From a virus: a stretch of 48,300 bases of DNA. The translations under genes were made by a program, and so were the position numbers. Shown here in pieces: positions 1 through 48,300 of this stretch (positions within the stretch are counted from its first letter, which is position 1; the number at the start of each line of letters is the position of its first letter). The notes below the pieces were generated by a model. It worked only from the letters and a program-made list of their open reading frames with translations. It made no database searches and was not told the DNA's origin. The DNA lies in the IMG/VR virus record IMGVR_UViG_3300020185_002501, positions 1-48,300 of that record; one strand, written 5' to 3'.

Positions 1-2
1 CA

Positions 3-1331
3 GGCGCTTTAGGTGTGTACCAGATTATACCAGAGACCGCAGCCGATCCTGGGTATGGTGTTGAGCCTATTACTATTCGAGAAGTTCTCGATCCGGTGAG
101 AGCTAGAGAATTTGCTAGGCAGTATCTCGAAGGACTTAGGAAAGAATATCCAAACTACACGCCTGCAGAAATTCTTCAAGCATACAATGCTGGCCCAGGA
201 AGAATAGAAAAGTACAAGCTTGGACTAGGCCCGCCACTGACGGAAGAAACTATATTATACCCTGGAAAAATACTTGGCCAGATTCCTGGCTTCCAAGACA
301 ATCCTTACACAGTATCACCAGCAGATGCTGATGTCTTGGAAACAGTATTCAGAGATAGAGTTGTACCCGACCTTAGCGATCCGGAAGTTGCAAGATTAAT
401 AAATGAAGAACGTGTTGCTCGAGGCCTGACGCCTTATACAGACATGGAAGAAATGGAAAGAGCAATTAATGCTAACCAATTTCTTATTAAGGCACGTAAC
501 CAGCAAACTGTTAGTGCACAACGAGAAGCAAGCGGTGTTAAAAATGCCAATGGTGATTGGCGTGTTAAGTTAAGACTTGCACCTCAAGCAACTTACTTGT
601 ACAAAGCAAGTAACCCAGGTATACTTGCTCCATTAGCAGTTACTGATGGTGTTATATTTCCGTATACTCCGCAAATTGATTTACAATATAGGTCAGATTA
701 CAATAATTATCAACCATCGCACAGCAACTATATGCACTATTTCTACAAAGGATCAAGTGTTCAGACTATACAAGTTACTGCTGAATTTACTGCACAAGAC
801 ACAATTGAAGCTGAATACTTGTTGGCAGTTATGCATTTCTTTAAGAGTGCTAGTAAAATGTTTTATGGCCAAGATGCAGAGCGTGGCTCACCACCGCCAT
901 TATTGTATTTGTCCGGCCTTGGTGAATATCAATTCAATGAGTCTCCTTGTGTGATATCTGAGTTTAACTTGAATTTGCCGTCTGATGTTAACTATATCAG
1001 AGCAAGAAGCCGACACATAACAGGCGCATCTAATTTGCAATATCAAAAACCTCTAGCAACAAGTGCAACCAATGGTAATTTTTCTAGTTTAACTAGATTG
1101 TCAACGGCAGTAACTCAGTTGGTTGGCGGTGGGTCGCAAGCACTTCAGGTAGGTGCAAAACCATTTACACCATCCCCGGGTAATTTAGGAAGTAAAGGTG
1201 CAACGTATGTACCAACTAAAATGTCAATGACTATTAACTTGTTACCAATACAAAGCAGACAGCAAGTTAGTCAGCAGTTTAGTCTTAAAGAGTACGCAAA
1301 CGGTAACTTAATTAAGAAGGGTATGTGGTAA
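3..1331 (+). CDS. Baseplate/tail-tube-cap-like protein with N-terminal SLT transglycosylase domain (5' partial)
   Basis: The reading frame is open to the left edge, so the gene begins before the window. The first visible residues, GALGVYQIIPETA, match the soluble lytic transglycosylase pattern (G-A-x-G-x-x-Q-I-x-P-x-T-A), and about 50 residues on comes AEILQAYNAGPGRI, the family's second core motif (A-Y-N-A-G-P). This domain should cleave peptidoglycan during infection; its catalytic glutamate would lie upstream of the window. The C-terminal half, from about residue 190, contains GVIFPYTPQIDLQY and SNYMHYFYKGSSVQ, a pattern I associate with tail-tube-end or baseplate proteins of T4-like marine phages (gp48/gp54 position). 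The stop codon abuts the start of the gp53-like gene. The lysis domain call is firm; the tube-cap role is inferred from resemblance and gene order. Confidence 0.7.
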   Translation, partial: GALGVYQIIPETAADPGYGVEPITIREVLDPVRAREFARQYLEGLRKEYPNYTPAEILQAYNAGPGRIEKYKLGLGPPLTEETILYPGKILGQIPGFQDNPYTVSPADADVLETVFRDRVVPDLSDPEVARLINEERVARGLTPYTDMEEMERAINANQFLIKARNQQTVSAQREASGVKNANGDWRVKLRLAPQATYLYKASNPGILAPLAVTDGVIFPYTPQIDLQYRSDYNNYQPSHSNYMHYFYKGSSVQTIQVTAEFTAQDTIEAEYLLAVMHFFKSASKMFYGQDAERGSPPPLLYLSGLGEYQFNESPCVISEFNLNLPSDVNYIRARSRHITGASNLQYQKPLATSATNGNFSSLTRLSTAVTQLVGGGSQALQVGAKPFTPSPGNLGSKGATYVPTKMSMTINLLPIQSRQQVSQQFSLKEYANGNLIKKGMW

Positions 1332-1637
1332 ATGGATAATATATATACAAGTAGCAGTCCTTATTTTGATACACCTATTGTTAATAAAACATACCTCGGT
1401 GTAATGGTTAACAGAGCTATTCCTAAAAAAGTTGATGATTTGCTAATGACTATCAATGAAACTTACAATCTTCGCCCAGACTTGCTAGCATTCGACTTGT
1501 ACGGTGATGCGGCGCTTTGGTGGGTGTTTGCACAGAGAAACCCAAACCAACTTCAAGATCCGTTGGGAGACTTTACAACCAATACATCGATATACCTACC
1601 ACAAAAAGCAACTTTATCTCAAGTATTAGGAATCTAG
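1332..1637 (+). CDS. Baseplate wedge protein, T4 gp53-like
   Basis: A 101-residue protein whose core (YNLRPDLLAFDLYGDAALWW, then VFAQRNPNQLQDPLGDF and IYLPQKATL) matches the gp53-like baseplate wedge family of T4-type phages, a small LysM-like fold that helps wedges join around the hub. Full length for the short marine versions; T4 gp53 itself is longer. The start follows the preceding stop directly, with an AAGGG ribosome-binding site at 1317-1321. It sits between tail-tube-cap-like and hub genes, as expected. The family resemblance is clear to me; the exact wedge role is by homology only. Confidence 0.7.
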   Translation: MDNIYTSSSPYFDTPIVNKTYLGVMVNRAIPKKVDDLLMTINETYNLRPDLLAFDLYGDAALWWVFAQRNPNQLQDPLGDFTTNTSIYLPQKATLSQVLGI

Positions 1638-1638
1638 C

Positions 1639-4527
1639 ATGACCACCTCGGCAGAAATAGATACAGCCAGGCGCGGCGTACAACTCAACATCAATAATCT
1701 GGTAGGGTGGGTTGAACGCCTAGAATTTGAGGTCGATGATGGTGCAACTTGGAACGAAATCAATGCCGATTGGGGTATTGGCTTTGATAAAGCCAAAGGT
1801 TACGAGGAAGTCTTAGTCAATCTGCAACGTCAAAACGACGGCATGCCACCAACTGATCCTGACAAATCTGCAACAACATTTAGGATAGCTGAAAACATAG
1901 CAGAAGTTAATGCTCTTATTAATAGGTTGCTTGTTATTGAACAGCAAGCTCTCGCTAACTCAAGCGAAGTTGCACGAATAGACAATTTACCAGCAGACAG
2001 TGCAGGTACAATAGTTTTAAACGATGCAGCTGGAGCCAAAGAAGGTGCTAGACTTGCCTCTCCAGATGCTGGCGCAGATGAGTTGGTTGTACTAACAGAT
2101 GCTAACGGCGAAATTACTGCAACAAACATTATTTCGCAAGAAGCAGTTAATACAAATGCAACTAATGCTCGATTAGCAACACTCAGCGGTGATTTTTCTA
2201 GTACACTAGATACTGTGCAAGGTGGTGGCATAACTAGTACAACCGGCGGCGGCAACGATACAGTTAATGTTGTTACAACACAAACGCCAGCTGGAACCAT
2301 AGCAAACTCCGGTGGAGTTAGCACAAGTGACGATGCATACACAAACAGTTTAAATTCGTCAGCTGGGGCAAATAATGTTGATGCAAATGGAGTTGTCGGT
2401 CGTGCATCAATTGCTAATGAATTTTTACAAACTATCACTGCTTCTCCAAATCGTCTTGCAGCACTGGCTTCGCAAACTTACACTATTTCAATCTACTTAA
2501 TGGATATAGAAGAATATGATAGACTGATGCAATCTGACAGAAAAGTATTACCATCTCGACAATTAATTATGCAATCTGGTGGTGCTACAATTGGCGAGCG
2601 TAACAAATACTTTGACTTAGACTTCTATCCAGAAAATATTGAATTTAAGTGCATGGTCGGCACACAAGGAGTTGGGTCGCCGCATAATGCAGTTACTTTA
2701 GAGTTTGATGTACTTGAGCCTCAGGGCATTACTTTCTTAGAAAGATTACGACTAGCAGTTTGGGATCACACCGGCAATCCTGGTGCAACTATCAATGGTC
2801 AAAATTATCTTATGGTTGTAAGGTTTTATGGGTATGATGAAAATGGCAATTTAATTAGTGGATCATCATCAAACGGTACAGAACCTACCAGTGATCCAGA
2901 TGCAATTGTAGAAAAGTTTATTCCTTTCCAAATAGCAATGTTACGATACAAACTGGCTGCACAAGTAGTGCAATACCAACTGCAATGCATGATACCACAA
3001 ACAACTGTTGGATTTAGTACAGCTAGAGGAACAATACCTTTTAACTTCCAACTTGACGCACCAGATGTAGGAACGCTGTTTAATGGTAATATGCAGTTTT
3101 CAGCAGCGACACTTGCAGCACGTGATTTTACTGACGGAAACACTGGAACTTTTGGCGAATTTGGGAATAATAATAGCAGAGCCGGCAGTAGTTCGCCAAC
3201 TATCACACAAGGGTTAACCGATGCGTTAAACCAAAATCAGCAAACTTTAGTTAAAAAAGGTGCACAATCTATTGCTGATGTGTACATTATTCTATTAGAA
3301 GATGTCCCAGGGTTTAAAGATGCTAAGATGAAAAAGCAAGGGACAACTAATAAAAAAACAACTCCGATGACTATGAGTGGAGATCCAAACGTAAACTTAA
3401 ATGTGAACAAACAAAACTTTGACAATAATGGAAGAACATATAGTATAACAGCTGGTACCCAGATTACACAATTAATCGATCAAGTAATGAAAAATAGTGA
3501 TTACATTACTACTCAACAAAACGTAGTATTTGATGAGGTTACTGGTAAAGAAATTGCACAGCCTCCAGTAGAAGTTACTCAGTGGTATAAGATCACACAA
3601 AAATCTAGAGCAATCGGGTGGGATGATATTCGAAAAGATTATGCTTACGAAATTACTTACAAAGTAAGTAGGTATAAAATTAACACACCAAAATCTCCTT
3701 ATTTCCCTCCATCGACTTACAGGGGTTCGCACAAAATTTATAATTATTTGTTTACCGGGGAGAATACAGAAGTATTAAATCTTGAATTTGAAGCAAATAC
3801 TAACTACATTACGCCTATTGGCAACAGTGGACTAGTAGCACCAGTTGACGGCGACGGAAGGTTCGCTCAAAAACAAATGTTTGCATCTGGCGCAGAATCA
3901 AGTCAGCAAGGCGGCGCCGGCGAATCAACTTTACCGGCTGCTCAATTAGCAGGCAGGCTATATGCCGACTCGGATGTGTTAAAAGTTGAAATTGAAATTG
4001 TTGGTGATCCGGATTGGATTACTCAAAGCGAAGTATTTTATACTACAGACAATCTTGGAGCATTCGAGCCTGACGGTAGTCTTAATGTTAACAGTAGCGA
4101 AGTGTTATTTGAAGTTCGCTTTAATAGATCAACTGATTATGATTTTACAACAGGACTAACACCGAAATATTCAAGTAACGCAAACCAAGGTGCAATCTCG
4201 AACAATACAAACATAGCCGAAGAACGGTTAGTGTTTGCTGCATACCAGATAACTAACTTTTTTAAAGAAGGCAAATTCACACAACGCATTGAAGGCACAC
4301 TGAGGGAATTCAACGGCGAGCTGGCACCTCTTATACAAGGAATTCGTGTACCAGATACTAATAATAAAAACGGATTCAAAGCTTACAGAGATGTTGGCGA
4401 AAACACATATTACGGAAATAAAGTAGAACTAACAGATGAAACTGTAGACGGAGTTAGTGGTGTGCCTAAGGCTGGTAGTAACACAGTCGACGACGATGGC
4501 GGATCCTCATACTCGGGTCCGTTTTAA
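1639..4527 (+). CDS. Large baseplate hub protein (gp27-like by position)
   Basis: A 962-residue protein. About the first 270 residues are rich in Ala, Asn, Thr and Ser and look like an extended or fibrous segment. The rest is folded-looking, with conserved-feeling stretches such as YFDLDFYPENIEFKC, HNAVTLEFDVLEPQGITFLE, RYKLAAQVVQYQLQCMIPQT and YNYLFTGENTEVLNLEFE that I recall from structural proteins of T4-like marine phages. It lies immediately upstream of the gp5-like spike, where T4-type phages often place the hub that carries gp5, so I infer a gp27-type role. No catalytic motif is visible. Start supported by AGGA at 1628-1631, 7 bases before ATG. Virion baseplate is likely; the gp27 equivalence is uncertain. 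Confidence 0.5.
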   Translation: MTTSAEIDTARRGVQLNINNLVGWVERLEFEVDDGATWNEINADWGIGFDKAKGYEEVLVNLQRQNDGMPPTDPDKSATTFRIAENIAEVNALINRLLVIEQQALANSSEVARIDNLPADSAGTIVLNDAAGAKEGARLASPDAGADELVVLTDANGEITATNIISQEAVNTNATNARLATLSGDFSSTLDTVQGGGITSTTGGGNDTVNVVTTQTPAGTIANSGGVSTSDDAYTNSLNSSAGANNVDANGVVGRASIANEFLQTITASPNRLAALASQTYTISIYLMDIEEYDRLMQSDRKVLPSRQLIMQSGGATIGERNKYFDLDFYPENIEFKCMVGTQGVGSPHNAVTLEFDVLEPQGITFLERLRLAVWDHTGNPGATINGQNYLMVVRFYGYDENGNLISGSSSNGTEPTSDPDAIVEKFIPFQIAMLRYKLAAQVVQYQLQCMIPQTTVGFSTARGTIPFNFQLDAPDVGTLFNGNMQFSAATLAARDFTDGNTGTFGEFGNNNSRAGSSSPTITQGLTDALNQNQQTLVKKGAQSIADVYIILLEDVPGFKDAKMKKQGTTNKKTTPMTMSGDPNVNLNVNKQNFDNNGRTYSITAGTQITQLIDQVMKNSDYITTQQNVVFDEVTGKEIAQPPVEVTQWYKITQKSRAIGWDDIRKDYAYEITYKVSRYKINTPKSPYFPPSTYRGSHKIYNYLFTGENTEVLNLEFEANTNYITPIGNSGLVAPVDGDGRFAQKQMFASGAESSQQGGAGESTLPAAQLAGRLYADSDVLKVEIEIVGDPDWITQSEVFYTTDNLGAFEPDGSLNVNSSEVLFEVRFNRSTDYDFTTGLTPKYSSNANQGAISNNTNIAEERLVFAAYQITNFFKEGKFTQRIEGTLREFNGELAPLIQGIRVPDTNNKNGFKAYRDVGENTYYGNKVELTDETVDGVSGVPKAGSNTVDDDGGSSYSGPF

Positions 4528-4548
4528 CAAATTAAAGGAACACCATAG

Positions 4549-7152
4549 ATGGTAGAAAACTATCAACGAAGTCAAGGACAACCAAAATCGTATAAAACTG
4601 ACAAAGGTGGTACTCCGGCTGAAACTGGGCCTTTTCTTGGTGAAGTGACTAATAACGTAGATCCAACTCGCAGTGGAAGACTACAAGTTTACATTGAGTA
4701 TCTTGCTGGGCCTGACAAAACTGAAAAAAGTTTATGGAGAACGGTTAGCTATATTTCTCCTATGTACGGAACTACACAGCAAAGTGTGCCACAAACAACT
4801 GGGCCCGGAACGTTCACGGGAAATCAGCAAAGTTATGGTTTCTGGGGAACGCCGCCGGACATTGGAACTAAAGTTATTTGTTTCTTTGCCAACGGCGATC
4901 CAAACATGGGGTATTATATTGGTGCACCTATTGAACCCGGTATCAATCATATGATGCCAGCAATCGGGGCAAGTAAGAAATACAGCGACGATACTAATTC
5001 TCCATATTTTTCTAAAGCAACGCAGTTACCGGTAACCGAAATAAACAATAGCAATCCATCTATAGCTGAAAACAAAAGATTCTTTGAAGAAAAAAAACCA
5101 GTACACAGTGTGTTAGCAGGGCAAATGCTCAACCAGGGTGTTATTTCTGATCCATTGTTAGGTCCTATTACTAGTAATTCACAACGCGAGTCACCAAGCA
5201 CAGTGTACGGCTGGAGTAGTCCCGGTAGACCAGTATACCAGGGTGGATTTACTCCTGCTGAACTATCAATCAAAGTTGCAAATAGTGAAGTTAAAGCCAA
5301 TGAAATCCAAGTAACTTCGAGACTTGGTGGCCATAGCATTGTGATGGACGACGGAGACCTTGCCGGACAAGACCAACTACTAAGATTGCGCACAGCATCT
5401 GGGCATCAGATTATGCTTAATGATACTGGCGACAGTATTCATATTATGCATGCAAACGGTCAATCGTGGGTAGAACTAGGAAAAGAAGGCACCTTGGATG
5501 TATATGCATCAAACAGTGTTAACATACGCAGTGACGGCGAAATTAACATGCATGCAGCTAGCGATATTAATATCAACAGCGAAAAAGGCAGTATTAAAAT
5601 GTATGCTAAACTTGCAATGGGAGTTGAAACTAAAGCATTAAGTTTAAATGCATCTGACAACCTGTTATTATACAGTCGCAAGCAAATTGGTATTAAAAGT
5701 GATGGCAATCTTGCATTGAAGTCAAAAAATGGATCATGGGGAAGCAAAAGTTTAACCTTTGTAGGTCAGCCGATTAAGCTAAACAGCGGTGCCGCAAGTG
5801 ATGTACCAACTCCGCAAGAACTTCCTAAAAACAAATTACCAGACACTACGTTCCAAACCGACGTGGGCTGGGTAGTTAAAAAAGACGCAATTGAATCAGT
5901 GGTTAGTAGAGCACCAACGCACGAACCATATCCTTTCCACGGCACAGGAGTTAACTCTACTACTTCTATATCTGGCGGTGCAGCAGAAGTGCCACTTACT
6001 ACAACAACACAAGAAGCCATTGCTAATGCTAAAAATGTTAGTATTTCAAAAATCACAGTGTCTGACTACGAAGTAGAAACTGGTACTGATACTGCCGTTG
6101 GCGTACTTAACCCATCACAAGTTCAAGCTATGCTAGCACAGGCTAGCAAACAGGTTCCGCAAAACTTTGATGTTGTATCAGACTTAAACGGTGTTGGGAA
6201 ATTTGGATTTACTGCAGAGCAACTAGAAAAAACTGGATTTCTAAAGCCAGGCACTTCGGACTTCTTTCTTAAAGATCCAACTACAAACCTTACAACAGTG
6301 TTGAGTAATAGTAGTGTGTGGTCAGGGTTAAACGGTGTTAACAACGTAAACGACTTTCTGTCAAACGAAAGCTTACAAGACAACACACAAACTGACTTGC
6401 TAAACATAGGACTTAGTGAATTACAAAATCTTGGCGTAGCAACTGGTTTAGAAAACGTAGCAGATCTTGCTGGCCTAGTTCAAGGTGCTGCAAAGTACGG
6501 CGGCGAAGCAGTTTCCAAGTGGGTCAACGGATCTGCAACACTTGGCGAAACTGTTGCTGGTGTATCTAGCAATGTTATTAGCAGCCTTGACATGGATTCA
6601 ATAGTCCAAGGCGGGAAATATGCAATTGATCTAGTATCAGAGAAGATACCTGCATCATTGCAAGGGGTTACTTCAATAACTTCTTTAACTAATTTAGGAA
6701 ATATTGATCTTAGTAAAGTAGCTAGTTTGTCTGACTTGTCAAGTACATTAGAGTTCCTACCTAGCAACTTAGGCAATTTAACTAGTTTAGGCGATTTAGG
6801 TAACATCTCTGGCGGACTTACAAGCTTGAGCAGTTTAGGTAGCATTTCTAGCATTGGGGGTATCTTCGGCGGATTGTTCGGTGGTGGTAGAGGTTACTCA
6901 TACACATTCCCTGCATTTGCTAACAATACAGTTGTTGAGGGTATATCAAACACTGTTAATAGAGGTGCACTTGACAATGCAGTTACTAATGTGATTGGAT
7001 CAGTTAAAGTACAAAATGCAACAGTGAAAGCATTGCCTGTTAATGTGCAAGAATATCAAACAGCATTACGATTAATGGCAGCTGGCAATAGCGGTAGTGC
7101 TAATACTATAATTGATAATTTAAAAGATGCGGTAATACGCAGGTTAACGTAG
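4549..7152 (+). CDS. Baseplate central spike protein, gp5/VgrG-like, with long C-terminal extension
   Basis: An 867-residue protein with three parts. Residues about 25-130 (FLGEVTNNVDPTRSGRLQVY to IGTKVICFFANGDPNMGYYI) form the gp5/VgrG OB-fold. Residues about 255-400 (GGHSIVMDDGD, LLRLRTASGHQIMLNDTGD, then short repeats built on S-V-N-I-R-S-D-G-E-I-N-M) have the alternating pattern of the intertwined beta-helix needle. Residues about 400-867 are an unusual extension rich in Ser, Asn, Leu and Gly, with leucine-rich repeat-like lines at 704-775 and a GGLFGGGRG stretch near 780. The T4 gp5 lysozyme domain is absent; a transglycosylase-type domain sits instead in the first gene of the window. 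AAAGGA at 4534-4539 is 9 bases before ATG. It should trimerise at the tip of the tail tube and pierce the cell envelope. Confidence 0.8.
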   Translation: MVENYQRSQGQPKSYKTDKGGTPAETGPFLGEVTNNVDPTRSGRLQVYIEYLAGPDKTEKSLWRTVSYISPMYGTTQQSVPQTTGPGTFTGNQQSYGFWGTPPDIGTKVICFFANGDPNMGYYIGAPIEPGINHMMPAIGASKKYSDDTNSPYFSKATQLPVTEINNSNPSIAENKRFFEEKKPVHSVLAGQMLNQGVISDPLLGPITSNSQRESPSTVYGWSSPGRPVYQGGFTPAELSIKVANSEVKANEIQVTSRLGGHSIVMDDGDLAGQDQLLRLRTASGHQIMLNDTGDSIHIMHANGQSWVELGKEGTLDVYASNSVNIRSDGEINMHAASDININSEKGSIKMYAKLAMGVETKALSLNASDNLLLYSRKQIGIKSDGNLALKSKNGSWGSKSLTFVGQPIKLNSGAASDVPTPQELPKNKLPDTTFQTDVGWVVKKDAIESVVSRAPTHEPYPFHGTGVNSTTSISGGAAEVPLTTTTQEAIANAKNVSISKITVSDYEVETGTDTAVGVLNPSQVQAMLAQASKQVPQNFDVVSDLNGVGKFGFTAEQLEKTGFLKPGTSDFFLKDPTTNLTTVLSNSSVWSGLNGVNNVNDFLSNESLQDNTQTDLLNIGLSELQNLGVATGLENVADLAGLVQGAAKYGGEAVSKWVNGSATLGETVAGVSSNVISSLDMDSIVQGGKYAIDLVSEKIPASLQGVTSITSLTNLGNIDLSKVASLSDLSSTLEFLPSNLGNLTSLGDLGNISGGLTSLSSLGSISSIGGIFGGLFGGGRGYSYTFPAFANNTVVEGISNTVNRGALDNAVTNVIGSVKVQNATVKALPVNVQEYQTALRLMAAGNSGSANTIIDNLKDAVIRRLT

Positions 7153-7155
7153 GGA

Positions 7156-7163
7156 CTAAATAC
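7156..7163 (+). promoter_or_regulatory. Late-promoter-like motif (CTAAATAC) before gp25-like gene
   Basis: CTAAATAC shares the core TAAATA of the T4-type late promoter (TATAAATA). It ends 4 bases before the gp25-like ATG, so a transcript starting from it would be nearly leaderless for that gene. Confidence 0.35.
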
Positions 7164-7167
7164 AGGT

Positions 7168-7548
7168 ATGCCAACATTTATAGGATACAGCACAATCGAT
7201 AGATACAAGTCATACACAGTTACTGACTTTGATTTGATCAAGCGTGACTTGTTAAATGCATTAAACATAAGACAAGGCGAAGTGCCCGGGCGACCTACAG
7301 TAGGAACATCAATGTGGGCTTTGATATTTGAACCTCAAAATGCTAGTACTACGCAACAGATAAATGCCGAGATTCAACGGGTAGTTGCACAAGATCCTAG
7401 GATTGCGATTAGTGACATTAATGTTTTTGCACAAGAATTTGGTATACTAGTTGAACTTGAAGTTCAAACAGTACAAGGCCAAAACTCTGAATTGTTGAAT
7501 ATCTTTTTTGATCAAAAACAGCAGCGAGCAGGGTACTCGGACGTATAA
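7168..7548 (+). CDS. Baseplate wedge protein, T4 gp25-like
   Basis: A 126-residue protein with the gp25/GPW pattern: a TDFDLIKRDLLNALNIRQGE start, then GRPTVGTSMWALIFEP, the conserved loop-rich core, and a QRVVAQDPRIAISDINVFAQ helix-strand segment. In T4, gp25 is a wedge subunit that contacts the sheath and nucleates its assembly. Length is usual for the family. It lies between the spike and gp6-like genes, conserved company in contractile tails. A TAAATAC late-promoter-like motif ends 4 bases before the ATG; the closest ribosome-binding-like sequence, AGGGA at 7151-7155, lies 12 bases upstream, which is a little far. Confidence 0.85.
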   Translation: MPTFIGYSTIDRYKSYTVTDFDLIKRDLLNALNIRQGEVPGRPTVGTSMWALIFEPQNASTTQQINAEIQRVVAQDPRIAISDINVFAQEFGILVELEVQTVQGQNSELLNIFFDQKQQRAGYSDV

Positions 7549-7555
7549 AGTACCC
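7531..7555 (+). other. Short stem-loop at the gp25-like stop
   Basis: GGGTAC and GTACCC are exact reverse complements around a 13-base loop that contains the gp25-like stop codon. Downstream bases are only moderately T-rich, so at most a weak terminator. Confidence 0.3.
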
Positions 7556-7568
7556 AGTTTATTTGTAT

Positions 7569-7577
7569 CATAAATAC
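7569..7577 (+). promoter_or_regulatory. Late-promoter-like motif (CATAAATAC) before gp6-like gene
   Basis: CATAAATAC matches the T4 late consensus at 7 of 8 bases. It sits 20 bases before the gp6-like ATG, with the ribosome-binding site AAGG between them. A plausible late promoter for gp6 and the giant gene. Confidence 0.5.
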
Positions 7578-7596
7578 TTGCCAAGGATAGATAAAC

Positions 7597-10500
7597 ATGG
7601 CAAAAACAAGTAGACAAACCAGTATTTTCGGAGTTGAGGATTGGAAACGCATTTACCAAACCTATCGCGAAGCTGACTTTCAGAGCTTTGACTTTGAAAC
7701 ATTAAGAAAGAGTTTCATCGATTACATCCGTTTGTATTATCCTGAAAGCTTCAACGATTATATTGAAAGTTCAGAATTTATTGCCCTTCTTGATGTTATT
7801 GCATTTATGGGACAAGCAGGTAGTTTCCGTAATGATCTTAACACTAGAGAAAACTTTATTGACACTGCCGAAAGAAGAGACAGCGTAACCCGTCTAGCAA
7901 ATCTAGTAAGTTACACTCCTAAGCGTAATATTGCAGCAGAGGGCTATATTAAAGTACAAAGCATTAGTACAACCGAAGATTTAGTTGACTTCACAGGTGT
8001 TAACTTATCAAATGTTACAGTTAACTGGAACGATACTACTAATCCAAATTGGTTAGAGCAGTTCACTGTGATTGTTAACAGTTCATTGACTAGTAGTCAG
8101 CGATTTGGTCGCCCTGGAAACACTCAATCTATTCTTGGTATTCAAACTGATGAGTACACATTTAATCTTGCACCTGGGTTTTTGCCAGTGGTTCCGTTTT
8201 CGACAGTAGTTAATGGCACTAACATGGTGTTTGAAGCAGTTAGTTCGACTTCCCTAAACAAAGATTACGTATACGAGCCTGCACCAAAGCCAAATGGCTT
8301 GTTTAACATGCTCTATAAAAACGATAGACAAGGATATGCTAGCGCCAATACTGGTTTCTTCTTTTTGTTTAAACAAGGATCTTTAAAAGACTTTCCGTTT
8401 AATTTAGGTGAGCGTATATCTAATAGAGTAGTCAATGTAAATATCGAAGGCATTAACAACGATGATATATGGTTATACGAATTAGACTCACAAGGTGTTG
8501 TTGGCGACGAATGGGAATATGTAGAAAATATATACACTGGTGCAGTTGAGCAACTTACTCCTGAACAGCGTAAGTATTTTACTATTACATCAAGAACAAA
8601 CGATCAAATTAATTTAAACTTCGGCGATGGTGTGTTTTCGGCTATCCCAGTTGGGCCATTTAGATCTTATGTTAGAAGTTCAAACGGTTTAAACTATGTT
8701 ATTAACACCAACGAAATGCAAAATGTTACTATTGCTATTAGCTACGTAAGTAGAACAGGTCGTAATGAAACACTAACAATGACTTGTGCATTGACTTCAC
8801 CCGTGAGTAATGCGACTACTAGAGAAAATATCAATGCAATTAAGCAACGTGCCCCTGCTAGATATTACACACAAAACCGAATGGTTAACGGAGAAGATTA
8901 CAACAACTTTCCGTACACTTTGTACAGCACAATTATTAAATCCAAAGCAGTTAACAGAAGCTCAATTGGCACAAGCCGATATCTAGACCTAGTTGATATT
9001 ACTGGAAAGTATAGTTCAACTAACATATTTGCCAGTGACGGTCTAATCTACGAAACTACTGATGTTCCAAGTTTTGCATTTACGTTCATTGATCAAAATG
9101 ATATTAGCAACGTTATTGTTAACCAAGTTGAGCCTTTGCTATCTAGTAGAGGTATGCAAGAATTTTACTACGACAACTTCACTCGTCCAGACTTAACTGT
9201 TTTAAATCTCAATTGGAGCCAAAGTACTACTAGCAACAATGAAACAACAGGATTTTTTAGATTTACTGCAAACGGTGCTCCGGCTCCAGTTGGGCCACAA
9301 TCGTCGGACAATAAAAAATATATTACACAAGGCGGGTTAATTAAGTTTTCGCCGCCAAGCGGTTTCTATTTTAACAAATTCAATAGATTAATTGCCGGTA
9401 CCCCGTCTTTGCCCGGTGATAAAATGACACTGTGGGCAACTGTTACACAGCTTGAGCTTGATGGTACAAACTTTGGAGTAGGTAACAACACAGACGGCAC
9501 CGGACCGGTTACACTTAATAACTTTGTTCCAACCGACGCTATACCTGTACAAGTTATTCCAATTTTTGTCACTGACTTGCCTACTGCTATTGAAACAACC
9601 ATGCGTGAGCAAATGGAATTGTATAGAGATTTTGGGCTAGGGTACAACAACCTAACTGGTGAATGGTATGTTATTACGTCAACTAACTTAAATGCTGCAA
9701 CAACTTTCAGTCTTGCAAACGCACAGAACACATCCGGTGCTGGACTAGACAACAGTTGGCTAGTTGCATTTGAAACAGACGGGGTCACATACACCGTGAG
9801 TTCTAGAAGTTTAGAACGTTTCTGGGCTAGCGTATTAGAAACTCGTTTCTTCTATGATGGCACACAAAAAGTATATGACCCTAAAACCGGAACAGTTATT
9901 AATGACTTTATTAATGTATTAAAAACTAACAATCAGCCTGACACTAGCTCAACGTTGAATAGCGATGAGATACTTGATATTATTGGACAACCAGTGGAAA
10001 CAGATGGATACGTAGATGATTTCCGTGTTAGAATTAGTTACAAAGATTCAGACAATGACGGCATTCCTGACAATCCAGATTACTTTCAGACATTAGTTGC
10101 ACCTACAACAAACCCTAACAATAAAAGAGTGTATCTACAAAAAACTGTTGACTTTGACAATTTAGAAAGATATATTCCACTAGCAAGCGGGATTGTAAAC
10201 GGGCAGTATGCAACTAAGGATTCGATTGAATTAGTTAAAAGCGAATTTGCAAATAACCAAGTGTTTTACGCATACACTGATGATTTATTCTATGTGCTAA
10301 CTGTTGCATTTGACGGAACTCGCACGATAACACAAGCGTTGGGTTACATATATTATGTTGGTCGTCAGGACTTGTACTTCCAATATAGACATAATGCTCC
10401 GTTGAGTAGACGTATCGATCCTGGTACAACTAACATCATTGACATCTTCATAGTTACTAGTGCGTATTACACTGCATACCAAAATTATGTTAAAGACAGC

Positions 10501-11004
10501 ACAGGAACTGTGCCTCTACCGCCGATGCCTACTATCGACGAGTTAACAACAAGTTACAGTACACTGAATGACTACAAAATGATTTCAGACAACATTATTC
10601 TAAATAGTGCAATTTTTAAACCATTATTTGGAACCAAAGCGACACCTGAATTGAGAGCAACAATTAAATGTGTTAAGAACCCGAATAGTACAGTAAGTAC
10701 TAGTGAAATTAAAAGCCAAGTTATTGCAGCAATGAATCAGTACTTTACTATCGAAAACTGGGACTTTGGTGATACATTTTTCTTCTCAGAACTTAGTGCA
10801 TATTTACACGACCAATTAGGCAATATCATTTCAACTGTGGTTCTTGTTCCAGTAGATCCTTCAAAATCGTTTGGCGACTTGTACGAAGTTCGCAGCCAAC
10901 CAAATGAAATTTTTGTTAACGCAGCAACAGTTAATGATGTTGAAGTTATTAGCGCACTAACTAGCAGTCAACTACGCACTGCAACAAACAGCGGAGTAGT
11001 ATAA
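7597..11004 (+). CDS. Baseplate wedge protein, T4 gp6-like (baseplate J-like)
   Basis: An 1135-residue protein. The N-terminus (SFDFETLRKSFIDYIRLYYP, then SSEFIALLDVIAFMGQAGSF, NDLNTRENFIDTAERRDSV, RLANLVSYTPKR) is a highly recognisable gp6 signature of T4-type phages. gp6 dimers form the continuous ring that ties the wedges together. It is longer than T4 gp6 (660 residues); the extra length is in the middle, beta-rich and Asn/Thr-rich. Start at ATG with AAGGAT about 9 bases upstream and a CATAAATAC late-promoter-like motif at 7569-7577. The next gene starts 3 bases after the stop. Confidence 0.85.
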   Translation: MAKTSRQTSIFGVEDWKRIYQTYREADFQSFDFETLRKSFIDYIRLYYPESFNDYIESSEFIALLDVIAFMGQAGSFRNDLNTRENFIDTAERRDSVTRLANLVSYTPKRNIAAEGYIKVQSISTTEDLVDFTGVNLSNVTVNWNDTTNPNWLEQFTVIVNSSLTSSQRFGRPGNTQSILGIQTDEYTFNLAPGFLPVVPFSTVVNGTNMVFEAVSSTSLNKDYVYEPAPKPNGLFNMLYKNDRQGYASANTGFFFLFKQGSLKDFPFNLGERISNRVVNVNIEGINNDDIWLYELDSQGVVGDEWEYVENIYTGAVEQLTPEQRKYFTITSRTNDQINLNFGDGVFSAIPVGPFRSYVRSSNGLNYVINTNEMQNVTIAISYVSRTGRNETLTMTCALTSPVSNATTRENINAIKQRAPARYYTQNRMVNGEDYNNFPYTLYSTIIKSKAVNRSSIGTSRYLDLVDITGKYSSTNIFASDGLIYETTDVPSFAFTFIDQNDISNVIVNQVEPLLSSRGMQEFYYDNFTRPDLTVLNLNWSQSTTSNNETTGFFRFTANGAPAPVGPQSSDNKKYITQGGLIKFSPPSGFYFNKFNRLIAGTPSLPGDKMTLWATVTQLELDGTNFGVGNNTDGTGPVTLNNFVPTDAIPVQVIPIFVTDLPTAIETTMREQMELYRDFGLGYNNLTGEWYVITSTNLNAATTFSLANAQNTSGAGLDNSWLVAFETDGVTYTVSSRSLERFWASVLETRFFYDGTQKVYDPKTGTVINDFINVLKTNNQPDTSSTLNSDEILDIIGQPVETDGYVDDFRVRISYKDSDNDGIPDNPDYFQTLVAPTTNPNNKRVYLQKTVDFDNLERYIPLASGIVNGQYATKDSIELVKSEFANNQVFYAYTDDLFYVLTVAFDGTRTITQALGYIYYVGRQDLYFQYRHNAPLSRRIDPGTTNIIDIFIVTSAYYTAYQNYVKDSTGTVPLPPMPTIDELTTSYSTLNDYKMISDNIILNSAIFKPLFGTKATPELRATIKCVKNPNSTVSTSEIKSQVIAAMNQYFTIENWDFGDTFFFSELSAYLHDQLGNIISTVVLVPVDPSKSFGDLYEVRSQPNEIFVNAATVNDVEVISALTSSQLRTATNSGVV

Positions 11005-11007
11005 ACT

Positions 11008-14000
11008 ATGGCTAAAAGAATTCGTTCTGAAGAGTTTCTGCCAGAGATCTTCCAGACACCAGCTAATAAGCAATTGTTACGTAGTACACTTGATCAGTTA
11101 TATCAAAACCCAAAATTAAAACCAACACAGGGGTACATTGGTCGAAAAGTGGGACCCGGTGTTACTGCCAGCGACAACTATGTACTAGAACCAACAGCTA
11201 CTAGAACGAATTATCAACTTGAACCGGGTGTTGTTCGACTCGACCCAAATACTAATAAAATTGCAAACGCAACTACTTACCCAGGTATAATTGATAGCTT
11301 AGGGCTACAAGGTGCAGATGTTACTCGTCATGACAGATTATTTGACAGCGAGTACTACAGCTTTGATCCATTTGTAGACTACGACAAATATGTAAACTTT
11401 GGACAATATTACTGGGTTCCTGAAGGCCCAAACAGCGTTGATGTATTTTCAAATGCTGTTCCAATGCGTGATGATTTTGATGTTGAATTAACCGACAACG
11501 GTTACACTTTTTCAGGCGAAGCTGGTACATTACCCACGCTAACACTTGTACGTCAAGGTAACTATACATTTAATGTAAACGATGCCGGGCATAATTTTTG
11601 GATTCAAAGTGTTCCTGGAACAGCCGGTGTGTTACCATACCAACCAAATCAATCATCAAGACAAGTACTAGGCGTAACCAACAACGGCGATGACGCTGGC
11701 ACAGTTTCATTTGCTGTACCTGACAAAACTGCACAAAACTTCTATTTTACCCTTGCTGATATTGGTGCAACTGATCTAGCTGAAGATACATTAAAGTTTA
11801 CAGATATTAACAATCAATATGTTGATACGTTCTTAGCTGCACATGGCGGCATTGACGGAATCACTGACTTACAAAACCGCACGTTGATTTTTACGACCGA
11901 TAATGATGCTGGCTGGGAAATGCAAGTACCGTTTGACACAGAAGGAAACGGTTACGGCGAAGGCCCATTTGATGACTCTACCCCGATAGCAACTAATGCT
12001 GAAAGATACGTACAATGGAGAATTAACTTTAACTATGCAGATCCAGATCGTCCGTATATGGAGCTCACAGTTAATCAGAGTATTGCAAATCTGAGCAAAA
12101 CAAATATTAAATACGGCACAAACAATGCCGACGCTACATGGTACAAAAATGCCGAAGGTACAATGGAGCGGCAACCTCTTATAACTGCTAACGCAGATGT
12201 TCTTTACTATCAAGATGGCATTGACGAAACTAACTTTGGTGTTATCTTTATTGTCGACGAAGCAAACTCTGCAGATCTAAATATGTCTACTATTATTGGA
12301 GAAAAAACCTACACGTCCCCCAATGGTGTTGTGTTTACCAATGGACTAAAAGTACGTTTTATTGGCACAGTTGTTCCTGACAGTTACGAAAATAACGAAT
12401 ACTATGTTGAAGGCGTTGGGACAGCGATTACCTTGTCTCTAGTAAGTGACTTTATTACTCCAGAAAAGTATACATCCAGTTCAAGTGTTCCGTATGATAG
12501 TTTGCCATATGACGAAGGAAACTTCGACGAAACACTAAATGCGCCAACAACTCCAGATTATATGACTATCAATAGAGCAAGTATTGATAGAAACGCATGG
12601 AGTCGCAGCAACAGATGGTTTCATATCGATGTATTAAATGCCACTGCAACTTACAACAAAGTTCCAGCTGAAATTGATAATAATAATAGAGCCAAGCGTC
12701 CTATCTTAGAGTTTAGAAAGAACTTAGATCTTTATAATGCAGGCACGTTGGGAATTGACACAGTTGATATCATTGATTTCAATGAAACTGATGCGTTTTC
12801 AAATATCAATGGTACTATTGGGTATAACATCGACGGGTACCAATTAATTACAGGATCAAGAGTTATTTTTGCTGCTGACCTAGATCCTGAAGTGCGCAAT
12901 AAAATATACGAAGTAAAGTTTATTACTCCGGACATTGGTGATTCAAGCGTTTTACCAATCATTGATTTACAACCAGCAAGTTTAACAACTCCAGATATTC
13001 CAATCAACACAACCACAGTAATAACAAGTGGTGCAACCTTGCAGGGACTGACATATTGGTTCAATGGTACTAACTGGGTGTTGTCACAGCAAAAAACTAG
13101 AGTTAATCAAGCTCCATTGTTTGATATAATTGACAGCAAAGGTTACAGCTTTGGTGATAGATCTGTTTATCCAAGTTCTACGTTTGCAGGTACTAAACTG
13201 TTTAGCTATGCAGTGGGGCCAGGCACAACAGATACAATCATCGGGCAGCCGTTAAAATACTCTACTATTGCTAATGTAGGTGATATTGTGTTTGACAACA
13301 ATTTGTATGTCGATACATTTGTATACGTAAACGGTACAGTTAGTGTTACAAAAACAATCGACGAAGGCATAGTTAGGCAGTATAATACTAGAACTACATT
13401 TGATAAACTGCTAGGATGGCAAACATCATTCACTAAAACAGTACAGCGTCAAAGTTTCACTTTTGAATATACCGGTGTGCCACTTGTGCTCGATATACAA
13501 GTTATTGATGATGCATCGTTGATCCCTGTTAAGGTTTATATTGAAGGACAGTTTGTTCTTCCAGATACCTATACATACGGAACTAATGTCAACGGGACAA
13601 CATCAATTACGTTTAATACTGGAACAAGCTCTACGCCTGCAATTGGCGCAGTAATTGAAGCTCAGGTTATCAGTGATAATGTAAGTGGAGTTGGATTTTA
13701 CACTATACCAGTTAACCTTGAATCAAATGCATTAAACGAAAATAGCAGTGGATTCACACTAGGCACTGTGCGCAAGCATTATGAAAGTATTTGTCAAAAT
13801 TTAGAAAACTTCTCAGGCAAGATACACGGTGCAAACAACATGCGCGACCTTGGAAATGTTGTCCCGTTTGGTGGAATCATTTTGCAACAAAGTGCACCAT
13901 TAAGCATGATGACAAACTTCATCAACGGCAGAGAGTTTGAGTTTTTCCGTGCATTGGAATTTAATGCAGTTGAGTATAATAAAACAAAAAATAAAATTTT

Positions 14001-17000
14001 AAACTATGTTGCGCAAAATGATTGGCAAGGCAAAACACCTGCTGAGATTCTAGACGCTGCATTGCAATCAATTAACGCTGGCAAGAACCAGTTTAGCCCA
14101 TTTTACTGGACTGATGCTATTCCGTCTGGATCTATATTTGAGTTAACAACATATACAGTTTCGCCGATTACTACAAATGTGTTTGATACCCTTTACAGCT
14201 ACGATATGTTTAATGCAAACTATGCAGGCATACTAGTATACTACACACCGGTTAGTACTGGCGTTGAAACTATATTAACCGGCGAAGGTTACGAATATAC
14301 TGTTGCTGCCGACGGTCCTAGAATTACAATCAACACTGACCGAATTGCATTAAACAACGGCGACATTATTTCTGTACGCGAGTATAAGTCAACTGCTGGC
14401 AGTTTTATTCCAGCAACACCTAGCATGATGGGCATGTATGAAATATTCCGTCCACAGATGTATGTTGACGCTACCTATGTTGTTCCGCAGGAAGTTATCC
14501 AAGGACACGATGGCAGTATAACAGTTGCGTGGGACCAAGGCGATTATAGAAACGATGTATTGCTCGAGTTTGAAAAAAGAGTATACAACAACATTAAAAT
14601 CAATGCTGCAGAACGTAGTGCATTGCCTCTTAAAGCAACTGACGTTATTCCAGGGCAATACCGCAAAACTGACTATAGCTTGGCCACTATTAATGAAATC
14701 CTTGCTGTTAGTTTCTTAACATGGTGCGGCGGCAACCGTGTTCCTTATAAATCACAAACCTACCTAGCAGACAATGAGTTTACTTGGAACTATAGTAGTA
14801 GCTCCAATCAACTAGACGATGAACCTTTATTAGGCGGCTGGAGAGCTATCTACTTCCAATTGTATGATACAGACAGCCCGCACACTCGTCCATGGGAAAT
14901 GCTTGGACTTTCAGAAAAGCCAACTTGGTGGGATACCAAATACGGCGTTGCTCCTTACACGTCTGGCAACTTAGTACTATGGGAAGACCTAGCAGCAGGC
15001 CGCGTTGCTGATCCAGTAGCACCATATATTCGCCCTGAGTATGTGCGTCCGACTCTACTGCAATGTATACCAACTGACACACAAGGACGTTTATTATCGC
15101 CATTTGGTAGTATTGTTGGTGACTATGATCAAGACAGTTTCAAAAAATCATGGGTTGTTGGTGACATGGGACCAACCGAAACAGCATGGAGACGCAGTAG
15201 TTATTATCCGTTTGCAATTCAAAGATTACTTGCATTAACTAAACCTGCAAACTACTTCTCGTTGTTTGTAGATAGAGATCAATGGCATTACAACACAGAC
15301 TTTAAACAGTATTTGTACAATGATAGGTTTAGACTAGACCCATCACAGCTTGAAATTTATGGTAATGGGACTATCAAAAATAGTTACATCAATTTCATTG
15401 TTGACTATAATAGAGTTACTGGACTTGACAGTACTGACTTGCTAAAAACTAAATTAGCAAATATTGATGTGCGGTTGTGTTACAGAATGGCTGCGTTCAG
15501 TGACCAAAATTATCTAAAAATATTCAGCGAAAAGTCTTCACCAAATAGTTTAAACGCTAGTTTGTTACTTCCAGATGAGAGCTACCAACTGTTCCTTTAT
15601 CAAAACCCGAGTTTTGCAGAAGTGCAATATAGTAGTGTCATTGTACAAAGAACTACAACAGGCTACACTGTTAGTGGCTATTCTACAACAAAACCGTATT
15701 TTGACATATTGCAAAGTGCGCCAAGTGGAAACTTTAGTACAATAACTGTAAACAATGATACTGTGCGTATTGCAAATACTTTTACTAATAACATAGTTCA
15801 AGTGCCATACGGCTACGAATTTACAAGTAAGAATGGAGTTGTTGACTTCTTGATTAGCTACGGCAAGTTGTTAGAACAACAAGGATTAAGTTTTGACAGC
15901 CGAGAAAATGGTACTATTCTTAACTGGAACCAAATGGCACAGGAGTTTTTATACTGGGCAGGACAAAAATGGATATCTGGCAGCTTAATTAACTTAAACC
16001 CTTCTGCTAACCTACTAACATTAGAAAAACCAAATAGCGTAGTTGAAAGTTTAAAAAGTGAAAATATCAATGACATCTTATTGAATCAAAACTATGGCCC
16101 GCTGTTGTCGCAAGACTATGCAGTTGAAAGACTTGACAATGAACTTAAACTAATTGGACTTAATAACCAAACGTTTAGTTATCTTAATGCAAGATTTACT
16201 AGTTACGAACACATTATTGTGTTTGACAACACTAGTATCTTTAATGACCTTATATATGAACCAAAGACAGCCGCAAGACAAAGCCGCCTGTTGCTAAATG
16301 GCTACACAGTGTATGACTGGAATGGCACACTTGATGCTCAAGGGTTTATTCTTAATGAAGATAATATAGAAGAATGGGTACCTAATAGATCGTACACCAA
16401 AGGACAAATTGTTCTTTATAAAAATGCGTATTGGAGTGCTTCTGTACTGTTGGCACCAACAGAGACATTTGATTTTTCTAAATGGCTAAAAAGTGATTAC
16501 ACACAAATACAAAAAGGCTTGCTACCAAATCTTTCTAGTAAAGCCGACGGCTTACGTGAAAACTATGATATACACACTGCAAATCTAGAACAAGATGCTA
16601 CTCTACTTGGACTTGGACTAATTGGATTCAGACCTAGACAGTATATGCAAAACTTAAATTTAGATGACATTTCACAAGCCGGGCTTTATTCACAATTCTT
16701 AGGAACAAAAGGAACACTGGCTGCTGCTGAAATCTTCACTAGTGCTAATCTTGGCAAAGAACAAGCTGAATATGAAATATACGAAAACTGGGCAATACAG
16801 CGCGGTCTTTATGGTGCCAATGCAAATCGTAGTTATTTTGAACTACGCCTTGATGAAAGCAAATTACTAGCAAACCCGAGTACTATTGCAGTGGTTGAAC
16901 CAGGTGATACTAGTAGTGCTAGTCAATCAGTTCCGTTAACTTCGATATGGAAACAAAGTTATAACATAACTGATAAAAATATATTGCCAACGTTGGATCA

Positions 17001-20000
17001 AATTCCCGAAGACATTGGATTACCAACTGCTGGGTATGTAAATTATGACGATATTGATATTAAAGTTTTTGACTATGCTGACTTGACAGGCGTTATCAAC
17101 CGCATCGATAAAGTAATCATTGGTTCTAATATATGGGTAGCTAAAGCAAATAGATTTGATTGGAACATATACAGAACTAATTTAGTTAACGCTAGTGTTA
17201 TTTCTGTATTTGATAATCTAAACGGCACTAGTACAATTACGTTTGATGTTAATCACGGGCTAGTAGCAGGCGACAGGATGATTATTAAGTACTTCAATAG
17301 TCTAGCTGTCGATGGTGCATATATTGTTAATTCGGTCCCGAGCTTGCGTACTATAGTAATCAACTTGAGCTTGCCTGGTACTACAACTGAAATAAGTGGC
17401 TCAGGTCGTGCATTTATTCTTGAAAGTGTACGAGTTGCACAGCCTGCTGATGTTGCTGGCTTGAGTTTTGCAAATAATATTGTAACTGGCGATCAAGTTT
17501 GGATCGATGACAACAGCAACGGCAAATGGGAAGTGTTAGAAAAAATTAACCCATTCTCTACACCAAAAGAATTGCAAGCACCGACTACTGAAGTTGCTGC
17601 ATTGTACGGCACATCTATTACCCAGGGCTTGCGCAATCAAGGCCTATTAGCTGGTATGCCAGGGTATACAAATAGTGGCGGTGTAGTTGGTTATAACAAA
17701 GGCGAGAAGGAGTATGTAGCAACTGAAACTATAGTACCTACTACCACTGGCTTTGCTGGATTTGGTAGTAGTATATCATCAGGGCAGTTTGATTGGGCAG
17801 TAGTGGGTGCAAGTGCTAGTGAAAGCAACAAAGGTTATGCAGTTGCAATCAATAGAAATCCAGATAATGGTAGCTACAGACAAACTCAAATCTTTACCGG
17901 CGCCAACGCAACGTCAGAACTTGGTTATGGAGTAGTAGTTAGCGATGACGAAAAATGGATGTATATCTCCTCACCAGGCGATAACAGCGTTGATGCATAC
18001 AATTTAGTTGATGTTCAAAATCAAAGTCTCGGGTTTACTGGTGATGCTAGCACTACGAGTTTTGCAATTGATCCGACCATTGTACTTGACAGCAATTTAG
18101 TAATAGCACAAACACAACTTGGCATAACTGTTAACAATGTTCCTAAGATCGCTGTTACATCTTGGGTATTAGAATTAGTTGATGGTATAAGATATGTAAC
18201 GTTCAACACGGCTTTAAATAACGGCGACGACTTGCGCATAACAAGACTACAAAGTATTTCATCCTTCCCGTCAGTGCCAACAACTACCTTTGATATAAGT
18301 ATGCTGTACACTGTGACTGATATCTACAGTTTTGCAGTTTATGTCAATGATGTATTACAACGCCCTGTAATTGATTACGACATAAACGGCACTGATGTTG
18401 TGCTTGTTACTGGTGCAACCGGATCGGTTCTTATTAAAGCAGATAGCTATTGGAAATATGTTGACACGATACCACAATCAATTGCTAATCTTACAGGTGC
18501 AACACGTTTTGGGCAGAGTATCTCAACAACCACAGATGGTCGACAGCTTATTATCGGTGCACCGAGCAACACAGTTGGTAGCGACACCTTAGCAGGAACA
18601 GTTCATATCATTGACAGAAGTGTTGAGCGTTTCCAAGTTACTAACTCAGCAGTGGTTGATTACACAGTAACCGAAACTCCAAATGGGCCAGTAAGCGTTA
18701 CTGTCAATGGCGAATATCTGATCCCAACTAACAATTTTAACAATGCACAGTTTGAGGTAAATCCAGACGGTAATAATCCTAAAAAAATACGAATCGGTAC
18801 TACTGCTAATCCTGTAATACTAAACGTTGGTGATATTATTGAAATTGAAACCAATACTTTTAGACTGATGCAAAGCATACAATCAACGGTACCTGGTGCT
18901 GATTACAACTTTGGTAATGTAGTTGAAAATTGCCCAACAAATTGCAGCTTATATATCGGCATGCCAAATGACAGTGCAATTGTACCAGAAGGCGGCAGTG
19001 TTGATCGTTGGGCAAATCAATGTAGATTGTTTGGAAATATAGTAGGTACAGTTGCTAACCCTGTATTAACAGCAGGCAATAGTATTCGTATTAACAACTA
19101 CTATGTTGCATTAACAGGTACAACAGTTGCTACCTTAGTAAATGACATCAACAATGCTGCTATTCCTAACGTAATTGCAATTAATAATACTAACAAACTG
19201 CAACTTACATTGCAGAATGTTGCTGCCGGCGATCAGTTTATTAAACTACAAGTATTGCCTGGTGTTGGATCTGCATATAATGATCTTGGCCTTACTCCAA
19301 TGGTCCATGCACAAACAATTACATCTCCAGTCGCACAAGGATACGGACATTTTGGTACTAGTTTGAGTATCAGTGACACTGCATCTACACTAGTAGTTGG
19401 TGCACCAGATGCATCTGCATTTATACCAACTACATTTGATACTGGAACTACTTACTTTGATTCAAAAAGTACATTATTATTAGGACCTGAGCCTGAATCA
19501 GGTGTTGTATATACATACGACTTCTTAAATGCAACAAATGCAAGTATTACAAATCCTGGATTGTTTGTATTTGGACAACAAATTTACGACACTACCGTTA
19601 CTAGCACTGACAAGTTTGGTGAAGCAGTTAATTACCATGATGGTATATTATTAGTTGGTGCACCAAATGCTGACCTTGGCGATAGTACAACAGCTAATTT
19701 TGGTCGCATTTCTCAATATACAAATACTAACAAGCAACTGGCATGGAAAATAGTTTACATGCAAGAACCAATTGTTAATGCAGCACTATTAAACAGTGTA
19801 TTTGTGTATGACAAAATTGATAACGCTGTTACTAGCTACTTAGACTTTATTGATCCAATACAAGGAAAAATACTCGGTGCAGCACAAGCAAACATCGACT
19901 TCACTGGGGGAATTGATCCAGCAGCGTATAACACTGGTACAGTAAATAACTTTGGTAGTCAGTGGAACAGCGATCACCTTGGCGAAATGTGGTGGGATCT

Positions 20001-23000
20001 ATCAACTGTTAGATTCATTGATTACCACCAAGACACCATCGAGTACAAAGCTCGCCGCTGGGGGCAATTGTTTGAAGGATCAGTTGTAGACGTTTATCAA
20101 TGGACCGAAAGTAAAGTTCCGCCATCTGACTACACTGGCCCGGGAACAGTTTATAGCACTACAAGCTTTACAGTAACCAGTGCACTCGATAGTGCAGGAA
20201 CCTTTGTAACTTATTACTATTATTGGGTTAAGAATATTACTAGTGTGAGCCTAGGCAAAACGTTAAGTGCACAAGGTGTTGCGCAATATATTGAAAATCC
20301 ACGCAGTAGTGGAGTTAACTATGCAGCGGCGATTGAACAAAATACAGTAGCACTTTATAATTGTCGCGAACTAATCAATGCCACTGACACAATTCTGCAT
20401 ATCGAATTTGACAAAATTGCAAACAATGATAATGTTCACGCTGAATATGATCTAATTACTGTTAACAATGCTAATAGTTTCTTAGGCGCAGGACTTTACA
20501 GAAAGCTACTTGATAGCTATTGCGGTGAAGACACTTTAGGAAATCTAGTACCCGATGCAACTTTAAGTGTGGCAGACAAATACGGAGTTGGCTTTCGCCC
20601 AAGGCAGAGCATGTTCGTTGATAGATTCCTTGCACTTAAAAACTATCTAACTCGTGCCAATGAAATAATGTCTCTATATCCACTTACTGATAGTAAGAAA
20701 TTCGATCTACTTAACAGCGAAGAGCCAGAGCCAACCAAGGTTAGTGGTGCATGGGATAAACGTGTTGCAACTTACGCAGAACTAACATACCAAGACTTAC
20801 GTCAAGTATCAGTTGGATACAAGTACCTTGTTGCAAGTGACTACACTCAGCAAGGTTTGTGGACAATCTATGTAGTGCAATCAGATAAAACACTGATGCT
20901 TAATAGAGTTCAAACTTACGATACAAAACTGTATTGGAACTATATCGACTGGGTAGCAACGGGGTACGATGCTTCAGTAAATCCATCAGTTGAAGTTGCA
21001 CTGTATAGTGACTTGCTTGCATTAACACCAATGAACGGCGATACAGCCAAAGTTACTGCAAATAGTTTTGGTAAGAGTGAAATATATAAATGGAACGCAA
21101 CTAGTTCCGAATGGGTGCGTGTGCAGCTTACAGATGGTACAGTTGCGATTAGCAATACCATATGGGACTATGCAATTGGGCGTTTTGGGTTTGACACCGA
21201 AGTGTTCGATGCTCAAAGATTTGACCAAGCACCAACAGTTGAGACACGCCAAATACTCAAAGCGTTAAACGATGAAATCTTTACAACAGACTTAGAGATT
21301 TATCGCAACGAGTTGCTAGTTCGCGCATTTGAATTTATTATGTCTGAACAAGAAGCACCAGACTGGTTATTCAAAACAAGCTTGATTGATGTTACTCATA
21401 AGATTCGTGACTTGCTTCCGTATCCAATTTACAGACGTGATAATCAAGATTTTGTTAGTGACTACATCGAAGAAGTCAAACCTTATCATGTTCAAGTTCG
21501 CGAGTTTAATTTACGCTACGAAGGCTTTGACAACTATCAAGGCAACGATACAGACTTTGATCTACCGGCATATTATGATTCACTAAGAAGCGGCTTTGTA
21601 TCTCCTATCTTGGACAACAACACAGCTAACCCAAGTTCGTTAAGTAGCTTCCCAAGCACCGATCCAATTTGGGAAACATGGCCATACAGTCAGTGGTTTA
21701 ATAATTACAAACTATCAGTAACTGGTGCCACTGTTCTTAACCCAGGCAGCGGATATACAGTTGCACCACAGGTTATAGTGACTGGTGATGCTACTATCCC
21801 TGCAACGATGGCAGCAAAAGTGAATAGTGCTGGCCAATTGATTGAAGTGCTTGTGTTAACACCAGGTAGTGGTTATACAACTACTCCGGTTATTACAATC
21901 TCAGGAGGTAACGGTGTCGGGGGTACTGCAATTGCAGTTCTTGCACCTGGCGTAATTCGAGATTTCACAACAACAATTAAGTACGACAGAATTACATATA
22001 CTAGTCAAGTACTTGATTGGGCACCAAGCACTGTGTACACCGCCGGCGAGCTTGTGCGCTATCCTGTGCCAACAGTTGGGATAGTTAGTACGGTTCAGCC
22101 AAAAGTTTATCAAGTAATTGCAGACTTTACTAGTGGAACAATCTTTGATCCAGAAAACTATACAATAGTTGATCCAAACACACTAGATGGTGCCGATAGA
22201 ACAATTGGTATGTATACGCCATCACCAAACGAACCAGGACGTGAACTAGCGCAGCTAATGGCAGGTATTGATTACCCAGGTGTGCAAGTTAAAGGCCCAG
22301 AGTTTACACAAAATACCGGGTATGCCGTGGGTAATTTTGATACCAACCCGTTTGATAATATCGACTTTGGCCCAGAAGGGCTGCCAACATACGATCCAGG
22401 CATTCTTGATGCTATATACGAAAGTTCGTTTCTCGACTCTTACTTGGGTATCCGTCCAACTGATATTATAGTCGAAGGTGGAGAGTTTATTGACACATAT
22501 AGTTCGCATGCGCCGGAGGAGTTAGTCCCAGGTAGTGGGTTTGATACATTAGATCTTAAAGTTTATACTCGCCCTGGCAGCGATTGGTCAGTAAACGGGA
22601 ACGGCTTTAATATTAACAACATCAGTGTTGCTTACACCGGAGTCGGTACAATTGTTAGCTTTGCATCTCTTATGAATCACCCTGTTGGGGTCAATGTTCT
22701 TAACAATACTACTGGGCAAACTGTTGCCGACGGGGATTATGATGTTAACTGGATTACTAAAGTAATTACAATCAATGACGGAACCATTGGCGATACATTT
22801 AATGTCGAAGTTTGGGGTTTAGGTGGCGGATCACAACTGTTTAAAGAAAGTTATGTTGGCAGTGCTATCACTAATGCAACACAACTTATTGATGTAGCAT
22901 ACACAGAGATTGATGAGTTAGTAGTGTTTGTTAATGGCGAACTTATTACAACATACACTTATGCAGCATCTGGTAACTTTGCAACAAATGTAACGTTTGA

Positions 23001-24558
23001 TACACAACCTTCTGCAACTGATTGGGTAACAATTACTGCACTTGGAGTAACAACGCCAACTCAACTAAGTTGGAGCACACCTCTTGTACAGAGTTTTACA
23101 TATATCGGCGATCAGTATGTATTAACAAATAGTTTACAAGGCACAAACATTGTTAACATGATTGTTGAGCGTGATGGACTGCGTCTAAGAGCACCAGAAG
23201 GCATTGAATACACTAGCGATGGTTCTAGTTTAGGTCCGTACTATTTGAGTACAACAGGTAAAACAAATCAAGGGTTGATTTCAGAAAACGATGTTATTGT
23301 GTACGTAGACAATGTAAAACAGGATCTGTCAACTGACTGGACACTCAGTACATACGATGGCAGCAGTGACAGATATGTTGAATTTAATGTGCAAAGCCAG
23401 CCATTAAATGGTGCACAGATTTTAATTGCAGTTACAACCGAAGCCGACTATACAATAGTAAATCAAACAGATTTGTTGTTGCGTGTTACTGCTATACCTG
23501 ACACACCATTTAACGTGTACACATATAATGATACTGCACAACAAGACATAATCACTAAAGTATTCCAGGGACCAACTAGCGAAGGCGACACTACTGGCAT
23601 TGCATTTGATGAAAGTGATTATGATGCTGATCCATATGATTATTCAGTTGGTATTGTTAAACAAACTAACAATTTTGCCCTTGGCAGACTTATAACTAAT
23701 CCAGATAGAATGGTAGTAACACTAAATGGCAAACATTTACACGCCGGCGTAGAGTTTAGCTTAACTACAGGTACAGATGGACTTAGCATACTAACAGTTG
23801 ATGGTAGTATACTCGGTGATAATGATGTACTAGTAGTAACTATGTTTACAATGAGCGTTGTTCCAGATAGTTTAAACTTCCGTATCTTCCAAGACATGTT
23901 AGACAACCAGAAAATACTCAAACTAAACAACGGTAATACAACAGAGTTAGTTGCAAGCTTAACACAGACAGCAGACACTGTTTACGTAAAAGATGCAAGC
24001 AAATTGTCTGCGCCAGCACTAGCTTCAAATATATTTGGGCAAATGATGGTCGGTGCAGAGCGCATTACATATAGAACCCGTGATTTAGTAAACAACACTG
24101 TTAGTGGATTGCGCAGAGGAGTAGCTGGCACTGGAGCTTTTGCACATGTTGTTGGGACTGTAGTCAGTGATGTTGGGATGGCACAACAAGTACCAAGTAC
24201 ATATCAACAGGTAACTACATCTGACACTACTAACGTTGGAGATGGATCAACTACTACATTCATTGGAGAAGATATTGTTGTACCAACAACAGTTGATAGC
24301 ACCGAACTTAACGAGTCAGTTAGAGTTAGTGTAGGAGGTACAGTATTGACTCCTATTACCGATTTTACAGTGTCTGACGTTACTGCAACACAAGTCGAAA
24401 TCATGCTTACAACTGCGCCATCAGACGGTGTTGAAATTGATATTTCAATAGTCACTGGCAAGGTAATGTACGCACAAGGAAATAGTACAGCAAGTAATGG
24501 AATTGCACTGCAAGATCAAACAACTGCGGCTGCGCTGTTTCTTAAAGACCAAGGTTAA
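11008..24558 (+). CDS. Giant virion structural protein (gp7 position) with FG-GAP-like propeller and repeated beta modules
   Basis: A 4516-residue open frame without interruption. The N-terminus (EEFLPEIFQTPANKQLLRST, then a stretch ending YQLEPGVVRLD and FDSEYYSFDPFVDYDKYVNF) is shared, from memory, with very large structural proteins of T4-like marine phages. It occupies the gp7 position, directly after gp6, but is over four times the length of T4 gp7. Visible parts: FG-GAP-like blades near residues 2252, 2305, 2500, 2780 and 2869 (pattern FG-x-S-[IL]-S, then [IV]GAP); two PGSGYT repeats near 3577 and 3618; scattered beta modules of the type V-N-G-x-x-L-x-P-x-x-D-[YF], near 845, 2375, 2445, 2565, 3974, 4099, 4238 and 4441. 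Another conserved-looking block is PYPIYRRDNQDFVSDYIEEV. I infer a baseplate or tail-associated role, possibly host contact; no catalytic motif is seen. Confidence 0.75.
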   Translation: MAKRIRSEEFLPEIFQTPANKQLLRSTLDQLYQNPKLKPTQGYIGRKVGPGVTASDNYVLEPTATRTNYQLEPGVVRLDPNTNKIANATTYPGIIDSLGLQGADVTRHDRLFDSEYYSFDPFVDYDKYVNFGQYYWVPEGPNSVDVFSNAVPMRDDFDVELTDNGYTFSGEAGTLPTLTLVRQGNYTFNVNDAGHNFWIQSVPGTAGVLPYQPNQSSRQVLGVTNNGDDAGTVSFAVPDKTAQNFYFTLADIGATDLAEDTLKFTDINNQYVDTFLAAHGGIDGITDLQNRTLIFTTDNDAGWEMQVPFDTEGNGYGEGPFDDSTPIATNAERYVQWRINFNYADPDRPYMELTVNQSIANLSKTNIKYGTNNADATWYKNAEGTMERQPLITANADVLYYQDGIDETNFGVIFIVDEANSADLNMSTIIGEKTYTSPNGVVFTNGLKVRFIGTVVPDSYENNEYYVEGVGTAITLSLVSDFITPEKYTSSSSVPYDSLPYDEGNFDETLNAPTTPDYMTINRASIDRNAWSRSNRWFHIDVLNATATYNKVPAEIDNNNRAKRPILEFRKNLDLYNAGTLGIDTVDIIDFNETDAFSNINGTIGYNIDGYQLITGSRVIFAADLDPEVRNKIYEVKFITPDIGDSSVLPIIDLQPASLTTPDIPINTTTVITSGATLQGLTYWFNGTNWVLSQQKTRVNQAPLFDIIDSKGYSFGDRSVYPSSTFAGTKLFSYAVGPGTTDTIIGQPLKYSTIANVGDIVFDNNLYVDTFVYVNGTVSVTKTIDEGIVRQYNTRTTFDKLLGWQTSFTKTVQRQSFTFEYTGVPLVLDIQVIDDASLIPVKVYIEGQFVLPDTYTYGTNVNGTTSITFNTGTSSTPAIGAVIEAQVISDNVSGVGFYTIPVNLESNALNENSSGFTLGTVRKHYESICQNLENFSGKIHGANNMRDLGNVVPFGGIILQQSAPLSMMTNFINGREFEFFRALEFNAVEYNKTKNKILNYVAQNDWQGKTPAEILDAALQSINAGKNQFSPFYWTDAIPSGSIFELTTYTVSPITTNVFDTLYSYDMFNANYAGILVYYTPVSTGVETILTGEGYEYTVAADGPRITINTDRIALNNGDIISVREYKSTAGSFIPATPSMMGMYEIFRPQMYVDATYVVPQEVIQGHDGSITVAWDQGDYRNDVLLEFEKRVYNNIKINAAERSALPLKATDVIPGQYRKTDYSLATINEILAVSFLTWCGGNRVPYKSQTYLADNEFTWNYSSSSNQLDDEPLLGGWRAIYFQLYDTDSPHTRPWEMLGLSEKPTWWDTKYGVAPYTSGNLVLWEDLAAGRVADPVAPYIRPEYVRPTLLQCIPTDTQGRLLSPFGSIVGDYDQDSFKKSWVVGDMGPTETAWRRSSYYPFAIQRLLALTKPANYFSLFVDRDQWHYNTDFKQYLYNDRFRLDPSQLEIYGNGTIKNSYINFIVDYNRVTGLDSTDLLKTKLANIDVRLCYRMAAFSDQNYLKIFSEKSSPNSLNASLLLPDESYQLFLYQNPSFAEVQYSSVIVQRTTTGYTVSGYSTTKPYFDILQSAPSGNFSTITVNNDTVRIANTFTNNIVQVPYGYEFTSKNGVVDFLISYGKLLEQQGLSFDSRENGTILNWNQMAQEFLYWAGQKWISGSLINLNPSANLLTLEKPNSVVESLKSENINDILLNQNYGPLLSQDYAVERLDNELKLIGLNNQTFSYLNARFTSYEHIIVFDNTSIFNDLIYEPKTAARQSRLLLNGYTVYDWNGTLDAQGFILNEDNIEEWVPNRSYTKGQIVLYKNAYWSASVLLAPTETFDFSKWLKSDYTQIQKGLLPNLSSKADGLRENYDIHTANLEQDATLLGLGLIGFRPRQYMQNLNLDDISQAGLYSQFLGTKGTLAAAEIFTSANLGKEQAEYEIYENWAIQRGLYGANANRSYFELRLDESKLLANPSTIAVVEPGDTSSASQSVPLTSIWKQSYNITDKNILPTLDQIPEDIGLPTAGYVNYDDIDIKVFDYADLTGVINRIDKVIIGSNIWVAKANRFDWNIYRTNLVNASVISVFDNLNGTSTITFDVNHGLVAGDRMIIKYFNSLAVDGAYIVNSVPSLRTIVINLSLPGTTTEISGSGRAFILESVRVAQPADVAGLSFANNIVTGDQVWIDDNSNGKWEVLEKINPFSTPKELQAPTTEVAALYGTSITQGLRNQGLLAGMPGYTNSGGVVGYNKGEKEYVATETIVPTTTGFAGFGSSISSGQFDWAVVGASASESNKGYAVAINRNPDNGSYRQTQIFTGANATSELGYGVVVSDDEKWMYISSPGDNSVDAYNLVDVQNQSLGFTGDASTTSFAIDPTIVLDSNLVIAQTQLGITVNNVPKIAVTSWVLELVDGIRYVTFNTALNNGDDLRITRLQSISSFPSVPTTTFDISMLYTVTDIYSFAVYVNDVLQRPVIDYDINGTDVVLVTGATGSVLIKADSYWKYVDTIPQSIANLTGATRFGQSISTTTDGRQLIIGAPSNTVGSDTLAGTVHIIDRSVERFQVTNSAVVDYTVTETPNGPVSVTVNGEYLIPTNNFNNAQFEVNPDGNNPKKIRIGTTANPVILNVGDIIEIETNTFRLMQSIQSTVPGADYNFGNVVENCPTNCSLYIGMPNDSAIVPEGGSVDRWANQCRLFGNIVGTVANPVLTAGNSIRINNYYVALTGTTVATLVNDINNAAIPNVIAINNTNKLQLTLQNVAAGDQFIKLQVLPGVGSAYNDLGLTPMVHAQTITSPVAQGYGHFGTSLSISDTASTLVVGAPDASAFIPTTFDTGTTYFDSKSTLLLGPEPESGVVYTYDFLNATNASITNPGLFVFGQQIYDTTVTSTDKFGEAVNYHDGILLVGAPNADLGDSTTANFGRISQYTNTNKQLAWKIVYMQEPIVNAALLNSVFVYDKIDNAVTSYLDFIDPIQGKILGAAQANIDFTGGIDPAAYNTGTVNNFGSQWNSDHLGEMWWDLSTVRFIDYHQDTIEYKARRWGQLFEGSVVDVYQWTESKVPPSDYTGPGTVYSTTSFTVTSALDSAGTFVTYYYYWVKNITSVSLGKTLSAQGVAQYIENPRSSGVNYAAAIEQNTVALYNCRELINATDTILHIEFDKIANNDNVHAEYDLITVNNANSFLGAGLYRKLLDSYCGEDTLGNLVPDATLSVADKYGVGFRPRQSMFVDRFLALKNYLTRANEIMSLYPLTDSKKFDLLNSEEPEPTKVSGAWDKRVATYAELTYQDLRQVSVGYKYLVASDYTQQGLWTIYVVQSDKTLMLNRVQTYDTKLYWNYIDWVATGYDASVNPSVEVALYSDLLALTPMNGDTAKVTANSFGKSEIYKWNATSSEWVRVQLTDGTVAISNTIWDYAIGRFGFDTEVFDAQRFDQAPTVETRQILKALNDEIFTTDLEIYRNELLVRAFEFIMSEQEAPDWLFKTSLIDVTHKIRDLLPYPIYRRDNQDFVSDYIEEVKPYHVQVREFNLRYEGFDNYQGNDTDFDLPAYYDSLRSGFVSPILDNNTANPSSLSSFPSTDPIWETWPYSQWFNNYKLSVTGATVLNPGSGYTVAPQVIVTGDATIPATMAAKVNSAGQLIEVLVLTPGSGYTTTPVITISGGNGVGGTAIAVLAPGVIRDFTTTIKYDRITYTSQVLDWAPSTVYTAGELVRYPVPTVGIVSTVQPKVYQVIADFTSGTIFDPENYTIVDPNTLDGADRTIGMYTPSPNEPGRELAQLMAGIDYPGVQVKGPEFTQNTGYAVGNFDTNPFDNIDFGPEGLPTYDPGILDAIYESSFLDSYLGIRPTDIIVEGGEFIDTYSSHAPEELVPGSGFDTLDLKVYTRPGSDWSVNGNGFNINNISVAYTGVGTIVSFASLMNHPVGVNVLNNTTGQTVADGDYDVNWITKVITINDGTIGDTFNVEVWGLGGGSQLFKESYVGSAITNATQLIDVAYTEIDELVVFVNGELITTYTYAASGNFATNVTFDTQPSATDWVTITALGVTTPTQLSWSTPLVQSFTYIGDQYVLTNSLQGTNIVNMIVERDGLRLRAPEGIEYTSDGSSLGPYYLSTTGKTNQGLISENDVIVYVDNVKQDLSTDWTLSTYDGSSDRYVEFNVQSQPLNGAQILIAVTTEADYTIVNQTDLLLRVTAIPDTPFNVYTYNDTAQQDIITKVFQGPTSEGDTTGIAFDESDYDADPYDYSVGIVKQTNNFALGRLITNPDRMVVTLNGKHLHAGVEFSLTTGTDGLSILTVDGSILGDNDVLVVTMFTMSVVPDSLNFRIFQDMLDNQKILKLNNGNTTELVASLTQTADTVYVKDASKLSAPALASNIFGQMMVGAERITYRTRDLVNNTVSGLRRGVAGTGAFAHVVGTVVSDVGMAQQVPSTYQQVTTSDTTNVGDGSTTTFIGEDIVVPTTVDSTELNESVRVSVGGTVLTPITDFTVSDVTATQVEIMLTTAPSDGVEIDISIVTGKVMYAQGNSTASNGIALQDQTTAAALFLKDQG

Positions 24559-24566
24559 CTAGATAG

Positions 24567-24574
24567 GTAAATAC
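24567..24574 (+). promoter_or_regulatory. Late-promoter-like motif (GTAAATAC) before virion gene
   Basis: GTAAATAC is 4 bases before the ATG of the 221-residue virion gene, the same spacing as the copy before gp25. Possible leaderless start or a promoter for an inner start. Confidence 0.35.
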
Positions 24575-24578
24575 AGTC

Positions 24579-25244
24579 ATGGAAGTAGAAAAAGATAACG
24601 TTAACGAGATGTCAATGGAAACAGATAAAGAAGTTGCGCCAAACGAAAATGGACAGATTGCTATTAGCGGTCACATCAAGATATTTGATCCAAACACTGA
24701 TGAAGTAATTGTGGATAAGCGTAATGCAATTCATTATGAAAATATGAGTGAATCTCTTGCAAACAGTCTTGCAAACAAAACGATTGGCCAAATCTATAGT
24801 ATGGCGTTTGGCAATGGCGGCAGTAGTGTAGATCCAACAGGTGTTATTACATATTTGCCTCCTAACACAACAGGGCAAAATGCTGACCTGTACAATCAAA
24901 CTTATACAAAAGTTGTTGATGATAACAGTGCAGCAAATACCGATACTAGTAGAAACAAATTAACGGTCACGCATACCACCGGTAAAGTGTATACAGACGT
25001 TTTAGTTAGTTGTCTCTTAGATTATGGCGAGCCTAGCGGACAGCAGGCATTTGACAATTCGACAGATTTTAACGGCGACTATGTGTTCGACGAGCTTGGA
25101 CTTAAAGTTTGGAACGGCAGTGCAACCAATTTAAGATTAATAACACACGTTATTTTTCATCCTGTTCAAAAATCACTGAACAGACAAATTCAAATTGATT
25201 ATACAGTGCGCATCCAGACTTTAACAAATCTTAGTGCAACATAA
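24579..25244 (+). CDS. Conserved phage virion protein, function unknown
   Basis: A 221-residue protein. After a charged, probably flexible N-terminus of about 30 residues comes ISGHIKIFDPNTDEVIVDKR, NAIHYENMSESLANSL, IYSMAFGNGGSSVDPTGVIT and KSLNRQIQIDYTVRIQTL. I recognise this block from structural modules of T4-like marine phages, always near the giant protein and fibres, but no precise function is known to me. No signal peptide or catalytic motif is visible. A TAAATAC motif at 24568-24574 lies only 4 bases before this ATG and there is no good ribosome-binding site, so translation may start further in (Met11 or Met13) or be leaderless. Confidence 0.6.
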   Translation: MEVEKDNVNEMSMETDKEVAPNENGQIAISGHIKIFDPNTDEVIVDKRNAIHYENMSESLANSLANKTIGQIYSMAFGNGGSSVDPTGVITYLPPNTTGQNADLYNQTYTKVVDDNSAANTDTSRNKLTVTHTTGKVYTDVLVSCLLDYGEPSGQQAFDNSTDFNGDYVFDELGLKVWNGSATNLRLITHVIFHPVQKSLNRQIQIDYTVRIQTLTNLSAT

Positions 25245-25264
25245 ATATACATATATAATAAAGA

Positions 25265-25273
25265 TATAAATAC
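25265..25273 (+). promoter_or_regulatory. Perfect T4-type late promoter TATAAATA(C)
   Basis: TATAAATA at 25265-25272 equals the T4 late consensus, 25 bases before the tail fibre ATG, with GGAG between. A second copy, CATAAATA, lies at 25240-25247. In T4 such sites are used by gp55 sigma with the sliding clamp. Confidence 0.6.
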
Positions 25274-25297
25274 ACTTAGAGAACGGAGTAATAATAA

Positions 25298-26866
25298 ATG
25301 GCGTATACCATTAACAAAACAGATGGTACAATCTTTGCAGTAGTTGCAGACGGTACTATTAACACAGATTCAAGTCAAGTCGTAGTAGGTAAAAACTATG
25401 CAGGCTATGGCGAGTTCTTGGGAGAGAATTTTATTCACTTGCTGGAAAATGGTTCTAATACAACTGCACCGGGTTCACCTCTGCAAGGCCAGTTGTGGTA
25501 CGACCAAACTAACAATGTTATCAAAGTATATAACGGTACATTGTTTAAATCAATTTCGGGTGCGACATCATCTGCAACTGCACCAACTAGCAACGTAGCA
25601 GGCGACCTTTGGTTTGATACAGTAAACGACCAACTTAAAGTCTACAGCGGCAGTGCTTTTATAACAATTGGCCCAGCCTTTACAAGCGGTGAAGGAACAT
25701 CAGGTGCTGTTGTTGATACGATCACTGATAGTGCCGCAGCTGATCACGTTGTTGTATTAATGTATGTTAACAATGTTATTTGTGGTATTTGGTCCAAGGA
25801 CGCAACGTTTACTCCGGCTGCGGCACTTTCGGGCTTTGCTACAATTAGCCCAGGTTTGAACATGAGCACTACAGTTAGTGGTGCAGTATTTAAAGGTACT
25901 GCAAGCGATGCTGATGCATTAGACGGCCTAAATTCAACACAATTTTTACGTTCAGACGTAAGCGATACTACCACTGGTACACTAACTATTGAAGGCGAAC
26001 TTCGAGTTGGTCCTAACAGTGATGCTCAGTTAAGCGTTAGCGGTACTACTGTATCTGTTAAAAACATCACATCAAATGGTGATCTTAAATTTAACGTAAA
26101 TGACGGCGGTGTGGACACTACTGCAATTACAGTTAATGGCGCAACTTCAGTTGTTGATATTGAAACTAGCTTGGTTGTTACTGGCAGTGCTACAGCTGCT
26201 AGCTTTATAGGTAGCGGTTCTGCGCTTACTGCACTTGATGCAAGTAACTTGAATACAGGTACAGTGCCAACTGGTAGGATTACAGGCACATACGGCACTC
26301 TTACTGGCACTGGTGCACTAGTTGCAGGTAGTATTGCAAGTGGCTTTGGTACAATCAACATTGGTACTAACTTAGTAACAGCTGGCGGCATATTAAACGG
26401 TAATGCCGATGGCGTTGGTAACATCGGATCTTCGACAGGTTCGTTTAATACAATTTTTGCTAAAGCAACGTCTGCAGAGTATGCGGATTTGGCGGAACGT
26501 TTTGCAGCAGATGCTGTTTATGCACCCGGTACAGTTGTTGAACTAGGCGGCAGTGAAGAAGTTACAATTTGTGTAGATGATCTCTCTGATAGTGTGTTTG
26601 GTGTAGTATCAACACAACCAGCCTATACTATGAATGCAAGTTCTGGCAACAATGAAACACATCCAGCAATTGCTATGACCGGGCGTGTTCCAGTTATGAC
26701 AATGGGCTTCGTAGCCAAGGGTGACAGACTAGTAAGTGCAGGCAATGGCGCAGCTAGATCAGCAACTTTAGCAGAAGTTACAGCATTCAACGTAATCGGC
26801 CGTGCGCTAGCGGATAAAACATCCGAAGGTTTGGCTCCTGTAGAAGCGATTGTTAAAATTAGTTAA
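25298..26866 (+). CDS. Tail fibre-like protein with C-terminal chaperone-type domain
   Basis: A 522-residue fibre-like protein. The N-terminal part repeats a short unit: GQLWYDQTNNVIKVYNGTLF and GDLWFDTVNDQLKVYSGSAF, about 50 residues apart, typical of virion attachment domains. A middle segment has the fibre motif DALDGLNSTQFLRSDVSD (near 215). A Ser/Thr/Gly-rich shaft follows. The last 130 residues (SAEYADLAERFAADAVYAPG, TVVELGG, then HPAIAMTGRVPVM) resemble C-terminal domains, sometimes self-cleaving chaperones, of phage fibres and endosialidase-type proteins. Cleavage cannot be judged from sequence. Start has GGAG at 25285-25288, and a perfect TATAAATA at 25265-25272 lies upstream. Likely receptor binding. 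Confidence 0.7.
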   Translation: MAYTINKTDGTIFAVVADGTINTDSSQVVVGKNYAGYGEFLGENFIHLLENGSNTTAPGSPLQGQLWYDQTNNVIKVYNGTLFKSISGATSSATAPTSNVAGDLWFDTVNDQLKVYSGSAFITIGPAFTSGEGTSGAVVDTITDSAAADHVVVLMYVNNVICGIWSKDATFTPAAALSGFATISPGLNMSTTVSGAVFKGTASDADALDGLNSTQFLRSDVSDTTTGTLTIEGELRVGPNSDAQLSVSGTTVSVKNITSNGDLKFNVNDGGVDTTAITVNGATSVVDIETSLVVTGSATAASFIGSGSALTALDASNLNTGTVPTGRITGTYGTLTGTGALVAGSIASGFGTINIGTNLVTAGGILNGNADGVGNIGSSTGSFNTIFAKATSAEYADLAERFAADAVYAPGTVVELGGSEEVTICVDDLSDSVFGVVSTQPAYTMNASSGNNETHPAIAMTGRVPVMTMGFVAKGDRLVSAGNGAARSATLAEVTAFNVIGRALADKTSEGLAPVEAIVKIS

Positions 26867-26870
26867 AATT

Positions 26871-26879
26871 AATAAATAC
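26871..26879 (+). promoter_or_regulatory. Late-promoter-like motif (AATAAATAC) after tail fibre gene
   Basis: AATAAATAC begins 5 bases after the tail fibre stop, in the 172-base gap before the next virion gene. A near match (CGTAAATAT) recurs at 26990-26998, closer to the gene, and could be the one used. Confidence 0.4.
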
Positions 26880-26965
26880 AAAGATAGAGGATTACCCAGC
26901 TATATTAACAACTTTTAACACTAACGACGTGGTCAATTTGACAAAAAGGTGTATTTGACATCTTA

Positions 26966-26984
26966 CTGCATCTTAAAGATGCAG
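26966..26984 (+). other. Short hairpin in the 172-base gap
   Basis: CTGCATC, loop TTAAA, GATGCAG: a perfect 7-bp stem. No run of T follows, so it is not a standard intrinsic terminator. It could be an mRNA processing or regulatory structure before the virion gene at 27039. Confidence 0.4.
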
Positions 26985-27038
26985 GACGCCGTAAATATAG
27001 CGTAGCAATGCCTACTAATACAAAGGGAAAAAACATAA

Positions 27039-27956
27039 ATGACTTACACTACCGGTTCGGTTATTACCGCAGCAGATTATACAGCATTTGCAAACAGAGT
27101 AAACACAGTATGGGGCTCAGGCGCTAATAACTTTGGCTATGGTCAAACAAACACTGTTGCTACACTCGGATCTGGTGCATCGATCACAGCCACTCAATGG
27201 GCAACATTATTAACAAGAATTTCAAGTGCGGCATCGCACCAGGGCACATCGATTACTGCAATCACAAACCCAACAGTCGGGGATACCATTTCGGCTTATG
27301 CAGCATTAGACACAAACATCACTGCAATTACTACTGGGGCTATGAATGCTACTGCTAGTGGTAGTGATAGTAATGTTACTACAACAACAACTAGTGCGTG
27401 GACATCGAGCGCAACAACATCTAAAACTATTACTTGGGGAAGTGTAGACCAAATGCGTTACTTCTTTAATGCAGGCGGAATGATTAGACTAAGCTTTAGT
27501 CGCTCCGGTGGAGCAGCGAATCCTCAGAATACTTCTTGGACAACAATGCTATCTAACGTAGGTACAATTGTACTAACAGGACAAGGCGATCCTGCTAAGA
27601 ACAAAACTATCGCAGGTACATCTTATTTTGGTACAACTAAAATTGGTGGCGCAGGTACTCCGACTACTTTAGCTGAAGGCACTGGTGCATTTAACCTTAC
27701 TGGTACATCAGTTGAGCTATTCAAGCAGTTCAATACTACATATGAGTATACATCAAACTATACCCAAATTAATGCATCAATTAGTGGATCGACAATCACA
27801 TTTGCAGTATCACTTATTGACGCAGCAGCTGGTGCTGTTGACAGTGTTGACGGAACACTTACAATGAACACAACAGTTCGTTTCCCAAGCACTAGCACAC
27901 TTACAAACACATGGGGCACACCTTCACAGAACAGTGCCACTTGGTCACTTGCTTAA
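27039..27956 (+). CDS. Putative virion or fibre protein
   Basis: A 305-residue protein rich in Thr, Ser, Ala and Asn with few charged residues, typical of extended virion proteins. Its N-terminus (MTYTTGSVITAADYTAFANR, then FGYGQ, and ITATQWATLLTRISSAASHQ) matches a family I recall next to tail fibre genes of T4-like marine phages. The second half is beta-rich (SYFGTTKIGGAGTPTTLAEG and a conserved-looking Trp/Thr-rich C-terminus). No transmembrane segment or catalytic motif. AAAGGGA at 27022-27028 precedes the ATG by about 10 bases. It closes the structural block; a strong inverted repeat follows the stop. Precise role unknown. Confidence 0.55.
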   Translation: MTYTTGSVITAADYTAFANRVNTVWGSGANNFGYGQTNTVATLGSGASITATQWATLLTRISSAASHQGTSITAITNPTVGDTISAYAALDTNITAITTGAMNATASGSDSNVTTTTTSAWTSSATTSKTITWGSVDQMRYFFNAGGMIRLSFSRSGGAANPQNTSWTTMLSNVGTIVLTGQGDPAKNKTIAGTSYFGTTKIGGAGTPTTLAEGTGAFNLTGTSVELFKQFNTTYEYTSNYTQINASISGSTITFAVSLIDAAAGAVDSVDGTLTMNTTVRFPSTSTLTNTWGTPSQNSATWSLA

Positions 27957-27981
27957 TATTTAAGAATTTACACAGGTCAAA

Positions 27982-28010
27982 GTTTGCATGCTAACTATTA
28001 GCATGCAAAC
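27982..28010 (+). other. Perfect 13-bp inverted repeat over the start of a small gene
   Basis: Arms GTTTGCATGCTAA and TTAGCATGCAAAC are exact reverse complements around a CTA loop. Both possible start codons of the small gene (27988 and 28003) are inside. No T run follows, so either a hairpin that ends or processes the structural transcript, or one that masks the start codon. Confidence 0.6.
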
Positions 28011-28308
28011 AGACCAACTTTCCCAAAACATTAAAACTAGATTTGACCACCAACAAGCAAGAATTGTGTTGCGTGAAACATACCAAGCCAAAATGCTTTT
28101 TGCGCATAGCGGCGGTATGTGGAAAGCATCACCAGAGTTAATTGTACTTTGTGAATGTTGCGCAGACGTGCAGGCAGTGTTTGAAGACTATTACAATACT
28201 CCGGTTACTGTGCAGGTAGCTGAACTGAAAGAGTTAGCAATGCAGCGTTGGCAAGAACAAATGAATGCCTGGCAAGCAGAGTACAACGAAATTTCTAGAC
28301 AAAGATGA
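27988..28308 (+). CDS. Small conserved phage protein, function unknown
   Basis: A 106-residue, mostly helical protein with an HQQARIVLRETYQAKMLF core and a C-terminal amphipathic helix (LKELAMQRWQEQMNAWQAEY). I recall relatives just after tail fibre genes in T4-like marine phages but no function. Two starts are possible: ATG at 27988, with CAGG about 11 bases upstream, or ATG at 28003. Both lie inside a perfect 13-bp inverted repeat (27982-28010), so translation may depend on opening that hairpin. The stop overlaps the start of the next gene (ATGA). Confidence 0.5.
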   Translation: MLTISMQTDQLSQNIKTRFDHQQARIVLRETYQAKMLFAHSGGMWKASPELIVLCECCADVQAVFEDYYNTPVTVQVAELKELAMQRWQEQMNAWQAEYNEISRQR

Positions 28309-29093
28309 CAACAGGTGCTTTACTTTTTGCCTTTGATAGCGAGATAAAATACACCGAGCTTGCTATCGAGTGTGCCAAACGAATACAGAAACATCTTAAT
28401 ATCAAGATAACCTTGGTTACTGACAAACCTGTTGACACGGATATGTTTGATAATCAAGTTATAGTCGATCGAGGTAAAGACACTAACAGACGATTTTTTG
28501 TCGACAGGCAAGCAGCAACTACTTGGTATAACTTTGGTAGAAATGCTGCACTTGATTTATCACCATATGATCGTACATTGTTAGTCGACACAGATTATAT
28601 GCTTAACAGCAGTGATTTGTTACCTTTGTTAGAAAGTTCGCAACCGTTTTTATGCCACAGACATGTTCGCAGCATACATGAACCTAAGACTAGGCTACAA
28701 ACATTTGGCACAAAGAATACGCACATGTGGTGGGCAACTGTTGTTGTGTTTGATCGAAGCAGTCAGTTTACCCAGGACGTATTTGATGTCTGGAAAATGG
28801 TAGAACAAAATTATCAACACTACGCATCATTGTTTGGTTTTGACAGCAAACAATATCGCAACGATTTTGCGTTAAGCATTGCGTTACTAGTATGTAATGG
28901 AAATATACATCCACAGCAGTGTGAAATCCCGTGGCCGCTGGCAAATGTCGAAACCGATTCGGTAGTTGATCTCATTGACGATTCATGGTGGATAACATAT
29001 ACTAAAGATAGTCGCAAGAAGAAAATTTGTATTAAAAATCACGACTTGCATGTTATGTGCAAAAGTTATCTGGAGAAAATGTATGCAGTATGA
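28305..29093 (+). CDS. Glycosyltransferase-like protein (GT-A fold, DxD)
   Basis: A 262-residue protein with a GT-A-like layout: N-terminal beta strand (ALLFAFDSEIKYTELAIECA), a second strand with LVTDKP, then RTLLVDTDYM with a D95-T-D97 motif that would bind the metal and nucleotide-sugar. It resembles GT8-type and marine phage glycosyltransferase-like proteins. It starts inside the stop of the preceding gene (ATGA overlap) and its own stop overlaps the next, also GT-like, gene. It could glycosylate virion protein, DNA or a host glycan; acceptor unknown. Confidence 0.55.
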   Translation: MTTGALLFAFDSEIKYTELAIECAKRIQKHLNIKITLVTDKPVDTDMFDNQVIVDRGKDTNRRFFVDRQAATTWYNFGRNAALDLSPYDRTLLVDTDYMLNSSDLLPLLESSQPFLCHRHVRSIHEPKTRLQTFGTKNTHMWWATVVVFDRSSQFTQDVFDVWKMVEQNYQHYASLFGFDSKQYRNDFALSIALLVCNGNIHPQQCEIPWPLANVETDSVVDLIDDSWWITYTKDSRKKKICIKNHDLHVMCKSYLEKMYAV

Positions 29094-29862
29094 GGCCGAC
29101 AAAGGGTACCTAATTGTAGCCGGAACTGCCGCTTCTGCTGATTATATTACATGTGCAGAAACACTAGTAAAAAGTCTTAAATATTGGCACCCAGATGCAA
29201 AAGTTTGTTTAGTTACTGATCAAGAGAACTATCAAAATTCTTTGTTTGACTTTATCAAGACTTTTCCGCATGGTAATACAGGTGGGTGGACCACTGATTG
29301 GCAAGTGTATTATGCAAGCCCGTTTCACGAAACTATAAAGCTTGAAGCTGATATGGTTGTTAGCGGACCAATTGATCATTGGTGGCCATTGTTTCGAAAT
29401 AAACCAGTTTGGATAAGCACAGGAGCACGTAACTTCCATGGTGTCACTGCAACCTCTCGCACTTATCGAAAAATATTTGATCATAATAGTTTGCCCGATG
29501 TATATAATGCAATTACCTACTGGAGGGTAAGTGCTGATGCAGAACGATTCTTTCACAATGTGAAACAATATTTTTCTAACTGGGATATAATTAAACGCAG
29601 CATCAAACTAGGCAACGATGAAAAGGCTAGCACAGATTTAATTTATGCATTAAATGGCAGTGACTTTATTACACCGGGCGTTGGGCCTCAAATTGTACAC
29701 ATGAAACCAGATATCCTTGGTACTAGTGCAGATGATTGGACTTTCGAACTAGTTTGGGAAGTAGTCAACGGGGTAATTCGCATCAATGGACATAATCAAA
29801 CTGGATTTGTGCATTATCATCAAAAAAAACTAGCACATGAATTAGGACAGTTCTATGAATGA
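29083..29862 (+). CDS. Second glycosyltransferase-like protein
   Basis: A 259-residue protein with a similar plan to its upstream neighbour: GYLIVAGTAASADYITCAET, VKSLKYWHPDAKVCLVTDQE (first strands and helix) and TIKLEADMVVSG, whose E88-A-D90 replaces the usual DxD. Then a long segment with NDEKASTDLIYALNGSDF, where GT8-like proteins have the acceptor region. I chose ATG 29083 because TGGAG at 29071-29075 lies 8 bases before it; the frame extends 11 codons further upstream into the previous gene without a better site. It overlaps the previous gene by 11 bases, suggesting translational coupling and joint function. Weakened metal motif, so activity is less certain. Confidence 0.5.
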   Translation: MQYEADKGYLIVAGTAASADYITCAETLVKSLKYWHPDAKVCLVTDQENYQNSLFDFIKTFPHGNTGGWTTDWQVYYASPFHETIKLEADMVVSGPIDHWWPLFRNKPVWISTGARNFHGVTATSRTYRKIFDHNSLPDVYNAITYWRVSADAERFFHNVKQYFSNWDIIKRSIKLGNDEKASTDLIYALNGSDFITPGVGPQIVHMKPDILGTSADDWTFELVWEVVNGVIRINGHNQTGFVHYHQKKLAHELGQFYE

Positions 29863-30199
29863 AGATGCGCTACTGCAACTAATTAACCAAATGATGCCAG
29901 AAAATAAACCAGTTGACTTAGAGTACAGATTGTATTATAATAAAGAAACCAATGAACCGTTGTTCTATTCTATGGAGCAACTCGATGGTGATTATATTGT
30001 TGTAACACACGAGCAGTATAGTGTATCTCGTTATGATTTAATTATTCGTAATGGAGTCATTGTACATCTAATTGATGCGGTTAGTTGGACAAAACTGGTG
30101 CCATCGGAATCGGGCACAAGTTGTAGAGCAGACAATATAATGATAGTTGATTCAGATGGTAATAATAAGTGGACTACTAAAACATATTATTTAAAGTAA
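29855..30199 (+). CDS. Hypothetical phage protein
   Basis: A 114-residue protein with no domain I can name. It has a helical start (DALLQLINQMMPENKPVDLE), a beta-rich middle containing YNKETNEPLFYSMEQLDGDY, then IRNGVIVHLIDAVSW, and an acidic-then-basic C-terminus. The start overlaps the preceding gene and has AGGA at 29844-29847. No signal peptide. Conserved-looking patterns hint at a virion or host-modulating protein, but this is a guess. Confidence 0.4.
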   Translation: MNEDALLQLINQMMPENKPVDLEYRLYYNKETNEPLFYSMEQLDGDYIVVTHEQYSVSRYDLIIRNGVIVHLIDAVSWTKLVPSESGTSCRADNIMIVDSDGNNKWTTKTYYLK

Positions 30200-30203
30200 A
30201 TAC
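30195..30203 (+). promoter_or_regulatory. Late-promoter-like motif (AGTAAATAC) before exported protein
   Basis: AGTAAATAC lies 24 bases before the ATG of the small exported protein, overlapping the stop of the preceding gene. Probably drives this gene and the glycosyltransferase-like and first radical-SAM genes downstream. Confidence 0.4.
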
Positions 30204-30227
30204 TTTATATGATAGGAAAAATATTAA

Positions 30228-30563
30228 ATGGAGTATATATTAAATGCGTTTATTGCAGGAATACTAGTACTACTACCAGCAACGGTGTTGTCGCAAGAAC
30301 AAGAAACTAAATTTTTTCTTACTACACAACCTTGTGCACCGGTTATTCAGATGACTAATACGGTTATGAACAAATATGGCGAAAAACCTTTGCACAGTGG
30401 CAGAGGCATGCAACGGAGTTCATCTAACAGCAAAGAGTATTGGAGTTCAATGATGTTTTTTGTTAACCAAGACTCGGGCACCTGGACACTAGTGAGTTTG
30501 TATGATGACGGAACAGCGTGCTTGGTTGCCAATGGTCAAGATTTTAAACCCTACACAAGATAA
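30228..30563 (+). CDS. Small exported protein, function unknown
   Basis: A 111-residue protein with a hydrophobic N-terminus (residues 3-21, AFIAGILVLLPATVL) that could be a signal peptide cleaved after Ser22, although it lacks the usual positive charge. The mature part has a few cysteines (QPCAPVI near 36, GTACLVA near 92) that could pair in the periplasm. Related small proteins (MMFFVNQDSGTWTLVSLYDD core) are familiar from marine phages and metagenomes. An AGTAAATAC late-promoter-like motif at 30195-30203 precedes it. A role at the host envelope is possible but unproven. Confidence 0.45.
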   Translation: MEYILNAFIAGILVLLPATVLSQEQETKFFLTTQPCAPVIQMTNTVMNKYGEKPLHSGRGMQRSSSNSKEYWSSMMFFVNQDSGTWTLVSLYDDGTACLVANGQDFKPYTR

Positions 30564-30577
30564 ATCACGGAGTTAAC

Positions 30578-31504
30578 ATGGATTCAATTGATATTGCCGA
30601 TTTGGACTGTATCTATCTTTCTTACGATGAACCACAAAAAGAAGAGTTTTGGGTTAAGATACGCAACATGGTTCCGTGGGCAAAACGTGTTGATGGGGTA
30701 GAAGGCAGCGATGCTGCACACAAAGCCGCAGCACAAGCAAGCGATACTGAACGTTTTATATTAATTGATGGTGACAATCTTCCCGAGGAGTCTTTTTTCA
30801 ATCAAACCATTGAATACAAGGACAGTAGCTACGAAAAGGCAGTTTATCGCTGGAGAGCACGTAATCATGTTAATGGTTTGATGTATGGTAACGGCGGCAT
30901 GAGTTCCTGGACAAAAGAGTTTGTTATGAACATGCGCACACATGAAGCAAGTGAAGGCGCTGATGATACTGATGTAGAGTTTTGTTTTGATCCGCTGTAC
31001 TGGCCGATGTACAATTGCTATTCGACTACACATCCAAATGGAAGTGCTAAACATGCCTGGCGTGCTGGCTTTCGTGAAGGTGTAAAGATGTGCCTCGACA
31101 GAGGACGCAAACCAACTGTTGGCGAGTTTAAAGAACGAGTACACAGTCGCAACCTTGATCACTTAACCATCTGGCAAAATGTCGGCAGTGATGCAGATTA
31201 CGGTCTGTGGGCAATTGCCGGTGCGAGACTCGGAACATACAAAACTATGTTAACAGATTGGGATCACAAAGAAGTACAATGGTTTGACAATTTAGAACAA
31301 ATTTGGAACGATATACCAAACACTGATCCAGTCAACATTGTTAATGATCATGCCAGTGCACTAACCAGACAGTTAGATCTACCAATGAATGTACTTAACT
31401 CAGATCAAAGTAAATTTTTTAAACATCACTATCGTAGTAACTGGAATAATAAAAGTATCATGACACGAGAGATTGATGTTATTCGCAGTCAGGAAGGCTG
31501 GTAG
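30578..31504 (+). CDS. Glycosyltransferase-like protein (DGDN motif)
   Basis: A 308-residue protein. N-terminal region: LDCIYLSYDEPQKEEFWVKI, then a block ending FILIDGDNLPEESFF with D64-G-D66-N, placed as the nucleotide-sugar-binding motif of GT-A enzymes. The middle contains WRARNHVNGLMYGNGGMSSW, a stretch I recall from glycosyltransferase-like proteins of T4-like marine phages. C-terminus is helical. GGAG at 30569-30572 lies 5 bases before ATG. The following radical-SAM gene begins 2 bases after this stop, so the glycosyltransferase-like group runs straight into the radical-SAM block. Enzyme class probable, donor and acceptor unknown. Confidence 0.5.
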   Translation: MDSIDIADLDCIYLSYDEPQKEEFWVKIRNMVPWAKRVDGVEGSDAAHKAAAQASDTERFILIDGDNLPEESFFNQTIEYKDSSYEKAVYRWRARNHVNGLMYGNGGMSSWTKEFVMNMRTHEASEGADDTDVEFCFDPLYWPMYNCYSTTHPNGSAKHAWRAGFREGVKMCLDRGRKPTVGEFKERVHSRNLDHLTIWQNVGSDADYGLWAIAGARLGTYKTMLTDWDHKEVQWFDNLEQIWNDIPNTDPVNIVNDHASALTRQLDLPMNVLNSDQSKFFKHHYRSNWNNKSIMTREIDVIRSQEGW

Positions 31505-31505
31505 G

Positions 31506-32933
31506 ATGCAAAACAAAGGCGACGAAGTCGATGCAGACTTTAAAAGTAAATTTTTAAGTGATGCAGAAATTGCACAGCAAAAATTAAACACAATAAGTCC
31601 TAGCATGTGCCTTGCTAAGTGGAAGCAACTCAGCTTACACCTTACTACTGGAATGAACAACAGTTGTTATCATCCGCCATTGCACAGAGCAGATGCAGAA
31701 GCTATTAAGAAAAATCCCAGTGCGTTACACAATACAGACTACAAGAAGCAGCAACGTAAACTGATGCTCGAGGGTGTGCGCCCGAGCGAGTGTGACTATT
31801 GTTGGAAGATGGAAGACAACGGAAAGCTAAGTGACAGGCATTATCGTAGTGGTGAACCATGGGCAATCAAAGACTTTGAAAAAATAACAAATGCAAATTG
31901 GGACGAAGACATTACTCCTAGTTATGTAGAAGTAGATTTTAATAGCGCATGCAACCTAAGTTGTAGTTATTGCTCGCCGCAGTATAGTTCAACCTGGATG
32001 GCTGAAACAGAAAAGCATGGCGCTTGGCCAACAAGTACGCCACACAACGATCCTGCACATTTTGTAGGAGAACGCAGACCTATACTTGCAAGAGACCACA
32101 ACCCATATGTTGATGCATTTTGGGAATGGTGGCCTACGTTGTATCCGGATCTGGAGCACTTCCGAATGACAGGCGGCGAGCCGCTAATGGATAAAAACAC
32201 ATACAAGGTATTTGACCATGTATTAGCCAATCCTAAGCCAGACTTACATCTAAGTACAACATCAAATTTTAGCGTAGATGAGAAACTATGGCAGAAGTAC
32301 AAAGGATATGTATCAACTATATGCAGCGACCACGGCAACGTGGAACACTTTATGCAGTATGTAAGCTTGGACGGAATGTTTGAACAAGTAGAATATGTAC
32401 GTCACGGTCTTGACTTTGACTTACTATGGGACAGAGTACATCAGTTCTTGCGTGATATTCCAGAGCGCAACAGTATTACATTTATTGTAACAATGAGCAA
32501 CTTGAGTGTAACAACTTTACAAAAATTGTTTGCTGCTATACTTGAACTACGGAAAACATACAGCACAACATATCAGCGAGTGTGGTTTGATACACCTGTG
32601 CTGCGTACACCTTCTTGGCAAAGTCTGCAAATCTTGCCTGAAAGTTATGTGTACGAACTTGATATGACCAAAGCCTGGATGCTGGAAAATCTTGAAACTG
32701 AAGCTACTCGCTTCCACGGATTTAAAGACTACGAGATTAATCGTTTAGATAGGGACATTGCCTGGATGAGAGATGGGCAAAGGCTATCTCCAGAGTACCT
32801 TAATCGTAACAAATCAGACTTTTACAAGTTCTTTACTGAGCACGATCGCAGGCGCGGAACTAACTTTTTACAGACATTTCCTGAAATGACCGACTGGTGG
32901 GAACAGTGTAAGTATCAAAGTACTCAGGCATAA
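31506..32933 (+). CDS. Radical-SAM protein with N-terminal twitch-like Cys site, type I (1)
   Basis: A 475-residue radical-SAM protein. The core site is C149-x3-C153-x2-C156 (CNLSCSYC), which would hold the [4Fe-4S] cluster that cleaves S-adenosylmethionine; M221-TGGEP is the SAM-binding GGE motif. The N-terminal 100 residues carry a second cysteine set, C35, C54, C96 and C99 (CLAKW, SCYHP, CDYCW), matching the layout called N-terminal twitch in radical-SAM families. Its first 99 residues align without gaps with the gene at 35005, which supports ATG 31506 as start; AGGAAGG at 31491-31497 is 8 bases upstream. The C-terminus ends with a D-x-R-R and FPE motif shared with its paralogs. Substrate unknown. 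Confidence 0.8.
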   Translation: MQNKGDEVDADFKSKFLSDAEIAQQKLNTISPSMCLAKWKQLSLHLTTGMNNSCYHPPLHRADAEAIKKNPSALHNTDYKKQQRKLMLEGVRPSECDYCWKMEDNGKLSDRHYRSGEPWAIKDFEKITNANWDEDITPSYVEVDFNSACNLSCSYCSPQYSSTWMAETEKHGAWPTSTPHNDPAHFVGERRPILARDHNPYVDAFWEWWPTLYPDLEHFRMTGGEPLMDKNTYKVFDHVLANPKPDLHLSTTSNFSVDEKLWQKYKGYVSTICSDHGNVEHFMQYVSLDGMFEQVEYVRHGLDFDLLWDRVHQFLRDIPERNSITFIVTMSNLSVTTLQKLFAAILELRKTYSTTYQRVWFDTPVLRTPSWQSLQILPESYVYELDMTKAWMLENLETEATRFHGFKDYEINRLDRDIAWMRDGQRLSPEYLNRNKSDFYKFFTEHDRRRGTNFLQTFPEMTDWWEQCKYQSTQA

Positions 32934-32943
32934 GAGTATGCTG

Positions 32944-32952
32944 CATAAATAC
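32944..32952 (+). promoter_or_regulatory. Late-promoter-like motif (CATAAATAC) before B12-type radical-SAM gene
   Basis: CATAAATAC sits 29 bases before the ATG in the 48-base gap after the first radical-SAM gene, with AGGAA between. This suggests the B12-type gene is read late with the structural genes. Confidence 0.45.
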
Positions 32953-32981
32953 ATACAATGCATAAGTTAGGAACAAGTTAA

Positions 32982-34469
32982 ATGGATATATTAATCATAA
33001 ATGTTCCTAGCGTCAGCTTGGTTTATCCAGCTGCGGCTCCTAGCCTATTAAAAGGTGTATGCGAACAAGCTGGGTTTACTGCATCTGTTGCTGACTTCAA
33101 TCTACAATTATTCGATGCACTAGATGGCACAACTCAAACTAGTGTTAGTAATTATTTTACTGTTCGCAGTAGTATTGGCAACGAAGATCAAAAAATCATC
33201 AATGACTGGTACGATAGTTGTGTAAATCAAATTTTAGAAATCAACCCTAAGTTCTTAGGTATAAGTGTTTTTACATTTGAATGCCAACGAGCTACCGAAG
33301 AGCTTGCGCAACGATTAAAAGGACTGTACACTGGAAAAATTATTATTGGTGGTGCAGGGTTAAGTACAAACGGTATTGCTAGTGAGAAGAATGATTTTGG
33401 TACACGGTTAGTAGAAGAAAAACTAGTTGATTTCTTTATACGCGGCGAAGGCGAGCATGCATTAGTTGAGATTCTGCGAAAAAATAGTAGTACAGTTAGT
33501 GGACTTAATAACGACGACTATGTACAAATTACCAATTTAGACGACATTGCATTTCCTAACTACGATGATGTAATTGATCTTCCATACCGTTACACTAGCA
33601 ATGTTGAAAAGCAATTGCCGATTACATCTAGTAGAGGCTGTGTGCGTAGTTGTACATTCTGTGACATACATGCATTTTGGAAAAAGTATACTTTCCGTAG
33701 CGGTGCAAATGTGGCTGAGGAAATGATTCATCAGTATAACAAATACGGTGTAACAAACTTTTTCTTCACTGATAGTCTAATCAATGGCAGTATTAAAAGT
33801 TTTAGAGAGTTATACAAAACTCTTAATCAATATTATGCTGACAACAACTTAGGTGATAAGTTTTTTACATGGGGCGGGCAGTACATTGTACGAACACCCA
33901 CTCAGCTAAATGCAGATGACTTTGCTGGCGCTGCTCGCAGTGGTATGAATGGGTTAGCAATGGGTATCGAAAGTTTAAGTGAAAACGTTCGAGACCATAT
34001 GAAAAAGGGTTTCTCAAATGCTGATCTTGATTTTACATTAGAACAAATACGTTTAAACGGTATGAATTGTTATTTCTTGATCATTATAGGTTATCCGACT
34101 GAGACAGTCGAAGACTTTCAAGAAACACTAGAATCATTTACTAAGTATCAAGGATATGCAATTGACGGTACTATATTTGGAGTAAACCTTGGCGGTACTT
34201 TAAGCATCGACGAAGGAACTCCGTTGCATCTTAATAGTGTTGACCTCGGACTTGACTTTACAAGCGACAGTGGCGCAGGCACTTTATTTGGACTCGACTG
34301 GGTTGATCAACAAAATAAAGACTTGACGTTACTAGAACGTTGTCGCAGACGTGTGTCGACTCAAGAATTATTAATGAACTTAGGGTACACTGTATGGAAT
34401 GGAGACCATCAGTTAACCAGATTAATGAGAAGTTATGATCGAATTACACGAAATTCCTATCACAGTTAA
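32982..34469 (+). CDS. B12-binding-type radical-SAM protein
   Basis: A 495-residue protein with a B12-binding-like N-terminal domain (first 140 residues, DILIINVPSVSLVYPAAAPS to KIIIGGAGLSTN) and a radical-SAM core with C220-x3-C224-x2-C227 (CVRSCTFC). The C-terminal third continues the barrel (FTWGGQYIVRTPTQLN, GMNGLAMGIESLSENVRDHM). Members of this class often methylate or rearrange unactivated carbons. The N-terminal domain lacks an obvious DxHxxG cobalamin-ligand motif, so cobalamin may bind base-off without protein ligand or not at all. It starts after a late-promoter-like motif (32944-32952), with AGGAA at 32969-32973. Its 3' end overlaps the next gene by 35 bases. Confidence 0.75.
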   Translation: MDILIINVPSVSLVYPAAAPSLLKGVCEQAGFTASVADFNLQLFDALDGTTQTSVSNYFTVRSSIGNEDQKIINDWYDSCVNQILEINPKFLGISVFTFECQRATEELAQRLKGLYTGKIIIGGAGLSTNGIASEKNDFGTRLVEEKLVDFFIRGEGEHALVEILRKNSSTVSGLNNDDYVQITNLDDIAFPNYDDVIDLPYRYTSNVEKQLPITSSRGCVRSCTFCDIHAFWKKYTFRSGANVAEEMIHQYNKYGVTNFFFTDSLINGSIKSFRELYKTLNQYYADNNLGDKFFTWGGQYIVRTPTQLNADDFAGAARSGMNGLAMGIESLSENVRDHMKKGFSNADLDFTLEQIRLNGMNCYFLIIIGYPTETVEDFQETLESFTKYQGYAIDGTIFGVNLGGTLSIDEGTPLHLNSVDLGLDFTSDSGAGTLFGLDWVDQQNKDLTLLERCRRRVSTQELLMNLGYTVWNGDHQLTRLMRSYDRITRNSYHS

Positions 34470-34947
34470 AATACATCTTGAACATTCTGACTACAACGAT
34501 ACCAATGGGTGGCCTCTAGTACAGATAGACTGGAACGACACAGTCATTGGTCGTTATGAAGCTAACTGTGATGTGATAGAATTTAAAATAGTACAAGATG
34601 TAACACGCGAAACTAGTGTTCTGCGATTCCACCATTACGGCAAAAATTATATTGCTGAAGATAAGTGGGTAGAAGTAAAGAAAATGTACATTAACAACAT
34701 CGATTTGCAGCATGTTACCTGGGACAGTGTGCAGCATGCATTTATTCCTCCGTGGGATAACGAAAGCAGTGGTGTGCTTCACAGCAATTTATATCTCGGA
34801 CACAATGGGTATGTTGAATGGCAATTTAAGAATCCTCTGTTACTTGATATACAAAAGAGACTGGGCAAGCACGTTGAACAGATTCACGGACAAGAAACAA
34901 CTAGAGAAGTTCTAGAAAAGGTTAAAGAATATTTTTGGAACCAGTAG
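34435..34947 (+). CDS. Hypothetical protein, possibly beta-sandwich
   Basis: A 170-residue protein of unknown function. It is beta-rich with many Trp, Tyr, His and Asp residues (ITVKIHLEHSDYNDTNGWPL, VLRFHHYGKNYIAEDKWVEV, VEWQFKNPLLLDI), a composition common in carbohydrate-binding or jelly-roll folds, but I see no diagnostic motif. It overlaps the B12-type radical-SAM gene by 35 bases, an unusually long overlap, yet no later ATG with a ribosome-binding site fits. A sigma70-like promoter starts just before its stop codon and serves the next gene. Confidence 0.4.
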   Translation: MIELHEIPITVKIHLEHSDYNDTNGWPLVQIDWNDTVIGRYEANCDVIEFKIVQDVTRETSVLRFHHYGKNYIAEDKWVEVKKMYINNIDLQHVTWDSVQHAFIPPWDNESSGVLHSNLYLGHNGYVEWQFKNPLLLDIQKRLGKHVEQIHGQETTREVLEKVKEYFWNQ

Positions 34948-34973
34948 ACAAACAAACATACATACTATATAAT
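34945..34973 (+). promoter_or_regulatory. Sigma70-like promoter before the long radical-SAM operon
   Basis: TAGACA at 34945-34950 (one change from TTGACA), exactly 17 bases, then TATAAT at 34968-34973. The gene at 35005 follows about 30 bases later with a good ribosome-binding site. TATAAT forms an inverted repeat with ATTATA at 34977-34982. A host-type promoter, unlike the TAAATAC sites elsewhere. Confidence 0.6.
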
Positions 34974-35004
34974 ACTATTATACGCACCCGCAAAAGGACG
35001 CATG

Positions 35005-36381
35005 ATGACCGAAGGTAATCCAGATAACAAGTTAGAAGTACTGCAAAGTAAATTGTTGCCATACGATTTTAAGCAACAACACTTAGATACTCGCAGTGCA
35101 AGCTTCTGCGGAGCAAAATGGTACAACGCCACTATTTGGCTCGGAAGCGGTATGACTACTAGTTGTCACCATCCGTTGCCTCACAAAATTGATGCAGAAA
35201 AACTCAAAGATAATCCAAAACTAATACACAACACACCAGAGAAAAAAGAACAACGAAAGCAAATGCAGTGCGGTGAACGCCCTAGTGGTTGTGAGTATTG
35301 CTGGAAAATCGAAGACATGGGCGAAAAGCACATCAGTGACCGTGTTTATAAAAGCTGGATCTACACTGATGAAGAACTAACCAAAGCAGCTGAAACAGAT
35401 GCCGAGGAAGACTTTGATCTTATCAATCTTGAGATTGCATTTGATCGAACATGCAACTTTGCTTGCAGTTATTGCAACCCTGCCTTTAGTAGTACATGGG
35501 TTAAGGATCTAAAACAAAACGGAGGCTATACTGATCTTAAAAGTGACGGCCGCGGGCACTTTACACACGAACACGACAGTAGTCAATTGTTTAGCTACGG
35601 CGAAGAGAATCCATATGTTGAAGCCTTCTTTAAGTGGTGGGAAACTGATCTACACAAAACATTGCGTCAGTTACGTGTAACTGGAGGCGAGCCACTAATG
35701 AGTGCAGACCTTTGGAAGCTAATTGAATGGTTTGAGAAAAACGGTGATAAGAGTCAAACCAGTCTTGCTATCAATAGTAATCTAGTAGCAAAGCCTGAAC
35801 TAATTCAACGATTGATCAATGTGCGTCAACACTTGCCTAGTCTAGGTGTGTACACTAGTGCAGAAGCAACCGACTCATCAGCTGAATACATTCGCGATGG
35901 TATGATATTTGAGCAATGGTGGGATAATGTGCAGCGTTTACACGAAGCAGACATTGACACGCACTGCATGATGACTATCAATGCATTATGCTTAGAGACA
36001 CTGCCTGATCTTGTGTTGCGCATTATGGCAAAGCGAGAAGAGTATGATAGCCGCAGATTCTGTGTGATGAGCTTTAATATTTTGCGCTTTCCTAGTTTTC
36101 AAAGTGCGCTAGTTTTACCAGACGAAATAAAGCAACGCCATGTTAAAAAACTGCAAGATCTTCGCAACAATAATTCACCGTTGTTCCACGAGTTTGAACT
36201 AGGGCAACTAGACAGGCTTATTGAATACTTGCAAGTTGTAGATACACCACACAGTGAAGGATTTGACATGCCAAATCTGCACAACGATTTTAAAAAGTTT
36301 TATCAACAGTATGACGTCAGGCGTAATAAGAACTTTGAAACAACGTTCCCTGAACTAAAGGAATGGTATAATGAGCTATAA
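35005..36381 (+). CDS. Radical-SAM protein with N-terminal twitch-like Cys site, type I (2)
   Basis: A 458-residue paralog of the gene at 31506. The four N-terminal cysteines (C35, C54, C96, C99) are at exactly the same positions; the radical-SAM triad is C150-x3-C154-x2-C157 (CNFACSYC); VTGGEPLM is the SAM-binding GGE motif. The C-terminus has the D-V-R-R and FPE motifs. AAAAGGA at 34992-34998 is 6 bases before this ATG; the ATG at 35002 would be only 3 bases away, so 35005 is preferred. This is the first gene after the sigma70-like promoter and begins the long chain of coupled genes. It overlaps the next gene by 11 bases. The reaction is unknown. Confidence 0.8.
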   Translation: MTEGNPDNKLEVLQSKLLPYDFKQQHLDTRSASFCGAKWYNATIWLGSGMTTSCHHPLPHKIDAEKLKDNPKLIHNTPEKKEQRKQMQCGERPSGCEYCWKIEDMGEKHISDRVYKSWIYTDEELTKAAETDAEEDFDLINLEIAFDRTCNFACSYCNPAFSSTWVKDLKQNGGYTDLKSDGRGHFTHEHDSSQLFSYGEENPYVEAFFKWWETDLHKTLRQLRVTGGEPLMSADLWKLIEWFEKNGDKSQTSLAINSNLVAKPELIQRLINVRQHLPSLGVYTSAEATDSSAEYIRDGMIFEQWWDNVQRLHEADIDTHCMMTINALCLETLPDLVLRIMAKREEYDSRRFCVMSFNILRFPSFQSALVLPDEIKQRHVKKLQDLRNNNSPLFHEFELGQLDRLIEYLQVVDTPHSEGFDMPNLHNDFKKFYQQYDVRRNKNFETTFPELKEWYNEL

Positions 36382-37657
36382 TTACAACAGTGCTGACCCG
36401 ATTAAAATTAAGCTAGCAGACCTAAGTGATAGGGAACGCGAGTTGCTCAGTGAAAGCAAAACGTTTTGTATGTACCCGTGGATACATATGCATGCTTATC
36501 CCACTGGCGAAGCCTATCCTTGCTGTCACGCCGAAATGGGTGTTGGACAAGTGGGTAACTGTAAAAACAACACAATGGAAGAGATCTGGAACAGTCCAGA
36601 ACAAAAACAATTACGTAAAGACATGTTGTCAGAGCAACCTAATGCTGCCTGCGGACGTTGCTACGAACAAGAGAAAAGCGGATTCTTTAGCGGACGCCAG
36701 AGTGCAAACAAGCACCACGGACATCACATTGGACGTGCACTTGACACACATGATGATGGTCATTACGACGATTTTGAAATGACATACTGGGACATTAGGT
36801 TCTCGAACTTGTGTAACCTAAGTTGTCGTAGTTGCGGCCATATTTTTAGTAGTAGTTGGTACAAAGATCAAAGTGAATTAGCAGGCGGCAACTGGGCTAA
36901 AGAAAACAAGCCAATGAACTACGCAGGTCGATTTGAAACTGACATGATTGAGCAGTTATATGAACACTTGGATCACGTAGAACAGGTATACTTTGCTGGC
37001 GGCGAGCCATGCATGATGGACGAGCATTATCTTATACTTGAAGAATTAGAACGCAGAGGCCGATTCGATGTGCGTCTTATATACAATACAAACTTTACAA
37101 AAACTAAATTAAAAGATCGTTTGGTATTTGATTATTGGAAAAAGTTTGATAGTGTAGCTGTGGGTGCAAGCCTAGATGGTATGGGTACCCACGGTGAATA
37201 TATTCGCACAGGCACTAAGTGGAAAGAAGTAGAACAAAATAGACGTACCATGATGGAAGTATGTCCTAACGTTGACTTTTATATTAGCCCAACATTAAGC
37301 ATTATGAATGCCCTGCACTTACCTGACTTTCACAGAGATTGGGTTGAAAAAGGCTTGATAAAGCCGCAAGACCTTAATGTAAATATTTTGCAGGATCCAG
37401 ATTATTTGCGCATCGATATTGCACCGCAAGCATACAAAGATCAAATTAAAGAAAAGTACGAAGAACACTTAGAATGGCTCCGCCCACTAGATCGTTTAAA
37501 CAGAGCGACAGTAGGATTTGAAAGTGCATTGCAGTATATGGAAAGTACAGATAACACACACCTAATAGACAAGTTTTGGCAGAAGACCAATCGGCTTGAC
37601 GGTATACGTAAAGAAAACATTTTAGATGTAATACCAGAAATGGCAGCATTGAAATGA
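36371..37657 (+). CDS. Radical-SAM protein with N-terminal twitch-like Cys site, type II (1)
   Basis: A 428-residue radical-SAM protein with core triad C148-x3-C152-x2-C155 (CNLSCRSC) and FAGGEPCMM. Its N-terminal site differs from type I: C33 in TFCMYPW, the pair C51-C52 in YPCCHAE and C94/C97 in ACGRCYEQ, the pattern seen in SPASM/twitch-like auxiliary clusters. AAAGGA at 36357-36362, inside the upstream gene, is 8 bases before ATG. It overlaps both neighbours. A GIRKEN C-terminal motif recurs as GIRKDT in the gene at 42262. Confidence 0.8.
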   Translation: MSYNYNSADPIKIKLADLSDRERELLSESKTFCMYPWIHMHAYPTGEAYPCCHAEMGVGQVGNCKNNTMEEIWNSPEQKQLRKDMLSEQPNAACGRCYEQEKSGFFSGRQSANKHHGHHIGRALDTHDDGHYDDFEMTYWDIRFSNLCNLSCRSCGHIFSSSWYKDQSELAGGNWAKENKPMNYAGRFETDMIEQLYEHLDHVEQVYFAGGEPCMMDEHYLILEELERRGRFDVRLIYNTNFTKTKLKDRLVFDYWKKFDSVAVGASLDGMGTHGEYIRTGTKWKEVEQNRRTMMEVCPNVDFYISPTLSIMNALHLPDFHRDWVEKGLIKPQDLNVNILQDPDYLRIDIAPQAYKDQIKEKYEEHLEWLRPLDRLNRATVGFESALQYMESTDNTHLIDKFWQKTNRLDGIRKENILDVIPEMAALK

Positions 37658-39033
37658 GCACTTGGGCAGAATTTTATGATGACATTAAAGATCCATCCTG
37701 GCCTAAATGTGAATCAGAATCTGACTTTGTTAACCTTCCTCAATACATAAAAGATGAATGCATTAATATATACGGATATAATACCGAGCAGTTTAAAAAC
37801 AAAAGTAAACTTAAAAACAAACCATTTCCTATTAAAACTGCAACAGCATGTCAGCTTAAATGGAATTGGAGTACAGTATTCTTAACAACTGGCGAAACTG
37901 CTAGTTGCCATAGAACTAACCATCATAAGTTTGACACCGACGAGTTTGATTTTCACAACACACCGAGTAAGCTTGACGACCGCAACGAAATGTTAAAAGG
38001 CAACTGGCCCAAGGGAGGCTGTGATTACTGCCGGCACATCGAAGGTGCCGGCGGGCAAAGCGATAGAATTACCAACGCAGACTTTCCTGGGATACATGCG
38101 CCAGTTGAATTAGAAGATAATCCTCTAGCAACACAAGTAACGCCAAGGATACTCGAGATATACTTTGATAACACTTGCAACCTCAAGTGTTTGTATTGCG
38201 GTCCGCATTTTAGTAGTTTGTGGGATGCTGAAAATGTTAAACATGGTGAACCTAAATTTATTAAAGATCCTAATTTAAAATCAAATAAAGAAAAGTTATT
38301 TGATTGGTTAAAAGTTAATGGGCACAACTTAACTAACTTTAACATACTAGGGGGCGAACCACTATACCAACGTGAACTAGAAGAATGTCTAGATTTATTT
38401 GAAAAGCACCCTGCCCCTCACCTTAAATTACAAATCATTACTAACTTAAATGCTAAACTAAGTTACTTACAAACAGTTGTATCTAGAGTAAAGACTCTAA
38501 TAGATAATGGTTGTTTGCGTGAATTCGAAGTTACTGCAAGCCTAGACTGCTGGGGACCGCAACAAGAGTATGTGCGCTTTCCTTTAGATTTAAAATCATG
38601 GGAACAAAATTTTGAATACCTAGTAAGCCAAAAATGGATTAATCTTATTATTAGTTCAACAGTTACTCCATTATCTGTGAAAACATTACCAGACTTGCTG
38701 CTTAAAATACAAGAATGGAACAAGTTACGCCCTGTTTATCATTATCAAAATAGTGTAAACCATCCGCCAAACATGCAAATTGATATATTTGGAGATATCT
38801 TTAGCGACGACTTTAGAAGAATACTAGAACTAAAGCCGGAAACAACTCCAGAAGAAGTATCAAGTAAAAAGTACATAGCTGGTATTGCAGCACAAAGTAA
38901 AAGCCGCGATCAAGACGTAGAAAAGATAACAAGCTTGTTTCACTTCCTCAACAAAATGGATCAAAGACGTAAAACCGCCTGGCGTGAGTTATTTCCTTGG
39001 TTAATTGCCGAATTTAGAAAGCATAATTTATGA
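37654..39033 (+). CDS. Radical-SAM protein with N-terminal twitch-like Cys site, type I (3)
   Basis: A 459-residue protein, type I like 31506 and 35005 but more diverged. Cysteines C66, C85, C123 and C126 keep the type I spacing of the first pair (19 residues). The HNT motif, then C-[DE]-Y-C, are conserved. The radical-SAM triad is C175-x3-C179-x2-C182 (CNLKCLYC); LGGEPLYQ carries the GGE motif. The C-terminus keeps D-x-R-R and FP. The N-terminal extension of about 30 residues relative to the paralogs is unexplained. ATGA overlap with the previous gene and no good ribosome-binding site point to translational coupling. Confidence 0.8.
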   Translation: MSTWAEFYDDIKDPSWPKCESESDFVNLPQYIKDECINIYGYNTEQFKNKSKLKNKPFPIKTATACQLKWNWSTVFLTTGETASCHRTNHHKFDTDEFDFHNTPSKLDDRNEMLKGNWPKGGCDYCRHIEGAGGQSDRITNADFPGIHAPVELEDNPLATQVTPRILEIYFDNTCNLKCLYCGPHFSSLWDAENVKHGEPKFIKDPNLKSNKEKLFDWLKVNGHNLTNFNILGGEPLYQRELEECLDLFEKHPAPHLKLQIITNLNAKLSYLQTVVSRVKTLIDNGCLREFEVTASLDCWGPQQEYVRFPLDLKSWEQNFEYLVSQKWINLIISSTVTPLSVKTLPDLLLKIQEWNKLRPVYHYQNSVNHPPNMQIDIFGDIFSDDFRRILELKPETTPEEVSSKKYIAGIAAQSKSRDQDVEKITSLFHFLNKMDQRRKTAWRELFPWLIAEFRKHNL

Positions 39034-40232
39034 AACTACCACATGACACATTCTGTGTGCTACCTTGGGTAAGCATTGAAACATCTCCTATTGGCACTGC
39101 TCGTCCTTGCTGCTTGGCTGAAGATGAAATTAAAGATGCAGACGGTAATAAGTTTGATCTTAATAAGAACACATTAAACGAGATACACTACAGTGAATAT
39201 ATGGATAACTTGCGTCAAGACTTCTTGGATGCTAAAAAGCCGCAAACGTGTAGGAAGTGCTGGAACGAAGAACGCAGTGGACGTACTAGTAAACGCATGC
39301 ACACACTAAATCGACTCAAGCATATTGTCACAGACACAGAATGGAGCAAAGATGCTAAACCTCTTGTGTTTATTGATTTTAAGCTGGGCAATATTTGTAA
39401 TCTTAAATGTCGAATTTGCGGAAGCTGGAGCAGTAGCCAATTTGCCATTGAAGAAATTAAGTTTGAAGGCAAGGACAGTTTCCATTACGAAATGTTACAA
39501 AAAGGCGCCTGGCCCAGGAAGAATATAGAATTTTGGGAAACAGTTGACCCAATGATGGATCAAATTCGTTATTTGGAGTTCACCGGCGGCGAGCCATTTA
39601 TGATACAAGAGCACTTTGATCTGTTGCAGCGGTGTGTGGACGCAGGCATTGCTGGCAATATTGAAATACATTACAATACCAATGGTACACATTATCCAGA
39701 ACATGCTGAAGACATATGGAAACACTTCAAGCTAGTAGAAATTGCATTTAGTATTGATGATGTTGACGAGCGCTTTGAATACCAACGTGCAAATGCTGAC
39801 TGGCAAGTGGTTAATCACCACATGGATCGATTTGAACAGTTGCGTGATAAACTAGGCAACATACAGTTACAGATTTGCGCAACTGTTAATGTGTTTAATG
39901 TAATGTATCTCGAGGGACTTGCTAATTGGATTGATACTAGAAGTTTTGAATTTATCTACTGGAACATGTTACACGAAGCATATTACCATAGTGTAGGAAC
40001 ATTACCAGATACAGCCAAACAAATAGCAATACAGCGTTTGCAAGATGCCGATGTAACACCATATCATAGAGCAGAATTTGACAAGATCATTGATTTCATT
40101 AACAACGGCGTTAGCCTTGATGGCAATATATTACGTATGAAGATCAAAGATGTTGATTGGCGCAGAAACCAAGACTTGAGAACACATCACAGTGAGCTTG
40201 CTCAAGCAATTGGGTATGAGGGCCCAGAATGA
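39030..40232 (+). CDS. Radical-SAM protein with N-terminal twitch-like Cys site, type II (2)
   Basis: A 400-residue radical-SAM protein. N-terminal cysteines: C9 in FCVLPW, C27-C28 in PCCLAED, C74 and C77 in TCRKCW. The core triad is C123-x3-C127-x2-C130 (CNLKCRIC); FTGGEPFM carries the GGE motif and YNTNGTHYP a strand common to the family. It starts in an ATGA overlap with the preceding gene. Its shortest-in-family N-terminus starts directly at the twitch site. It overlaps the start of the nucleosidase gene by 4 bases, so the two should be translated together. Confidence 0.8.
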   Translation: MKLPHDTFCVLPWVSIETSPIGTARPCCLAEDEIKDADGNKFDLNKNTLNEIHYSEYMDNLRQDFLDAKKPQTCRKCWNEERSGRTSKRMHTLNRLKHIVTDTEWSKDAKPLVFIDFKLGNICNLKCRICGSWSSSQFAIEEIKFEGKDSFHYEMLQKGAWPRKNIEFWETVDPMMDQIRYLEFTGGEPFMIQEHFDLLQRCVDAGIAGNIEIHYNTNGTHYPEHAEDIWKHFKLVEIAFSIDDVDERFEYQRANADWQVVNHHMDRFEQLRDKLGNIQLQICATVNVFNVMYLEGLANWIDTRSFEFIYWNMLHEAYYHSVGTLPDTAKQIAIQRLQDADVTPYHRAEFDKIIDFINNGVSLDGNILRMKIKDVDWRRNQDLRTHHSELAQAIGYEGPE

Positions 40233-40801
40233 TACTAGTAATAGTTGCGCTTGAAGAAGAACTACCGGGTACACTTCCATTGGGTTATAAAAAACTAATC
40301 ACCGGTGTTGGAAAGGTTAACGCAACGCTTGCTCTGACTGCTGAACTATGTTATAATAATACTTACAGCAAAATAATTAACTACGGGTCAGCAGGAGGAA
40401 GTGCTGCACTCAAAGGTCAACTTGTTGGTGTGAGTGCGGTCATTGAACGTGACATGGATTGTACACCACTTGGTCTTCCGTTGTACGTTAGCCCAGGTGA
40501 TGAAGAACAAATGATTATTTGCCAAACTAAACACGATAGTTTGTTTGTGTGCGGAACTGGCGATAGTTTTAGTGTACCGCATATTAACTATCAAATAGTC
40601 GAAATGGAAGCATATGCATTAGCAAAGGTGTGTCAGAAGTTCGATGTACCTTTTGACTGCTATAAATATATTTCTGATAGCGATGCTGACGGGGACGATC
40701 AAGGCGCCGAATGGGCTGCTAACGTACACAAAGGCGCTGAATTGTTTACTACTACCGTGTTGAATAGAATTGTACCGAAACAACTAGAGATGATATTATG
40801 A
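40229..40801 (+). CDS. 5'-methylthioadenosine/SAH nucleosidase-like protein
   Basis: A 190-residue protein of the Pfs/MTAN-like nucleoside phosphorylase family: ITGVGKVNATLALTAE matches the nucleoside-binding loop, NYGSAGG the phosphate/purine pocket, IVEMEAYALAKV carries the ribose-binding glutamate (E127), and ISDSDADGDD has the catalytic aspartate position (D150). About 40 residues shorter than E. coli Pfs, so somewhat trimmed. The family hydrolyses MTA and SAH, and many members also take 5'-deoxyadenosine, the radical-SAM by-product that inhibits these enzymes. GAGGG at 40218-40222 precedes ATG. Its place in a radical-SAM operon makes by-product removal the most likely job; this is inference. 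Confidence 0.75.
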   Translation: MILVIVALEEELPGTLPLGYKKLITGVGKVNATLALTAELCYNNTYSKIINYGSAGGSAALKGQLVGVSAVIERDMDCTPLGLPLYVSPGDEEQMIICQTKHDSLFVCGTGDSFSVPHINYQIVEMEAYALAKVCQKFDVPFDCYKYISDSDADGDDQGAEWAANVHKGAELFTTTVLNRIVPKQLEMIL

Positions 40802-41214
40802 AAATAGGAATTACATTTAGTGCGTTTGATTTGTTACATGCTGGGCATATTGGCATGTTACGTGAAGCAAGAGCACATTGTGACTATTTGATTGTAGGAT
40901 TGCAAACTGATCCTACAATTGATCGCCCAGACACTAAAAACAAACCAGTGCAAACGCTAGTAGAGCGCTATACGCAACTTAATGCACTTAAATTTGTTGA
41001 CGAAATTGTTCCTTATCAGACTGAGCAAGACGTGATTGATATATTAGAACTATTCCAATTAGATGTACGATTCCTTGGGGAGGAATACAAACACACTGAC
41101 TTTAGCGGTAAAGACGTCTGTCAGAAGCGTGGAATAGTACTACACTTTAACAAACGAGACCATCGTTTTAGTACAAGTGATTTACGCAAAAGGGTAGCCG
41201 ATAGTGCCAGATGA
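40798..41214 (+). CDS. Cytidylyltransferase-like protein (TagD/RfaE family)
   Basis: A 138-residue nucleotidyltransferase: TFSAFDLLHAGHIGML carries the H14-x-G-H17 motif (HxGH), and RFSTSDLRKRV takes the place of the RxxxISTT motif. Size equals that of TagD-type glycerol-3-phosphate cytidylyltransferases. The reaction would be CTP plus an alcohol phosphate to a CDP-activated compound and diphosphate. The substrate cannot be read from sequence; nearby sugar-type genes make a CDP-linked polyol or sugar plausible. ATGA overlap with the preceding gene. Overlaps the next radical-SAM gene by 11 bases. Confidence 0.75.
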   Translation: MKIGITFSAFDLLHAGHIGMLREARAHCDYLIVGLQTDPTIDRPDTKNKPVQTLVERYTQLNALKFVDEIVPYQTEQDVIDILELFQLDVRFLGEEYKHTDFSGKDVCQKRGIVLHFNKRDHRFSTSDLRKRVADSAR

Positions 41215-42262
41215 GATCATACATGTTTCGCAAGAAACACTTGATCGAGAAGCTGCTGAGCTAGAATTGTTTCAGAATTCTAGTTACTGTCCATTGGTAT
41301 TTCACGGGTTATATGCTCGTAGATTTCCTGGCGACACACAAGAAGTTGCACCATGCTGTTTAGCTAAACCGTCACAGCGTTTTAGTGGACACGAAGATCT
41401 AATGTCTAATAGGCATTTAGAAAACATACGCCGTGATGTAAGAAACAATCAAAAACCAGAAGCATGCGAGCATTGCTGGGAGAATGAATCCTACGGAGGT
41501 TACAGCCCAAGAGCACTTGCTATTGATCGTTACAAAGCTAAAAATTTGCCAGCAACTATTGAACAAAGTGAGCTCAACAGCGGCAAGTGCTACAGTGTGG
41601 ACTATAACACATTGCCAATTTGCAATGCTAAGTGTATAATATGTAGTTCAGCATATTCAAGTCTGTGGGCTGCTGAAGAAGGTATCAAAATCATTGCCGG
41701 AGATGAACTCAAGTACGATCACCTGTCAGGCACTAATTTAGATGATGTGCAGTTAATCTATTTCAACGGAGGAGAACCATTATTAACTGGTGAGCACTTG
41801 TCTCTTTTGAAAAAGATTAAAGATTTAAGCACTGTTGATATATCTTATAATACCAATGGCAGTGTGTATCCATCTAAGGAAACACTTGCATTATGGAAAC
41901 AAGCAAAGTCAGTTCGGTTATATTTTAGTATAGACGGAATTGGCAAACGTTTTGAAGAAACCCGCACTCCTCTTAAATGGGCCAAAGTTTCAAAAATTAT
42001 AAAAAAAGTAAATCTATTAGAAGGTATTCCGATTAGTTGTGCATACACAATAGGAGTACACAACGTATTTGATTTAGAAGATACAATCAATTGGTTTGCA
42101 GCCTTGCCGGATTTTGATGTCACTTCAAATTTTTATGTACACACAGTGTATGGTACGCTGTCAATGCAACAAGCAAACCCGCAACAAAAAGTATCGTTTA
42201 AGAACGAATTGTCAAAATTTAAAGATTTTGATTGGTACAACGAGATAGTGAACTCATTCTAA
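41204..42262 (+). CDS. Radical-SAM protein with N-terminal twitch-like Cys site, type II (3)
   Basis: A 352-residue radical-SAM protein, the shortest of the group. It begins at GTG with AAAAGGG at 41187-41193, 10 bases upstream. N-terminal cysteines C29, C51-C52 (APCCLAK), C88 and C91 (ACEHCWENE). The core triad is C140-x3-C144-x2-C147 (CNAKCIIC), with FNGGEPLLT and YNTNGSVYP. The C-terminus lacks the last helices of the other paralogs. The start is inside the cytidylyltransferase gene, and the stop shares a base with the next start (TAATG). Confidence 0.75.
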   Translation: MPDEIIHVSQETLDREAAELELFQNSSYCPLVFHGLYARRFPGDTQEVAPCCLAKPSQRFSGHEDLMSNRHLENIRRDVRNNQKPEACEHCWENESYGGYSPRALAIDRYKAKNLPATIEQSELNSGKCYSVDYNTLPICNAKCIICSSAYSSLWAAEEGIKIIAGDELKYDHLSGTNLDDVQLIYFNGGEPLLTGEHLSLLKKIKDLSTVDISYNTNGSVYPSKETLALWKQAKSVRLYFSIDGIGKRFEETRTPLKWAKVSKIIKKVNLLEGIPISCAYTIGVHNVFDLEDTINWFAALPDFDVTSNFYVHTVYGTLSMQQANPQQKVSFKNELSKFKDFDWYNEIVNSF

Positions 42263-43578
42263 TGAAAAAACCAGACAGCAAGCCAGCTACATTGTGCATG
42301 GCACCTTGGACACACACTTACCTAAGCCCGCAAACTGAAAGACGTTTGTGTTGTGCAAGCCGTGAGTCAGCACAGAATTTTGAACAATACATCGATACGA
42401 ATGAGGGCAGTGGCAAATATCAACCTGCAAGCCTCGACGAGCATTGGAACAACGAACATATGCAAAGTGTTCGTAAACGCATGATGGCCGGAGAAACATT
42501 GCCCGAGTGTGATGTGTGTAACAGTCAGCTATTAAATACAGATGTATACCGTAGTTACTTTGAAAGAATGTTCCAGCACAAGTACGATGACATTTGGGAA
42601 AAAACGGACGATACTGGCACAACTACAATGAAACCCATTAGCTGGGATTATCGTTTTAGTAACTTGTGCAACTTTAAATGTCGCATGTGTGGTGATATGT
42701 TAAGCAGTAGTTGGGAAGCAGAAGCCAAACTCAACAACATGGTTAAATGGGATAATCCTCAAAACAATTGGATGAAGCCCGAAGTTAGAAAAGAAATATC
42801 AAACTACCAAGACACGCAAATTGAACAAGAATTCAATGAAGCAGTCGAAGAACATCGCGTTGAAGAGATTTACTGGGTAGGTGGCGAGCCTCTTATGTAC
42901 GAACAACACTGGCGATATATGAAACGTATTGTTGAGTTAGGCGACGGGCCACGCTTGTACGCAAGGTATAATAGTAATCTCAGCAGAGTTAACTATAAAG
43001 GTGTAAATCTATATCATGATATCTTGGTGCATATACGTGATTGGCAAATGTGTGCAAGTTTGGACGGTACAGGCCAAATCGGCGAGTACATACGTACAGG
43101 TTTAAAATACGATGAATGGGTAGACAATTTTAAACAAGGGTTAGAAATAGCAACTCATCCGCGACAAATGCGTATCGATTTTACGCTTACATTACCTGGA
43201 ATGATGGATGTAGTAAACGTACAAAAGTTGGCAGACGAACTTAATGTAGCTATACTTGCTAAAGTAATATTCACATTTACACCAGACATTATAATGAGTC
43301 CATTGGCGTTGCCACGAAAAATACTAGACGGCCTGGTAGATGAACTAATTACAAACAACACACTCGGTGATGCATTAAAAAGCGTGTTACTACAATTAAA
43401 AAATAGACCCAACATGGAAGAAACGTATCCTAGAGACGAGTACTGGAGAGGCATGCGTAAAGGTAAAAGACGCATACTTGCACTTGAGGGTATTAGAAAA
43501 GATACGTTATGCATGAGAGAAATACTTAGTGCTAACACTGACATCTTAAATTGGTGGGATAGTATAAGCACAGACTAG
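42262..43578 (+). CDS. Radical-SAM protein with N-terminal twitch-like Cys site, type II (4)
   Basis: A 438-residue radical-SAM protein. The core triad is C136-x3-C140-x2-C143 (CNFKCRMC), and VGGEPLMYE is the GGE motif. N-terminal cysteines C12 (LCMAPW), C30-C31 (RLCCASRE), C83 and C86 (ECDVCN). It resembles the gene at 36371, including a RFSNLCN lead-in before the triad and a GIRKDT C-terminal motif. ATG at 42262 overlaps the preceding stop by one base; the frame runs 10 codons further upstream, but no ribosome-binding site supports an earlier start and the twitch motif follows from 42262 as in its paralogs. Substrate unknown. Confidence 0.8.
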   Translation: MKKPDSKPATLCMAPWTHTYLSPQTERRLCCASRESAQNFEQYIDTNEGSGKYQPASLDEHWNNEHMQSVRKRMMAGETLPECDVCNSQLLNTDVYRSYFERMFQHKYDDIWEKTDDTGTTTMKPISWDYRFSNLCNFKCRMCGDMLSSSWEAEAKLNNMVKWDNPQNNWMKPEVRKEISNYQDTQIEQEFNEAVEEHRVEEIYWVGGEPLMYEQHWRYMKRIVELGDGPRLYARYNSNLSRVNYKGVNLYHDILVHIRDWQMCASLDGTGQIGEYIRTGLKYDEWVDNFKQGLEIATHPRQMRIDFTLTLPGMMDVVNVQKLADELNVAILAKVIFTFTPDIIMSPLALPRKILDGLVDELITNNTLGDALKSVLLQLKNRPNMEETYPRDEYWRGMRKGKRRILALEGIRKDTLCMREILSANTDILNWWDSISTD

Positions 43579-43587
43579 GAGATGCTA

Positions 43588-44232
43588 ATGTTTAAATATG
43601 ATGATAATTGCGGACATTGTTCAGACTTTATACCAGAATCTGACTTAGATCAGATTGTTGAATATATGAAACAATTAACTCCAAATATAACACCAGAAGG
43701 ACCGTGCCACGGTGTTGACATTAATCATACAGAAGCATACGATTGGTTTGTTGTAAACATATTAAACAGATTACGCAAATACACAGGACGCCCTGATCTT
43801 AATTTAATATTTGGCATGTATGCTGATCTTGGACAGAGTTTTAGAATACACACAGACTTTAAAACAATTCCGGAAAACGAGCATAATCCCAATGGGAAAC
43901 AGTTTGCTAGTTTCTTAATCCCAATAAGTGTGGACCACAACAAAGAACGTTGCAGTGTTAATAGTACAATGGTATTTGAAATGGAACCCTTACCTGAAGA
44001 TCAACCTGCTAAAGAACAACCATGGCATTACCGTATCAAGCATATTAATCCACCAAGAGTAAGAAAACAATATGGCACACTTGACTATCGCCATTATGAA
44101 TTAGTAGATGAAATTTATTGGAAAACTGGTGACCTCATATGGTGGAATAGTTTGTATCCACATTGTGGCGTAGACAATGCTGCCATTGGCATTAAAGATA
44201 AGCAGATGCTGGTAATACACACATATGTTTAA
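43588..44232 (+). CDS. 2-oxoglutarate/Fe(II)-oxygenase-like protein
   Basis: A 214-residue protein with an HxD...H iron-binding layout: FRIHTDF gives H88-x-D90, and GDLIWWNSLYPHCGVDN gives H192, with the double-stranded beta-helix pattern (GDLIWWN) just before it. A basic residue (KDKQ) follows about 10 residues later, where the 2-oxoglutarate carboxylate would bind. AGGAG at 43577-43581 is 6 bases before ATG 43588; an ATG at 43582 is too close. It follows the radical-SAM gene by 9 bases and overlaps the aminotransferase-like gene. Hydroxylase or cupin-like role likely; substrate unknown. Confidence 0.5.
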   Translation: MFKYDDNCGHCSDFIPESDLDQIVEYMKQLTPNITPEGPCHGVDINHTEAYDWFVVNILNRLRKYTGRPDLNLIFGMYADLGQSFRIHTDFKTIPENEHNPNGKQFASFLIPISVDHNKERCSVNSTMVFEMEPLPEDQPAKEQPWHYRIKHINPPRVRKQYGTLDYRHYELVDEIYWKTGDLIWWNSLYPHCGVDNAAIGIKDKQMLVIHTYV

Positions 44233-45061
44233 TAAAGGGCTGTTAACACCAAACAGTTTGGCTATGTTGTCAGACGACAAGTTGGACACTGTTCGACGCA
44301 ATATTATGGATGGTCAATGTGTTTGGAAAAGTCTGCAACGCAAGCCGCATGACGAATTTAAAGAAAATTTTGACTATTATGTAAAAAATAATAAAGGATT
44401 TACACTCAGCCACATTGACCAATTCCCACACAAAGAAATTATTGTTGGGTGTCATCATTATTTAGACGGGTTAATGATTAAGTACGGTAGAGAAAATCTA
44501 CAAGTACTAGAGCACGATTACACTTACTACAAACGTCTGGATCCTGACAGAAACTTCAGCACTGTTGGCAATTTACAACCCAATGGTGCATTAGTAATTG
44601 CAACACCGTTTCCTGGGTATCTAGGTGTACATCCTGAGTTTAACGACATACTCAAAGAAGCAACCGAAAAGAATATTGATATACACCTCGATGGTGCTTG
44701 GCTTAGTTGTAGTACAGGGTTGGATATTGATCTCAGTACATCATGTATTAAGAGCATCGGGATTAGCATGAGCAAAGGTTATCATGCTAGCTGGAATAGA
44801 ATTGGATTGCGTTACACTCGCAGCGAGGATTTGGTTGATCCGATTACAATATACGACAGGAGTCAAATGTGCCCATGGACCACAGCAGCCGCAGGTATAT
44901 TGTTATTAGATAATGTACCAATAGACTATATGTGGGACACTTACGGCGACCGTTATTATCAACTTGTTAAACATTTTGATTTAGAAGTAGGCAACATACT
45001 ATTTTCAGCCTACGGCAAAGATAGAATTATTTACAGCTTAAAGGACTTATTATTAGCATGA
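44225..45061 (+). CDS. PLP-dependent aminotransferase-like protein (fold type I)
   Basis: A 278-residue protein. HLDGAWLSCSTG has the aspartate (D156) that contacts the pyridoxal nitrogen, and ISMSKGYHASWNRIGLRYTR has K184 in the place of the Schiff-base lysine, 28 residues on, the usual spacing in fold type I. It is short for this class (about 350-400 is usual), lacking the C-terminal small domain, so activity is not assured and it may be a reduced relative or partner. Overlap of 8 bases with the oxygenase-like gene and 4 with the next. Confidence 0.5.
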   Translation: MFNKGLLTPNSLAMLSDDKLDTVRRNIMDGQCVWKSLQRKPHDEFKENFDYYVKNNKGFTLSHIDQFPHKEIIVGCHHYLDGLMIKYGRENLQVLEHDYTYYKRLDPDRNFSTVGNLQPNGALVIATPFPGYLGVHPEFNDILKEATEKNIDIHLDGAWLSCSTGLDIDLSTSCIKSIGISMSKGYHASWNRIGLRYTRSEDLVDPITIYDRSQMCPWTTAAAGILLLDNVPIDYMWDTYGDRYYQLVKHFDLEVGNILFSAYGKDRIIYSLKDLLLA

Positions 45062-46119
45062 CTACCATTGATAGAATTGAAATGAAATTGAGAAATACTA
45101 ACACAGGTGAATTATTTCCTGTGTACATTGATGTTTATGATAATGGGTTAAGCCGTAAATGGTTGCAATCATTAAATGGCATACTAGAACAAAACTTACA
45201 CCTTGAAAAGAACTATTGCTTTTTTGGATTTCCAGACGGTGAACGTACTTTGCAATTACTAGTTGATCAAATTAATGCAACAATTAAAGGTATCAATGAC
45301 AGTAGTATCGATTACTACATTGATGATCATTTCACAGTTGACAATGTTGTTGAAATAGAATCAACAATAAACTTTGGAGAAAGCATGGGCATTAACCATG
45401 ACAAGTTTAATCAGCTACACTTGTACTTTGAAGAAACACAAGGCGAAAGCGGTAACATGAGCAAGCATTATTTGGCAGCAGACACCGAAACCCGTTGGTA
45501 CATTCGTCAATTAAACTTGTTGTGTCATGAAGCAGAAGCTCTTATTTTAAGTCTGCGCAAAAAAGAACATGCACCAGACTGGGTACGCCCTAGTAACGTT
45601 ATGTGTTTTTTAAACGCTCCTAGATTTATATTAGACGAAGATGATTACGAACACTTCGGCATTGATACAATCGCACGTGATCACGGCGGTGTGTATGTTG
45701 GTGTTAACAAGGCAGTGGGTAAACACCATTGGGAGGTTTTCCAGGATGAGGGTGCTGACAGTCGCGTCGACGAACTTACTACTACCTCACTAAAGCCGCA
45801 AACTGAAGCCGCAGGAGACTTTGATATCGAATGGGGCAAAGAAACACTAACACAAGGGTTTATGCAACAGCGTTTAGGAAACTTCCGTCAATGGCTAATA
45901 GACAACAACTTTGATCCCAACGATAAAAGTTTAACAATTGGGCACCCTAAAGTAGCACAAGTAGACTTAATGGCAAGTTTTTCTACTACTGACTTTCATG
46001 ACATACTAAGTAAGTTAACAACAAGCTTAGATGTGTATAGCATACGTACATCAGACGCTTACGCTGAGTATGATTATACTTGGCGAGAAAGTAAAAAATT
46101 ACAGGTGCCGTTATTATGA
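45058..46119 (+). CDS. Conserved hypothetical protein of the radical-SAM operon
   Basis: A 353-residue protein with no recognised domain. Residues 1-70 (IEMKLRNTNTGELFPVYIDV and the following strand-helix) look like a ubiquitin-like beta-grasp fold by pattern only. The middle has many acidic residues and an ADTETRWYIRQLNLLCHEAE helix, then PSNVMCFLNAPRFIL and GIDTIARDHGGVYVGVNKAV. No transmembrane segment, metal site or nucleotide motif is clear. AAAGGA at 45040-45045 is a little far from the ATG, and an ATGA overlap suggests coupling to the upstream gene. It lies between the aminotransferase-like gene and metK, so a role in the same pathway is likely. Confidence 0.5.
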   Translation: MTTIDRIEMKLRNTNTGELFPVYIDVYDNGLSRKWLQSLNGILEQNLHLEKNYCFFGFPDGERTLQLLVDQINATIKGINDSSIDYYIDDHFTVDNVVEIESTINFGESMGINHDKFNQLHLYFEETQGESGNMSKHYLAADTETRWYIRQLNLLCHEAEALILSLRKKEHAPDWVRPSNVMCFLNAPRFILDEDDYEHFGIDTIARDHGGVYVGVNKAVGKHHWEVFQDEGADSRVDELTTTSLKPQTEAAGDFDIEWGKETLTQGFMQQRLGNFRQWLIDNNFDPNDKSLTIGHPKVAQVDLMASFSTTDFHDILSKLTTSLDVYSIRTSDAYAEYDYTWRESKKLQVPLL

Positions 46120-46238
46120 AAACAATTAAACGAATACTGAGGTTTCCAAAAACTTTGTACAACAAAATTAAACTTGAAATCCGGTATCGAAAAAAACTTA
46201 AAGAACTTAGAAAACGTGATCCGTTTATCTACAAATGA
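46116..46238 (+). CDS. Small basic protein of 40 residues, function unknown
   Basis: Forty residues from ATG at 46116 to TGA at 46238, overlapping the stop of the 353-residue gene at its start and the ATG of metK at its end. It is strongly basic (14 Lys and Arg) with ILRFPKTLYNKIKLE and ending RDPFIYK. No signal peptide. Both overlaps and an ACAGG about 10 bases upstream argue it is translated. From memory, small basic proteins ending similarly lie near metK in marine phages. It could be a nucleic-acid or partner-binding peptide, or a short substrate of the neighbouring radical-SAM enzymes; neither is shown. Confidence 0.5.
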   Translation: MKTIKRILRFPKTLYNKIKLEIRYRKKLKELRKRDPFIYK

Positions 46239-47332
46239 TTAATTACGTTTTTACAAGCGAATCGGTAAGCGACGGCCACCCAGATAAAATTGCTGATCAA
46301 ATTAGTGATGCACTAGTAGACGCAGGATTAGCATACGCTGACCCATCAACACGAGTAGCAATTGAAACGTTAGTAAGTACTAACTTAGTCATGGTTGCCG
46401 GAGAAGTAAAGAACTTTTACGTAGACGGTGAAACGATTAATGACATTATACGCAGCAAAGTTCGAGACATTGGCTACGAACAAGACGGGTTCCATTGGGA
46501 TAAACTTCAAATTTTTAACCGTATACACAACCAAAGCGCAGATATTGCACTAGGCACTGATAACTTTGGTGCAGGTGATCAAGGCATTATGTTTGGTTAT
46601 GCTTGTAATCACACACCTGGTATGATGCCGGCGCCTATTCACTACAGCCATACTATTCTTAAAGAACTTAAAGAACTGCGTAAAGTAAACAGTGTGCTAG
46701 GACCTGATGCTAAGTCACAAATAAGTATAGAATACGAAGGTGCCAGGAATGAAGGTATTGTCAAGCGTGTTGACCAAGTTGTTATCAGTACACAGCATGC
46801 AGAAGGTGAAATTGAAGCAGCTAGAGCGCTAGCAAAGCAAGCAGCTCACACTGTATTAGGAGATTTAATTGATGAAGATACTGTATTTTATCTTAATCCC
46901 ACTGGGAATTTTGTTATTGGTGGGCCTGATGGTGATGCTGGTGTTACTGGACGTAAGATTATCGTTGATACTTATGGCGGTTTTGCCCCCCATGGTGGCG
47001 GCGCTTTTAGTGGCAAAGATCCCACAAAAGTTGATAGGAGTGCTGCATACATGGCTAGGTGGCTTGCCAAAAATGTAGTAGCAGATGAAATGGCAGACTG
47101 GTGCAATATTCAGTTATCATATGCTATTGGCGTTAAGCAACCTACAAGTATCTATGTTGAATCAAATGGGCACAATCGCAGTATTGAACGCTTTATACGA
47201 AACGAGATTGATTTAAGTCCAAAAGGAATCATTGACAAATTTGATTTGCTCAATTACACTAATTACAGTGAAAATTGTGTATACGGACACTTTGGAGATA
47301 AAGATGTACCTTGGGAAAAGATTGGTTGGTAA
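46235..47332 (+). CDS. metK: S-adenosylmethionine synthetase
   Basis: A 365-residue methionine adenosyltransferase, slightly short of the 384 of E. coli. N-terminal VFTSESVSDGHPDKIADQIS has the H15-P-D-K active-site motif; GAGDQGIMFGYA (near 112) is the first family signature; GGPDGDAGVTGRKIIVDTYG with the following GGGAFSGKDPTKVDRSAAYM is the second and binds ATP and triphosphate. All are intact, so it should be active: ATP plus methionine plus water to S-adenosylmethionine, phosphate and diphosphate. It starts inside the 40-residue ORF without a good ribosome-binding site, so it depends on coupling. In this operon it would supply the cosubstrate for eight radical-SAM proteins. Phages carrying metK are uncommon. 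Confidence 0.95.
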   Translation: MINYVFTSESVSDGHPDKIADQISDALVDAGLAYADPSTRVAIETLVSTNLVMVAGEVKNFYVDGETINDIIRSKVRDIGYEQDGFHWDKLQIFNRIHNQSADIALGTDNFGAGDQGIMFGYACNHTPGMMPAPIHYSHTILKELKELRKVNSVLGPDAKSQISIEYEGARNEGIVKRVDQVVISTQHAEGEIEAARALAKQAAHTVLGDLIDEDTVFYLNPTGNFVIGGPDGDAGVTGRKIIVDTYGGFAPHGGGAFSGKDPTKVDRSAAYMARWLAKNVVADEMADWCNIQLSYAIGVKQPTSIYVESNGHNRSIERFIRNEIDLSPKGIIDKFDLLNYTNYSENCVYGHFGDKDVPWEKIGW

Positions 47333-47337
47333 ACACA

Positions 47338-48300
47338 GTGGTTAAGAAAGTACTAGGAGTTAGTGCTGGGTTTCACGATGCAGCACTAACTGTATTACAC
47401 AATGATGAAGTTGTGTTTGCTGGACACAGTGAACGCTACAGTAAAAAGAAAAACGATAGCAATATCTGTACTGCACTTGAAAAGGCAGCACTAGAACACG
47501 GCCCATTTAATGAAATTGTGTATTACGAAAAACCGTGGAAGCGTCAACTACGTAAATTACGCAGCGGCGAGCCATGGGGCGGAAACTGGCGTTTGCGTAC
47601 AGAATTAAATTCTGCAATTCCGTTGATAATAGAAGAGCATGCTGATATATCTTATAAGATATCTAGTGTCGGGCATCACATGAGTCATGCCGCTGCTGGA
47701 TTTCAAACATCACCGTTTGACAGTGCTGCTGTTGTTGTCATTGATGCCATCGGCGAAATGGATACTATTAGTATCTACCAAGCTAGTTATAATGATACTG
47801 CAGGGTATTCTGGGGCTAAGAAGCATAGACAAGCCCGCTACAAGCGAGTATATTGTAAAAAGTATCCTAACAGCATTGGCATGTACTACAGTGCTGTTAC
47901 ACAGCGTGTGGGCTTGCAGCCAATGGATGAAGAATACATTACAATGGGCATGGCAGCATATGGTGATGCAAGCAAAGCATATGATACACTGTATGACAAT
48001 TTAATTCACGACAATGGCTTGGCAACATTTAAAAGAAACTTGCATATTGGTATGCAAGATCTAGAGTTCGACAACAGTGTCACTGAGATGGACATTGCAG
48101 CCGCAGGGCAGCAACTTTGTGAAGAGTTGATTATGCAAGTGATGCACAAGGCTAAAGAATTAACAAGTTCGAGCAATCTTGTTTATATGGGCGGTGTTGC
48201 ACTTAATTGCGTAGCAAACAGCAAGTTGGGTGATATTTTTGACAACATATGGATCATGCCCAACCCGGGAGATGCAGGTAGTAGTTTAGGTGCTGCGGCA
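47338..48300 (+). CDS. Carbamoyltransferase, NodU/CmcH family (3' partial)
   Basis: The first 321 residues of a carbamoyltransferase that runs past the window. N-terminal VLGVSAGFHDAALTVLHNDE and GHSERYSKKK, then SVGHHMSHAAAGF, VVVIDAIGEMDTISIYQ, and VYMGGVALNCVANSKL to GDAGSSLGAA are family hallmarks: a Kae1-like domain that makes carbamoyladenylate from carbamoyl phosphate and ATP and passes carbamate to a hydroxyl or amino group. Start is uncertain: GTG 47338 (used here) or TTG 47326, overlapping metK by 7 bases. The acceptor, in known members, is a sugar or antibiotic. The rest of the domain lies outside the window. Confidence 0.8.
   Translation, partial: MVKKVLGVSAGFHDAALTVLHNDEVVFAGHSERYSKKKNDSNICTALEKAALEHGPFNEIVYYEKPWKRQLRKLRSGEPWGGNWRLRTELNSAIPLIIEEHADISYKISSVGHHMSHAAAGFQTSPFDSAAVVVIDAIGEMDTISIYQASYNDTAGYSGAKKHRQARYKRVYCKKYPNSIGMYYSAVTQRVGLQPMDEEYITMGMAAYGDASKAYDTLYDNLIHDNGLATFKRNLHIGMQDLEFDNSVTEMDIAAAGQQLCEELIMQVMHKAKELTSSSNLVYMGGVALNCVANSKLGDIFDNIWIMPNPGDAGSSLGAAA

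Follow-up and report, generated by a model that had tools for sequence, protein, structure and literature searches.

A conserved, ordered core of radical-SAM enzymes at the host-recognition region of T4-like jumbo phages, and its possible role in glycan tailoring

Why would a phage encode eight radical-SAM proteins directly behind its tail-fibre genes, and could they serve a common pathway? We addressed this question in the window, a 48,300-nucleotide stretch of viral DNA (IMGVR_UViG_3300020185_002501). The virus is a T4-like jumbo myovirus, of which the record covers a 48.3-kb fragment; the final gene is truncated by the record end. From first start to last stop, the radical-SAM block occupies 31506-43578, as the earlier note had placed it, and comes after a giant baseplate-linked gene and a tail-fibre gene (Table 1). 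By the gp6-like baseplate wedge, the closest isolates are Phosso and Atu_ph07 (~35% identity), and a homologue of the fibre gene fib25 lies at the equivalent position in both Atu_ph07 (E 1e-68) and Phosso (E 1e-76).

Table 1. Features of the window; fractions are occurrences among relatives eligible for the count.
Feature	Coordinates	Strand	Evidence and occurrence
Baseplate wedge (gp6-like)	7597..11004	+	phrog_10646, E 1e-281; places the virus
fib25, tail-fibre protein, first gene of host-recognition region	25298..26866	+	PHROG tail-fibre matches
GT1, candidate GT-A-type protein	28305..29093	+	aspartate pair LLVDTDYML; invariant D95, D97; without match in Pfam or PDB
GT2, GT1 paralogue	29050..29862	+	GT1-GT2 homology, hhalign probability 98.7
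h29, conserved small protein	29855..30199	+	found in most related loci
g30, highly conserved	30578..31504	+	invariant DGDN; 28-row alignment, mean column identity 75%
R1, N-twitch radical-SAM enzyme, core	31506..32933	+	NF033640 315.6 bits; 33/33
R2, B12-type radical-SAM enzyme, optional	32982..34469	+	motif CVRSCTFC; Radical_SAM 54.8 bits; few relatives
h34, accompanies B12 enzyme	34435..34947	+	seen only next to B12 homologues in contigs L027, L191, L075
R3, N-twitch radical-SAM enzyme, core	35002..36381	+	NF033640 312.6 bits; 33/33; single clade, support 100
R4, N-twitch radical-SAM enzyme, core	36371..37657	+	NF033640 415.8 bits; SPASM 45.2 bits
R5, N-twitch radical-SAM enzyme, optional	37654..39033	+	NF033640 231.5 bits; 3/28
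R6, N-twitch radical-SAM enzyme, core	39030..40232	+	NF033640 329.3 bits; 29/31
Nucleosidase, MTA/SAH type, optional	40229..40801	+	PF01048 44.2 bits (cut-off 25.1); 8/23
Nucleotidyltransferase, sugar-phosphate type, optional	40798..41214	+	PF01467 and TIGR00125 above cut-off
R7, N-twitch radical-SAM enzyme, optional	41204..42262	+	NF033640 190.3 bits; 1/23
R8, N-twitch radical-SAM enzyme, core	42232..43578	+	NF033640 287.6 bits; 26/26; single clade, support 100
h45, conserved phage protein, core	45058..46119	+	22/22
MetK, S-adenosylmethionine synthetase, optional	46235..47332	+	three S-AdoMet_synt Pfam domains; 5/21
O-carbamoyltransferase, N-terminal part, core	47311..48300	+	PF02543 124.5 bits; 20/21; truncated at record end

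The earlier note had recognized eight CxxxCxxC cores and, in seven of the proteins, an N-terminal four-cysteine site, and both observations were borne out. All eight motifs lie in frame within complete open reading frames, and all eight proteins matched Pfam Radical_SAM in a search of the whole record (E<=3.8e-5). The CxxxCxxC motif is by itself not significant: the six-frame translation contains 17 more, some of which span stops. Significance rests instead on the match to NF033640 (N_Twi_rSAM), an established family with many members, whose model states no function or reaction. Seven proteins scored above its curated cut-off of 170 bits (190-416 bits, most of the model covered), whereas nothing in 14 control bacteria did so. 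The profile searches thus uphold the placement of all eight in the superfamily, as seven N_Twi_rSAM proteins and one B12-type enzyme, R2. The B12-binding domain of R2 scored 21.0 bits, under the cut-off of 32.1, and R2 reached none of the curated B12-type radical-SAM subfamilies (best NCBIfam TIGR03975, 103.7 of 281.85 bits required).

In an alignment of the seven N_Twi proteins, the N-terminal C33, C52, C94 and C97 are invariant, as are C148, C152 and C155 of the core and the GGEP motif (R4 numbering). The cluster ligands are intact in the viral orthologues of R1 (39/39), R3 (42/42), R6 (41/41) and R8 (35/35), and in those of R4 for the core (54/54) and, with one exception, the N-terminal site (53/54). 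The R8 frame opens with a TTG at 42232, and a downstream ATG is likely the true start. For the N-terminal domain, the SPASM model PF13186 (cut-off 21.5 bits) gave a mixed picture, with R4 (45.2 bits) and R6 (23.7 bits) above the cut-off, R8 just below at 20.7 and the remaining N_Twi proteins absent from the match list. BlsE and viperin are among the nearest solved relatives of the core; identity as viperin-like enzymes was rejected, with NF038283 scores of 18.7-36.5 bits against a cut-off of 180. The sole PDB matches to the N-terminal site were two entries of BtrN, an aminocyclitol dehydrogenase with a twitch cluster, at a weak E of 0.17 with all four cysteines aligned. The cysteine spacing of the auxiliary site agrees between the two, but this site is C-terminal in BtrN and N-terminal here. 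The seven window proteins keep both cysteine sites of the NF033640 family; the difference here is that five of its divergent members are fixed together in one order.

This set emerged from a comparison of 36 distinct relatives, each count being restricted to those with sufficient DNA span. With R4 as query, R1, R3, R6 and R8 recurred in the same order, followed after R8 by h45 and then the carbamoyltransferase, at the frequencies of Table 1; R5, R7, the B12 enzyme, the nucleosidase, the nucleotidyltransferase and MetK proved optional. The five core genes, g30, h45 and the carbamoyltransferase kept their presence and order in relatives with R4 identity as low as 64%, and dN/dS of the core genes was 0.04-0.11. 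Judged from these sequences, the core is a collinear orthologous set under strong purifying selection. In a second sample, drawn with the fibre gene and without any radical-SAM sequence, the block was present in 29 of 30 loci (17/18 after dereplication): within this phage lineage it is the rule. An assembly artefact, which the earlier note had listed among its refuting outcomes, is rejected by the recurrence of the block in dozens of contigs. MAG contigs L071-L074 and L106 show phage gene order, and their bacterial names were therefore not taken as evidence of a host.

Recent tandem duplication or gene amplification was likewise rejected, because the orthologue groups separate in the tree, with R3 and R8 each forming one clade, and paralogues share only 20-29% identity. 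The tree requires 7 label changes against a minimum of 6, and shuffled labels require 62.

How unusual is such a block for a virus? The earlier note's view that it is stands in part. TARA_ERS488813_N000010, a T4-like phage from the ocean, was described in 2017 as having 12 radical-SAM genes (PMC5332604). A 2020 paper placed radical-SAM cassettes in the host-recognition island of pelagimyophages (PMC7029224), an island that likewise adjoins fibre genes and contains glycosyltransferases. These phages are also T4-like and rich in radical-SAM genes; in their accessible parts, however, the two papers give counts or cassettes and describe no conserved ordered core, orthologue classes or pathway. As far as we found in open PMC text, high radical-SAM counts in marine phages are already known and the conserved ordered five-enzyme core is apparently new.

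We propose, tentatively and with slightly less than even confidence, that the block encodes a glycan-tailoring pathway of several enzymes, carried by one lineage of aquatic T4-like jumbo myoviruses in their host-recognition region. The earlier suggestion of a multi-step pathway is retained for the five collinear orthologous core enzymes and dropped for R5, R7 and the B12 enzyme, which are optional. R1, R3, R4, R6 and R8 would be the obligatory core of five distinct N-twitch enzymes, each using its [4Fe-4S] cluster and SAM to form a 5'-deoxyadenosyl radical, abstracting a hydrogen from a shared substrate at a position of its own, and then passing an electron to its own N-terminal four-cysteine auxiliary cluster; the glycan substrate, step order and biological role are what we infer. 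The substrate would most likely be a sugar or glycan, because the candidate GT-A pair lies ahead of the core, its last gene is the carbamoyltransferase, and relatives have sugar-synthesis genes inserted into it. Genes spliced in among the relatives include NDP-sugar epimerases, APS kinase, flavin reductase, a methyltransferase, a hexapeptide transferase and, read as KdsA/KdsB, a DAHP_synth_1/CTP_transf_3 pair. Once complete, the glycan may decorate either the phage's own fibre or the host surface, where it would block the receptor for competing phages. MetK would be an optional SAM supply. 5'-Deoxyadenosine inhibits radical-SAM enzymes and is cleared by a nucleosidase (PMC6079011), and its removal is likely the role of the optional MTA/SAH-type nucleosidase here, which missed the equivalog cut-off (best PRK05634, 75.7 of 129). 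For the nucleotidyltransferase, the best full model was HldE domain II (TIGR02199), at 82.6 bits under a cut-off of 181.5.

Several observations speak against a glycan. GT1, GT2 and g30 have no glycosyltransferase family match in Pfam or PDB, and the case for such an activity consists of the aspartate-pair motif and a weak fold resemblance. The predicted structure of g30 (pLDDT 78) shows weak resemblances to PDB entries, many of them sugar-nucleotide enzymes and none significant; with its invariant DGDN, g30 is possibly GT-A-like. The BtrN match is weak as well. The sugar genes do not fix the substrate of the core, because they are optional. Apart from the substrate question, the core protein h45 (predicted structure, pLDDT 90) has no match in PDB and ten phage proteins as matches in BFVD, which reports one Atu_ph07 protein of similar predicted fold; an h45 profile found no sequence match in Atu_ph07, and tblastn found neither h45 nor g30 in isolated phages.

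Bacterial counterparts count against a glycan too. A Bacteriovoracaceae UBA6144 chromosome (L079) has eight N_Twi genes, with all five core classes clustered as in the phage block; unlike the phage block, this cluster is chromosomal and lies beside rplU/obg. GT1, GT2, g30, h45 and the carbamoyltransferase were not found in that stretch, nor was any glycosyltransferase beside the cluster. The bacterial neighbourhoods of R4-type genes have no dominant partner, and GT2 families are thin there (5/131). The more specific proposal, that five successive virus-encoded radical-SAM reactions on one substrate, also represented in a relative of predatory bacteria, yield a chemically new sugar or glycan for phage-host recognition, we regard as doubtful.

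The rival that survives best, although we consider it unlikely, is that the enzymes modify a tail-fibre or other virion protein post-translationally and so alter or stabilise receptor-binding parts. The block directly follows fibre genes, and at the equivalent locus Atu_ph07 and Phosso have a different set of four radical-SAM genes, likewise directly behind homologous giant and fibre genes. Their enzymes, of SPASM type, resemble protein and peptide maturases (DynA, PapB, DarE and sulfatase maturases), which also counts against the glycan reading, and adjoin a protein with a conserved Cys/His tail ending CHxSCHASCHxSRSRR (in Atu_ph07, CHSSCHASCHNSRSRR). The same tail with radical-SAM neighbours recurs in Burkholderia phage FLC6, Pseudomonas phage DT01 and many viral contigs. 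All four isolates are jumbo phages with several radical-SAM genes next to virion genes; their clusters differ, however, in the C-terminal SPASM type of the enzymes, a different family, and in the cupin and Cys/His-tailed protein beside them, and R1-R8 orthologues and g30 were not found in them. Against this rival, an adjacent protein with C-terminal CHxxCHxxCHxxRxRR is absent from every locus carrying the N_Twi core, and the fibre-like g27 has no cysteine in its sequence. Only if the modification were itself a glycan would one expect a carbamoyltransferase and sugar genes here.

It is improbable that these are independent auxiliary genes, gathered singly in a hypervariable island and each acting alone with no shared product. 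R5, R7, the B12 enzyme, the nucleosidase, the nucleotidyltransferase, MetK and many cassettes have indeed been gained and lost in a variable island, but the conserved presence and order of the core five, g30, h45 and the carbamoyltransferase argue otherwise, as does the co-occurrence of the same radical-SAM classes in distant phages (L068, L074) and in L079. About equally improbable is a pathway whose product, either a small molecule or an altered nucleotide or DNA base, serves during infection, for example in counter-defence: five ordered tailoring enzymes with a carbamoyltransferase resemble antibiotic and aminocyclitol pathways, and optional SAM supply, by-product removal and the distant viperin similarity would fit, but the locus is the tail-fibre region rather than replication genes and the viperin model scores far below its cut-off.

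When viruses carry metabolic genes, these usually encode lone enzymes that supplement host pathways. If the glycan-tailoring pathway is real, a five-enzyme set with optional helpers for SAM and by-product would be among the more elaborate viral biosynthetic routes, and it lies at the locus that governs which cells a phage is able to infect. The conserved set is a defined group of proteins for joint testing, with close relatives on a bacterial chromosome.

All eight proteins of the block, numbered R1 to R8 in order, match Pfam Radical_SAM in a record-wide search, which upholds the claim of the earlier note that eight radical-SAM proteins lie together here. Seven exceed the N_Twi_rSAM cut-off; the eighth, R2, is a B12-type radical-SAM enzyme that fits none of the curated subfamilies. 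The N-terminal four-cysteine site proposed for seven of them is also borne out: alignment shows seven cluster cysteines and GGEP common to all seven N_Twi proteins, and R4 shares 20-29% identity with the other six. In viral orthologues the cluster ligands are nearly completely conserved. Searched alone, the N-terminal domain had a sole PDB match, BtrN; the match was weak (E 0.17) but paired each of the four cysteines. The genes of the block run in the same direction and are tightly packed (overlaps of 4-35 bases, gaps of at most 54).

The window, which is the entire IMG/VR virus record (48,300 bases), is probably a fragment of a virus genome because it lacks end repeats. Baseplate genes, a giant gene (4516 aa) and tail-fibre genes fill its first 27 kb. 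In most of the relatives retrieved through the fibre gene, the giant gene is about 3050-3090 aa within the stretch compared, which may cut the gene. For the gp6-like protein the nearest isolates are Phosso and Atu_ph07, both jumbo phages, at about 35% identity; other jumbo myoviruses come next. Near-identity searches of isolated phages gave no match for the right-hand 18 kb.

Relatives were sampled with R4 (51 viral loci) and with the nucleosidase (18). Gene-order maps show a constant backbone, fib25 (tail fibre)-g27-g28a-GT1-GT2 (candidate GT-A-type proteins)-h29-g30 (conserved proteins)-R1-R3-R4-R6-R8-h45-carbamoyltransferase, with insertion sites between g30 and R1, R1 and R3, and R6 and R8. 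Among 36 distinct loci, the radical-SAM core was near constant (R3 33/33, R1 33/33, R6 29/31, R8 26/26), as were g30 (31/32), GT2 (26/30), h45 (22/22) and the carbamoyltransferase (20/21); the nucleosidase (8/23), MetK (5/21), nucleotidyltransferase (5/23), R5 (3/28) and R7 (1/23) were optional. In one relative, L003, two genes that read as KdsA and KdsB (DAHP_synth_1 and CTP_transf_3) form a pair inserted between MetK and the carbamoyltransferase. The structure of h45, a phage protein all of whose relatives are phage, is predicted with confidence (pLDDT 90) and lacks a counterpart in PDB. An adjacent gene reads like a PLP-dependent aminotransferase (HLDGAW...SMSKGY...RIGLRY); it had no Pfam match and was absent from all loci searched.

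Since R4 itself had been the query for the first sample, the fibre gene served as query for a second, in which loci were counted if the fibre was full-length and followed by at least 6.5 kb. The block indeed recurs in related phages, a point the earlier note had left to a survey: N_Twi genes occur in 29 of 30 loci (17 of 18 dereplicated), and L177 is the one without. Where the fibre is only distantly related, N_Twi genes are missing, save in two truncated members of the window's lineage. Thirty related records hold mostly 5-14 N_Twi members above cut-off, with 14 in one 328-kb contig. Values of dN/dS were 0.04-0.11 where synonymous sites gave one, many comparisons being saturated. Loci L071-L074 and L106, from MAGs of Rickettsiales, Betaproteobacteria, Verrucomicrobia, Pelagibacter and Rhodobacteraceae, show the phage's gene order and are thus apparently phage sequence that was binned together with bacterial DNA.

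The orthologue classes separate in a tree of 102 sequences (R3 and R8 each a single clade; seven class labels need 7 changes, minimum 6). The tree was built by a quick method and has several long branches, which leaves the positions of R7 and of odd extra copies uncertain. The five core classes are all present, too, in a Bacteriovoracaceae contig, L079, whose cluster of eight N_Twi genes is chromosomal, since it adjoins ribosomal protein L21 and Obg genes. The abundance of radical-SAM genes in ocean T4-like phages is already published (PMC5332604); we found no description of the ordered core in open PMC papers.

Features and their locations
Feature	Location	Strand	Description
Giant gene	window 11008-24558
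B12 enzyme, h34, distinct R3 allele	window 32982-36381; also L027
Aminotransferase-like gene	window 44225-45061
h45	window 45058-46119
DAHP_synth_1/CTP_transf_3 pair	L003:7319-8802
N_Twi cluster	L079:4040-15900
Cys/His-tailed protein	L150:21119-22009	-	C-terminal CHxxCHxxCHxxR(G/S/A)RR
Cys/His-tailed protein	L156:25415-26335	-	C-terminal CHxxCHxxCHxxR(G/S/A)RR
Cys/His-tailed protein	L237:6060-6620		C-terminal CHxxCHxxCHxxR(G/S/A)RR
Cys/His-tailed protein	L238:6025-6561		C-terminal CHxxCHxxCHxxR(G/S/A)RR
Cys/His-tailed proteins, varied length	at least 32 viral contigs among L239-L318		motif exactly C-terminal

The substrate of the pathway is quite possibly a glycan, a reading we hold tentatively. 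It is favoured by GT1 and GT2, aspartate-pair proteins homologous to each other, by the carbamoyltransferase and optional sugar genes in relatives, and by the position of the block where pelagimyophages keep glycosyltransferases, which one study proposes to alter the host O-chain (PMC7029224). Against it, GT1, GT2 and g30 gained no family confirmation, and no glycosyltransferase or carbamoyltransferase neighbours were found for the chromosomal L079 cluster.

One alternative is modification of the virion. Atu_ph07 and Phosso, whose giant and fibre genes are homologous to the window's, each carry four radical-SAM genes at the corresponding place, of C-terminal SPASM type where the subtype is readable. 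Between these genes is a protein of 296/306 aa with the C-terminal sequence (F/Y)CH(S/T)SCHASCH(N/S)SRSRR. Radical-SAM genes go unmentioned in the main text of the paper on Atu_ph07 (PMC6102473). In FLC6 and DT01, a cupin, a radical-SAM and a Cys/His-tailed protein are consecutive. A pattern scan of viral contigs (motif exactly 16 residues from the stop, ORF of at least 100 aa) retrieved at least 32 viral loci; among the matches listed, 29 of 32 had a radical-SAM-like ORF in the contig stretch compared, versus 1 of 48 other motif matches with similar stretch length, and none of the 32 had a strong N_Twi match. These loci appear to hold a separate phage radical-SAM system modifying a Cys/His protein tail. 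Such a system, apparently acting on protein, makes virion modification more probable, although the window's lineage lacks its hallmark.

For the pathway itself, the nucleosidase would fit by-product removal, 5'-deoxyadenosine inhibition and its relief by nucleosidase being described (PMC6079011), and MetK would fit SAM supply; found in a minority of relatives, both are helpers and not core. R3 of the window shares 83% identity with its L027 counterpart but 59-62% with those of the other close relatives compared, unlike g30, R1, R4 and R6, which are closer to L025 and L020. Only the window and L027, among these relatives, have the B12 enzyme and the small gene h34 directly before R3, and the three appear to have been exchanged jointly as a cassette. 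In L031 a different B12 enzyme precedes R6, which is there the divergent gene. These two or three cases suggest that an optional B12 step alters the substrate met by the next N_Twi enzyme.
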